A stretch of 41,126 bases of DNA from a virus. Both the position numbers and the translations under genes were made by a program. The notes beneath the pieces were generated by a model, which saw only the letters and a list, made by a program, of their open reading frames with translations, did no database searches and had not been told where the DNA came from. The DNA is taken from positions 1 to 41,126 of IMG/VR virus record IMGVR_UViG_3300022698_000231; one strand, given 5' to 3'. Shown here piece after piece: positions 1 to 41,126 of the stretch; position 1 is the stretch's first letter, and every line of letters begins with the position of its first letter.

Positions 1-1
1 A

Positions 2-361
2 GTTTCTTTAGGATGGAAACCAGATGATTTTCAAATGTCTGTTTTCTCAAAATTAGTCTTTCAAGGAAAAGCAATATGTAAGATTGGAATGGATAGCTGC
101 CTGATCAATCATGTCATAAAATATGTTGAACTCAATGAGCTACAAAAGATGTCTCTTGATACTTGTGAAGGGTCAAGGATGTCAGCATACATTACACCTG
201 ATATGAAAATGATGCCGTGTAGCTTTGCAAACAAAGAAAGATGGGCAAGACCAATCAATCGAAAAAACTCAATTGAACACATTTGGAATAAATCCTTAGT
301 GTTCAATCGGTTCAGGAAGATCTTAGAAAAAACACATGATTGTTGCCCGTTAGGATTATAG
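2..361 (+). CDS. Radical SAM/SPASM-type protein, C-terminal part
   Basis: This is the 3' end of a gene that begins before the window; the frame is open from base 2. The visible 119 residues end in a SPASM-like auxiliary cluster region: CEGSR, then a beta segment with PCSF, then IEHIWN, FNRFRK and a final CCPLGL. That order (C-G-R, PCSF, IWN, FR, CxxC-like end) is typical of radical-SAM maturases with SPASM domains, which place extra Fe-S clusters and modify peptides or small molecules. The radical-SAM core (CxxxCxxC) would lie upstream and is not visible. The next gene starts 10 bases later, so this probably belongs to the unit running to 2179. Assignment rests only on the C-terminal pattern. 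Confidence 0.7.
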   Translation, partial: VSLGWKPDDFQMSVFSKLVFQGKAICKIGMDSCLINHVIKYVELNELQKMSLDTCEGSRMSAYITPDMKMMPCSFANKERWARPINRKNSIEHIWNKSLVFNRFRKILEKTHDCCPLGL

Positions 362-371
362 AAAGGCGAAC

Positions 372-596
372 ATGAAAAAATTCAAATTTTTATCAATGGT
401 TCTTCTAGAAGAATGGTATCTAGAAGAACTAAAAAAGTTCAATGACCACAGATTTGATAAAGAGCGATTTTTTGTTTATTTGGGTGAAATACCAAACATG
501 TTAGGTCATTGTGTAGTTGCAGGTCAAAATTCAGGAAAAATTTATGCAGGATATCATATAGAAGATTTTAGACTACCAACTGATGAGGAATTATGA
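372..596 (+). CDS. Small hypothetical protein
   Basis: A 74-residue protein that I do not recognise. It is rich in charged and aromatic residues, with no signal peptide or membrane segment; the middle (FFVYLGEIPNMLGHCVVAG) looks like a beta hairpin and the end (LPTDEEL) is acidic. It starts 10 bases after the SPASM gene behind a weak AAAGGCG ribosome site. Its stop overlaps the next start as ATGA, so translation of the two is probably coupled. Position between a radical-SAM enzyme and the SSSSSF protein raises the possibility that it is an accessory factor or binding partner, but nothing in the sequence proves this. Confidence 0.75.
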   Translation: MKKFKFLSMVLLEEWYLEELKKFNDHRFDKERFFVYLGEIPNMLGHCVVAGQNSGKIYAGYHIEDFRLPTDEEL

Positions 597-1096
597 AAAT
601 AAAAAGTGACTTTGTAACAAACTCTAGTTCATCATCATTTATTATAATGTGGCCCTTTCCAGTAACAAAGATCGAGCATGTTGCCCAGTTTATTCGTAGA
701 CCTGATTTTCAAAAAGCAATATTTGCAGATATTGAAAATCAAGGACATACTTATGCTGGTCCATCTTCAATACCAAAAATAGTCAATGAGTTAATGGAAG
801 GAACTGTTCGTGGTTTAACACATAGTTGGGATCATGCAGAAACTGTTGCTAGAAGAGAGGGAGTTGATAAATGGGACATTCACAGAAATAGAATATGGAG
901 TCTGGAGTGTACTGAAGAAGCCAACATCATTAGAAGAATGCAAGCTATTGAAATGGCTAAATCATTCATAATAGAAAATGGACCGGGCTATGTCTACTTT
1001 TTTGAATATGGTGACGAAGGCGGCGGAGTCTATGCTGACCTTGAGCATGAAAATGATTGGGGTGGGTTACCAGGAATCAGAATCAGCCACCATTGA
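593..1096 (+). CDS. Protein with N-terminal VTNSSSSSF signature
   Basis: A 167-residue protein opening with MKIKSDFVTNSSSSSFII. From memory, a KxRxDFVTNSSSSSF N terminus recurs on otherwise unrelated proteins of bacteria and phages; I know of no firmly established function. The remaining body is soluble and mixed alpha/beta, with a glycine-rich acidic patch (GDEGGGVYADLEHEND) near residues 140-155. The gene overlaps the preceding one by ATGA and lies one small gene after a radical-SAM/SPASM protein. The conserved serine run could be a recognition or modification site for such an enzyme. That link is inference from adjacency only. Confidence 0.8.
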   Translation: MKIKSDFVTNSSSSSFIIMWPFPVTKIEHVAQFIRRPDFQKAIFADIENQGHTYAGPSSIPKIVNELMEGTVRGLTHSWDHAETVARREGVDKWDIHRNRIWSLECTEEANIIRRMQAIEMAKSFIIENGPGYVYFFEYGDEGGGVYADLEHENDWGGLPGIRISHH

Positions 1097-1157
1097 AGAA
1101 GGTTACCGAACTCGAAATATCAGGATGACAAACGTTCTTCATCCAGGGGAAGACAGT

Positions 1158-1688
1158 ATGAACATGAATTTAGATGACCCAAATGATTACCGTGAATTAA
1201 ATACGAGAATCAAAAATTATATTATGGCAGAATTTGTAGCTGTTCCTCCGGACTTTGATCTCAAAAGTCATCTTAGCATGAGAGAACAGGTTGGAATATT
1301 TGATATAAAAGATGTTGATTTAAAACAGGTTGAATTAATATCAAGTAGTGTCACATGTTCTCCTGTATTCTGTTCTCTCAATAACGCAATCCTTCATCCA
1401 AGATCATGTTTCTTCTTTCTTCAGTTACTGGATGAATTAAATCTCATTCTCAAAAAAATAGATAATCCAGTTAGAAGGGGGAGACAAGAATATAAAAGTT
1501 TTGCTGAAAAATGGGAACAAGATCGCCATAATTATGTACATGGTCAAGAAGTATTTAGAATAAGCCTTATAATTATCAATGTAGTTCAATTTATGAATCA
1601 AGAGATCATTGATGAAGCATGGAAGGCAATGGAGAGTTTACAACAATATCAAAAAGAAGTGGATTCATTGAATTTTAAATTTGACTGA
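1158..1688 (+). CDS. Hypothetical protein
   Basis: An unrecognised protein of about 176 residues. The frame is open further upstream into the preceding gene, but the ATG at 1158 is preferred because AGGGGAAG lies 5-6 bases before it and because earlier ATGs would overlap the SSSSSF gene heavily; 1125 is an alternative. The N-terminal half includes VAVPPDFDLKSHL and two cysteines (VTCSPVFCS). The C-terminal half is helical and charged, with long amphipathic helices from about residue 95. No catalytic motif is visible. It lies in the same rightward unit as its neighbours. Confidence 0.65.
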   Translation: MNMNLDDPNDYRELNTRIKNYIMAEFVAVPPDFDLKSHLSMREQVGIFDIKDVDLKQVELISSSVTCSPVFCSLNNAILHPRSCFFFLQLLDELNLILKKIDNPVRRGRQEYKSFAEKWEQDRHNYVHGQEVFRISLIIINVVQFMNQEIIDEAWKAMESLQQYQKEVDSLNFKFD

Positions 1689-1699
1689 AAGGATTTCAA

Positions 1700-2179
1700 A
1701 TGAAAAGACCGATTTTTGCAGTCATCGCTATCTGGTTATGTTTGGTTCCCTTCGCTTTAGCAGGACCAACCGCAGTTCAGATCGACAGGTTCATGGCCAT
1801 CGACCGTCTTGGGCCAAACAACTATGACCTTGAAACTCTGAGAATTGATGACCCTGAAAATCCATTTGTTAGCATTTATGTAACACATATTATCGGAACA
1901 GGATTTCAATTCTCCGACCCAAGCAACACTTCAATTGCTTGTCGTCTTACGGGTGATATACCAGTGGACAAAGATGGCAATCAAATCATCAACAAATCAA
2001 CCAATCATGATATTGCCCATTTCAGCAAATCAATTGGGACAAAGGAGATGAAAATCTCCAGAACTTACGACAAAGTGAAAAATGTTCTCATCTATAATGT
2101 CTACACCACGAAATTATTTGATGGGTCCATGAAGCATTCACTTTCGGTTGTACCGCTCGGAAAACCCCTTTCTCCCTAA
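1700..2179 (+). CDS. Exported protein with signal peptide
   Basis: A 159-residue protein whose first 21 residues are a classic signal peptide: MKRP, a hydrophobic core (FAVIAIWLCLVPFA) and an ALA-G cleavage site. The mature part is beta-rich without recognisable motifs; it has a single cysteine (SIACRL). It is the last gene of the rightward unit and is followed by a strong terminator. The ribosome site AAAGGA precedes the ATG by 6 bases. A phage protein sent to the periplasm or outside could act in superinfection exclusion or envelope modification, but no function can be read from the sequence. Confidence 0.75.
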   Translation: MKRPIFAVIAIWLCLVPFALAGPTAVQIDRFMAIDRLGPNNYDLETLRIDDPENPFVSIYVTHIIGTGFQFSDPSNTSIACRLTGDIPVDKDGNQIINKSTNHDIAHFSKSIGTKEMKISRTYDKVKNVLIYNVYTTKLFDGSMKHSLSVVPLGKPLSP

Positions 2180-2190
2180 TAATGCCGACG

Positions 2191-2236
2191 AAAAATTAGC
2201 CACCCAAGATAACTCAAGGGTGGCTAATTTTTTTGC
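2191..2236. terminator. Bidirectional intrinsic terminator
   Basis: A long perfect stem, AAAATTAGCCACCC paired with GGGTGGCTAATTTT around a 12-base loop, has A residues on the left and seven T residues on the right. It therefore can stop transcription from both sides. It sits between the rightward gene ending at 2179 and the leftward tail sheath gene ending at 2242. Confidence 0.9.
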
Positions 2237-2241
2237 TTAGA

Positions 2242-4194
2242 TTAAACGATGAAGAAGTTCAGTTCAATCTGTTCAACAGTTCTGGTTGGTTCTAGAGTTA
2301 CGTCTACGTGGAATCTCTTAGTACGTCTCTCGTAGTCTGTTGCACCAACTGAAACTGAGTAGTTTGTAAGACCACGTTTCTTTTTGATCTCTTCAAGGAA
2401 TTCAACCAATCTACTTGAAACCTGTGCCCAAGTAATTGGATCATTCTGTTCAAAGATGAAGAAACGACAGAAGTCTTCAAATGCTCTCTTGATGTATAGA
2501 ACAAGTCTTACAATGTTCAAATCTTGAAGAGCACTTGCTCTGGCTTGAGATGTCAACTGACCCCAAACAACATAACCAGGATTGAATTTCACAATCGGGT
2601 TTAGTTGTTTAAAGTATAGCTGATCTCTCTCGCCAAGACGAGGATTGTAACGAAGTTCCTTAATTGTATCAATTGCTGCTCTATTGAAACCAGCAGCTGC
2701 AAACCAAAGTTCAGCTACAGTATCGTTTCTTGGTAGAATGTAGGACATGTGGTAGATTGGTGAGAACCAAACATCTTGTCCTGTAAATGAATCGAAAACT
2801 TTATTATATGATTCGTACAATGCAACAAAGTAATTGTTAAATGTGTTAGTATTATTTCTTGTTGCAAGAGCAAGATTAACTGTTGCATTGTCACCGTTAT
2901 CCATGATACCAACACAGTCACGTCTGGTTTGACATAATGTGCTGATAGCTGTCTTAACATCTGATGGATAACCACAATCGAAAACCATTGAGAAGTAAAC
3001 ATTTTCATTATCAAGAACTGTATCGTCAATGATACCACTGTACGCTTGATTTAGAAGTGTTGTTGCTTCAGTTTGATCTAGAGTTCCATCAGCCTGTAGA
3101 AGATCGCCATCACTTCCTTTTCTTAGTGGTACAGGATCAGATGATGCAAAGGCTGATGCAAGGTTAGCATAACCTTTCTTGATACGATATTCCATATCAG
3201 TAGTTGGATCAAAATCTGCTGTATTTCCATTCCATGCTTGAGTTGATAATGATTTCTCTGCAAACACAGTGATAGTATCATCATCAAAACCTGCTGCTGG
3301 TCCACACCAGCCCCAAATTTCATTTCCTCTAGCATCTTTTACAACAATAATATAATCTCCACTGCCAGCACCTTCCCATTCAGAGAAGTCCTGCTTGATA
3401 TCTGTAAGATCAGCAGCACCAGGTGTAATTGTTGCAGTAATATTTGTATCAATGTCTTTGTCATATACTCTGACAACTTCATCATAACCAGCAGAAAATC
3501 TATCTGTATCTTCATCAATATATGCTTCTGCTCTCAATACTGATGAATATGTATTCAAGACATCAACAATCCAGATTGATTCTCCAGCGCTATCTTGTGC
3601 TGTTTTTAAGAATGACACATCAAATGATTCTATAATCGCATCATCCCCATCTGATTGTCTTTCATAGATGTCAAGAATATACTGATCCCAGAGGGTTGGA
3701 TTAGCAACCTCCGTTAATCTTATACCAAGTCTGTTATACCATTGTCCTCTTCCGATTGGATATAAGAAACACACTGGAAATGCAGTGCCATCTTGTTGTA
3801 AATTTGATTGCAATTCATCTGTATCGTTCATACCTTCAACAAATGTAATTTGCATACCTGCGGTTGAGTCGCCAGCCTGTACTGTTGCATCAATTCTCAT
3901 ATTTGCATAAGTAGCATTATCAGGTAATACTCTCATGAAATATAGAGAACCAGATTCTCCTAAATAGTTGTAAGCACAGTATGGGCCTTGGCCATAATAC
4001 TTTCCATAAGTCGCAATATTTGGTTCACCAAATTCGGAAATCAAATCAGCTCTTGATCCGATAAATTTGAGAGTGTTGTCTTCTCCTTTTTCAGTCAGAG
4101 CTGCAATAAATCCGATTGTTGATGGAACCGCTTGGACGAATTGAGATAAATCTATTATTTTTGAAAAAACTCCAGGCGAGACATTTGCTGCCAT
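2242..4194 (-). CDS. Contractile tail sheath protein (T4 gp18-like)
   Basis: A 650-residue major tail sheath subunit, which polymerises around the tail tube and contracts on infection. T4 gp18 is about 659 residues, so this is full length. The N terminus (SPGVFSKIIDLS then VPSTIGFIAALTEKG) is the usual sheath opening. The C-terminal 130 residues carry the conserved contractile-sheath core: GYVVWGQLTSQ, DLNIVRLVLYIKRAFED, FEQND, and the final YERRTKRFHVDVTLEPTRTVEQI. The central region (about 80-400) is the variable surface domain. The start codon overlaps the stop of the upstream HNH gene (TAATG), and its AGGAGG ribosome site lies inside the HNH gene's last codons. It is the last gene of a leftward unit. 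Confidence 0.95.
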   Translation of the reverse strand: MAANVSPGVFSKIIDLSQFVQAVPSTIGFIAALTEKGEDNTLKFIGSRADLISEFGEPNIATYGKYYGQGPYCAYNYLGESGSLYFMRVLPDNATYANMRIDATVQAGDSTAGMQITFVEGMNDTDELQSNLQQDGTAFPVCFLYPIGRGQWYNRLGIRLTEVANPTLWDQYILDIYERQSDGDDAIIESFDVSFLKTAQDSAGESIWIVDVLNTYSSVLRAEAYIDEDTDRFSAGYDEVVRVYDKDIDTNITATITPGAADLTDIKQDFSEWEGAGSGDYIIVVKDARGNEIWGWCGPAAGFDDDTITVFAEKSLSTQAWNGNTADFDPTTDMEYRIKKGYANLASAFASSDPVPLRKGSDGDLLQADGTLDQTEATTLLNQAYSGIIDDTVLDNENVYFSMVFDCGYPSDVKTAISTLCQTRRDCVGIMDNGDNATVNLALATRNNTNTFNNYFVALYESYNKVFDSFTGQDVWFSPIYHMSYILPRNDTVAELWFAAAGFNRAAIDTIKELRYNPRLGERDQLYFKQLNPIVKFNPGYVVWGQLTSQARASALQDLNIVRLVLYIKRAFEDFCRFFIFEQNDPITWAQVSSRLVEFLEEIKKKRGLTNYSVSVGATDYERRTKRFHVDVTLEPTRTVEQIELNFFIV

Positions 4195-5084
4195 TAGCGT
4201 ATCCTCCTACTTAAAATATTTTGTCGATTATCTATGCTTAAATTTCTTTCAACCTGTAATACTAATCTCCTTGAAAATTTTTCATTTTTTAATATTTCTC
4301 TATTTATTGTTTTTAGATACGCTTTCCAAAAATCTCTATTACCATTTGTTGTTGCATGGCAAGGTATACATAGATAGATCAAATTTCTTCTTCTATTGTC
4401 TTTTTTTACATAATTTATATGATGTAAATTCTTCCTTTTTTCTAATTTACAAAAACATATTGGACAAAAATCATATTGTTCTTTTAGAATCTTTTTTCTT
4501 AAGTTAAGATCATAAAATCTAAAATTATACTGATCAGCATCCTGAAATGAACAAGAAGGTTCTTTCTTCTTAACATCCCTTAAATATTTCGCTTTTTCTA
4601 ATCCAAAAATCTCCTCATATGTTTTCCCTTTTCTTTTTAAACTAAGTAAAAATCTAGTTTCTGATGTATGGTGTTTTCCAAAAAATGAGTTTTTATCACC
4701 ACAAAAATTATTATGAAATATATCTGAAAGCTTTTTCTTTAACAAATTCGCTTTTTCAACTCCATGAATTTCTTCGTATTTTTTTCCTCTATTTGGATTA
4801 CCATTATTTTTAGACATCCAATGATTTTTTCCTGATGTCTTAGAAACTCTTTTTTTAATGATACTATGATCTTTACTTTGACATTTTATCGAGCAATAAT
4901 CATGATATCCCTGGTTTATGTTTATATAATTCGTGACCTTATTACAAATCAAACAAAAACCTTCATGTTTTAACTTCAAATAATTATCATAATATTCTTT
5001 ACTTTTAAGATTATGCTGATAAAAAACATGCTTTTGTAAACTTCTAAAATTCTTAACAGTTTGATTACAGATTAAACATTTCAT
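4194..5084 (-). CDS. HNH homing endonuclease with NUMOD3-like repeats
   Basis: A freestanding homing endonuclease of about 296 residues. It begins with a C2H2-like finger (MKCLICNQ with a following HVFYQH) and a second CxxC pair (CLICNK / CSIKC). The middle has lysine-rich NUMOD3-type DNA-binding repeats (GKKYEEIHGVEKA and the near repeat GKTYEEIFGLEKA). The HNH nuclease is C-terminal: CPICFCKLEK, LHHINYVKKDNRRRNLIYLC, CHATTNGNRDF. The upstream virion gene's TAA overlaps this ATG (TAATG), so I prefer this start over one 18 bases earlier. The gene is wedged between a virion gene and the sheath gene and contributes the ribosome site of the latter, so it is well settled in the operon. Confidence 0.88.
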   Translation of the reverse strand: MKCLICNQTVKNFRSLQKHVFYQHNLKSKEYYDNYLKLKHEGFCLICNKVTNYININQGYHDYCSIKCQSKDHSIIKKRVSKTSGKNHWMSKNNGNPNRGKKYEEIHGVEKANLLKKKLSDIFHNNFCGDKNSFFGKHHTSETRFLLSLKRKGKTYEEIFGLEKAKYLRDVKKKEPSCSFQDADQYNFRFYDLNLRKKILKEQYDFCPICFCKLEKRKNLHHINYVKKDNRRRNLIYLCIPCHATTNGNRDFWKAYLKTINREILKNEKFSRRLVLQVERNLSIDNRQNILSRRIR

Positions 5085-5761
5085 TATACATACAAGAACC
5101 ATGAAAAAATTAATCGTCTATCTTCCGTTTTTACAATGGATGGGAAGGTCACCCTTGAGAAAATAACAAATGGTCCTCCAAAGCCACCAACTGTACTTGT
5201 AGAAGCATATAAACCAGCTTCGCTTATTTGAGTGCCATTTGCGTAACTAGCGGCAACGGTTGTGGTAACTTTTAGAACTAACCATTTATCATCATTTAAA
5301 GCGTCCTGTTCAAACTCAATTGAATCAAAGGGGATTTTGTAAAAACCAGCTACAGGGGAGCTTCTATAATCTGCTGCAACCGAAGTAGCATCAGTAATCA
5401 TAATTGGATTGTTCAGTTCAGTATCTAAAAGAGTTGGTGGGGCTGGGTTTAAAGGATTTCCTGGAATAACACCGCCATCGCCCAAACCGAACCAACTTAA
5501 AAATTGATCCTTGGTTGAGGAAACATTTGGATTGTCAATATTTACAAATCTTTGAGCTAACCATTCACGTCCAATATAAAGAACTAAATTTGATTTCCCC
5601 ACTAATTTTTTGTTGCCAGATTCATCCACCTCATAAATCTCAACGAACCCTTCTGGCTTCCCATCGTTGGCTCTTCTACCAGAACCAAACTGATCGTTTA
5701 AACAATTGTCACCATAAACATCCTTAGCAACAACTTCTATTGTCTCAATTTTCTTTTCCAT
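5084..5761 (-). CDS. Putative virion structural protein
   Basis: A soluble protein of about 225 residues, first in the leftward operon that continues through the HNH gene into the tail sheath. It shows a beta-rich pattern: LVLYIGREWLAQRFVNI near residue 65, a Gly-Pro-rich loop (GDGGVIPGNPLNPAPPT), GTQISEAGLYAS, and a terminal IVKTEDRRLIFSWFLYV. This C-terminal phrase is familiar from tail or virion proteins of large phages, but I cannot give a T4 equivalent. The start at 5761 is chosen because AAGGAAA precedes that ATG; a frame extension of 10 codons upstream lacks a ribosome site. Confidence 0.7.
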   Translation of the reverse strand: MEKKIETIEVVAKDVYGDNCLNDQFGSGRRANDGKPEGFVEIYEVDESGNKKLVGKSNLVLYIGREWLAQRFVNIDNPNVSSTKDQFLSWFGLGDGGVIPGNPLNPAPPTLLDTELNNPIMITDATSVAADYRSSPVAGFYKIPFDSIEFEQDALNDDKWLVLKVTTTVAASYANGTQISEAGLYASTSTVGGFGGPFVIFSRVTFPSIVKTEDRRLIFSWFLYV

Positions 5762-5793
5762 AAGTGATTTCCTTTTTATGACGGTGAACATAC

Positions 5794-5810
5794 TTTATAT
5801 TTTGTTCTTA
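5794..5810 (-). promoter_or_regulatory. Late-type promoter motif
   Basis: On the minus strand this reads TAAGAACAAAATATAAA, one of ten copies of a motif found upstream of leftward units in this window. It lies 33 bases before the start of the virion protein gene at 5761. The TATAAA end resembles the T4 late core TATAAATA; the late assignment is inference from the genes it precedes. Confidence 0.65.
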
Positions 5811-5842
5811 GAATGTGGAAGGTTTGGATCTGAAATCGACGT

Positions 5843-5901
5843 AAAAAAGAGGGCGTTAGCAAACATGAGCTACCGAATGTCAATGCTATACTAACGCCCT
5901 C
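5843..5901 (-). terminator. Intrinsic terminator
   Basis: The arms GAGGGCGTTAG (minus strand, from 5901) and CTAACGCCCTC (ending 5849) form an 11-bp perfect stem, followed on the minus strand by six T residues (5848-5843). The 31-base loop is large. It lies just downstream of the His-tract protein gene that ends at 5930. Confidence 0.85.
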
Positions 5902-5929
5902 GCATAAAACCCCACACGATTTTATTTCA

Positions 5930-6763
5930 TTATTCTAGATATGTCCCACAATTAGGACAATATTTAAAAGATGATTTAGATTTTGTTCCACAAGTTTTAC
6001 ATTCTAGTTTTGTTTGAACAGTTACAGGAGCAGTTACTTGAGCTTGGTTTTCTGTAATTCCCTTCAATTGAATTGTAATGACTTTAGATTGTTCAAGTGC
6101 CCCAATAGAAGCATAGCGAAATTCCTGGTTACATTCTGACCCTTTAACTGTAATTCCTTCATCAGATAATGGCTGTGATTCAACACCAAGAGATTCAACT
6201 TGAACCATATTTGAACTTTGAGTGTTTCCAGCACATCCAACAATATCAGATGCATTATTTGAAAATACAGATCTTACATTATCTGCTGAACCATATTTTG
6301 CAGATGAATTACCATTAAACCAATCGTTATAATTCCAGTGGTGATATATATGTTCATTTCTATGATGATGGTGATGGTGATGATGTTCTGTAAGAATTGT
6401 TTTGATTGTTTCAACTTCTTTTTCAAAAGCAAATTCAACACGAACTAATCCATCATCAACTCTATCACCTCTATGGTCTTGAATCTGTTTTGTCTTGTGA
6501 ATAAACTTAAATCTGTTTCTTGCAACATTCCCACTAAGAAATCCTTGAAGTTCTGTTGTTTCATTTGAACCTAAAATCAACGAACTGTAATCAAGAGCGT
6601 CTTGGCCATCAACGTGAACTTTGACAGAAGCTCGTCTTGAATTTAGATTTTTTAGAAGGATTGAATACTCACTTCCGAAAGGTAGGTGAACAGCACCATC
6701 TCTAACTCTCAGGATTTTACCGTTACATTTTACTTCTACTACGAAATTGTCTTTGTATGTCAT
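5930..6763 (-). CDS. His-tract, zinc-ribbon putative virion protein
   Basis: A protein of 277 residues with three parts. Residues 1-125 are beta-rich (FVVEVKCNGKILRVRDG, LPFGSEYSILLKNLNSR), a pattern I associate with accessory virion proteins of large phages. Residues 127-134 are eight consecutive histidines followed by RNEHIYHHW, a natural metal-binding tract. The last 20 residues are a zinc ribbon (CKTCG then CPNCG). The start at 6763 is fixed by AAAGGAG ten bases upstream. The gene is alone between a terminator (5843-5901) and a late-type motif (6846-6862). Function is unknown; the two metal sites suggest metal-dependent folding or assembly. Confidence 0.75.
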   Translation of the reverse strand: MTYKDNFVVEVKCNGKILRVRDGAVHLPFGSEYSILLKNLNSRRASVKVHVDGQDALDYSSLILGSNETTELQGFLSGNVARNRFKFIHKTKQIQDHRGDRVDDGLVRVEFAFEKEVETIKTILTEHHHHHHHHRNEHIYHHWNYNDWFNGNSSAKYGSADNVRSVFSNNASDIVGCAGNTQSSNMVQVESLGVESQPLSDEGITVKGSECNQEFRYASIGALEQSKVITIQLKGITENQAQVTAPVTVQTKLECKTCGTKSKSSFKYCPNCGTYLE

Positions 6764-6845
6764 GATAGTTTCTCCTTTACAGGTCATCGACTAAGACCTC
6801 AATTTTTTTTAGTTTAAAGTCGATTGGTACTATCGTGTGGCGTTT

Positions 6846-6862
6846 CATTTAATTTGTTCTTA
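6846..6862 (-). promoter_or_regulatory. Late-type promoter motif
   Basis: Minus strand reads TAAGAACAAATTAAATG, a variant of the TTAGAACAAAATATAAA consensus. It lies between the HNH gene ending at 6864 and the His-tract gene starting at 6763, with an 83-base leader. The leader contains an inverted repeat (ATCGACT at 6786-6792 and AGTCGAT at 6818-6824). Confidence 0.6.
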
Positions 6863-6863
6863 T

Positions 6864-7379
6864 TTAATAACCATATCTCCTATGTAATATTGCCAGATAC
6901 CAACTTTCATTCCATTCTCTATCTGCATTAGCTCTTCCATTACAACTTAAACAAAGAGTTATTAAATTCTTATGAGAACAGTCCTTTTTATTATAATTGA
7001 TATGATGTAATGTTAGACGACATGAAATATTTTGACAATCAGGATTTAAACATTTATATCCATCTCGTTTCTTTATTGATTCTTTATAGTCTTTGTCTTG
7101 CCACACATCACAATATGGTTCACATGAAAGACCGCCTTTCCATGCTGGATGAGTATCTCCTTGACAGTTTTTCATCATCCATTTACTATGTTTAGGTCGT
7201 TTCTTTCCCTTCCAAAAACAAGTTCGTCCTTTATTTCCTTCGCTTACTTTTTGATTTGTTTCTTTTGCTCTTTTCTTCCCATTCCAATAGTGACCTTTTA
7301 TATACGAAGGTGTCCCACGATGTTTATGCCACGGTTTAATTTCTATTGGTTGCCCACAACCACATTTACACAATCTCAT
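6864..7379 (-). CDS. HNH homing endonuclease
   Basis: A 171-residue homing endonuclease. It opens with a zinc finger (MRLCKCGCGQPI), then NUMOD3-like lysine-rich repeats (HYWNGKKRAKETNQK, FWKGKKRPKHSK, HPAWKGG). The HNH nuclease follows: KRDGYKCLNPDC, LTLHHINYNKKDCSHKNLITLC and CNGRANADREW. It has the same organisation as small phage HNH mobile genes. A late-type motif touches each end of the gene (6846-6862 and 7380-7394), as if the gene was inserted at, or duplicated, a promoter. The leader before its ATG is nearly absent and no ribosome site is evident, so expression may be weak. Confidence 0.88.
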   Translation of the reverse strand: MRLCKCGCGQPIEIKPWHKHRGTPSYIKGHYWNGKKRAKETNQKVSEGNKGRTCFWKGKKRPKHSKWMMKNCQGDTHPAWKGGLSCEPYCDVWQDKDYKESIKKRDGYKCLNPDCQNISCRLTLHHINYNKKDCSHKNLITLCLSCNGRANADREWNESWYLAILHRRYGY

Positions 7380-7394
7380 ATTTATTTGTTCTCA
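7380..7394 (-). promoter_or_regulatory. Late-type promoter motif next to HNH start
   Basis: Minus strand reads TGAGAACAAATAAAT directly followed by the ATG of the HNH gene. If used as a promoter the transcript would be almost leaderless. It lies back to back with the early-type motif at 7409-7424. Confidence 0.5.
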
Positions 7395-7408
7395 TTTTTT
7401 AAATGATA

Positions 7409-7424
7409 TTCTATATATATTAAT
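7409..7424 (+). promoter_or_regulatory. Early-type promoter motif
   Basis: Exact copy of TTCTATATATATTAAT, one of eight near-identical copies that each precede a rightward gene unit. No standard -35 hexamer is seen. It leads into the small membrane protein gene at 7490. Confidence 0.75.
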
Positions 7425-7489
7425 TAGTGATAGAAGAAAACTTTGGCGAAGGGAATCTATTTTTTTATTATAAAGTGGGGGAGGAGGGT

Positions 7490-7711
7490 ATGAGCGATAA
7501 AGAAAAGATATTATGGAATTTCATGCTTTCATCATGTTTGGCAGGTTTGTATATCGGAGCTGCTATAGTAGTAGGTATAGTAACATTCATTAATTTCAAT
7601 GTAAAAATGTTAGTACTTACAGCAATTTTAATTTTAGTTGGCTATACTCTTGGATTCAATGCTGATAAACAATTTCGAATACTACGAACTATATTAACTA
7701 AAGAGAGGTAA
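7490..7711 (+). CDS. Small two-helix membrane protein
   Basis: A 73-residue protein with two predicted membrane helices (about residues 10-33, LSSCLAGLYIGAAIVVGIVT, and 38-56, MLVLTAILILVGYTLGF) and a short basic tail (FRILRTILTKER). The start at 7490 is set by the very strong GGGGGAGGAGGG site; the frame runs 21 codons further upstream without one. It is the first gene after the early-type motif at 7409. No family recognised; it may alter the host inner membrane during early infection. Confidence 0.8.
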   Translation: MSDKEKILWNFMLSSCLAGLYIGAAIVVGIVTFINFNVKMLVLTAILILVGYTLGFNADKQFRILRTILTKER

Positions 7712-7713
7712 TT

Positions 7714-8055
7714 ATGCTATACTGTGATAGTTGTGCAAAGACAAGGGAATACAGGATTCATTCAAACGAGGATAAGGTGAAGGGATCTTGTGATATTTGT
7801 CACAAGTATGCAGGCCCTTGTAACTTTATCCCAGATGAAGATCTAGAATTCAACAACATTACTTCCGAACCTGTATCTATCGCAGGATTCACTGTTCAAG
7901 AGATCAAAGGTTTTCCGATTGGTCAAAGAACTGACATGATTGATCCTGGCATTCCACATAAGATCGTCGGGGACAAGAAGGTGATGTTCATGCGGAAAAA
8001 CTCTGTTGTTCTGGCAGACATGAATTCTGGAAAGAGAGTGGAAGTCTTATTTTAG
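7714..8055 (+). CDS. Small zinc-finger protein
   Basis: A 113-residue protein with an N-terminal zinc ribbon: CDSC at residues 4-7 and CDIC at about 29-32, followed by HKYAGPC. The C-terminal 70 residues are mixed (VSIAGFTVQEIKGFPIG, GDKKVMFMRKNSVVLADM). It begins 2 bases after the stop of the membrane protein and shares its promoter. It ends with TAG at 8053-8055, inside the first arm of a structured RNA region. Zinc-ribbon early proteins of phages often bind nucleic acid or host machinery, but no specific role can be read. Confidence 0.8.
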   Translation: MLYCDSCAKTREYRIHSNEDKVKGSCDICHKYAGPCNFIPDEDLEFNNITSEPVSIAGFTVQEIKGFPIGQRTDMIDPGIPHKIVGDKKVMFMRKNSVVLADMNSGKRVEVLF

Positions 8056-8130
8056 GAGAAGCATATGCTGGTGGAGGATACCGAGCAGGTTGCGTTTGGC
8101 CCTTGTCCCAGTAATGGCAACCCTTCTCCT
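8054..8130 (+). ncRNA. Cloverleaf-like structured RNA candidate
   Basis: AGGAGAAG (8054-8061) pairs perfectly with CTTCTCCT (8123-8130), enclosing a palindrome GCATATGC (8061-8068) and a second stem GGTTGC (8088-8093) with GCAACC (8117-8122). The closed element is about 77 bases, tRNA-sized with an eight-pair closing stem, but it lacks a T-loop TTCGA and is not a recognisable tRNA. It ends two bases before the tRNA-like gene, in the same transcript. Confidence 0.4.
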
Positions 8131-8132
8131 AA

Positions 8133-8206
8133 GCCGGGGTAGCTTAACGGTAGAGCAGCTAGGGTCCGCTCTAGGTCGATGGGGTGTTCGAATCCCCCTC
8201 CCGGCA
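8133..8206 (+). tRNA. tRNA-like gene, isotype uncertain
   Basis: Acceptor arm GCCGGGG (8133-8139) pairs with TCCCGGC (8199-8205, one G-U). A D-arm GCTT/GAGC encloses AACGGTA, and TTCGAAT is a canonical T-loop, though the T-stem GGGTG/CCCCC has one mismatch. The anticodon arm is abnormal: CTAG/CTAG encloses an eight-base loop GGTCCGCT, so the anticodon could be read as CCG or TCC depending on alignment. No CCA is encoded directly after the discriminator A. It is therefore a divergent or decaying phage tRNA. Confidence 0.6.
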
Positions 8207-8285
8207 AAACCAATTTGCCAGCAGTTAGGCAACGTCATGAAGGCCGTTCGCAGCGGATAGTGAAACGCTCTGCAAACCTGTTGGT
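8207..8285 (+). other. Structured non-coding spacer
   Basis: No gene is visible here. The hairpin TTGCCAGCAGTTAGGCAA (8214-8231) and the near-inverted GCAG/CTGC around GATAGTGAA suggest that the transcript carrying the tRNA-like element remains folded up to the terminator. Together with 8054-8331 this makes a roughly 275-base stretch dominated by RNA structure. Confidence 0.4.
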
Positions 8286-8331
8286 GCTGGGGGTATTGTG
8301 ATGATCACACTTTACCCCTAGCATTTTTTTT
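8286..8331 (+). terminator. Intrinsic terminator
   Basis: GCTGGGGGTA pairs with TACCCCTAGC (one mismatch pair) around an inner stem TGTGA/TCACA, followed by eight T residues in positions 8324-8331. It closes the rightward unit that contains the membrane protein, zinc protein and tRNA-like element. Confidence 0.85.
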
Positions 8332-8368
8332 CTAAATTGTAACGGGTGGTCCCCCGCCTGTGCCTGGT

Positions 8369-9289
8369 TTATAATTTCTTTCCATAATATTTACCATTGA
8401 ACATAAAAGATCCTTCAATAATAATGATTGTATATAGATTAAAGAAACCTGTTGCTGGAAGATATTCTACAATACCAAAACCATTAATCCAAAAATTTGG
8501 AGCATTCTTGTGATAATCTGGTTTGATATTACATAAACATGGAAGCGAGGTAGCAGTATGATAACCCTTTCTATCAACAGGAGAAACCTTTGCATACATT
8601 TGAGGGTTATGAACATGTGAATAAACAACATTGCCTTCAAAAGCCTCAAGTGTTTTTGCTGCATGATACTTATTCCAATAGTATCCATGAATAACACTCA
8701 GTTTTCCAACCTTATGGATTTCATTGAATGGAACAATTTTATAACCACGATCTATAAGATTCAAATGTCTTTCAATGTCAACGAATCCAGCTAACTCTGG
8801 ATGTTCTTGAGCATATAATGTTAATCTGTATTCATGATTGCCAATCATGAATGTTCTTTTTATTTCTGGAGATGTAATGTTTTCATGGTTCAATAATACA
8901 GATTCATTAAATCCATCAAAATCATCTAAAAGTCTTTGGCCTTCTTTTAAAAGAGGTTTTCTTTTATTCCAAAATGAAATACAATCTAAAGAAATTTGAT
9001 CACCCATATAAACAAGTTCGTCTGGTTCATAATCAATGATAAACTCATCGACTGCATCCATAACTCTCTGTTCATAATGTGGGTAGTGAATATCAGGAAG
9101 GATTACTACTTTTTGAATTTGAAAGGGGTCTTGATTTTCTTGTGCTGTTTTTGCTTGACATCTTGCTACATAAGAACCTGCATATGCTCTAACTGTTCTT
9201 TCAGAACATCCGACAATTTTAGCAATTTCTTTGTTAGTTAATAGGGTTGTATCTGCTAGCTTCTGAATCTCATTCTTGTATGCTGACAT
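8369..9289 (-). CDS. Metallophosphoesterase with N-terminal helix-turn-helix
   Basis: A 306-residue calcineurin-like phosphoesterase. Metal ligands are visible in the usual order: PDIH (D66, H68), GDQ (D97), GNHE (N151, H152), HGYYW near residue 200 and SHVHNP near 225. These families hydrolyse phosphodiesters or nucleotides with two metal ions. Ahead of it, residues 14-45 form a helix-turn-helix (LLTNKEIAKIVGCSERTVRAY), a resolvase/recombinase-like DNA-binding motif. The fusion suggests action on or near DNA. ATATGTC start follows TATGGAGATA; a late-type motif lies 31 bases upstream. It is a single-gene leftward unit. Substrate unknown. Confidence 0.85.
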   Translation of the reverse strand: MSAYKNEIQKLADTTLLTNKEIAKIVGCSERTVRAYAGSYVARCQAKTAQENQDPFQIQKVVILPDIHYPHYEQRVMDAVDEFIIDYEPDELVYMGDQISLDCISFWNKRKPLLKEGQRLLDDFDGFNESVLLNHENITSPEIKRTFMIGNHEYRLTLYAQEHPELAGFVDIERHLNLIDRGYKIVPFNEIHKVGKLSVIHGYYWNKYHAAKTLEAFEGNVVYSHVHNPQMYAKVSPVDRKGYHTATSLPCLCNIKPDYHKNAPNFWINGFGIVEYLPATGFFNLYTIIIIEGSFMFNGKYYGKKL

Positions 9290-9319
9290 ATACTATCTCC
9301 ATAAAATGAATTAGCTGCC

Positions 9320-9336
9320 TTTATTTTTTTGTTCTA
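9320..9336 (-). promoter_or_regulatory. Late-type promoter motif
   Basis: Minus strand reads TAGAACAAAAAAATAAA, 31 bases before the phosphoesterase gene. The remaining spacer up to 9425 is AT-rich; no terminator for the leftward operon ending at 9426 is obvious in it. Confidence 0.65.
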
Positions 9337-9425
9337 AAAAAGTAAGGTTGTATGCTTAAAATCTATAAGTATATTAACTGTTTATTAGTTTTAAACGCAG
9401 GATATAGTTGGAATCTTAGGTGGGG

Positions 9426-11444
9426 TTAGATAATTATTCTATCACCATTTTCTTGTAATAGATAATCTCCATTTTCTTGAAGCAGATAAGATAGTTGGTA
9501 GATAACTTCAATTTGAACTAAATCAAAACCGTGTGTGCAATCAAATCGTCCTTGTGTATCTTCTACAGCTATATATAGTGGAACCCCTGTATTTACATAA
9601 ACATATGCGGTTCCATCCCATTGACGTTCTTGAACATATGATGTTCCGTCCCATGCCAAAACACCATCAAAGTTTTCGAAGCCACCTGATTGATAATATT
9701 GAGAAAATGGTACAGCAGTAGAATCAATAATAAGAGAAGTAGAGTCAACTGGGGTTTCAATTATTTCTGAGGTTACAATAACTTCACTTATGGCTGTCAT
9801 ATCATTGCCATAAAATGAAGGACATCTCATAGAATCATAAATTGAATCTTGAATTTCAATAAACAATTCTTGAGGTAAATCAGTAACAGCACCAATATCA
9901 TGCCATGAACCACAGTCGTATGTTTCACGGCTATAAAAGTAATTAGTTGCTGTTGCATCTAAACATACAGGAGTTGTAGAATCAATCCCTTGTTCTGTGC
10001 AACACGGAATACTATCTCCTGTAATAAAATCATGAACATCAATATTTGCATCAAAAGAGAAACTATCTTCAACAATAATAGAGTTGAACAATCTATTGGT
10101 AAATTGAATTGTTTCAAGAGGAACAATTCTAGCTCTGTATGGTTTGAAAAATTCAATTACATCCTTCAGATTTCCAAATAGAGATTCAAGACCAAATAAG
10201 ATATAACTCATATTAATGAAGCCATAACTTATATTGTTTCTTACCCATTCACCAAGATCATTTAAAAGTGAACCAAGAACTGAAATATTATCAGTCGCAA
10301 GGTTATCAAGAGCTGTTTTTACTGATGGATGTAATATTGCAAGATAGTCTCCGCCATCTTCATGAGACTGTAGAAAATTGAGACTGATTACTCTACTAAA
10401 CAAATCAAGATATTGAATCCAGTTAGCTTTCTGTTGAGCACGACTTGTTAATTTTTGTTCAGTTAAAGTTCTGAACTCATCAATAATATCAGCAGCAACT
10501 GTATTAGTTCCATCATAACATATAAAACGACTCGCAGGAGCACCTACTGTGAACTCCTTATTGAACGTATATATGGTTGAAAGATATAGAGTTAATACTG
10601 ATACAGTCTCTCCAAGAATTGATATTACAGCGTTTTGTGGAAGTACTGCAATTGTTCCTTCATCAGGTTGCCCGGCATTATCCCAAGTAGTATATTGATT
10701 TTGAATCTGCCTTGTTAAAATACCAGTTGCAGCATCTGTAGCTTCTTCATCAAACAAGGGTTTAACTGCAAAGTATGGAGATTGTGAAGGAAAATTAATT
10801 TTATTTAAATTATATAGTTGTCTAATTTGACTTTCAGTTTGTAACCAATGGGGATCTCTGTCAGTAAGAAAATTGAATGCTAAATAAATAGGAGTAAGAT
10901 CACCAGTCGTACCTGCTGCAACCCTACCTTTAAAAATTAGATCAGTCGAATCTTTTAAAACACGATCATCAAATTGAAGCTGTAGTTCATAAATATCAAC
11001 ATCTGTTATTCCATAATATTGAAGAACATCAACTAGACCTTGTGGAGTACCTTTCCTTTTATAAAGGTTTACAAGATCTAAAAAGAAATTTACCTTATTT
11101 AAAGGGGCTTCGTTTGTTACAGGATTTCTAAGTGATGATGAATAGTTATACCCAAAACTTCTAAACAACTCATCTAATTGATCATTTGGCATCTGATAGA
11201 CATCAGATATATTTGATTGAAATGTAGTCAAAGTCCTATGAGAGGCATACCAATCTCTAAAGAATCTTCTTAATCTTTGCCAATCGGGAGTGTTATAGGA
11301 AATCTGGTCAATTACTAATTCAATAAATCTATTAGCTGAAGCTTGCTCATTCTTTGCAATAGCTTTCACAGCTTCGGTAAGATCACCAGTACCACTTTGA
11401 ATCTCTTCAAGGATCTCCCAAAATTTATTAATATTATACGCCAT
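9426..11444 (-). CDS. Putative baseplate/tail protein
   Basis: A 672-residue protein. The phrase YKRKGTPQGLVDVLQYYGI near residues 128-147, after a helical N terminus (WQRLRRFFRDWY), is typical of phage baseplate proteins of the P2 gpI/Mu gp48 kind, where a K-G-T segment precedes a helix. The central region is alpha/beta. The last 170 residues are beta-rich, contain CC and Cys residues, and end in an imperfect duplicate (YLLQENGD twice, then RIII), which suggests a repeated, possibly exposed tip. The start follows AAAGGGAG. The unit runs from 15449 leftward through lysis-type genes to here. Baseplate assignment is from pattern; exact counterpart unknown. Confidence 0.65.
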   Translation of the reverse strand: MAYNINKFWEILEEIQSGTGDLTEAVKAIAKNEQASANRFIELVIDQISYNTPDWQRLRRFFRDWYASHRTLTTFQSNISDVYQMPNDQLDELFRSFGYNYSSSLRNPVTNEAPLNKVNFFLDLVNLYKRKGTPQGLVDVLQYYGITDVDIYELQLQFDDRVLKDSTDLIFKGRVAAGTTGDLTPIYLAFNFLTDRDPHWLQTESQIRQLYNLNKINFPSQSPYFAVKPLFDEEATDAATGILTRQIQNQYTTWDNAGQPDEGTIAVLPQNAVISILGETVSVLTLYLSTIYTFNKEFTVGAPASRFICYDGTNTVAADIIDEFRTLTEQKLTSRAQQKANWIQYLDLFSRVISLNFLQSHEDGGDYLAILHPSVKTALDNLATDNISVLGSLLNDLGEWVRNNISYGFINMSYILFGLESLFGNLKDVIEFFKPYRARIVPLETIQFTNRLFNSIIVEDSFSFDANIDVHDFITGDSIPCCTEQGIDSTTPVCLDATATNYFYSRETYDCGSWHDIGAVTDLPQELFIEIQDSIYDSMRCPSFYGNDMTAISEVIVTSEIIETPVDSTSLIIDSTAVPFSQYYQSGGFENFDGVLAWDGTSYVQERQWDGTAYVYVNTGVPLYIAVEDTQGRFDCTHGFDLVQIEVIYQLSYLLQENGDYLLQENGDRIII

Positions 11445-11455
11445 CGTATCTCCCT

Positions 11456-12112
11456 TTAAGTACAGTTATAAAGCAAATCTGGTTTACGTTCTATCATAAA
11501 ACAGAAATATTGATCAATTAGATAGGACTCATAGCACGTTTCTAAAAGTCCTCCAGATGAAACCAAAGAATTATTATTATACGGTTGAAACACATTATAT
11601 CTTTTCAACATCAAATACAGATAGATCATTTTAGATAACTCTGTTGAAAGACTATTCAATGATGCATAAAGAATAAAAACTCCAGCAGTTGAATCTCCAA
11701 CAAACTGAACCGCAGTTGAATCTATAATCGTTAGAGCAGTTGAATCGTAATTTCTATATGCAAGAAGAGCATCTAAAGTTGCAAAGTCATCAGCTTGTAA
11801 ATTGAAAACATTAGAACCATTCGGATCAAGAACAAGATATTGTGATGAACCGGGATATATCTGTAAACGCATAAACACTTGCCTTGGAATACACAAAGGA
11901 TTTGTTTGTTGGGTGTATCGATATTCATAATCTTTATGCGAATAGGAGTCATTAAAAAGCATATCGATAAATGAATTTTCACCAAGGTATAACGGCGGAA
12001 TATCTACAGGAGGGGGAACTCGATATTTATTGACTTTCGAGTTTATAACGAAATGGTTGAACCAGTGTTGTAATTCTGGAACAAGTGAATATGATGTTAA
12101 AACTGTAGCCAT
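11456..12112 (-). CDS. Putative virion protein
   Basis: A 218-residue protein of unknown family. The N terminus (SYSLVPELQHWFNHFVI) is helical, followed by a proline-rich segment (VPPPVDIPPLYLGENS) and a beta-rich centre. A short Asp-Ser-Thr-Ala phrase (DSTA) occurs three times at about 118-145 and also in neighbouring virion proteins, hinting at shared tail-building modules. The ATG lies in a stop/start overlap region with the HD hydrolase (TAATGAATGG) behind GAGGGAG. It directly precedes the baseplate-like gene, so a tail completion or baseplate role is likely but unproven. Confidence 0.6.
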   Translation of the reverse strand: MATVLTSYSLVPELQHWFNHFVINSKVNKYRVPPPVDIPPLYLGENSFIDMLFNDSYSHKDYEYRYTQQTNPLCIPRQVFMRLQIYPGSSQYLVLDPNGSNVFNLQADDFATLDALLAYRNYDSTALTIIDSTAVQFVGDSTAGVFILYASLNSLSTELSKMIYLYLMLKRYNVFQPYNNNSLVSSGGLLETCYESYLIDQYFCFMIERKPDLLYNCT

Positions 12113-12115
12113 TCA

Positions 12116-12682
12116 TTACTCCCTCACGTCTGTTTGAATTAAATCAGCAGTACTCATCATATCTAACATATGAAGAAAGAAGGTTTCTGGGTTATAATCT
12201 TTAAAGGAAAATTTCTGGCGTTTTGGAACATCAGTACTCCATCTTCCAGAATGAAATCTTATCGCTTCTTCTAATACAAAAAATTGTTCCTCTGTCATTA
12301 TCTTTTGAAATGTTTCTTTGTTTTCAGATACCATATCTGCTGCTTTTTTATCATGTTGGTAATCAGTATGTTTTCTAGTACCGTGCGGACCATATTTTAA
12401 TGCATCATGGAGAACAACAGCAAATAACATTTTATCTGCATCAGGAGTTTTTGCTTTTATGTCAAACATCCTGAATAACTTGACAGTTGAATATGCTAAA
12501 TGATAAATGTGTTCCCCTTGGTTTGGAACATCTCCATTTAGTTTTTTGTGATATTTTCCTGTTGATGAAGTTGGTTTGCTCCAAGCATCAGGTAAGATTT
12601 TATCAATACCTTTCCATAAAGCAAATCCTTTTTCTGTCATATTAGTTTCTAATAACTCAATAACCTTCTCTTTAAAATCCAT
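12116..12682 (-). CDS. HD-domain phosphohydrolase
   Basis: A 188-residue HD-superfamily protein. Visible ligands: H58/H61 (GEHIYHLAYS), the H92-D93 pair (VVLHDALKYGPHG), a downstream histidine (IRFHSGRWS) and a distal aspartate (LDMMSTADLI). This order is normal for metal-dependent phosphohydrolases acting on nucleotides or cyclic nucleotides. In phages such enzymes may adjust nucleotide pools or remove host signalling nucleotides; neither can be decided here. It lies between a membrane protein and a virion protein in the leftward late operon, behind an AGGGAAG site. Confidence 0.8.
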   Translation of the reverse strand: MDFKEKVIELLETNMTEKGFALWKGIDKILPDAWSKPTSSTGKYHKKLNGDVPNQGEHIYHLAYSTVKLFRMFDIKAKTPDADKMLFAVVLHDALKYGPHGTRKHTDYQHDKKAADMVSENKETFQKIMTEEQFFVLEEAIRFHSGRWSTDVPKRQKFSFKDYNPETFFLHMLDMMSTADLIQTDVRE

Positions 12683-12697
12683 GTACTTCCCTTTCTA

Positions 12698-13171
12698 TTA
12701 AGGATCTGGTAAAACTTGAAAAGCGGGACTTAATTTTTTAAATGCTCTTTTTTGGTCAGGTGTTAAAGTTAAATAGTACTCAAATACTTCTTTTGTTACA
12801 ACAGGTTGAGGTGTAGATGTTGGAGATTGCTGTGTTTGAGCAGGGCGTTGCATTTGTAGATTCTGAATAGTCTCCAATGTTCTCTGTTGAGTCCTTTGAA
12901 GATCCTCAAATTTTTTAGCATCTTCTTCTCTTTTACGTTCAGCTTCAGCTTTGTTTTGTTCAATTAATGTTTGTTGATTTTTCAACATTAATTGAAGTGT
13001 CTGGTTATCTACTTTGTGTTTAAGTTCTTCTGTCATCCCATTGTATATTATACCAATTGGACCCAAGACAAACATACCAATCATCGTTAGAACAACTGCA
13101 ACAGTTGCAATTGGCTGTCTTACATAAAAAGGTTTTGGTTTTTCAGGTTCTTTTCTCCTAAATATCAACAT
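12698..13171 (-). CDS. Membrane-anchored coiled-coil protein (spanin-like)
   Basis: A protein of about 157 residues: short basic N terminus (MLIFRRKEPEKPKPF), one or two hydrophobic segments (ATVAVVLTMIGMFVLGPIGIIY, about 20-42), then a long charged coiled coil (about 50-115, with KRKREED-type repeats and many Gln), a Pro/Thr/Gln linker and a helical end. The start at 13171 is favoured because GGGGGA precedes it; it overlaps the holin-like gene by 14 bases. A single anchored helix plus periplasmic coiled coil next to a holin is the layout of an inner-membrane spanin, but this is inference. Confidence 0.65.
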   Translation of the reverse strand: MLIFRRKEPEKPKPFYVRQPIATVAVVLTMIGMFVLGPIGIIYNGMTEELKHKVDNQTLQLMLKNQQTLIEQNKAEAERKREEDAKKFEDLQRTQQRTLETIQNLQMQRPAQTQQSPTSTPQPVVTKEVFEYYLTLTPDQKRAFKKLSPAFQVLPDP

Positions 13172-13844
13172 CGCCAGCTCCCCCTGGTTTTGGTTTAATA
13201 CCAGGTTTGCCTGAAGGACTTGATGAAGTTCTGCTATCTCTTGCATCTTTCTGTTGTAAATATTTAGACATTGTTCTGTCGCCAAACCACCACGTTACAG
13301 CAGAAACTGCCAAGAAAATCATTGTTGATGTCACCTGATTAAAAATACCAACTGCTTGTGTTGCTGTCATTGCATCTAAACCAGCTTGTTGCATTATCTG
13401 CCATGCAAGATATGTAATGTAGCTTGAAGATGCAACAAGATAAATAGTTAATGATGGTCTCATTGCAGCATTCAGCCAATCTACTAATGCAAATGCTGCA
13501 GCAATAAATGTTCCTATTAAATTATAAATCCACCCAGTCCATTTTTTAGTTCTTCCTGCTTCCATTAACATATCAATCCATTTTTCATGGAATAGTTTTT
13601 GATTGCCAACTTCCTGTGATGTATCGAAAGCAGCTGCATCTGCTAATTCAACTTCACCTTCAATTCTAGACTTTGTTACTTCAATCTGCATTTGAGCTTC
13701 TTGAACCATAGCCTGACTTTCCAGTTTGACCATGTTCTCTTTATGCTCATTTTCCATTTTGGCATTCTTATATTTAAACCAGGTTGTGAATGCATTACCA
13801 ATCAACCCAGTTACTCCACCGAGTATAACATCCCATCCGATCAT
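13158..13844 (-). CDS. Putative 3-TM holin
   Basis: A 228-residue membrane protein. It has a Gly-rich hydrophobic N terminus (ILGGVTGLIGNAFTTW), an acidic coiled coil (about 28-75), then hydrophobic segments including IGTFIAAAFALVDWLNAAMRP and TIYLVASSSYITYLAW, and a third (STMIFLAVSAVTWWFGDR). This order, with the W-x-N-A-x-x-R-P turn, resembles the 3-TM holin family found in phages and gene-transfer agents. The C-terminal 30 residues are Ser/Pro/Gly-rich and cytosolic-looking. It neighbours a spanin-like gene and the DUF5675 gene, forming a likely lysis block. ATG follows GGGAGGT. Confidence 0.65.
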   Translation of the reverse strand: MIGWDVILGGVTGLIGNAFTTWFKYKNAKMENEHKENMVKLESQAMVQEAQMQIEVTKSRIEGEVELADAAAFDTSQEVGNQKLFHEKWIDMLMEAGRTKKWTGWIYNLIGTFIAAAFALVDWLNAAMRPSLTIYLVASSSYITYLAWQIMQQAGLDAMTATQAVGIFNQVTSTMIFLAVSAVTWWFGDRTMSKYLQQKDARDSRTSSSPSGKPGIKPKPGGAGDVDI

Positions 13845-13861
13845 TCTTCTACCTCCCGTAT

Positions 13862-13954
13862 TTAAAACGATTCTTGAATTCTTAACTTGAATGGTTGATA
13901 ATCCATTTCTTCCATAAATGCTCGAACTGTTATTCTTGAATTTAAAACTGCAAC
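13862..13954 (-). other. In-frame continuation of the DUF5675 gene beyond TAG
   Basis: Thirty sense codons in the same frame as the DUF5675 gene follow the amber codon and end in TAA. They encode the family's usual C-terminal helix and strand (AVLNSRITVRAFM, then PFKLRI). No start codon with a ribosome site precedes this segment, so it is not a separate gene. It leaves only 17 bases before the holin-like gene. Confidence 0.65.
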
Positions 13955-14281
13955 CTATCCTCCAAGAAAACCACTTTCTTTACCCAAAAGAATACAACCC
14001 ATAACATGGCTTTTATATCCTTTTGAAACATCTCCAGTATAATTTCCGGAATGAATAAGTATATATGTCCTATTTGGAACTTGTCTTACCCAATAAATTC
14101 GACCATATTTATTTGAAAGTCTCATTTCAACATCATATTCACCGGGAGGAATACAAGATATCTGCTTCTGATTATCACGCCAGGGTAATTCAAGAGTTCT
14201 ACAATCGTAATTCCCAGAAACAAGAATCCCTTCTGTTCCTTGATCGCTTCTCCTTAATCGGAATATGTCTGCACGTCTCAT
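13955..14281 (-). CDS. DUF5675 family protein, interrupted by in-frame amber
   Basis: The first 108 residues match the DUF5675 family: RTLELPWRDNQKQISCIPPGEYDV, GRIYWVRQVPNRTYILIHSGN and HVMGCILLGKESGFLGG. Family members normally continue after LGG into a C-terminal helix. Here a TAG codon at 13957-13955 ends the frame, yet the same frame continues downstream with VAVLNSRITVRAFMEEMD, as expected for the family, until TAA at 13864-13862. The gene is therefore either an amber mutant, a readthrough gene giving a 139-residue product, or a base-call error. It sits beside the holin-like gene; its biochemical role is unknown. The ribosome site is GAGAGA. Confidence 0.8.
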   Translation of the reverse strand: MRRADIFRLRRSDQGTEGILVSGNYDCRTLELPWRDNQKQISCIPPGEYDVEMRLSNKYGRIYWVRQVPNRTYILIHSGNYTGDVSKGYKSHVMGCILLGKESGFLGG

Positions 14282-14412
14282 TATTCATTTCTCTCTATTT
14301 ACGCCTTAATTTATTTGGTAATTTTTTTGCACCATTATTTCTTATTTGTGTTTTACGTCTAAGTCTTCAGATTAATCTAATACATCCGCGCAATAGGTAT
14401 CATCACCTCCGG
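14282..14412 (-). other. Gap with possible broken micro-ORF
   Basis: This 131-base gap carries a near-perfect ribosome site on the minus strand (GGAGGTGAT at 14410-14402). A frame from TTG (about 14393) reads eight codons, hits TGA, then continues for 27 strongly basic sense codons (RLRRKTQIRNNG, KKLPNKLRRK) to a TAG placed directly before the DUF5675 ribosome site. The spacing looks like a gene; the internal TGA means it is broken, recoded, or only chance. Confidence 0.3.
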
Positions 14413-15216
14413 TTATTTAGATTTGAGTAACTTTACTACTTGTCTTAGAACATCTACTGGTTTTGAAGAACCAGCTGCAACTTGTGCTTGTTCATACAGA
14501 AGTTTTTGAACAGTTGGATTTTTAGTTCCTGCTCTGGACATGTATTCATACACGCCTTCTTCTGTAATATTGGCAACTTCATCTTTTGTAATTCTTTTTG
14601 GTTTTTCTTCTTTTATAACTTTTTCTTTTTTACTTGTTGTAACAGGTTTTTCTTCTTTTACTACTTTTGTTGTTTTTCCCTTCTCAAACATTCCGCCTAG
14701 TTTTTCTGCAAGTTTGTTTACAAGTCTTTCAGTCATTTCTTCTTCATTTAATGATCCAGAAGAAACGCTTTCTTTGATTTGTTGATTTTCATCTTTTTCT
14801 TCTTCTTCAACTTGCTCAAGCATAACTCCTTGAGATTGGTCGCCAGTTCCGCCCTTAGAAACAAGTTTTGTTTTAAAGGCAGGTGCTGGTTTGAAGTCAT
14901 CATCAACAATTTTCGCTTCAATCACCAACGGATTTGATAACATGAATGTATCTTGCCATGGTGTTAGATAATGACCATCAGCTACAATCTCAAGTTTAAC
15001 TTTAACTTCTTCGCCTTCCTTTAACTTTCTTGCAGTAACTGATCTCAGTGGGGGAAGATCAACAGTAATTGATTCATTTCCTACGTGCGCGGGAAACCCA
15101 TATTCGACGCCATCAATATCAATTCTTAGATGACTTTGAACCTGCTCTGTTTGAACTCCGCCAATCTGGATTTCGAAGTTTAATTGCTTCTCTTGATTGA
15201 CATTTAACTTTAACAT
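14413..15216 (-). CDS. Putative structural or scaffold-like protein
   Basis: A 267-residue protein with two parts. Residues 1-105 form a beta-sandwich-like domain (LKLNVNQEKQLNFEIQIGG, HLRIDIDGVEYGFPA, KVKLEIVADGHYLTPW). Then comes an acidic/basic low-complexity linker (EQVEEEEKDENQQ, several KEEKP blocks, about 130-210) and a helical C terminus (VYEYMSRAGTKNPTVQKLLYEQA). Similar architectures occur in prohead core or tail chaperone-type proteins of T4-like and jumbo phages, but no motif settles it. The start follows GGAGGATC. It lies in the same leftward operon as the lysis genes. Confidence 0.6.
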   Translation of the reverse strand: MLKLNVNQEKQLNFEIQIGGVQTEQVQSHLRIDIDGVEYGFPAHVGNESITVDLPPLRSVTARKLKEGEEVKVKLEIVADGHYLTPWQDTFMLSNPLVIEAKIVDDDFKPAPAFKTKLVSKGGTGDQSQGVMLEQVEEEEKDENQQIKESVSSGSLNEEEMTERLVNKLAEKLGGMFEKGKTTKVVKEEKPVTTSKKEKVIKEEKPKRITKDEVANITEEGVYEYMSRAGTKNPTVQKLLYEQAQVAAGSSKPVDVLRQVVKLLKSK

Positions 15217-15248
15217 TTTTATTGATCCTCCATATGTTAATTACTACA

Positions 15249-15449
15249 CTATAAATCATCTTTTAATCTTACTGTAATCTTTTCTATTAAATCATCCGTG
15301 TCATTTAAAGTTTTCATCTTAACATTGCGAACAAATACTACTGGTTTCACTTGCTCTTGAACATTAGTTCTGTATGGTGGAGCACCGCCTCCCCCATACC
15401 TGGTTCCACAACAGGATCTAAACTTACCCATTGTCGCAATGTCAATCAT
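15249..15449 (-). CDS. Small hypothetical protein
   Basis: A 66-residue protein, first gene of its leftward operon. It has a Cys-Cys pair and a glycine/proline-rich loop (RSCCGTRYGGGGAPPY), then a beta/helix part (VKPVVFVRNVKMK, DLIEKITVRLKDDL). The AAAGGAG ribosome site and ATG lie 12 bases after a late-type motif. I do not recognise a family. Its place at the head of the operon suggests high expression, perhaps as a small virion or assembly factor. Confidence 0.7.
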   Translation of the reverse strand: MIDIATMGKFRSCCGTRYGGGGAPPYRTNVQEQVKPVVFVRNVKMKTLNDTDDLIEKITVRLKDDL

Positions 15450-15460
15450 ATGAAATCTCC

Positions 15461-15477
15461 TTTAAATTTTGTTCCAA
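15461..15477 (-). promoter_or_regulatory. Late-type promoter motif
   Basis: Minus strand reads TTGGAACAAAATTTAAA. It lies 12 bases before the ATG at 15449, and its last bases run into the AAAGGAG ribosome site, so the leader would be very short. It starts the operon that runs to 9426. Confidence 0.6.
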
Positions 15478-15512
15478 AAAATTGGTTATGTTACATGTTA
15501 AAATAAATCATG

Positions 15513-16097
15513 TTATAAAGTACTGACTATACCTCCAGCTGAAGTAACTGTAAAACTATTAACTTTAAATGAAGGAGTGTCACTGCCATTTTTAAACAAA
15601 TACAAAAGAGGTGTAAATGTAGATGCATCCCACCCAGATTTTACAAAACTAGCATCTTGCTGAAAACCAGAACCCAAATCAAAATAAGTGGTGAAGGTAG
15701 TTCCGCTTTTAACTATTCTGAATTTACTTGGAAAACTTACAGCTGGAGAAGTTGATTGATCTGAAACCACATTGTTAACTATTATTTGGGAAGTTACATT
15801 TGATTCTGAAATCTTCTTAAAAATTCTTATTCTATTTTGATCAGGAAAACCTATTCCAACTGATATATTATAATAGAATGTAGTTTGTCCTGTTGTTCCA
15901 GGATTTAATATTTCAAAATCTATTTCAGAATCCCAATCTCCGGTCATTCCATTATCCCAGTATCTTTGTGCATAAGATGTTGATCCCCCAGTTGTAAAAA
16001 GTCTAACACTATTACTTTGATACCAATCACTTCCGCCATTTAAATTATTTGTCCTTGACCAATCTCCTATTCCATCTGTAAAATCCTCAAAAAACAA
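15513..16097 (-). CDS. Beta-sandwich virion protein with frameshifted start
   Basis: A 194-residue open frame resembling concanavalin-like jelly-roll proteins: FFEDFTDGIGDWSRTNNLNG, WDSEIDFEIL, TTFYYNISVGIG, TTFTTYFDLGSGFQ, LYLFKNGS. Such folds are common in phage fibres and decoration proteins. The frame has no ribosome site at its first ATG. A good site (TGGAGGT) and ATG lie upstream at 16140 in another frame; joining them requires dropping one T from a run of eight T. The joined N terminus (MAVSFF-VKKSSVDP) then matches the neighbouring protein's MPVTFAVKKSVVPP. The real gene is thus probably 15513-16140 with a frameshift. Confidence 0.75.
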   Translation of the reverse strand: MFFEDFTDGIGDWSRTNNLNGGSDWYQSNSVRLFTTGGSTSYAQRYWDNGMTGDWDSEIDFEILNPGTTGQTTFYYNISVGIGFPDQNRIRIFKKISESNVTSQIIVNNVVSDQSTSPAVSFPSKFRIVKSGTTFTTYFDLGSGFQQDASFVKSGWDASTFTPLLYLFKNGSDTPSFKVNSFTVTSAGGIVSTL

Positions 16098-16140
16098 TGG
16101 ATCAACTGACGATTTCTTTACAAAAAAAACTTACAGCCAT
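16098..16140 (-). other. Out-of-frame original start of the preceding virion gene
   Basis: ATG at 16140 behind TGGAGGTACT reads MAVSFFCKEIVS and stops. Eight consecutive T on the minus strand (16129-16122) sit at the switch point. Removing one T restores a continuous reading frame into the beta-sandwich protein. This may be a sequencing or assembly slip, transcriptional slippage, or a real inactivating mutation. Confidence 0.65.
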
Positions 16141-16150
16141 AGTACCTCCA

Positions 16151-16669
16151 TTATGTTACAACTTGTTGCCAATAACTAAATTGACCACATTCTGTTCCAT
16201 CTGCTGTAATTAAATATGTCTCAATAACATTTGAACTTGTTCCAACAGATGCAGAATCAGAATAAATCCTTACTCTTGCAGAAACCATATTTCCATAATC
16301 GTCATAAGTAGGATTATCGATATACATATTGTGATGAACAAGACCAAGTGTTCTTCTAACAATTTCATAAATTTCCGTCATATCAGCAGTATCAACATAT
16401 ACATCATCAGTCTTGCCCCAAGGGAAATAAGTTGGGTGCGTAACAATCACATACCAAACACCATTTATATCTGGAGTAAAAGTATATTTGTAATTGCCCC
16501 CACCCAACTCCGTAAACCCATTTCCAACTGAAGATTCAACATCAACTCCAGACGGATTATATACATGGACAGTAAATGATGTAGTATCAATGCCAGCAAT
16601 TAAATTTCCGTTTCCATCAGCTACTGTGAAATGTTCATCAACTGGATGATCTTTAACTCCATGTATCAT
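16151..16669 (-). CDS. Putative virion protein with Ig-like fold
   Basis: A 172-residue protein: MIHGVKDHPVDEHFTVADGNGNLIAGID, a beta-rich segment (FTVHVYNPSGVDV, NYKYTFTPDINGVWYVIVTHP) like an immunoglobulin or fibronectin domain, a helical link (TEIYEIVRRTLGLVHHN), and a C-terminal beta part (MVSARVRIYSDS, VIETYLITADG). The combination is familiar from accessory structural proteins of large phages, where similar modules probably bind other tail parts. It sits among six consecutive structural-looking genes behind an AAGGAGA site. Confidence 0.65.
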   Translation of the reverse strand: MIHGVKDHPVDEHFTVADGNGNLIAGIDTTSFTVHVYNPSGVDVESSVGNGFTELGGGNYKYTFTPDINGVWYVIVTHPTYFPWGKTDDVYVDTADMTEIYEIVRRTLGLVHHNMYIDNPTYDDYGNMVSARVRIYSDSASVGTSSNVIETYLITADGTECGQFSYWQQVVT

Positions 16670-16686
16670 TTAAGTTTCTCCTTTAT

Positions 16687-17121
16687 TTATGGACCTGGAC
16701 CTGGACCTGGACCTGGACCACCTTCTAATTCAAATTCTATATTATCACACTCTCCATCATTGAAATTTCTAACAACCGCGTAAAATGGCGCGCTTGCAGG
16801 AATGCTGACAATTTCAGATGGAGCAAACCCAGTCAAAATAACAGTATCAAAAACATCTCCATCTCCTTCAACAATATAAACCCACATAGTTTCGCCAAGT
16901 GCTGAAAAATTATTTGCAGCCGCATAAATAGTACCGCCATCCGGAAGCTCATTATATTGTACTACAGCTGCATATTCATCGCCTGCAATGTTCAATGCAA
17001 TATTTTCTTCAAACCAATCAGTTGCTATATGTGCTGGATTGTCAATCGCATCTTGTAATGTTTCATAGCTTCCACATGCGGGGGGAACAACTGATTTCTT
17101 AACAGCAAACGTAACTGGCAT
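16687..17121 (-). CDS. Putative virion protein with (Gly-Pro)n tail
   Basis: A 144-residue beta-rich protein (IALNIAGDEYAAVVQY, MWVYIVEGDGDVFDTVILTGF, APFYAVVRNFNDGECDNIEFELEGG) ending in a Gly-Pro repeat (GPGPGPGPGP). The repeat is a perfect six-base tandem (GGTCCA on the minus strand) and probably varies in copy number. Its N terminus MPVTFAVKKSVVPP is shared with the corrected start of the gene two positions downstream, which marks them as related modules. Likely a small fibre or decoration component; ribosome site AAGGAGG. Confidence 0.65.
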   Translation of the reverse strand: MPVTFAVKKSVVPPACGSYETLQDAIDNPAHIATDWFEENIALNIAGDEYAAVVQYNELPDGGTIYAAANNFSALGETMWVYIVEGDGDVFDTVILTGFAPSEIVSIPASAPFYAVVRNFNDGECDNIEFELEGGPGPGPGPGP

Positions 17122-17171
17122 ATTTAAAAGTTCCTCCTTATTACATGTTAATTATATTTTATTATTATAAC

Positions 17172-18767
17172 TTAGAATGGCTGTGGATAGAAAATTGTAA
17201 AGTCAGATCTTCTTCCATTAGAATCAAACTGATTAACTGTAACATAAAAATCATCTGTGGCTAAACCAGTTACATAAATTGCCGCAACACCGCCACTTGA
17301 AAGTTCGTTAACTGGGTTTGCCATATTTCCATCCCAAAGTGTAATTAAAAATTCATTATCAGATCCATTGTGACTAGTAACAGTTACATCATACCCACCA
17401 GAACTTTTTAGTGTATAATGAACAGCACTAATACGATTAGGAGCTACAGTGAATCCAACTGGAAAATACCTTGATTCTCCACCAAGGAAAGGTTGAGAAT
17501 CATCAGTAAGGGTTAGAATTGGATCCGCCATAGCTGGTCCTGATGTAGAATAATCTTGGATTTCAGTTCCGAATCTAACATTAAATATATCACATTCACT
17601 TCCAACTTCTTCATTTTCAATAACAACATACAAAGGAGGATTTAACGATGAGTCTGAAGTCTCAACCCATAACTCAACTGTCCCACCAGTTGTTGATATA
17701 GTATCGTATAATCCATCGCCAGTATATGTTGTCACAGTAAAATTATTCGCGTCAGTAGAAGTTACAGTTACAGGATAAAAAGTAAATTCAGCAAATCCTG
17801 TAAGACCATCAACGAATGGATAGTATCTTAATGCTCCATAAGATCCTGGCATAATACTGATAGTTTCAACTACATTTGGTGCAGGATATTTAGGTGGAAA
17901 ATCTTGAGCATCCCCTACATCTAACCACTCTTGACATACCGTTGGCCCCCAGCACAATAAGACACCCGTAACTGTGATTGTACCAGTACCAGGAGAATTT
18001 CCTATATATATACTACTGAGTTTAAATGAAGAGGCAAAAAATGAAGCACCAACAGTTAGAACATCTCCTGAACTATATCCTTCTTCTGAAATTAAGAAAT
18101 CTTCAAATCCACCCGGTTCCTTTTGTTGCATCACTATATCTACTGTTGAAGGTCCCGTGAATAAGATTCTTGCGTATGCAGGTTGATACCCATCATTCCA
18201 ACTAGATCCAGGTGGAGTGGTTCCCCAAGGAACTAGTTGAATATAATCGTCGCCTCCAGAATTAACTGAAACCCAATTAGGATCAGAATAAGTTCCGACA
18301 GTATTAGTTGAATCCCAATATAATTCATCTGTGTAATCAGTACAGTCTAAAGTTTCTGGGTCGATTGGTTCTGGAGCTGAAACTAAAAACTCAATTGACG
18401 TTACTGAAAATTCTCCTGAAATACCATTATCCCAATACAAAGCATATAATGGATCAGCAGGAGTAATATTAACATCAAATTCTTGACCAGAGACGTAATC
18501 GGTTGTACTTTGAGGTGGTCCATCATCAGGAATAACTCCAAAGTAACCAATGCTAGCAACTCCTGTAAATGTTATTCTAATTTTAGAAATGATCAAATCA
18601 GTTGCCCAAGGACCATCTACTTCTAAAGCAAGTTCCCCACCATCAGAGTCATAGCTTGGAGTAAGTGGAAAATAACTACCTACAGCAGCAACCCATGCTT
18701 CCCCAAATACTTGCACCCATTCTTCTGTTGGAGTTGTTTGTTGTGGAACTAAAAATGAAATAGGCAT
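17172..18767 (-). CDS. Large beta-rich virion protein
   Basis: A 531-residue protein made almost entirely of beta-strand segments and Ser/Thr/Gly/Asp loops, with no membrane segment or enzyme motif. Phrases recur: VTSIEFLVSAPEP, ITVTGVLLCW, FTVTTYTGDGLYDTI, and a last domain with YDVTVTSHNGSDNEFLITLWDG. Several segments mirror those in the 144-residue neighbour (for example LYVVIENEEVGSECDIFNVRF against PFYAVVRNFNDGECDNIEF), so it probably consists of three or four copies of the same domain. Fits an exposed fibre or decoration protein. AGGAGA ribosome site. Confidence 0.65.
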   Translation of the reverse strand: MPISFLVPQQTTPTEEWVQVFGEAWVAAVGSYFPLTPSYDSDGGELALEVDGPWATDLIISKIRITFTGVASIGYFGVIPDDGPPQSTTDYVSGQEFDVNITPADPLYALYWDNGISGEFSVTSIEFLVSAPEPIDPETLDCTDYTDELYWDSTNTVGTYSDPNWVSVNSGGDDYIQLVPWGTTPPGSSWNDGYQPAYARILFTGPSTVDIVMQQKEPGGFEDFLISEEGYSSGDVLTVGASFFASSFKLSSIYIGNSPGTGTITVTGVLLCWGPTVCQEWLDVGDAQDFPPKYPAPNVVETISIMPGSYGALRYYPFVDGLTGFAEFTFYPVTVTSTDANNFTVTTYTGDGLYDTISTTGGTVELWVETSDSSLNPPLYVVIENEEVGSECDIFNVRFGTEIQDYSTSGPAMADPILTLTDDSQPFLGGESRYFPVGFTVAPNRISAVHYTLKSSGGYDVTVTSHNGSDNEFLITLWDGNMANPVNELSSGGVAAIYVTGLATDDFYVTVNQFDSNGRRSDFTIFYPQPF

Positions 18768-18796
18768 TATTTTAAATCTCCTGTAATTTTATTATC

Positions 18797-18994
18797 TTAA
18801 GAAGGTGGGTTGTTTTTCAATAACGTTAATATATCAAAACCCCTTCTATTACATTCACGATTATATCTAAATGATTTTTTTGCTCGTTCTTTTAATTCCT
18901 CAAAAAAACCATCTCCTTGCGGTACTTTTTCCGTATTTTGTCTTATAAGATCAGCTAGTTCCTGATCTGTTTTATCTTTTAAAGATTCAGACAT
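18797..18994 (-). CDS. Small helical hypothetical protein
   Basis: A 65-residue charged, all-helical protein (SLKDKTDQELADLIRQNTE, FFEELKERAKKSFRYNREC, NRRGFDILTLL). It has a perfect AGGAGG ribosome site and sits between two large beta-rich virion genes. Its size and composition suggest a small assembly chaperone or linker for the adjacent fibre proteins, but no family is recognised. Confidence 0.7.
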   Translation of the reverse strand: MSESLKDKTDQELADLIRQNTEKVPQGDGFFEELKERAKKSFRYNRECNRRGFDILTLLKNNPPS

Positions 18995-19012
18995 ATTTTT
19001 AATTCCTCCTAT

Positions 19013-20035
19013 TTATCCTACACAAAGTTTACAATCTTCAGGTTTAATCTGAACATATTTTCTATGCATAACAACGATACCAGATATTGCCCAATCATGA
19101 TCAGGTAATCTTGTTTCAAAAATACACTTTAATCTTAAGCCATGTGTAAGTTCATCTGTATCAGATGAATTAAAAACTTGAAAACCATCCCCTAAGATTT
19201 GAATTTTATTAAATGTTCTATTTAACACTAATTCAGTATGAAACATATTATATTGACCTTCGCCTGTTGGATTGGCTCTTAAGTTTTCAAATCTTCCTGT
19301 ATCACTATTCCAATCAGCATCCCAAAATGCAGGACTTGGGGAAACTGATGGATCTGATGGGGAATCTCTTGTTACAAGACCACCCCCATATGCTAATACA
19401 TCTTGAGCTAAATCAATTGTTCCTGTTCCAGGTTCTGCAGGAATAATAATAGGACCATATGTTGTAAATGAACTAGATGTTGAATCAATAACCGAAACAA
19501 CATCGGGAACAATATCAACAGTTATAATATCAAGAAAACACCCTTTCCATGTCAATACAACTTCATGAATCCAGCTTTCATTCTCCAAACTATTAAAATC
19601 AACATAAATTGTGTGGCTTGTTTCATCACCAATATTATGAACATGTGATAGATTATTTCCTTTGCCAAATATTGTTGGATCACTTCTATTATCACCTTCA
19701 CTTGTCCAATGAATTGCAAGTCCATCTTTTCTTGATGTTTGATGAACTCTTAATTTTCCTCCTTTATCACGAAATTCTTCTGAAAGCGAAACAGGTTGAG
19801 ATTTTGATGGCAACGACTCTCCGCTATGATTAGAAATTATCGTAACAAGGGCAGCAGAACTATCGACTGGCAATTCATCTTTAAACCATATAAAACAATC
19901 ATTTGGATCAGTATTGATATGTGATAATGCGATTGTTATCTCGGATTCTTGTATTTCATAAGTCAATTTATTTGTATTGACCTTTTTATTAGGAAAATCT
20001 CCCGTTATACTAAAAGTATATTTTGTTTCTGCCAT
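19013..20035 (-). CDS. Putative virion/fibre-associated protein
   Basis: A 340-residue beta-rich protein. The N-terminal part (YTFSITGDFPNKKVNTNKL, ITIALSHINTDPND) and middle (KLRVHQTSRKDGLAIHW, HTIYVDFNSLE) are strand-rich; a proline/serine segment (PSDPSVSPSPAFWDADW) precedes a C-terminal domain ending in CKLCVG, a possible metal or disulfide site. It starts directly after the largest collagen-like fibre stop (one base apart) behind TGGAGGG, suggesting coordinated synthesis. Possibly a fibre-binding or baseplate protein; the family is not recognised. Confidence 0.65.
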   Translation of the reverse strand: MAETKYTFSITGDFPNKKVNTNKLTYEIQESEITIALSHINTDPNDCFIWFKDELPVDSSAALVTIISNHSGESLPSKSQPVSLSEEFRDKGGKLRVHQTSRKDGLAIHWTSEGDNRSDPTIFGKGNNLSHVHNIGDETSHTIYVDFNSLENESWIHEVVLTWKGCFLDIITVDIVPDVVSVIDSTSSSFTTYGPIIIPAEPGTGTIDLAQDVLAYGGGLVTRDSPSDPSVSPSPAFWDADWNSDTGRFENLRANPTGEGQYNMFHTELVLNRTFNKIQILGDGFQVFNSSDTDELTHGLRLKCIFETRLPDHDWAISGIVVMHRKYVQIKPEDCKLCVG

Positions 20036-20036
20036 T

Positions 20037-22865
20037 TTAACTTACCCTCCAAAATTCTAATCTAGCTCTTCTTATATATGTTGTATCTCCATTTTCACTT
20101 CTGTAATCCAAGTCAAAATCATATGTAGTAGAAGCACTTAAATCAACATATGCAAAACCACTAAAAGGATAATAACTATTTGTATCTTTTGGTTCTATAA
20201 CTGGAGCAGCTAATGTTGTAGTATTATCTAACTGTACTTGCATGTACATGAAATCAGAAATTGAATCCGTTCTCATTTCACAGTGCCACCCAACTCTATA
20301 TTTTCCAGTTGTTAAACCACTAACTTGTAATGTTACTTTTTGTTGAAATGTTGTGCTTGTTGTAGTGCTTTCTGCATCACTAGCAGACTGTGCAAATGAT
20401 GAACCAAAAGTAGGAGTATCTGTTGTTATAGTTACTCTTGCAACACCACTTCCTTGATCTGTTGCTGTAACAGATGCCCCTCTAAAGTCTAATGTTGAAT
20501 GAGGCGTATTTGCTATATCAACCCCTTCTTCTTGAACATCAATAGTTGAACCAGTGCCTGGAGGACCAGTATCTCCCTTTGGACCAACTGCTGGAGCATC
20601 ATAAATAACTAATTCTGAGTCAGCAGCAAATAATACTGTATTGCTAGTGCCTTGTGTTTTCATAGCTTGAACTTTTAATTTATCTCCAACTGCTAAATCT
20701 AGAATCATAGGAGATGTAGCACTAGCACCATGATTTGCCTGCCTGTTATACATCTGGCCTGTACTACCAGGAACTAAAGCATAACCCGATCCTGTATCTA
20801 AAGCAAGACGACATGCAGATTGACTTCTACCACCACCCAATGATGATACTTTATAATGAACAATATATTTCCCCGCTGTAGCTATTGTAACTTCTGCTGA
20901 TGGGGATGTATGTGTAAAAGCTGATGTTTTTTCTCTTGTATTATTAAGAGGCATATCAGTCCAGCCAGTACCAATTGCCGCAGTACCTGAATAATATAAA
21001 TCACAATGATGTGGTGTTTTAGAAGTACCTGATGTTCCTGATGACCCGCTAGATCCAGATGTACCGGTATTACCACTACTCCCTGAACTACCAGAAGAAC
21101 CCGAACTTCCACTTGAACCTGATGATCCCGAAGACCCACTTATTCCTGAGCTACCACTCGACCCTGATGATCCACTTGTTCCGTCTATTCCTGATGTTCC
21201 AGAAGAACCGCTTGAACCACTCGATCCTGATGATCCGGAAGTTCCAGACGCCCCACTTGATCCTGAGCTACCAGAGCTTCCTGAAGTTCCATCAGATCCA
21301 TCTGAACCTGATGTACCACTTGAACCAGACGAACCAGAAGAACCTGACGTTCCATCATTGCCATCTACCCCCGAAGTACCTGATGAACCAGAAGTACCAT
21401 CTATTCCAGATGTGCCGCTTGATCCGCTTGTACCATCATTTCCATCTATACCTGAAGTACCAGAAGATCCCGAACTGCCTGAAGTGCCATCTTCGCCAGA
21501 TGTACCCGACGTTCCATCCTCACCACTTGTTCCACTCGAACCGGATGATCCAGATGTTCCTGAAGAACCTGAAGATCCACTTGTTCCATCATCACCATCT
21601 ACCCCCGAAGTTCCACTTGAACCTGATGACCCGCTTGTACCATCAATACCTGAAGTACCAGAAGAACCCGAACTACCTGAAGTACCATCGTTTCCATCTA
21701 TACCGGATGTACCACTTGATCCTGAAGTGCCATCATTACCAGATGTACCAGATGACCCACTTGTTCCATCATCACCATCTATTCCTGATGTTCCAGAAGA
21801 CCCCGAAGTTCCGGAAGAACCACTTGACCCAGAAGTTCCTGTATTACCAGATGTTCCAGAAGATCCCGAAGAACCAGATGTTCCGGAAACTCCATCTGCG
21901 CCTGACGTACCAGAAGACCCAGACGTACCGGATGATCCTGAAGTTCCTGAATTACCCGAAGACCCACTTGTGCCAGAACTTCCTGATGACCCCGAAGAAC
22001 CACTGGAGCCACTTGTGCCACTATTTCCCGAGCTACCTGATGTGCCCGATGTTCCATCTTCACCGCTTGTTCCTGATGATCCGCTAGTTCCATCATCGCC
22101 ATCTACTCCTGAAGTTCCCGATGTACCACTTGATCCAGATGATCCGGATGAACCGGACGTTCCATCATCTCCTGAAATACCTGATGTACCGCTAGATCCT
22201 GATGATCCGGACGTTCCATCATCTCCTGATATACCTGATGTACCACTTGAACCAGATGTTCCATCATTTCCATTTACCCCCGATGTACCGCTAGATCCTG
22301 ATGATCCGGACGTTCCATCATTACCATCTATTCCTGAAGTTCCGGAAGACCCTGAGCTACCTGATGTGCCCGATGTTCCATCTTCACCACTTGATCCAGA
22401 TGACCCGGAAGTCCCATCTATTCCTGATGTTCCGGAAGAACCACTACTACCACTTGATCCTGATGTACCACTAGTTCCTGAATCTCCTCCAGGATTGTTA
22501 TACCAAACACCCGCTGTTGCATCATAAAGAAAAATATCATTTTCAAGTGGATTATTAACATTAAATATAGTTCTATCAGCACCATTTGTAATAGCGTATT
22601 GTTCATGATCATCTCTGGATAATCCAGATAATTCACCATGAGATACAGACTCCTCTGTCTTTGTAATAGAATTTCCAAATTCATCAACCACCGTAATCCA
22701 TCCATTATCAATTGCAGCTTGAACATCTAACGATGCTCGAATATCCTCATCTCGAAATTGATCTTCTAAATCATAATCAACTAAAGGATGGGTATATGAA
22801 ACACCACCCAAATCTCCGAAAACAATCGGAGATTGGATTCCGGTTGTAGTTATTCTAAATGCCAT
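20037..22865 (-). CDS. Collagen-like Gly-Ser/Thr repeat tail fibre (large)
   Basis: A 942-residue fibre. Residues 1-126 are an N-terminal domain (MAFRITTTGIQSPIVFGDLG, IRASLDVQAAIDNGWITVVD) shared with the next fibre and probably used for attachment. Residues about 127-612 are an uninterrupted Gly-X-Y-like repeat of GTSGSSG units with occasional DG, NDG and EDG inserts. The C-terminal 330 residues hold two beta-sandwich heads, C1q/TNF-like in pattern, separated by a true collagen phrase (GPKGDTGPPGTG). Repeats of this kind trimerise in phage fibres. The extreme Ser/Thr density makes it a plausible O-glycosylation target for the enzyme at 27005-29812. AGGAGAAG ribosome site. Confidence 0.88.
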   Translation of the reverse strand: MAFRITTTGIQSPIVFGDLGGVSYTHPLVDYDLEDQFRDEDIRASLDVQAAIDNGWITVVDEFGNSITKTEESVSHGELSGLSRDDHEQYAITNGADRTIFNVNNPLENDIFLYDATAGVWYNNPGGDSGTSGTSGSSGSSGSSGTSGIDGTSGSSGSSGEDGTSGTSGSSGSSGTSGIDGNDGTSGSSGSSGTSGVNGNDGTSGSSGTSGISGDDGTSGSSGSSGTSGISGDDGTSGSSGSSGSSGTSGTSGVDGDDGTSGSSGTSGEDGTSGTSGSSGNSGTSGSSGSSGSSGSSGTSGSSGNSGTSGSSGTSGSSGTSGADGVSGTSGSSGSSGTSGNTGTSGSSGSSGTSGSSGTSGIDGDDGTSGSSGTSGNDGTSGSSGTSGIDGNDGTSGSSGSSGTSGIDGTSGSSGSSGTSGVDGDDGTSGSSGSSGTSGSSGSSGTSGEDGTSGTSGEDGTSGSSGSSGTSGIDGNDGTSGSSGTSGIDGTSGSSGTSGVDGNDGTSGSSGSSGSSGTSGSDGSDGTSGSSGSSGSSGASGTSGSSGSSGSSGSSGTSGIDGTSGSSGSSGSSGISGSSGSSGSSGSSGSSGSSGSSGNTGTSGSSGSSGTSGTSKTPHHCDLYYSGTAAIGTGWTDMPLNNTREKTSAFTHTSPSAEVTIATAGKYIVHYKVSSLGGGRSQSACRLALDTGSGYALVPGSTGQMYNRQANHGASATSPMILDLAVGDKLKVQAMKTQGTSNTVLFAADSELVIYDAPAVGPKGDTGPPGTGSTIDVQEEGVDIANTPHSTLDFRGASVTATDQGSGVARVTITTDTPTFGSSFAQSASDAESTTTSTTFQQKVTLQVSGLTTGKYRVGWHCEMRTDSISDFMYMQVQLDNTTTLAAPVIEPKDTNSYYPFSGFAYVDLSASTTYDFDLDYRSENGDTTYIRRARLEFWRVS
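21030..22487 (-). repeat. Low-complexity Gly-Thr-Ser-Gly coding repeat
   Basis: A degenerate tandem repeat coding about 486 residues of GTSGSSG-type units. Synonymous codons vary from copy to copy, so DNA identity between units is limited. This would reduce recombination while keeping the peptide repeat. Irregular acidic inserts (DGNDG, EDG, DD) appear every 10-30 residues. Confidence 0.9.
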
Positions 22866-24842
22866 TTAGATTCTTCTCCTGAAATAAGCTGTCACTAATG
22901 GTCTGTCAATACTTGTTCCATTACAATAAAACTGAATTCTATCACCTTCATTAAAATCAGTATCTTTTGTATAGTCATGATTTTCTCTTGCATTTGTAAC
23001 AGTTAAAGAATCAAGAACTGTCACTGCATCATTTCTTCTAACTTCAATTGTGTATGTTTGTGTTGTGCTTTCTCCTGAAACCCCCATTCCAACTAATGTA
23101 GCATTAAATGGAAGAACATAACCATTCAAGTTTGTTGGCACTCCATCATATGAATATAGATATTGGTTAGATGTAGCAACAGAATCACGACTTGCCTCAA
23201 ATGAAATAATTGATGTTGAAAGAGTTTTACTTCTTTCTTCATCAAAATAAACAACTTCATTTGCTGTTGAATCATAATGAACGCCAGATGCACTTGTACC
23301 TGATGTTCCACTAGAACCAGATGTTCCTGATGTTCCAGAGCTACCAGATGTACCATCAACTCCGCTCGTTCCTGACGTGCCTGAGCTACCGCTTGTACCA
23401 CTACTTCCGGATGTTCCTGAAGTTCCTGATGATCCACTTGTGCCACTTGAACCTGATGTTCCTGATGTACCAGAGCTACCAGATGTTCCGTCAACACCGC
23501 TTGTGCCTGAGCTTCCGCTTGTACCACTTGAACCTGATGTTCCAGCAGGACCTTGAACACCACTTGTTCCTGATGAACCTGATGTTCCTGAACTACCACT
23601 TGATCCTGATGAACCTGATGTTCCAGCTCCACCCATGAAAATAGGAGTGATTAAATTAGAAGCATTAGTTGTTCCTTCAAAATACAAAGTAACATCAACA
23701 TTGCTTGTTGAATCTGCATAAACTTCTAATCTTAATCTATCATCTACATCAAAATCAACAGGGCTTCCCTGAACAACATCCCAAATATATTGCTGTGGCG
23801 TTGTACTGTTAATATCTGAAGAACTTCCAGTTGCAAGAAGTGTTGTTGCACCGCCTGGTTCTAATTTATAAACATTGAATTTTAGATTGGTAAAACCATC
23901 TGCATCACTTACAGATGCATAGAATCTAGCCTCCCAAATACCAGAAGGCATTGCTTCAATTGCAGGATCTCCAACTAAAGTATCCCATGTCGAAATCAAC
24001 GTTTCGCTTACAACATTTGTAGCTGTAAGTGAAGCTTGTGGTGCCTCTCCTGGATCTCTTGAAAGTAAGAAATTTGTATTTGCGGTTTCATCTTTCAAGA
24101 AATAGATTGCGCCTCTTGGAGTTGCTCCAGAAGTTCCTGATGAACCAGATGATCCGCTTGTTCCAGAGCTCCCTGATGTGCCTGATGTTCCAGATGAACC
24201 TGATGTTCCATCAATACCACTTGTTCCTGATGTACCACTTGAACCGCTTGTTCCGTCAACACCAGATGTTCCTGATGATCCTGATGTACCACTTGAACCG
24301 CTTGTTCCGCTACTACCTGATGTTCCGCTTGTTCCGCTACTACCTGATGTGCCTGATGACCCGGAAGTTCCCGATGAACCACTTGTTCCGTCAACACCAG
24401 ATGTTCCTGATGTACCACTTGTTCCAGAGCTTCCAGATGAACCTGACGTTCCGGATCCTCCTGTATTAGCAGTGTTATACCAAACACCAGTCGTTGAATC
24501 GTAAACTAAAATTTCTTGTTCTGCTGGATTATTAACATCAAGTATAGCTCTTGAGTTTCCATCAGTTCTAACATATTGTAAGTGATCATCTCTTGATAAC
24601 GCTGATAATTCACTATGCGATACAGCTTCCGTAACATTTGTAATAGAGTTTCCAAAAGCATCAACTACAGTTATGTGACCATTGTCAATTGCAGCTTGAA
24701 CATCTAAGGATGCTCTAATTTCTTCCTGTGTATATTCAGATTCGAGATCATAACTGTTAGTTGGATGTGGATAACTTCTTCTTCCCAAATCCGAAAATAC
24801 TACAGGATTTTGGGTACCCGTAGTTGTAAATATAAATGCCAT
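22866..24842 (-). CDS. Collagen-like Gly-Ser/Thr repeat tail fibre (two repeat blocks)
   Basis: A 658-residue modular fibre. Residues 1-126 are a close paralogue of the larger fibre's N terminus. A first GTSGSSG block (about 127-240) leads to a beta-sandwich module (about 242-400: GAIYFLKDETANTNFLL, EARFYASVSDADGFTNLKF). A second repeat block (about 404-518, with a GVQGPAG collagen phrase) precedes a C-terminal head of about 140 residues (NLNGYVLPFNATLVGMGVSGES, YTIEVRRND). This head is shared with the next fibre at 24845. The set looks like fibres assembled by shuffling N-terminal, repeat and head modules. Ribosome site AAGGAGA; stop abuts the next start. Confidence 0.88.
   Translation of the reverse strand: MAFIFTTTGTQNPVVFSDLGRRSYPHPTNSYDLESEYTQEEIRASLDVQAAIDNGHITVVDAFGNSITNVTEAVSHSELSALSRDDHLQYVRTDGNSRAILDVNNPAEQEILVYDSTTGVWYNTANTGGSGTSGSSGSSGTSGTSGTSGVDGTSGSSGTSGSSGTSGSSGTSGTSGSSGTSGSSGTSGSSGTSGVDGTSGSSGTSGTSGIDGTSGSSGTSGTSGSSGTSGSSGSSGTSGATPRGAIYFLKDETANTNFLLSRDPGEAPQASLTATNVVSETLISTWDTLVGDPAIEAMPSGIWEARFYASVSDADGFTNLKFNVYKLEPGGATTLLATGSSSDINSTTPQQYIWDVVQGSPVDFDVDDRLRLEVYADSTSNVDVTLYFEGTTNASNLITPIFMGGAGTSGSSGSSGSSGTSGSSGTSGVQGPAGTSGSSGTSGSSGTSGVDGTSGSSGTSGTSGSSGTSGSSGTSGTSGSSGTSGSSGTSGTSGVDGTSGSSGTSGTSGSSGTSGTSASGVHYDSTANEVVYFDEERSKTLSTSIISFEASRDSVATSNQYLYSYDGVPTNLNGYVLPFNATLVGMGVSGESTTQTYTIEVRRNDAVTVLDSLTVTNARENHDYTKDTDFNEGDRIQFYCNGTSIDRPLVTAYFRRRI
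23291..23633 (-). repeat. Second GTSG repeat block of the 658-residue fibre
   Basis: Coding repeat of about 115 residues of GTSGSSG-type units, with one GVQGPAG collagen-like break and two GVDG breaks. It separates the middle beta-sandwich module from the C-terminal head. Confidence 0.85.
24120..24465 (-). repeat. First GTSG repeat block of the 658-residue fibre
   Basis: Coding repeat of about 115 residues of GTSGSSG-type units interrupted by GVDG and GIDG. It links the N-terminal attachment domain to the middle module. At DNA level, units reading GTACCAGATGT-like phrases recur with codon variation. Confidence 0.85.
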
Positions 24843-24844
24843 AA

Positions 24845-25564
24845 TTAAAATCTCCTTCTGAAGAATAGAGTAGCATGTGGATAACTAATAGATGTTCCAC
24901 TACAATAAATCATTATTCTATCTCCAGCACTAAAATCAACATTATTGTTATTACTAAAATTTGAGTATTGATTCGTTATTGTTAAACTATCCTGAGCAAT
25001 ACCACCCCCATTTTTCCTTACTTCTATAGTCCATGTTTGAGTGTTTGATTCGCCTGACATAGAGATACCGATGAGAGTTGAATTCCAAGGAAGGACGAAA
25101 CCATTTAGGTTGGCAGGAACATCACCTTCAAGTCTAAGATATTGATCTGTTACAGTTGGATGATTTCTTCCAACGCCTTGTTGTATAACTGCAACGCCTA
25201 AATTTTTAGTTCTTGTCACATCATAAAAGTAAACATCTCCAGAAGTTGAATCGACATAAATATTAGGAGTTGATCCTGATGTACCTGACGATCCAGAAGA
25301 GCCAGAGGTTCCACTCGTACCTGAAGTACCTGATGTACCGCTAGTTCCAGCTGTTCCTGCTATAAATAAATTCCAATATGTTTGCCAGTTTACTCCAACT
25401 CCTGGTTCGCTATCTGAAGTCGCACAATGATCAGCAATAGCAATATAAGCATCACCGTTATTTTCTACTAAATCATTTACAACATAACATGTACCATCTG
25501 ACCAAGGACCTTTCCAATCCAGGCCAGAATCTATAGCTTGTCTGATTATTGTATCTCTAAGCAT
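24845..25564 (-). CDS. Short GTSG-repeat fibre with carbohydrate-binding-like N terminus
   Basis: A 239-residue fibre. Residues about 16-68 (DWKGPWSDGTCYVVNDLVENN, then YIAIADHCATSDSEPG and WQTYWNLF) match the pattern of small chitin-binding or CBM5/12-type modules, with conserved Trp and Tyr. A short GTSG repeat (about 70-100) follows. The C-terminal head (NLNGFVLPWNSTLIGISMSGES, WTIEVRKNGG) is a paralogue of that of the 658-residue fibre. It is the first gene of the leftward operon, 57 bases after a late-type motif, with an AAGGAAA ribosome site. Probably a receptor- or glycan-contacting fibre. Confidence 0.82.
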   Translation of the reverse strand: MLRDTIIRQAIDSGLDWKGPWSDGTCYVVNDLVENNGDAYIAIADHCATSDSEPGVGVNWQTYWNLFIAGTAGTSGTSGTSGTSGTSGSSGSSGTSGSTPNIYVDSTSGDVYFYDVTRTKNLGVAVIQQGVGRNHPTVTDQYLRLEGDVPANLNGFVLPWNSTLIGISMSGESNTQTWTIEVRKNGGGIAQDSLTITNQYSNFSNNNNVDFSAGDRIMIYCSGTSISYPHATLFFRRRF

Positions 25565-25620
25565 TTAGTATATTTCCTTATTAATATTCGAAAACGGTAA
25601 ACCGATAGCATCTCAGGTTA

Positions 25621-25637
25621 TTTATATTTTGTTCTAA
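25621..25637 (-). promoter_or_regulatory. Late-type promoter motif
   Basis: Minus strand reads TTTAGAACAAAATATAAA-like sequence, an excellent copy of the consensus. It lies in the gap between the sulfotransferase-like gene and the three fibre genes and would drive the fibre and virion operon down to 15513. Confidence 0.7.
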
Positions 25638-25654
25638 ATTTGACGACTCTTCGT

Positions 25655-26149
25655 TTACAAAATTTCAAAACTTTTTAATACATCAATAGCATGTGATTTA
25701 TTCTTTACCATTGAGGTATATGGAAAGAAATAAACACCACTTGTTTTATTTGAGATTCTATCAAATATAACGTTGTATTGATAAGTAGTTTGCATCCACC
25801 CATCCATTTGATCAGCAGCATGACCTCTTGAAATCTTTGATCTTACAATTTCAGCCAAATCTCTCACAACCAATAACCATTTTGTACTATAACCAGCATT
25901 CAAAAACTGTGTATCAATACGGTTTAAATCTTGATAACTACCAGCGTGAGGGACGCTACGGCGAAAAATAATTTTATTAATATCTTTAGGAACGATAGCA
26001 TCGATTGGAATTCTTCCAGCAACAAAATCATCAAGTTGTTGAATGTGTGCATCGGTTCCCCAATAACCACCATGTTCAATCATAAATCTGGTGGTTCCTC
26101 TTGTACCTGCTGATTCTGGTCCAAAGACAAAAAGCATCTTTTTTCTCAT
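25655..26149 (-). CDS. Sulfotransferase-like P-loop protein
   Basis: A protein of about 164 residues with an N-terminal nucleotide-binding pattern (MLFVFGPESAGTRGTTRFM) in place of a classical Walker A. A second segment, KWLLVVRDLAEIVRSKISRG, corresponds to the 3'-phosphate-binding arginine/serine loop of PAPS-dependent sulfotransferases. The C terminus (GVYFFPYTSMVKNKSHAIDVL) also fits that fold. The start at 26149 is favoured since AGGAGA is properly spaced to it and too close to the ATG six bases earlier. It lies downstream of the glycosyltransferase giant and upstream of the fibres, so sulfation of a glycan is conceivable but unproven. Confidence 0.6.
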   Translation of the reverse strand: MRKKMLFVFGPESAGTRGTTRFMIEHGGYWGTDAHIQQLDDFVAGRIPIDAIVPKDINKIIFRRSVPHAGSYQDLNRIDTQFLNAGYSTKWLLVVRDLAEIVRSKISRGHAADQMDGWMQTTYQYNVIFDRISNKTSGVYFFPYTSMVKNKSHAIDVLKSFEIL

Positions 26150-26205
26150 GTTCATTCTCCTAGCATTTTTATGTTATTCTGTTGTGTGATTTTTAGGGGA
26201 TGGTG

Positions 26206-27015
26206 TCATATACACACAACATTTGCTATTTTAGAAGTCGAGCATTCATCTTTATGACCATATTTATAATGACATTCTTTACAAACGCTCCATGCTAAGT
26301 CTGGATCTAGAGCAAAAAACGGTTCAAGTTTTTGAGGTCTTTCGTGATGAATATGTTCTGCTTGCTTACCACAATATTGACAAGCATATTGATCTCTTTT
26401 TAGAACGAATTCTCTAAATTGTTTATATTCACTATCAGTATAAACTAATGATGCATCATAAAAAATATCAACTTTTAATCTATAAAGAGGACACTCTTTC
26501 TTGCATTTTTCTGAACAATAAAAATAACAACCATCATAACCATTTTCAACATGTCTTATTCGATCTGAAAATTGATATTTAGTTGGTGTAAACCATCCGC
26601 CTCTCTCTTTTGAATTTTGGCAATTATGATTTTTACAATGAACTTGAATTTCTTTTTCTCCTGGTTTATAAGGGTTGTATCGCATTTCTTCTATTTTAAA
26701 AAATATTTTGTATTTATTTTTAACTCTTTCTATACTAAGACGAGCTCCAATCCCCATCTTTCTTCTTAATTTTTTTGAAATTTTTCGTTTCTTATTTCCA
26801 ATGCTAATTTTTTTCTTCGTTTCGTCATCAAGAGACTTTCCTAAATTGGCCTTTCTTATTTTTTCAATTGTCTCTTTAGTTCTCTTTTGCCCTTTACATG
26901 AATTACTTACTCTTTTCTTAACAGCTTCACATAAATTAGTTCGTTTAGAGCAACACTTTTTTCCGTTTTTAAAAATATATTCATATTTTTTTCCGCATCC
27001 ATAATCACAGTACAT
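26206..27015 (-). CDS. HNH homing endonuclease with NUMOD3-like region
   Basis: A 269-residue endonuclease. It begins with MYCDYGCGKKYEYIFKNGK and a Cys pair, then a lysine-rich NUMOD3-type region (TKETIEKIRKANLGKSLDDE, TKKKISIGNKKRKI). A second Cys-rich section (CKNHNCQNSKERGGW, CSEKCKKECP) precedes the C-terminal HNH core: FVLKRDQYACQYCGK, AEHIHHERP and CKECHYKYGHKDEC. Its ATG lies 11 bases inside the end of the upstream glycosyltransferase gene. It is codon- and composition-wise more AT/lysine-rich than the neighbouring enzymes, as expected for a mobile gene. Confidence 0.87.
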   Translation of the reverse strand: MYCDYGCGKKYEYIFKNGKKCCSKRTNLCEAVKKRVSNSCKGQKRTKETIEKIRKANLGKSLDDETKKKISIGNKKRKISKKLRRKMGIGARLSIERVKNKYKIFFKIEEMRYNPYKPGEKEIQVHCKNHNCQNSKERGGWFTPTKYQFSDRIRHVENGYDGCYFYCSEKCKKECPLYRLKVDIFYDASLVYTDSEYKQFREFVLKRDQYACQYCGKQAEHIHHERPQKLEPFFALDPDLAWSVCKECHYKYGHKDECSTSKIANVVCI

Positions 27016-29812
27016 TATCAGTCCCTATTAAATCCTTAATTTCTTCTATAACATATTCAGGAGAAATCTCTTTTGTACATTCAAATTGTCTGGGTGTTCC
27101 TCCATGCCTTGGACACCACAGCCATTGACCTCTATCGAAATTGTTATTAACATCATTAAAACACCCATGACAAACATTCGTGTTAATTATTCTTTTAATA
27201 TTAGAAGTAAATTCTGCCCAAGGCATGCTGTAGCCTGAGATCATAACAACAGGTTTTCTTAACGCCCAAGCAACCCAAGAAGGACCTGCGCTAACGCCCA
27301 TGTGAAATTCAGCATGATAGATATTTGTAATAGTTTCTTTTATAGTTCGATTAGTTCTGTTAATAACATTTTTCAACTTCGTTTCCTCTTTGCTTATAAC
27401 CATAACTCTATATCCATTATCGTTAAGCCAATCAATAATAGTTTGCCAGCCATTTTCTCTATTAAAAAACTTACACTGAAATGTGCTGAACTCTGAAATC
27501 GTTACATATTTTTCATTGACAGTTCTCTCTCCTGGTTTAATAGAAAGTTCAGTAACAATTTCTTTATAATCTACCCCCAATGTATCAAATGCAACTTTCT
27601 GTAAAGGTACAGTTCTCCAATCAAATTTATTTTTGTGAATATCACCTTCGTAACAACCTATTGCATATGATGCATACAAATTAGGAATATTAGAACCTGG
27701 AGGGACAAATTGAAGATTTGGATATGAATCTCTAAACAAGTCATTCCAAAATGTTGACACAACAACTTCGCATTCGTGCTTCTTTCTAAATTCTTCAACA
27801 GCAGGTACCCAGGCAATTGAATCACCAAGAGATTTAGTATCAAAAGAAACAAGGGCACGTTTTCCCTTCAAATCAAATTGATGTTCATAATCTATCTTGC
27901 CATTCTTTCTAACTTGGACTAACCAATTTGTAAACCATTTTCTAAATGGTCTAGTCCAATGATTAATCTTTAGAAGCTGTTGATGAACACTTGAATTGTT
28001 ATCAGGATCTAGAAAATCAATTAGATAGTATGATCTATCATGGGCGTCTCCTTGAATTTCAAGAAAAGGTCCATCAACAAAATGACACCCATAATATGTA
28101 TCATGCTTAACCTTATAAGGTTTCTTTTTTGCAGTACATTGAATTTCTTCCCCATGACCTCTATTGCCAACGTCACAATGAGTCACTTCGAAATCAAAAG
28201 ATTCAAGGAATGATTTTAAACTTGCAGGATTATGACCACTAAAATGTGTATTGCCTTCGTGAGATTGTGACCCAAAGATACGATGAACCTCAAACCATTT
28301 TTTATCATCAGGAGTATCAAGCCAAATACGAACCTCATGTTCAAGGTTTGGTAGATACATTTGTAATCGACCTTTCGGTCTAAGGACTCTTCGCCATTCA
28401 TCTAGAACACCATAAACATCATTTATTCCAATGTGCTCGAAAACATGCGAAGTATAAATTTCATCAACAGATTCATCAGGAAAAGGGAGAGCTCCCAAAT
28501 CGCAACTAAGGTCGACACTACCAGTATTGTTATACCTGTCAATATTAATGTAGCCATCAAGAATTTCATTGCCACACCCCAAATTTAATTTTACACCAAC
28601 GTCAATATCTTCAATATCATCAGGAACTTGAAATGATTTTTGTTGAAGCAGATCATTGATATATTTCTCTGCCGCCATTGCCGAATTATCCCATGACCAA
28701 ACTTTTCGAAATAGTCCGGAATATTTTAATGCAGCGTCTCGGTGAAAATTATGATAATGATCATATGCTTGAGTTATCTGAAATCTTAGATGATCAAAGT
28801 CTGGTTCCGCCCAAACTCCATAATCATGACCATCCCCTAACATAAATACTTTCTCTGGAGATTTAAACTCTTTAATATCAACTAACAAAGATATATCTTT
28901 TGCAAATTCTAATTGACCACTCCAATTTGAGCATATGGTTGGGATACCACACGCAATAGCTTCACTCAGTGGAAGATTCCATCCTTCAGATCTCGAACAG
29001 CTTAGAAATATATCTCCTGCTCTCATCCAAGAGACATATTCATTTCTATCTGGAAAATGTAAAACTCTTATCTTATCGCTTTCAAGTCCATAATGCTTTA
29101 GACGTTCTTCTGTAGTTTTCATCCCATCTACTGAAAACGGGTTATCAGCAGATATAACAAGAATTGCTTTATCGTCTTCGTTAAATGCTTCAAGAAATGC
29201 TTGTACCATCTCTTTTACAGACTTTCGATAATCCCATCTTCCAAAAATCATAAAGATCATATGATCATGAGGTATCTTATACTTCTCACATAAATCCCAT
29301 CTTATAGATTCTCGCTCATCTCCAATAGCTGGTTTGAAAATGTTTCCATTGACAGCTTCAGGAACAACTTTAACTCTATGCTCGGGATACCCTTGTTCAA
29401 TTGTGCATTGACGTTGCCATTCAGTAGGACACCAGAATTGATCAAACTGTAAAATACGATTAAAGAATTCCGGAATTTGTTTCGTTGCTTCCCAGACATT
29501 ATAAGCAATCATTGGAGATTCATATTGATCATAAAAGAAATAATGATGACTTTCATTCAAGACAATATTCACATAAGTTGTATTTGGATCTTTTACAAAA
29601 GGTCTTCCGATTTTATAAGGCGGGTCTTGCCAATCCTGTTCAATTATCATATTCATCTGTTCTTCAGTTAAATACGATAAATCATTATGGTAGGTATAAT
29701 TCCTAATTCTAACTGGAATTAATTTATTTAGATTTGTAAAGAAATTTTTTGAATGGTTGTTATATCCTGTGTGGCCAATAAAAGACGTATGACCAATAAC
29801 TTGAGTATTCAT
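27005..29812 (-). CDS. GT4 glycosyltransferase / SAM methyltransferase / BAHT-type heptosyltransferase fusion
   Basis: A 935-residue three-domain enzyme. Residues 1-395: GT4 (GT-B) glycosyltransferase, with MIFGRWDYRKS and SRSEGWNLPLSEAIACGIP (about 273-291). Residues 405-560: class I SAM methyltransferase, with LNLGCGN (409-415), SCDLGALPFPDESVDEI and RVLRPKGRL. Residues 570-930: a GT9-like domain matching autotransporter O-heptosyltransferases (BAHT/TibC family): FVDGPFLEIQGD, KSLGDSIAWVPAVEEFRKKH, STFWNDLF, and GVSAGPSWVAWALRKPVV. Cysteines 881, 884, 900 and 912 (CHGC, WLWCP, FEC) form the family's metal-finger pattern. BAHT enzymes add heptose to serines of repeat adhesins. With Ser/Thr-rich fibres downstream, these are likely substrates (inference). 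AAGGAC site. Confidence 0.85.
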   Translation of the reverse strand: MNTQVIGHTSFIGHTGYNNHSKNFFTNLNKLIPVRIRNYTYHNDLSYLTEEQMNMIIEQDWQDPPYKIGRPFVKDPNTTYVNIVLNESHHYFFYDQYESPMIAYNVWEATKQIPEFFNRILQFDQFWCPTEWQRQCTIEQGYPEHRVKVVPEAVNGNIFKPAIGDERESIRWDLCEKYKIPHDHMIFMIFGRWDYRKSVKEMVQAFLEAFNEDDKAILVISADNPFSVDGMKTTEERLKHYGLESDKIRVLHFPDRNEYVSWMRAGDIFLSCSRSEGWNLPLSEAIACGIPTICSNWSGQLEFAKDISLLVDIKEFKSPEKVFMLGDGHDYGVWAEPDFDHLRFQITQAYDHYHNFHRDAALKYSGLFRKVWSWDNSAMAAEKYINDLLQQKSFQVPDDIEDIDVGVKLNLGCGNEILDGYINIDRYNNTGSVDLSCDLGALPFPDESVDEIYTSHVFEHIGINDVYGVLDEWRRVLRPKGRLQMYLPNLEHEVRIWLDTPDDKKWFEVHRIFGSQSHEGNTHFSGHNPASLKSFLESFDFEVTHCDVGNRGHGEEIQCTAKKKPYKVKHDTYYGCHFVDGPFLEIQGDAHDRSYYLIDFLDPDNNSSVHQQLLKINHWTRPFRKWFTNWLVQVRKNGKIDYEHQFDLKGKRALVSFDTKSLGDSIAWVPAVEEFRKKHECEVVVSTFWNDLFRDSYPNLQFVPPGSNIPNLYASYAIGCYEGDIHKNKFDWRTVPLQKVAFDTLGVDYKEIVTELSIKPGERTVNEKYVTISEFSTFQCKFFNRENGWQTIIDWLNDNGYRVMVISKEETKLKNVINRTNRTIKETITNIYHAEFHMGVSAGPSWVAWALRKPVVMISGYSMPWAEFTSNIKRIINTNVCHGCFNDVNNNFDRGQWLWCPRHGGTPRQFECTKEISPEYVIEEIKDLIGTDNVL

Positions 29813-29837
29813 TTACAGTCCTTTCACAATTCTGATA

Positions 29838-29854
29838 TTTACATTTTGTTCTTA
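29838..29854 (-). promoter_or_regulatory. Late-type promoter motif
   Basis: Minus strand reads TAAGAACAAAATGTAAA, 26 bases before the glycosyltransferase start and overlapping the stop of the DUF1353 gene. It gives the glycosyltransferase-HNH-sulfotransferase unit its own late-type start. Confidence 0.65.
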
Positions 29855-30250
29855 AACTTGATTTTTAAAACTAATGCCTAATCTATGTTTGTACCAAGCA
29901 CCCCAACCAAAAACCACAACTCCATAATACATTGATTCTCTTTTCCATTTTGGAACTTCTAATACTTCCATTCCTTCTAAGAAAATTTGGTCTGATCTAA
30001 GTTTGGGATAACATGCAGTTTCATAACAGTAATCATGTATCACAGATGCTTTACCATATTTACCATTGGGAGGAATTAACCAGTGTAAAAAAGTTGGGGT
30101 GCTTGCAAAATCAGTAACGAAGCCTTTCGGAACAACTATAATTTCATCGCTGGGATAATCTCCAACGTGATATTCAAATCCTTCTAAAAGTCTGTAGAAT
30201 TTACTATTTCCAATCTGCTCAGTAACAAGTTCAGTTGTAAATTCACTCAT
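29852..30250 (-). CDS. DUF1353 family protein
   Basis: A 132-residue protein matching the DUF1353 phage family: IVVPKGFVTDFASTP, LHWLIPPNGKYGKASVIHDYCYE, then an aspartate-containing helix (RSDQIFLEGMEVLEVPKW) and a final VVVFGWGAW. The conserved Asp, His-Asp and Asp residues suggest a metal-binding or hydrolytic site, but the biochemical role is not established. In other phages it often sits near lysis or tail genes. The start codon overlaps the stop of the upstream gene (TAATG). Confidence 0.82.
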   Translation of the reverse strand: MSEFTTELVTEQIGNSKFYRLLEGFEYHVGDYPSDEIIVVPKGFVTDFASTPTFLHWLIPPNGKYGKASVIHDYCYETACYPKLRSDQIFLEGMEVLEVPKWKRESMYYGVVVFGWGAWYKHRLGISFKNQV

Positions 30251-30729
30251 TATGGTAGTGTCCCGTCTTTATGCCAATCGCGTATTTGTTGTCTTAAGTC
30301 TTCTAAGTCTGATGCTCTTTCTTTTGTAATTTGATCAGATAACGCATCGAATTTTTTATCTAAATGTTTTTCAATTATTTGATCGCTATCTGAAACTGCC
30401 CTAACTATAAAATAACCACCTGTTGCTATCGTAACAATCAGCCCTATAGAAATAAGCAATTTTGTAAGTTTTCCTTTTATAGACCTGAGTTCTCCCATTA
30501 CATCATTAGAAGTTACTGAAACAACCTGAGAACATGCATCTATATTTTTTGCCGAATCTCTGGCATGTTCTTTTAAGGCCTGCTTTAGATCTTCAATCGG
30601 CAAATTTTTTATTTGATTGACTAGTTCTAGTTGTTGAACAACAAGCTGTCTTGTAGTTTCCTCATTTTTATCAGATGATGCTTTTAAAGTCTCAAACAAC
30701 TTAACTAGAATCTCGATATTATCTGTCAT
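30250..30729 (-). CDS. Single-pass membrane protein with coiled coil
   Basis: A 159-residue protein: N-terminal cytosolic helix (about 1-85, with a coiled-coil pattern), one membrane helix (LTKLLISIGLIVTIATGGYFIVRAV, about 87-112), and a charged C-terminal helix (KHLDKKFDALSDQITKERA). This is topologically like phage spanins, sensory adaptors or membrane scaffolds. Being adjacent to the REC-PAS-PAS gene (1 base apart) it could be that protein's membrane partner, though no known family supports this. AGAGG ribosome site. Confidence 0.7.
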   Translation of the reverse strand: MTDNIEILVKLFETLKASSDKNEETTRQLVVQQLELVNQIKNLPIEDLKQALKEHARDSAKNIDACSQVVSVTSNDVMGELRSIKGKLTKLLISIGLIVTIATGGYFIVRAVSDSDQIIEKHLDKKFDALSDQITKERASDLEDLRQQIRDWHKDGTLP

Positions 30730-30730
30730 A

Positions 30731-32044
30731 TTAAAAAACCTCTGAACTAGATTTTGCTGACATGAACTCTATCTCTTGATTTATTAAATCTAATGCTCTA
30801 TCTCTTTCAATATTTTTTTCTATCATTTCTTTTTTCCAAGATTTAATTCTATTTTCTAGTTGATTGAAAACTTCTGTTTCTTTCTCTTTTATCATTCTTT
30901 CTGCCATTACTTTATGTGTTATATCAATTGCAACAACATTTGCACCAATAACATTTTTCTGATCATCTTCTATAAACCTAGCAGTTAGCATAATCCATAT
31001 AGATGAACCGTCTTTCCTTATAGCTTCATATTCTGTAGCATCCTCTATATATTCACCTCTTTTTAGTTTTTCTATTCTATTAAGAAATTTCTTCGATCCC
31101 TCTTCTGTCAAAAATTCAAAAGGACTCATTTCCAACAATTCTTTTTTAGTGTAACCGCTTTGTTTACAAACAACATCATTGACATAAGAAAATTTCATAT
31201 TTCGAAAATCTATTTCGTAAACTCCAGCGCCTGTAGCTTCAACTAGTTGTTTATATCTAATTTCATTTTCAAGTATTTTTTCCTGCATGTAAACTTGTTC
31301 TGTTATATTTTCGAATGATAAAACTAAATCGTTCGATGCCGTTCTGTGGCCATGAATTTTGAAATACCCTTTTGGAATTCTATGATCTTCATATTCAATA
31401 CACATACTAAAAGGAATGCCTTCTTTTAATGTTTTTAGATAAGTCTCTTTCAACTCATCAGAAACACCGGGAAATGCTTCCTGTAAAGTTTTGTATAATA
31501 GCTTCGAATTATCTAGATTCAAAATATCATCAGCCGAAGGGTTATAATCTACTAAAATAATTTCATTGTCTATTAACTTAAATATATTATAACCAAGAGG
31601 TGAAGTCCTTATAATGTCTTTATACATATTTTCAGCATTTGCTCTTTCGATTGCATACTTAATTGACCTTACAAGGATAGATGGAGAAATTTCAGGTTTG
31701 ACTAAATAATCTTGTGCACCCTTTTTAACACATTCACAAGCAATATCTTCATATGCTGAAATAATAACAATTGGTATATCAGGACATGTTTCTTTAACCC
31801 TTTTAAACGTACCGACTCCATGACTATTTGGTAATATCAAATCAAGCAAAATAGCATGGACTTTATCCTCTAGTTCTGTAGAACAGTTATTTTTAAGATA
31901 TTCTATTCCGCTTTCTAATGTCGTTTTAGATATGACATTAAATTTTGTATTTTTAGACTTTTCCAAAAAATGACTTATTAAAGTAAAAAGCTGTTCGTCA
32001 TCTTCAATGTATAGAAGATTTAATGTTTCCTCGTTTATGCTCAT
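30731..32044 (-). CDS. REC-PAS-PAS signalling protein
   Basis: A 437-residue protein. Residues 8-125 are a response-regulator receiver with all key residues: acidic pair D15-D16 (YIEDDE), phospho-acceptor D68 (LLDLILPNSHG), S96 (IISAYED) and K116 (VKPE). A PAS domain follows at about 130-250 (TSPLGYNIFKL, ADDILNLDNSKLL) and a second PAS/PAC at 262-385 (RYKQLVEATGAGVYEIDF, YEAIRKDGSSIWIMLTARF, GANVVAIDITHKV). The last 50 residues are a coiled coil. No kinase, GGDEF or DNA-binding domain is present, so output must be protein-protein. Two-component proteins are rare in phages. It probably intercepts host phosphorelay signals. GAGG ribosome site. Confidence 0.88.
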   Translation of the reverse strand: MSINEETLNLLYIEDDEQLFTLISHFLEKSKNTKFNVISKTTLESGIEYLKNNCSTELEDKVHAILLDLILPNSHGVGTFKRVKETCPDIPIVIISAYEDIACECVKKGAQDYLVKPEISPSILVRSIKYAIERANAENMYKDIIRTSPLGYNIFKLIDNEIILVDYNPSADDILNLDNSKLLYKTLQEAFPGVSDELKETYLKTLKEGIPFSMCIEYEDHRIPKGYFKIHGHRTASNDLVLSFENITEQVYMQEKILENEIRYKQLVEATGAGVYEIDFRNMKFSYVNDVVCKQSGYTKKELLEMSPFEFLTEEGSKKFLNRIEKLKRGEYIEDATEYEAIRKDGSSIWIMLTARFIEDDQKNVIGANVVAIDITHKVMAERMIKEKETEVFNQLENRIKSWKKEMIEKNIERDRALDLINQEIEFMSAKSSSEVF

Positions 32045-32046
32045 TT

Positions 32047-32490
32047 TTAAACCTCAATATCAGGATTGTTTTTTTCTAATGTCAAAATAACAAATCTCTT
32101 TGAAAAAGCTATAGATGTGATTAGAACATTTTCTATAGATTCTTCATAATCTACTAGTTCTAATTTAACTTCCAGAATAAAAGCTACTGATAGTTCATTC
32201 TCCAACTTAACAATTGTTATACGAGGGGGAAAGATAGAGGGAAGTTTTCCTCTATTTCTTAATTCTTGTATTATGTCATTAACATCTTCAGTTAACCGCT
32301 CTGCTTTCTCCTGACTAGGAGGTTGAAATTGAAAGGATTCAATGTGTTTTTTTATAGCAGGATACAAATCATTTTGAAGAGTAGCTGAATAATCATTGAG
32401 CGTTGGTCTCTCAGATTGTCGTGAGATAGCCACAGAGGGGAATGTAAGTAATATAATAAAAAATAAAACTATAGTAATTATTTTTTTCAA
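32047..32490 (-). CDS. Exported protein, TTG start
   Basis: A 147-residue protein with a signal peptide (KKIITIVLFFIILLTFPSVAIS) and a mature part having a helix (LYPAIKKHIESFQF), a helical repeat (AERLTEDVNDIIQELRNRG) and beta strands at the end. The start is a TTG codon, supported by GGGGGAG seven bases upstream. It is the first gene of the operon that includes the REC-PAS-PAS gene, 36 bases after a late-type motif. Could be a periplasmic partner or ligand sensor for the downstream membrane and signalling proteins; not proven. Confidence 0.75.
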   Translation of the reverse strand: MKKIITIVLFFIILLTFPSVAISRQSERPTLNDYSATLQNDLYPAIKKHIESFQFQPPSQEKAERLTEDVNDIIQELRNRGKLPSIFPPRITIVKLENELSVAFILEVKLELVDYEESIENVLITSIAFSKRFVILTLEKNNPDIEV

Positions 32491-32525
32491 ATCCTTTCTC
32501 CCCCATTTTTAGCGAATTATCTTCC

Positions 32526-32542
32526 TTTATATTTTGTTCTAA
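32526..32542 (-). promoter_or_regulatory. Late-type promoter motif
   Basis: Minus strand reads TTAGAACAAAATATAAA, the consensus itself. It lies 36 bases before the TTG start of the exported protein and 44 bases from the divergent early-type motif at 32587. Confidence 0.7.
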
Positions 32543-32586
32543 GAATGAGTAAAATTAGTTTTATACTAATCATTATAAAAAATAAA

Positions 32587-32602
32587 TTCTATATATATTA
32601 AT
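32587..32602 (+). promoter_or_regulatory. Early-type promoter motif
   Basis: Exact TTCTATATATATTAAT followed by AAGTGAAATGAAAA, matching the TGAA phase seen after other copies. It faces away from the late-type motif at 32526 and leads to the micropeptide gene at 32721. Confidence 0.75.
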
Positions 32603-32606
32603 AAGT

Positions 32607-32675
32607 GAAATGAAAACCTTCTTTCATTTCCTCCTTAACCACCCGGACCCGATGTCCTAACTCATCGGGCCCGGG
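32607..32675 (+). promoter_or_regulatory. Leader with two stable hairpins
   Basis: The 118-base leader of the micropeptide gene contains GAAATGAAA/TTTCATTTC (32607-32630) and then a strong GC stem: CCCGG-A-CCCGATG paired with CATCGGG-C-CCGGG (32642-32675). Other early units in the window have short unstructured leaders, so this may be regulatory or act in RNA stability. Confidence 0.5.
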
Positions 32676-32720
32676 AAATAATCTTAAATACATTTTTTAT
32701 CTATTACATAAGGGGGTCGT

Positions 32721-32891
32721 ATGACATCATTATTTGGGATAACATTGTGGTTTGCTATTATTTACATATTCTTCTTCATGGATAATGACGACGAAAAACC
32801 CCCCAAGAGTAAAACCAAAACGATTTATCATGATTACGAGATCATCGACGGGGTTGTCGTTTACAAGAAGGGGATTGATATTACGATTTAG
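32721..32891 (+). CDS. Membrane micropeptide
   Basis: A 56-residue protein behind AAGGGGGTCGT. The first 20 residues (MTSLFGITLWFAIIYIFFFM) form a membrane helix; the rest is a charged cytosolic tail (DNDDEKPPKSKTKT, then IIDGVVVYKKGIDIT). No family recognised. It is the only gene between the early-type motif at 32587 and a repeat-hairpin region ending in a terminator. Typical of early phage proteins that target host membrane proteins. Confidence 0.7.
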   Translation: MTSLFGITLWFAIIYIFFFMDNDDEKPPKSKTKTIYHDYEIIDGVVVYKKGIDITI

Positions 32892-32919
32892 GTAGCATAG
32901 CTTAACGCATGACGCTACC

Positions 32920-33034
32920 GCCCGCTCTGGCATATGGCGGGATTAGTAATATGCCACTCGCCCTGGCATGCGGCGGGCCCTGCGGGGACAGTTGTGTGCT
33001 ATTCTCTTGCCACCGCTCTAGCATACGGCGGGAA
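32920..33034 (+). repeat. Three imperfect GC-rich hairpin repeats
   Basis: Three related units of about 20 bases occur at about 32922-32941, 32958-32977 and 33013-33032. Their cores are CCGCTCTGGCATATGGCGGG, CGCCCTGGCATGCGGCGGG and CCGCTCTAGCATACGGCGGG. Each can fold (CCGC with GCGG) around CAT-rich centres, and two follow TGCCAC. The GC content contrasts with the AT-rich surroundings. They lie after the micropeptide stop and before the terminator at 33078, so they would be in the 3' part of that transcript; no coding frame fits. Confidence 0.6.
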
Positions 33035-33077
33035 GATGTATGCTGCTGTGTTGTGTTTCCATTGTTGTACTCCTGAA

Positions 33078-33123
33078 AAGGGGGGTGCTCGGGTTCACTT
33101 GTGGATCTGGCACCCCTTTTTTT
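33078..33123. terminator. Intrinsic terminator
   Basis: GGGGTGC (33082-33088) pairs with GCACCCC (33110-33116), followed by seven T residues and preceded by AAAA, so it may work in both directions. It separates the rightward micropeptide/repeat transcript from the leftward SET-domain gene ending at 33122. Confidence 0.85.
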
Positions 33124-33724
33124 AGTGCACATTTTTATAAGCAGGGTCCGGAGTTTTATTGTCTTTGTCAATTCTTATCTTAACTTTGACTGGTTTGGTT
33201 GAACCTTTCAACTGATTAAGATATGTCTCGTCTTCAGGTTTTGGATTGGACCCCTGACCATAAACTGTTGCGCTCGCATCTTCAGTGTTTGGAGAAAATT
33301 GAATGTTTCGTTCATCGTCAGGATCAACCTGTACTTCTACTTCCCCTTCACCTTCAGGGGGTTCTTTTAAGATCACACGTTTCCCTTCCAAATTCCAATT
33401 GCGTTGCGGTTGTTCAAGATCCTTATTCTGAGTATAATCAAGAGTTATTTCCTCACCTGGTTCAATATCTTTTTCGGCATAAGTTTTAAACGAAAGATCT
33501 TTTTCTTTAACTGATTTCGCTGATGGTTTCGGAGAATGATTTAGATACCTTCCAAATTCAGTAATATCATAATTTGGATTAAAATGAGTATTTATAAAAT
33601 CTCCTTTACGAAAAGGTTTTGTTGCAAACACTCCTTGACCATGGATAGGAGAAGGTCTCAAAACGTAATTGTTCATTAATGATTTACTTTGTAATTCAGA
33701 AAGATATCTATTTATTGTTTCCAT
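33122..33724 (-). CDS. SET-domain protein lysine methyltransferase-like
   Basis: A 200-residue protein. Residues 18-98 contain the minimal SET domain: RPSPIHGQGVFATKPFRKGDF (about 23-43), YLNHSPKPS (60-68, the N-H-S motif) and a final YAEKDIEPGEEITLDYT (about 82-98). These residues bind S-adenosylmethionine and the target lysine. The middle pre-SET insertion is short. Residues 110-200 are a charged, Pro/Glu-rich tail (EPPEGEGEVEVQVDPDDE, STKPVKVKIRIDKDNK) of unknown role. It is a lone leftward gene flanked by a terminator and a late-type motif 15 bases upstream. Targets could be phage virion or host DNA-associated proteins; unknown. Confidence 0.85.
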   Translation of the reverse strand: METINRYLSELQSKSLMNNYVLRPSPIHGQGVFATKPFRKGDFINTHFNPNYDITEFGRYLNHSPKPSAKSVKEKDLSFKTYAEKDIEPGEEITLDYTQNKDLEQPQRNWNLEGKRVILKEPPEGEGEVEVQVDPDDERNIQFSPNTEDASATVYGQGSNPKPEDETYLNQLKGSTKPVKVKIRIDKDNKTPDPAYKNVH

Positions 33725-33738
33725 TTTATTGTCCTATT

Positions 33739-33755
33739 TTTATTTTTTGTTCTAA
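33739..33755 (-). promoter_or_regulatory. Late-type promoter motif
   Basis: Minus strand reads TTAGAACAAAAAATAAA, 15 bases before the SET gene ATG. Its upstream end is only two bases from the divergent early-type motif at 33757. Confidence 0.65.
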
Positions 33756-33756
33756 G

Positions 33757-33772
33757 TTCTATATATATTAAT
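33757..33772 (+). promoter_or_regulatory. Early-type promoter motif
   Basis: Exact TTCTATATATATTAAT followed by GATTGAATAGAAGG. It overlaps the upstream region of the late-type motif at 33739, so early and late polymerase forms could compete here. Confidence 0.75.
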
Positions 33773-33821
33773 GATTGAATAGAAGGAAACATTTGTCAAC
33801 TCAATATGGGAGGAAATAATC

Positions 33822-34037
33822 ATGATGCAAACTACATGGAAAGAATACATCGTTGCTTTGGCGAAAACCCTTTGGGAAAATAGACCTAGATTTAAACTTC
33901 AAAGTTTTGATGATCAATCGTACCACCCGAAATGTTTTATGTGCAACGAAGGTCCTGAAGTTTGCCCGGGGTGCCAGTATAGGACTTGGACACTTGCGGG
34001 TGAAACCAAACCCCCATGTCAGAAAGGAGACTATTGA
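33822..34037 (+). CDS. Small Cys-rich protein
   Basis: A 71-residue protein behind the strong GGGAGGAAATAATC site used by several early genes here. The N-terminal half is a helix (TWKEYIVALAKTLWENRPRF); the C-terminal half has CFMCNEGPEVCPGC and a final PPCQKG, likely a zinc site. It is followed almost directly by a DnaJ-zinc-finger-like micropeptide (TGACATG junction), so both are in one unit ended by the terminator at 34186. Family unknown. Confidence 0.8.
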   Translation: MMQTTWKEYIVALAKTLWENRPRFKLQSFDDQSYHPKCFMCNEGPEVCPGCQYRTWTLAGETKPPCQKGDY

Positions 34038-34038
34038 C

Positions 34039-34152
34039 ATGTCGGATGAAGATCCCAAACCGAGACCATGTCCAGAATGTGGCGGCGAACCGTGGGAAGT
34101 CGGCGGAAGCGGCTGCGAGACATGCGGTGGCGATGGATGGGTTGAGGATTAA
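34039..34152 (+). CDS. DnaJ-type zinc-finger micropeptide
   Basis: A 37-residue protein with two CxxCxG motifs (CPECGG and CETCGG) separated by a Gly-rich loop, i.e. one zinc centre of the DnaJ central domain. AAGGAGA precedes its ATG. It directly follows the Cys-rich gene at 33822. A separate J-domain protein is encoded 370 bases downstream (34525), so the two could together replace functions of a DnaJ, as a split co-chaperone. Small zinc fingers also act alone, so this is inference. Confidence 0.7.
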   Translation: MSDEDPKPRPCPECGGEPWEVGGSGCETCGGDGWVED

Positions 34153-34185
34153 TTAACCTGTCCATCAAAAATCAAGAAGTTACAA

Positions 34186-34215
34186 TGGGTGCGACGATCA
34201 AGCACCCATTTTTTT
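34186..34215 (+). terminator. Intrinsic terminator
   Basis: TGGGTGC pairs with GCACCCA around GACGATCAA, followed by seven T residues. It ends the unit with the two Cys-rich proteins. Confidence 0.88.
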
Positions 34216-34226
34216 AGGAAATAAAA

Positions 34227-34448
34227 ATGGACATAAAAGAAGCTCTGAAAAAAGGAAGAAAGAGATGTGAAGGTTGTAATATGAGGGGTATATGTGTAAT
34301 AAAATCCGCTGACCTTGAGCATATATGTCCTTGTTTAGAATGTGTTGTTTTGGTTATGTGCAATAAAGGTTGTAATGAATTTGACAAAATATCCAAACTT
34401 GCAAACGCGATCCTAAATCAAAAACTTGGAGAGAGTATAAAAAAGTAA
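34227..34448 (+). CDS. Small Cys-rich protein
   Basis: A 73-residue protein with nine cysteines: CEGCNMRGIC, then CPCLEC and CNKGC, arranged as two or three possible zinc or Fe-S sites, flanked by a basic N terminus (KKGRKRC) and a helical C terminus (ISKLANAILNQKLG). The AGGAAAT ribosome site overlaps the tail of the preceding terminator, so it is probably read from leakage through 34186 or a promoter not seen. Function unknown; likely nucleic-acid- or protein-binding. Confidence 0.75.
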   Translation: MDIKEALKKGRKRCEGCNMRGICVIKSADLEHICPCLECVVLVMCNKGCNEFDKISKLANAILNQKLGESIKK

Positions 34449-34464
34449 AACTTAAAAAATATTT

Positions 34465-34480
34465 TACTATATATATTAAT
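34465..34480 (+). promoter_or_regulatory. Early-type promoter motif (variant)
   Basis: TACTATATATATTAAT, one mismatch from the consensus at the TTC end (TAC). It leads to the J-domain gene at 34525. Confidence 0.7.
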
Positions 34481-34524
34481 ATCTAATATGAGAGAATTGT
34501 TCACCTTTTCCTTGGGAGGATATT

Positions 34525-34845
34525 ATGAACAACGATGATTATATTAATGCAGTATTCAGAATGATTATGATATACTTTCTGATTAATTTCGTGTTTGGTC
34601 TGTTAAATTATGGGCGTCTTTACTATCGATTCAAAAAAGCTAATAGTAGAAACAATCAAACATGGAAAAAAGCTGCAAAGGCATTTGGTGTTCGTGCTGG
34701 AAAACTGAAGAAAATGAGCAAGGACGAAATCAAAAATCGTTATCGTGAGATGGCAAAGAAGGTTCATCCTGATCATGGAGGCAATTCAGAAGAGTTCAGA
34801 AAGGTCCATGAAGCATATAAATTCGTCTATGATCAAGCAGCATAA
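34525..34845 (+). CDS. Membrane-anchored J-domain protein
   Basis: A 106-residue DnaJ-like co-chaperone. Residues 8-30 are a membrane helix (AVFRMIMIYFLINFVFGLL). Residues about 45-104 form a J domain with helix II basic residues (IKNRYREMAKKV), the HPD motif at 81-83 (HPDHGG) and a C-terminal helix (SEEFRKVHEAYKFVYD). J domains stimulate Hsp70/DnaK ATPase. In this arrangement the J domain faces the cytoplasm from the membrane and would recruit host DnaK there. There is no Gly/Phe or zinc-finger part; a separate CxxCxG micropeptide lies at 34039. Site TTGGGAGGATATT. Confidence 0.85.
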   Translation: MNNDDYINAVFRMIMIYFLINFVFGLLNYGRLYYRFKKANSRNNQTWKKAAKAFGVRAGKLKKMSKDEIKNRYREMAKKVHPDHGGNSEEFRKVHEAYKFVYDQAA

Positions 34846-34865
34846 TCCCACACGAAAGGGTGGGG

Positions 34866-34892
34866 AAATGACATCTACGGATGTCATTTTTT
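34866..34892 (+). terminator. Intrinsic terminator with TACG loop
   Basis: AAATGACATC pairs perfectly with GATGTCATTT around the stable tetraloop TACG, followed by T residues to 34892. It ends the J-domain unit. Confidence 0.9.
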
Positions 34893-35014
34893 GAATCCTC
34901 CCAATAATTTTTTTAGTTTAATGAAGTGAATGAATAGACGGGCAATCTTAAAAGGATGGAATCCCTATGGGATTTCATCCTAGATCATATATATAGTTTG
35001 GTATATTTTTTGGT
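34893..35014 (+). other. Gap with inverted repeat
   Basis: No gene with a ribosome site is seen between the terminator and the next early-type motif. It contains a near-perfect inverted repeat, AGGATGGAATCC facing GGGATTTCATCCT (34953-34981), and a degenerate TTTAATGAAGTGAATGAA at 34916-34933 resembling the downstream half of the early-type motif. Either an operator or a decayed promoter unit. Confidence 0.35.
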
Positions 35015-35030
35015 TTCTATATATATTAAT
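35015..35030 (+). promoter_or_regulatory. Early-type promoter motif
   Basis: Exact TTCTATATATATTAAT 37 bases before the micropeptide ATG at 35067, in the usual position relative to a GGGAGGAAATC ribosome site. Confidence 0.75.
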
Positions 35031-35066
35031 TGTAAATATCAACTGAAACATTTATGGGAGGAAATC

Positions 35067-35189
35067 ATGGATGAGTTCATCGACAAAACACTTGAATGGA
35101 TCATGATCCGAGTTGTGGGTGTATTCTCTGGGTGTATCGTACTTGGAGTTATGTATGGATGCATCCGCTTGGTTGAAGTTTTAAATTAA
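35067..35189 (+). CDS. Single-pass membrane micropeptide
   Basis: A 40-residue protein. An open frame extends upstream to 34956 through the promoter, but the ATG at 35067 follows the promoter and the canonical GGGAGGAAATC site. It has a charged helix (MDEFIDKTLEWIMIR) leading into one membrane helix (VVGVFSGCIVLGVMYGCIRL). No family recognised. First gene of a unit with the paralogous pair at 35204 and 35515. Confidence 0.7.
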   Translation: MDEFIDKTLEWIMIRVVGVFSGCIVLGVMYGCIRLVEVLN

Positions 35190-35203
35190 CTATGGGAGGA
35201 AGA

Positions 35204-35518
35204 ATGACAAGAGAAGAGATTTTCAAAAGTGGGTGTATGTTTGCATTAGCGTTCTCAGAGATGTATAGAGGAAATTATGGGAGTACGCTTCATGCAATTT
35301 GTATTCGTCATAACAAACGAATAGCAAATGCTTACCCAACTCTTGTAAAAACGAAACCGATGTTCATTGTCCAGGTTAGAGAAACCGATGGAAGAAAAAC
35401 CGAGCACCGTTTCCCTTATCATTATTTCAAAAAGGCATGTGAGACTTTTAGACAATATGCCTTGATGTTGAAGGGTAGAGGGACACTGGAAATTCCAGGA
35501 ACGGAGGATACCATATGA
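35204..35518 (+). CDS. Hypothetical protein, tandem paralogue 1
   Basis: A 104-residue protein starting at the ATG behind GGGAGGAAGA. It shares with the next gene a conserved block: H-(N/D)-(K/R)-R-I-x-x-AYP, then FIV-x-(V/F), then FPYH-x-F-x-(K/R)-x-CE. Both also share an N-terminal FK-x-G motif. They arose by tandem duplication. The fold looks like a small alpha/beta domain (beta hairpin FIVQVRETDGR). Function unknown. The stop overlaps the next start (ATGA). Confidence 0.75.
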   Translation: MTREEIFKSGCMFALAFSEMYRGNYGSTLHAICIRHNKRIANAYPTLVKTKPMFIVQVRETDGRKTEHRFPYHYFKKACETFRQYALMLKGRGTLEIPGTEDTI

Positions 35519-35787
35519 ATAACAAATCGGTATTCAAAAATGGAATCTTCAAGGCATTGAAAGATGCTGAGATTCTATCGGGAAGAAAAGGAAGTCCTCT
35601 ATACATGGAAATGATAAAGCATGATAGAAGGATCATTGCTGCATACCCAGAATACAATGGCGTAGAGCATGTCTTCATCGTAAAGTTTCAGACAAATGGA
35701 CATGTAAAACACAGATCGTTTCCATATCACAAGTTCATTCGTGGATGCGAAATAGTCCGTGAAGAAATATTCAAAACGCGCTCCTAA
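35515..35787 (+). CDS. Hypothetical protein, tandem paralogue 2
   Basis: A 90-residue paralogue of the preceding protein (HDRRIIAAYP, HVFIVKFQTNG, RSFPYHKFIRGCE). Translationally coupled to it through an ATGA overlap. It ends just before a double terminator. No catalytic residues are apparent; two divergent copies may form a heterodimer or counter two variants of one host target. Confidence 0.75.
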   Translation: MNNKSVFKNGIFKALKDAEILSGRKGSPLYMEMIKHDRRIIAAYPEYNGVEHVFIVKFQTNGHVKHRSFPYHKFIRGCEIVREEIFKTRS

Positions 35788-35833
35788 TATTAATATGGGG
35801 AGCGGTTTTGGGGGCGGGTCGCCGCCCTTTTTT
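35779..35833 (+). terminator. Double intrinsic terminator
   Basis: Two hairpins in series: CGCTCC/GGAGCG around an AT-rich loop followed by TTTT, then GGGCGG-GTCG-CCGCCC followed by six T residues (35828-35833). The first overlaps the final codons of the paralogue-2 gene. Confidence 0.88.
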
Positions 35834-35852
35834 AATCTTGGATATTTTTTTT

Positions 35853-35868
35853 GTCTATATATATTAAT
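35853..35868 (+). promoter_or_regulatory. Early-type promoter motif (variant)
   Basis: GTCTATATATATTAAT followed by ACATGAATGAA. One base off consensus at the first position. Leads to the signal-peptide micropeptide at 35933. Confidence 0.72.
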
Positions 35869-35932
35869 ACATGAATGAAAAGAATTATTTACCTGCCGAA
35901 ATCTATGAAACCCTATTAGAAAGGGGGACAAG

Positions 35933-36067
35933 ATGAAGAAAATTTTTATGATGATATTCATAGCAATCGTTCTGTACACTGGGCATGTAATGGTAATGGA
36001 GGCTGGTCATCTTGGAAGCGCCCTGGCAGACCATAGCCGTTATGAAATTTCAGAAACTTCACGATAG
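35933..36067 (+). CDS. Exported or membrane micropeptide
   Basis: A 44-residue protein behind AAGGGGGACAAG. It begins KKIFMMIFIAIVLYTGHVMVM, a signal peptide or membrane helix, followed by a short polar tail (HLGSALADHSRYEISETS) with a possible ALA-type cleavage position. It is the sole gene between an early-type motif and a terminator. Family unknown; likely acts in the envelope early in infection. Confidence 0.65.
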   Translation: MKKIFMMIFIAIVLYTGHVMVMEAGHLGSALADHSRYEISETSR

Positions 36068-36090
36068 TACTGCAGCACCTCCTCCCAAAA

Positions 36091-36122
36091 GGGGCTATTC
36101 CATAGGGGAATAGTCCTTTTTT
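36091..36122 (+). terminator. Intrinsic terminator
   Basis: GGGGCTATTCC pairs with GGGGAATAGTCC around a short loop, followed by six T residues at 36117-36122. Confidence 0.88.
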
Positions 36123-36142
36123 GATTTCATTTTTTTGCCAAC

Positions 36143-36158
36143 TTCTATATATATTAAT
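36143..36158 (+). promoter_or_regulatory. Early-type promoter motif
   Basis: Exact TTCTATATATATTAAT followed by GATTGAAGATAACC. Leads to the 32-residue micropeptide at 36193 and the genes after it. Confidence 0.75.
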
Positions 36159-36192
36159 GATTGAAGATAACCATTTATTTTGTGGAGGGATC

Positions 36193-36291
36193 ATGAAAGT
36201 CATGATTAAAGCTGTGGTTGAAGTGTTGGTTAACGACTGGCCGTTGCTGATGCCTGCTTCGGTCATTACTTTCCTCATCTTCTTTACTTAA
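36193..36291 (+). CDS. Single-pass membrane micropeptide
   Basis: A 32-residue protein behind GTGGAGGGATC: an amphipathic N terminus (MKVMIKAVVEVLVNDWP) and a hydrophobic end (LLMPASVITFLIFFT). It is the first gene after an early-type motif and has a better than average ribosome site, so it is very likely translated despite its size. Function unknown. Confidence 0.62.
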   Translation: MKVMIKAVVEVLVNDWPLLMPASVITFLIFFT

Positions 36292-36303
36292 CGGGAGGTC
36301 CAT

Positions 36304-36507
36304 ATGAAGTATCAGATTGTATTTCTGAAGAATCGGACGGAGTGGTTGGATACCGAGCATCTTCCTACGCTTTCAGCTTGTATGAAAGCGGCAGAGGAAA
36401 ATACTCGGAATGCCTCGAACTTCATCATCTACGATGGGGATCCGGTGTATCCGATCCTTGGCGAAGTCCTGCCCAATGGTCATATTGATTGGGTTCGCGC
36501 ACACTAA
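36304..36507 (+). CDS. Small hypothetical protein
   Basis: A 67-residue soluble protein (YQIVFLKNRTEWLDTE, helix LSACMKAAEENTRNAS, FIIYDGDPVYPILGEVLPNG). The beta-alpha-beta layout resembles small DUF-type phage proteins that begin with YxVxFxxxxxW. CGGGAGGTCC precedes the ATG. It ends before a strong hairpin at 36514. Role unknown. Confidence 0.78.
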   Translation: MKYQIVFLKNRTEWLDTEHLPTLSACMKAAEENTRNASNFIIYDGDPVYPILGEVLPNGHIDWVRAH

Positions 36508-36513
36508 TTACAA

Positions 36514-36541
36514 CGGGGGATAGAGAGGAGTCTATCCCCCG
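36514..36541 (+). terminator. Strong hairpin, probable terminator
   Basis: CGGGGGATAG pairs perfectly with CTATCCCCCG. There is no T run, so it may be an attenuator, processing site or RNA-stabilising 3' end. Just after it, GCTAAGAACAAACACC resembles half of the late-type motif on this strand. Confidence 0.6.
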
Positions 36542-36582
36542 CTAAGAACAAACACCAATTATTTTTATGGAAAGGAAGAGAG

Positions 36583-36906
36583 ATGAACATTCACGTTATG
36601 GAAGGGAGAACATTCGATCTTACCAATTTTCCAAAGGAAGATGAATTTGAGAGATTTTGGCATGCAATAGCTCCAAAGTTTTCATCTTCGAAATCAGCTG
36701 CCAAGGCTGCCGCAAAAGTTGCATGGAAGCAGGCAATCTGCGAATATGCATCCACTAAAAAATTCCGTGTCTACTGGAACACAAAAGATTCAGAAGGAAA
36801 TCAAGAGTTCACTGACGTTGAAGGACTTGATATTGTGGATGCATGTCGTCGTGCCGGTATCGGCGGCGGGGCAGCTCAAGCAATCGATTACTATCAACCC
36901 TTGTGA
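36583..36906 (+). CDS. Hypothetical protein
   Basis: A 107-residue soluble protein behind AAGGAAGAGAG. It shows helix (EFERFWHAIAPKF), an Ala/Lys-rich helix (SKSAAKAAAKVAWKQAICE), a beta hairpin (FRVYWNTKDSEGNQEFTDVEG) and a final helix (DIVDACRRAGIGGGAAQAI). No family recognised. It starts a run of five closely packed rightward genes without a visible early-type motif of its own. Confidence 0.75.
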   Translation: MNIHVMEGRTFDLTNFPKEDEFERFWHAIAPKFSSSKSAAKAAAKVAWKQAICEYASTKKFRVYWNTKDSEGNQEFTDVEGLDIVDACRRAGIGGGAAQAIDYYQPL

Positions 36907-36913
36907 GAGGAGA

Positions 36914-37438
36914 ATGTCAACAATGAAGAAAACTTACTTGATTCAACGATTGACAAAACCAGTAGCTGATCGCCGTGTTAACCCCTTTGTTTTCGGTGGT
37001 GGGATTAAGAATGGCGGTCTTAGCGATGAGGCCATGGATCTTATTAGTAGCATTTTCAGCTTCGACTATATGGGCGCCGCAGAGTATGAATTCGGTGCCG
37101 TACCCGAAGCGTTTCAGAAGATTGGAAAGAATCTGAAACACATGACCACAGCCACTACAACTGTCAAGGGAAAGAATGGCGATGTTCCAGTCTATATCAT
37201 TGCCCACGAAGAATGGATGTCGGACATTAAGGTTATGATCAACCTTTTCGCCACCAACCCTTATGGAAAACAAACCCCTCACATCAAGCGGGGTGTTCGT
37301 CTCGAACAACAAATCAACGACCCAAGTGAATACACCAAGGACCAAGTGGGGTGGTTCGAACTGGACAATGGATTCTTCTTCTTCATCGATGAGAAGATGT
37401 TCCAAGACACAGCACGCCTATTGGGTGTTAAAATTTAG
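36914..37438 (+). CDS. Phage protein with YMGAAEYEFGA motif
   Basis: A protein of about 174 residues; an alternative ATG three codons later (36923) has better spacing to GAGAGGAGA. A central motif, FSFDYMGAAEYEFGAVPEAF, belongs to a widespread phage family of unknown function, where Y-M-G-(S/A)-A-E-(F/Y)-E-x-G is conserved and may be catalytic. The rest includes VYIIAHEEWMSDIKVMI and a terminal beta segment (VGWFELDNGFFFFIDEKMF). An earlier in-frame extension would overlap the previous gene and is rejected. Soluble and probably cytoplasmic. Confidence 0.78.
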   Translation: MSTMKKTYLIQRLTKPVADRRVNPFVFGGGIKNGGLSDEAMDLISSIFSFDYMGAAEYEFGAVPEAFQKIGKNLKHMTTATTTVKGKNGDVPVYIIAHEEWMSDIKVMINLFATNPYGKQTPHIKRGVRLEQQINDPSEYTKDQVGWFELDNGFFFFIDEKMFQDTARLLGVKI

Positions 37439-37450
37439 AGAAGGAGAGAA

Positions 37451-37645
37451 ATGAAAACGATCACAATCCAAAATGAGGATGAGCTGAAGAAAGCTCTTGG
37501 AATCGTCCTTGACCTTGCACAACAGAACGCTCTGGACGAAGACGATATATCGATCAAAAACTACGAACCTCTACATGAGGAGGCAAAAACCCAAGGGAAA
37601 AGTATTGAAGTCGTAGATAATTTCATTCGCTTCCTCAACGAATAG
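37451..37645 (+). CDS. Small acidic hypothetical protein
   Basis: A 64-residue acidic protein (TITIQNEDELKKALGIVLDLA, LDEDDISIKNYEPLHEEA, VVDNFIRFLNE). It has a good GAAGGAGAG site and follows the previous gene by 12 bases. Small acidic phage proteins can mimic DNA or inhibit host DNA-binding proteins, but there is no specific evidence here. Confidence 0.75.
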   Translation: MKTITIQNEDELKKALGIVLDLAQQNALDEDDISIKNYEPLHEEAKTQGKSIEVVDNFIRFLNE

Positions 37646-37653
37646 GAGATAGT

Positions 37654-38079
37654 ATGGATTCGCCATGGATCACAATTTTGATATTGGCAATCATCCTGAT
37701 CATTTCAATAATGCTTGCAACCAGCAAAAACAAGAAGTGCCAAAAGCAGGGTGAACGTCCTTTCGTTTGGGGATACCTTCAGGGTTACGCATCGATTATT
37801 ACAGCAATATTAGCATTATCTGTCAATGTTCTATTCCTGACAATGGGAATTGTTGATGGTGAAATGTGGGCGTATGCCACCTACGCTTTTATCATGGGGT
37901 TCCTTGGATACCTTGTTATTCAAAGAAATCGGTGGGCGTTCCTGATCAAAACTTTTCTCAGCGGCAATCTAATCCTTTGGGTTATCAACGGAATCTATCT
38001 ATACAACCGTTGGCACGAAATGGCAGCAATCGAAACAAAGGTTGAAATAGTATCCGATAAACCAGATTATCAAATATGA
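37654..38079 (+). CDS. Multi-pass membrane protein
   Basis: A 141-residue protein with four predicted membrane helices: WITILILAIILIISIMLA (5-23), YASIITAILALSVNVLFLTMG (about 45-66), YATYAFIMGFLGYLVI (about 73-90) and AFLIKTFLSGNLILWVING (about 94-114). A basic cytosolic loop (KNKKCQKQGERP) follows helix 1. No transporter or holin signature is seen. It starts 8 bases after the previous stop behind AGGAGAT. Possibly an early envelope-modifying protein. Confidence 0.78.
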   Translation: MDSPWITILILAIILIISIMLATSKNKKCQKQGERPFVWGYLQGYASIITAILALSVNVLFLTMGIVDGEMWAYATYAFIMGFLGYLVIQRNRWAFLIKTFLSGNLILWVINGIYLYNRWHEMAAIETKVEIVSDKPDYQI

Positions 38080-38091
38080 AAGGGGGGATGG

Positions 38092-38322
38092 TTGCTCAAT
38101 TACTGTGAGGGATGTGGGCACATGTTAAAACTAGATGAATTTAAACAGGCGATGATACTGAGATCATTAAGGCTTCCTGGTCTGATAAGTCCAGATATGA
38201 TGCTCCGTAGCAATGACTACATAATGCTTTTAAGTCATTGTCCTGCATGTAAAGGAAAGAGTGCCCCAAATGCATCCTTTAAACTATTCAGAAAGAAGAT
38301 AGGAGGACTGGTCATTGAGTGA
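38092..38322 (+). CDS. Small zinc-ribbon protein, TTG start
   Basis: A 76-residue protein starting at TTG behind a very strong AAGGGGGGAT site. It carries CEGC near the N terminus and CPAC at about residue 50, forming a likely zinc ribbon with a long helical insert (LDEFKQAMILRSLRLPGLI). The stop overlaps the start of the next gene. It is one of several small zinc proteins in this region; function unknown. Confidence 0.68.
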   Translation: MLNYCEGCGHMLKLDEFKQAMILRSLRLPGLISPDMMLRSNDYIMLLSHCPACKGKSAPNASFKLFRKKIGGLVIE

Positions 38323-38476
38323 TATTGAATATCTAGAAGCGGCAAGAGAATATCGTAGGGAAGAGCAACGAACCAAATGTCCCGACTGTGGTGTATCGTT
38401 TGGTCTACATCATGTTGATTGCCCATTAAAGGAGGATGAGTCCAATGTTCCCGTCCTTGATAACGAAGGAGTATGA
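38315..38476 (+). CDS. Small zinc-binding protein, TTG start
   Basis: A 53-residue protein read from TTG behind AGGAGGACTGGTCA. It has an acidic-basic helix (SDIEYLEAAREYRREEQR) and a compact metal site, CPDCGVSFGLHHVDCP. The frame overlaps the end of the preceding gene by 8 bases and the start of the next by 32. The ribosome site and the intact CxxC-HH-C motif make it more convincing than its length suggests. Confidence 0.58.
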   Translation: MSDIEYLEAAREYRREEQRTKCPDCGVSFGLHHVDCPLKEDESNVPVLDNEGV

Positions 38477-38759
38477 TCAATTTTGGGTCCCGTTAAGTGT
38501 TGTAAAAAGTCTCATTTTGAGCGATGAGGAACTTCCAATCGAAGGATGGAAATTCAGTCGTGATAAATGGGGTGCAGCAATCACAATGGCAGGACAGGTA
38601 CTGGTTCGTCCGGAGCCAATAGTTTGCAAATGTGGAGCATCTTATGATCCTTTCGATGTTCGACATGTAGCAGAGAAACACCCAAACATGATTTGCTCAT
38701 TATGTCACGATCAAGGAGTTACAACGAGAATTCGTGACTTGGCAATTCATCCTGTTTGA
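38445..38759 (+). CDS. Zinc-ribbon hypothetical protein
   Basis: A 104-residue protein. The ATG at 38445 is preferred because AAAGGAGG lies eight bases upstream; an in-frame ATG at 38436 touches that site. The C-terminal part holds a zinc ribbon (CKCGASYDPFDVRHVAEKHP then CSLCHDQG). The N-terminal 60 residues are alpha/beta (DQFWVPLSVVKSLILSDEEL). It is the last gene of the run and is followed by a strong stem-loop shared with the opposite-strand gene. Confidence 0.75.
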   Translation: MFPSLITKEYDQFWVPLSVVKSLILSDEELPIEGWKFSRDKWGAAITMAGQVLVRPEPIVCKCGASYDPFDVRHVAEKHPNMICSLCHDQGVTTRIRDLAIHPV

Positions 38760-38765
38760 TCTAAA

Positions 38766-38797
38766 GGGATGGACTCTCAGAAATGAGGGTCCATCCC
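38766..38797. terminator. Hairpin between convergent genes
   Basis: GGGATGGAC-CTCA pairs with TGAG-GTCCATCCC around GAAA, with single mismatches. It lies between the rightward zinc protein and the leftward membrane micropeptide and probably ends transcripts from both sides, although it lacks a long T run. Confidence 0.7.
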
Positions 38798-38804
38798 AAA
38801 ATTA

Positions 38805-38966
38805 TCACTCCCCTTCTTCTTTTTTGTTTAGTTTAGTTTTAAGATCTTGAACTTCACGTTCTAATCCTTCAGCAAACTTTGTTATTTTGTCTTTGTTGTT
38901 TTTGTAGACGAACATCATAACTCCTGCGCCTAAAACAACTCCTAATAAAAACCATACAAATCCCAT
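38805..38966 (-). CDS. Membrane-anchored coiled-coil micropeptide
   Basis: A 53-residue protein: one N-terminal membrane helix (MGFVWFLLGVVLGAGVMMFVY) then a charged coiled-coil tail (NKDKITKFAEGLEREVQDLK, then KLNKKEEGE). AAGGAGA is correctly spaced before ATG, and a late-type motif lies 34 bases further upstream. It is the only leftward gene in this part of the window. The layout (YtxH-like helix plus coiled coil) suggests a membrane-tethered regulator or small spanin/holin accessory; unproven. Confidence 0.75.
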   Translation of the reverse strand: MGFVWFLLGVVLGAGVMMFVYKNNKDKITKFAEGLEREVQDLKTKLNKKEEGE

Positions 38967-38999
38967 AGCAAATTCTCCTTTTTATTTATTGGATTTCAT

Positions 39000-39015
39000 C
39001 ATTTATTTGTTCCAA
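39000..39015 (-). promoter_or_regulatory. Late-type promoter motif
   Basis: Minus strand reads TTGGAACAAATAAATG, 34 bases before the membrane micropeptide and 24 bases from the divergent early-type motif at 39039. Confidence 0.58.
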
Positions 39016-39038
39016 ATCAAATTAGATATATTCTCAAG

Positions 39039-39054
39039 TTCTATATATATTAAT
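39039..39054 (+). promoter_or_regulatory. Early-type promoter motif
   Basis: Exact TTCTATATATATTAAT followed by ACATGAAGCAAG. Leads to the gene at 39107 with its AGGAGGAAATC ribosome site. Confidence 0.75.
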
Positions 39055-39106
39055 ACATGAAGCAAGAGAATACAACTTTTATGTTTCACAAATATAGGAG
39101 GAAATC

Positions 39107-39346
39107 ATGAAAGAATTTACAGCGCAGGTCAAAACGGCATGGCGAGGAACTCTTGAGCAGGAATTCGATACAGTTGATGAAGCAAAAGCATGGTGTAAGT
39201 CAATGCATCATATGGTGAATTCAACTGGTTGTTTCGAAATCCATCACTCCATTGGTGAGTTGTATTATCTCCACGGTATCTATCATCCCAATGGAATAAT
39301 CTGGCAAAAACGTGAACTCATATTCAACCTTCGGGTTGCGGCATAA
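39107..39346 (+). CDS. Small hypothetical protein
   Basis: A 79-residue soluble protein (FTAQVKTAWRGTLEQEF, helix TVDEAKAWCKSMHHMVN, CFEIHHSIGELYYLHGIY). The first half resembles a small beta-alpha-beta DUF in which a DT-x-x-EA-x-A-W helix follows two strands, common in phage small proteins. It is the first gene of an early unit that also includes the next two genes. Role unknown. Confidence 0.78.
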   Translation: MKEFTAQVKTAWRGTLEQEFDTVDEAKAWCKSMHHMVNSTGCFEIHHSIGELYYLHGIYHPNGIIWQKRELIFNLRVAA

Positions 39347-39357
39347 GGAGAATTGAC

Positions 39358-39504
39358 ATGAACGATGAACAAAAACGACAAGAGATGAAGACAATCGAGA
39401 TGTTTATGAAAGTTAAAAACCAAGACTACTATTACCAGCGTGGATTCGGCATGAACCAGGACAAACGCAATATATCAGTAAAAGTCGTGGACGAAAGGAG
39501 CTGA
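39358..39504 (+). CDS. Small basic micropeptide
   Basis: A 48-residue protein with a charged N-terminal helix (MNDEQKRQEMKTIEMFMKVK) and a C-terminal part (YYYQRGFGMNQDKRNIS). AAGGAGAATTGAC gives it a good ribosome site, and it fills the gap between two tightly packed genes, with the following ribosome site inside its last codons. Family unknown. Confidence 0.65.
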   Translation: MNDEQKRQEMKTIEMFMKVKNQDYYYQRGFGMNQDKRNISVKVVDERS

Positions 39505-39506
39505 TA

Positions 39507-40043
39507 ATGTATCAGGTAGAAGGTTCAAGTCCAAGCAGGAGAAGTGTGAAGAAGCAACGGGAAGAGATAAACCAGATCATATCCCTTATTGTTGAGCAAT
39601 ACTCCGGTAAGGAATTTGAATTCAAAGATCTTCTCGAAGCATTCTACGGCCCCAACCCTTCTCAAAAGAATTTGAGAAGAATGAGAAACCTCCTTCATCG
39701 AACTATGGTGAAGGAAAGGGGAATCGTAGAAAAGGTTGGGGAGAGGAAAAGCGAAAATGGAGGTGCTAACATTGCAATATACAAGATCAAAGATGCATCT
39801 CCAGCAGTTCCTTCTGTATCTCCAAAATTTCCTGAAAGTGCAGATAACGTAACCACTTCTGAAATTGGCGAGTCTCTTGTAAGATACATCGAGGAGATCA
39901 AGGAGGAGAATGAGATCCTCAAGAGACAGAACGAAAACCTTCAATCTGAAAATTATCAACTACGTCAACGAGTTGATAATCTGAACAAAAGGTTGGCATC
40001 CACGGCAGGATCTCCCGTTAGCATTAAACAGCTAATGGGTTGA
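39507..40043 (+). CDS. Putative DNA-binding protein with coiled-coil tail
   Basis: A 178-residue protein. Residues 14-95 look like a winged-helix-type domain: helices KQREEINQIISLIVEQYS and EFKDLLEAFYG, a basic recognition-like helix (NLRRMRNLLHRTMVKERG), then a beta hairpin (IVEKVGERK, ANIAIYKIK). A Ser/Pro linker leads to a leucine-zipper-like coiled coil (about 122-165: IGESLVRYIEEIKEENEIL). The layout is that of a dimeric transcription regulator. It is the last gene of an early unit ended by a terminator. DNA binding is inferred. Confidence 0.72.
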   Translation: MYQVEGSSPSRRSVKKQREEINQIISLIVEQYSGKEFEFKDLLEAFYGPNPSQKNLRRMRNLLHRTMVKERGIVEKVGERKSENGGANIAIYKIKDASPAVPSVSPKFPESADNVTTSEIGESLVRYIEEIKEENEILKRQNENLQSENYQLRQRVDNLNKRLASTAGSPVSIKQLMG

Positions 40044-40054
40044 TCACCAGGCAG

Positions 40055-40104
40055 GGGCACCCATAGAGAAATCTGTGGGTGCCCTAAACCTTTTAAATTT
40101 TTTT
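40055..40104 (+). terminator. Intrinsic terminator
   Basis: GGGCACCCA pairs perfectly with TGGGTGCCC, with downstream T tracts at 40091-40094 and 40098-40104. It ends the unit with the DNA-binding-like protein. Confidence 0.82.
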
Positions 40105-40124
40105 AGTTAAAAAGGAAAAATAAA

Positions 40125-40469
40125 ATGGCAACAAAACCCAAAGATTTTGACAGGTGCCCCAAATGTAATAAACTGACAGAAAGTGGACTTAGACAAACAG
40201 CTGAATATGCTAAGGAACATCCCATATGGGATACTGATATGACTAAACCACTTCCTGAACTCATTGAAGAAATTCGTAGGAGTATTGCATATCTAAGGGG
40301 AAATCTTTATGATATTGGAAGAGCATATCCAATGTGGGATCAACAACTAGAAGATGTTCGTGGTCTTCTTACATGTGGTCTTGTCACTCTTAACAGAACA
40401 AGAAAAGAAATGACAGACCATGAAAAACGAAAACAAGAGAGGGAAAATGAGCAAACAAAGGACAGGTGA
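40125..40469 (+). CDS. Small CxxC hypothetical protein
   Basis: A 114-residue protein with one N-terminal CxxC (RCPKCNKLTESGL) and a helical body (LPELIEEIRRSIAYLRGNLYD, WDQQLEDVRGLLTCGLVTL), ending in a very charged helix (DHEKRKQERENEQTKDR). The ribosome site is AAAAGGAAAAAT. It overlaps the start of the next gene by 23 bases. No early-type motif lies between the previous terminator and this gene. Function unknown. Confidence 0.75.
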   Translation: MATKPKDFDRCPKCNKLTESGLRQTAEYAKEHPIWDTDMTKPLPELIEEIRRSIAYLRGNLYDIGRAYPMWDQQLEDVRGLLTCGLVTLNRTRKEMTDHEKRKQERENEQTKDR

Positions 40470-40866
40470 ACTTCTCATTGGTCTTTCCATTATAGCGTTT
40501 TTTATAACAATATTCTTTTGGATTCTATCCAATTACTCAAAAAGTCAGATGCCATTGCCAAGTCAAATCATTCATAATACTCAAGATAATGAAATCAAAG
40601 ATATCACCAAAAGTTTTGATCTTTTATGCCCCTATAATCTCGCAAGATCTGATGACCTTCATTTAGATACAAAGGTTCACATTGATTGTATTAAGGATCA
40701 ATTTGAAGGGTTTCATTACTATGTAACACATGAAAAATATATTCGAGATACATTAGGCGATGAAAAAATTAATGATATAGCATCTAAATGTGTCTTCGGA
40801 GACGTTTTGGATTGGGATATGCTAAAAGGAAAACTTCAATTTCATATAAAATGGGAACAGGATTAA
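40447..40866 (+). CDS. Membrane-anchored hypothetical protein
   Basis: A 139-residue protein starting at ATG behind GAGAGGG. Residues 9-28 are a membrane helix (LLIGLSIIAFFITIFFWIL); the rest is a soluble domain with three cysteines (FDLLCPYNLAR, HIDCIKDQF, ASKCVFGD). The Cys residues suggest disulfides in the periplasm if the domain faces outward. Not a recognised family. It overlaps the preceding gene and is followed by another small gene after two bases. Confidence 0.7.
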   Translation: MSKQRTGELLIGLSIIAFFITIFFWILSNYSKSQMPLPSQIIHNTQDNEIKDITKSFDLLCPYNLARSDDLHLDTKVHIDCIKDQFEGFHYYVTHEKYIRDTLGDEKINDIASKCVFGDVLDWDMLKGKLQFHIKWEQD

Positions 40867-40868
40867 TT

Positions 40869-41027
40869 ATGAGTGAAATGATCAAGGAACTTATCAATGA
40901 CCTTGACATTGATTGGGACAATGTTAAGTCATTTAAACTCAATTGGGAAACTCATGAATTGGGTGGTACAACAACTGGTGGATACTTCACAGATATATTC
41001 CCAAATCTAGAGATCCTATTCAAGTAA
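40869..41027 (+). CDS. Small hypothetical protein
   Basis: A 52-residue acidic protein (SEMIKELINDLDIDWDNVKS, WETHELGGTTTGG, FTDIFPNLEIL) starting two bases after the previous stop. No separate strong ribosome site is seen apart from GGAACAGGAT in the end of the preceding gene. It is the last gene before a terminator. Confidence 0.65.
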   Translation: MSEMIKELINDLDIDWDNVKSFKLNWETHELGGTTTGGYFTDIFPNLEILFK

Positions 41028-41032
41028 TTTTA

Positions 41033-41067
41033 GGGGTCTCCATTTGGAGACCCCACCATATTTTTTT
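41033..41067 (+). terminator. Intrinsic terminator
   Basis: GGGGTCTCC pairs perfectly with GGAGACCCC around ATTT; a run of seven T follows after a short spacer (41061-41067). Confidence 0.85.
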
Positions 41068-41069
41068 GG

Positions 41070-41126
41070 TCAGTCAGGACTCCAAACGCTAGAATGCTCA
41101 TATTCAGTTGGTTCTATTTCTTCAAA
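41070..41126 (-). CDS. 3' end of a leftward gene (partial)
   Basis: The minus strand is open from the window edge for 18 codons (FEEIEPTEYEHSSVWSPD) to TGA at 41072-41070, just before the terminator of the rightward unit. An acidic C-terminal tail is plausible, but with so little sequence the call depends on the gene continuing outside the window. Confidence 0.4.
   Translation of the reverse strand, partial: FEEIEPTEYEHSSVWSPD

Follow-up and report, generated by a model that had tools for sequence, protein, structure and literature searches.

What might a phage do with a response-regulator receiver (REC) that is fused to PAS domains, lacks an output domain and is encoded beside a membrane protein? 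The question is raised by an IMG/VR virus contig, IMGVR_UViG_3300022698_000231, analysed here over its whole length of 41,126 bases (hereafter, the window). The contig is linear and therefore probably a genome fragment. By its gene content it comes from a contractile-tailed phage: a tail sheath is encoded at 2242-4194, and 20037-24842 codes for large collagen-like tail fibres. The best-covering cultured phages among the matches listed have sheaths no more than about 31% identical to this one. The locus comprises minus-strand ORFs at 32047-32490, 30731-32044, 30250-30729 and 29852-30250.

The REC-PAS protein and its membrane partner

The ORF at 30731..32044 (minus strand) encodes a REC-PAS-PAS-helix protein of 437 residues without an output domain, as delineated from the reading frame, Pfam and an AlphaFold model (mean pLDDT 78) that places REC at residues 5-138, a PAS-like fold at 151-246, a linker helix at 248-271, a PAS fold at 274-374 and a terminal helix at 376-435. 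REC (31631..32032, minus strand) is supported by the model, by its active-site residues and by a Pfam Response_reg match (residues 11-118, E=3e-13), and receivers were also matched in a PDB profile search. The first-pass annotation had called this receiver catalytically intact, and the acidic residues E14/D15/D16, the phospho-acceptor D68, S96 and K116 are indeed all present. It had also proposed two PAS domains. The second, PAS-B (residues 274-374; 30923..31225, minus strand), adjoins the C-terminal helix and is recognized by alignment, model and Pfam (PAS_9/PAS, residues 263-376, E=2e-15/3e-12). The first, PAS-A (residues 151-246; 31307..31594, minus strand), has no Pfam match in the window protein and is defined there by predicted fold, through the PAS-like alpha/beta order of the model and tandem-PAS matches in Foldseek; the aligned part of a homologue, L007, weakly matches PAS_4. 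Both domains are thus supported. Foldseek matches of the model were tandem-PAS and REC-containing sensors, including LOV-PAS-HK, FixL, MmoS and a dual-sensor kinase, and the LOV motif NCRFLQ is absent from the sequence by eye.

In the phage REC-PAS proteins, Pfam finds only REC and PAS, with no DNA-binding or enzymatic output domain and no HisKA or HATPase_c, and the C-terminus is one helix in the model, in keeping with the earlier claim that an output domain is lacking. This helix of about 60 residues (376-435; 30740..30919, minus strand; model and alignment) stands in place of the kinase and carries a conserved motif, KExxxFNxLExKIxxWKxEI.

The membrane-protein gene (30250..30729, minus strand) starts 1 base past the REC-PAS stop and encodes 159 residues with one transmembrane helix, as the first reading had it; reading frame, homologues and hydropathy agree on a single-pass protein. 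The transmembrane helix lies at residues 91-109 (30403..30459, minus strand; hydropathy 2.2). Lys and Arg are in excess on its N-terminal side in 6/7 homologues (L012 is unclear), so the N-terminal helical domain of about 90 residues (1-90; 30460..30729, minus strand), which is the conserved part in alignment, is probably cytoplasmic. The remaining helical tail (residues 110-159; 30253..30402, minus strand) is variable in alignment and, with the model, probably periplasmic. The predicted structure is all helix at low confidence (pLDDT 61). A search for the partner among solved structures gave no match. An Rz-like inner-membrane spanin was considered and rejected, as the transmembrane helix lies behind the conserved domain of about 90 residues; PHROG matches were weak and confined to L001 (E 0.005).

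The pair occurs in the same order in six further distinct IMG/VR sequences: L001 (3300037540_000328), L004 (3300022539_000485), L007 (3300031566_000025), L010 (3300028837_002851), L012 (3300027956_000036) and L014 (3300038629_000602). A contig nearly identical to L001 (L002) ends inside the REC-PAS gene, and L020 encodes a pair identical to that of L012. With the window included, the membrane gene lies directly 3' of the REC-PAS gene in 7/7 distinct sequences, at short or overlapping spacing; every membrane homologue found is located behind a REC-PAS gene, and scans of viral contigs with either protein returned largely identical contig sets. The only additional match, L015, a viral contig with a REC-PAS-kinase and no partner, was rejected as a member. 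This recurrence of the pair in seven distinct sequences is beyond chance. Since the pair recurs in six further viral sequences, it is a conserved phage module rather than a recent host fragment.

Members vary within this plan. One PAS domain is found in L001, L004, L010 and L014, and two in the window, L007 and L012. The active-site set (acidic pair, phospho-acceptor Asp, Ser/Thr and Lys) is kept in the window and five others; in L014, D15, D16 and K116 are replaced by G, S and P, which leaves a pseudo-receiver within an otherwise intact module (L014 5989-6915). In L010, an in-frame TAA falls within the PAS-coding stretch of this gene (6480-6620) and may be real or a sequencing error. Each contig carries one REC and no HATPase_c domain. 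No HATPase_c kinase was found on the eight contigs tested, and because these are fragments a kinase elsewhere in the genomes is possible.

The first-pass annotation had also assigned an exported protein to the operon. That ORF (32047-32490, minus strand; 147 residues, TTG start) does have a signal-peptide-like N-terminus; neither the remaining module contigs nor phage records contain a relative, and its proposed partnership falls away. A DUF1353 protein was rejected on the same grounds, having no relatives on other module contigs. The conserved unit is thus the REC-PAS and membrane proteins only. The GC-rich 17-mer CGCCRYATGCYAGRGCG occurs in three copies (32923-33030; 0.06 expected by chance), which lie some 430-540 bases upstream of the ORF for the exported protein, with none seen in the loci of the other contigs. 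Promoter and terminator scans did no better than on shuffled sequence.

Divergence, mobility and origin

Conservation is uneven across the pair. Mean identity is highest in REC (46%), the partner N-domain (40%) and the C-terminal helix (35%), and lower in the last PAS domain (29%), the transmembrane helix (29%) and the partner tail (24%). Across six members, the identity of REC rises and falls with that of the partner N-domain (r=0.77, permutation p=0.04). Between L001 and L010, dN/dS is 0.18 for the partner N-domain and 0.60 for its transmembrane helix and tail, and 0.23 for PAS plus helix and 0.56, only moderately low, for REC, against a DNA polymerase reference of 0.20. The cytoplasmic domain of the partner is under purifying selection.

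The window and L004 contigs come from related phages: 20 window ORFs have matches, the sheath is 82% identical and most other core genes are 54-77% identical. The module falls below this core, at 45% for the partner and about 50% for the REC-PAS protein. It also sits at a different site. On the L004 contig it lies between homologues of window 15252-15449 and 16154-16669, beside a DUF5675/holin-like cassette; in the window (30250-32044) it lies on the far side of a variable tail-fibre region. Because the sites differ and conservation is below that of the core, the pair would seem to be a movable cassette or to have been gained more than once. The tail-fibre island itself spans about 16 kb in the window (16154-33724) and about 4 kb on the L004 contig (L079 7388-12031), with the module at opposite ends.

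Other genes of these contigs deserve record. Three HNH-type endonuclease genes are scattered among the late genes of the window (4194-5102, 6864-7379 and, on the minus strand, 26206-27015). A minus-strand ORF at 27005-29812 encodes a 935-residue protein in which a glycosyltransferase, a methyltransferase and GT9-like domains are fused; in L014, a protein of similar size with a glycosyltransferase match lies directly behind the module. At 33122-33724 (minus strand) the phage encodes a SET-domain protein of the lysine-methyltransferase type, whose homologue on the L004 contig is 64% identical.

Outside the module, the best REC matches are REC-PAS proteins with an N-terminal receiver. L021 (a contig of an Akkermansia MAG) and L015 are among the closest bacterial relatives and carry HisKA/HATPase_c, and a REC-GGDEF protein (L038) is also among the close REC matches. 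A profile of the phage C-terminal helix found no match in the bacterial loci fetched. Because close outside RECs thus include REC-PAS-HisKA-HATPase_c proteins, in which the phage helix is unmatched, the natural reading is one of descent: the phage protein would derive from the sensor half of such a kinase. REC phylogeny, which the first-pass annotation had put forward as a way to the bacterial source, names none: the tree places phage RECs together with those of Bacteroidota, Verrucomicrobiota and Pseudomonadota, at poor resolution, and it neither establishes nor rejects a single phage REC clade (p-AU 0.135).

For the partner, profile scans of 992 bacterial genomes, from the three phyla of the L061, L025 and L038 genomes, gave weak matches only, all starting from profile position 53 or later. 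They lie mainly in the transmembrane helix and coiled coil (E about 1e-4 to 1e-3) and were taken as chance; against the bacterial matches fetched, the N-domain profile reached E=0.0035 at best. A pattern scan of genome contigs gave zero matches, so that the partner N-domain went unseen in the bacterial genomes scanned, and tblastn with the window, L007 and L012 partners found none in 50,697 phage records, which bears out, for cultured phages, the earlier remark that such proteins are rare in phages. The partner family appears to be new, without a known domain and so far restricted to viral contigs.

Possible functions of the module

The architecture suggests that these phages read the host signalling state at the inner membrane. 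In the reading that we tentatively favour, and hold at somewhat below even confidence, the module is a membrane-tethered phage receiver that integrates host phosphorylation with ligand binding by PAS and whose action, at the inner membrane, is by protein contact. There, the dedicated partner would hold the soluble REC-PAS(1-2)-helix protein, most likely through pairing of the C-terminal helix with the cytoplasmic helical domain of the partner. REC would be charged by histidine kinases of the host or by a small phosphodonor such as acetyl phosphate, and a ligand or cofactor would occupy the PAS domains. Together, these inputs would then alter the behaviour of the membrane complex by contact between proteins, with neither DNA binding nor catalysis involved, and with the probable output of docking on and redirecting host membrane kinases or of gating a phage process at the membrane. 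Complex, topology, phosphorylation, ligand binding and output are all elements that we infer. There is precedent for a kinase-less receiver acting on a kinase, as Osp inhibits CckA (PMC9430884), and non-cognate regulators can sequester kinases (PMC10368727).

L014 informs this reading most directly. Because its REC is degenerate, phosphorylation is not a requirement in all members; the loss of the phosphorylation site with retention of the module argues against a simple phosphate sink and speaks for membrane contact as the core function. Direct control of late transcription by the REC-PAS protein is unlikely because it has no DNA-binding domain, and the module may possibly control lysis or superinfection. 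A bolder version, which we consider somewhat unlikely, is that of a virus-born device: the kinase would have been removed from a bacterial REC-PAS kinase and the sensor half joined to a phage membrane protein, so that host phosphorylation and metabolic state gate a membrane decision (lysis time or exclusion) without transcription, as a sensor-gated holin or exclusion system. If the membrane-tethered receiver is real, lytic phages would bring into the cell a receiver of the two-component style together with its membrane effector, which would offer a direct route to testing whether, and at which infection step, phages read host kinase signalling.

Among the alternatives, we regard a lysis-timing switch as unlikely. 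Here the partner would act as a holin or antiholin-like protein under regulation: the REC-PAS protein would gate its cytoplasmic domain, and host phosphorylation or redox state would time lysis. The evidence for a lysis role, which is possible, is position and topology. The predicted topology of the partner (short cytoplasmic part, single transmembrane helix and periplasmic helix) resembles that of T4 holin T (PMC12162936), although no holin family in PHROGs or Pfam matches it. A divergent cassette including a holin-like gene begins within about 60-115 bp of the module in L001 and L010, DUF5675 and holin-like genes follow within about 2 kb in L004, and an endolysin gene lies about 3.3 kb away in L012; in the window, however, the module is about 16 kb from the holin-like cassette and its neighbourhood holds no lysis-type genes. 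Separate holin-like candidates also exist (L001 6389-6802 and, by resemblance only, window 13158-13844).

Quite unlikely, in our judgement, is a decoy whose REC would soak up phosphate from host kinases and silence a stress or envelope response. The phosphate sink had been offered in the first-pass annotation. In its favour, REC is intact and without output in 6/7 members, no kinase is seen on the contigs (which are fragments), and bacterial single-domain regulators provide a precedent. It is weakened because PAS domains, a conserved C-terminal helix and a dedicated membrane protein would all be superfluous in a sink, and because the L014 module is kept although its REC is without D15, D16 and K116. 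With the active site gone from that REC, a pure sink cannot be the whole role. Assignment to the class of stand-alone-REC sinks was rejected, given the PAS domains, helix and paired membrane gene.

Superinfection exclusion or envelope takeover, with the membrane protein as effector and the REC-PAS protein tuning or localizing it, seems improbable. The conserved part of the partner is probably cytoplasmic, not outward, and PHROGs and Pfam gave no similarity to known exclusion proteins; what favours this role is the variability of the outward part of a single-pass protein (dN/dS and mean identity as above) and the position of the module on the flank of the tail-fibre island in the window and L004 contigs. 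That the module is a piece of a host gene, recently captured and without function, is hardly credible. Bacterial REC-PAS-kinases exist from which truncation could have removed the kinase, and the PAS domain of L010 is interrupted by an in-frame stop; yet the same truncated architecture and partner occur in seven divergent sequences, with reading frames intact in 6/7 and purifying selection. Of the recent, unexpressed host fragment that the first-pass annotation had named as part of its refutation, there is no sign.

Relation to known systems

REC and PAS domains, and even histidine kinases, are already known in phages and other viruses; agrC of phage phiCDHM1 encodes a histidine kinase (PMC3901668). 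Among virus proteins in BFVD, A0A6J5L941 and A0A2L0UZB1, the two top matches and annotated as histidine kinases, and A0A8S5LY51, annotated as a response regulator, have REC or PAS folds, and no BFVD match covers the whole REC-PAS query at a good TM-score. The open-licence literature yielded no account of a REC-PAS protein that lacks a kinase and is paired with a member of this membrane family. The divergent cREC of jumbo phages, described as never occurring in systems with histidine kinases and as associated with NAD/ADP-ribose enzymes (PMC7824862), shares the receiver fold in a phage setting, whereas the window REC keeps the classical residues; the cREC profile PF20274 does not match the window protein at E 0.1.

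The partner resembles T4 holin T/RI in its single transmembrane helix and, probably, in a cytoplasmic N-terminus and a helix on the periplasmic side (PMC12162936), but T has a globular periplasmic domain, whereas the conserved domain of the partner is probably cytoplasmic, and there is no sequence similarity. Output-less regulators such as Osp resemble the phage protein in having no DNA-binding or enzymatic output and could likewise bind kinases (PMC9430884); in the phage protein, one or two PAS domains and a long helix come in addition, along with a membrane partner dedicated to it. REC-PAS-histidine kinases (L021 and L015) share with the phage proteins an N-terminal REC with a GAQDYLxK...YAIER region followed by PAS; where they carry HisKA and HATPase_c, the phage proteins have instead the conserved helix and the gene for the membrane partner.
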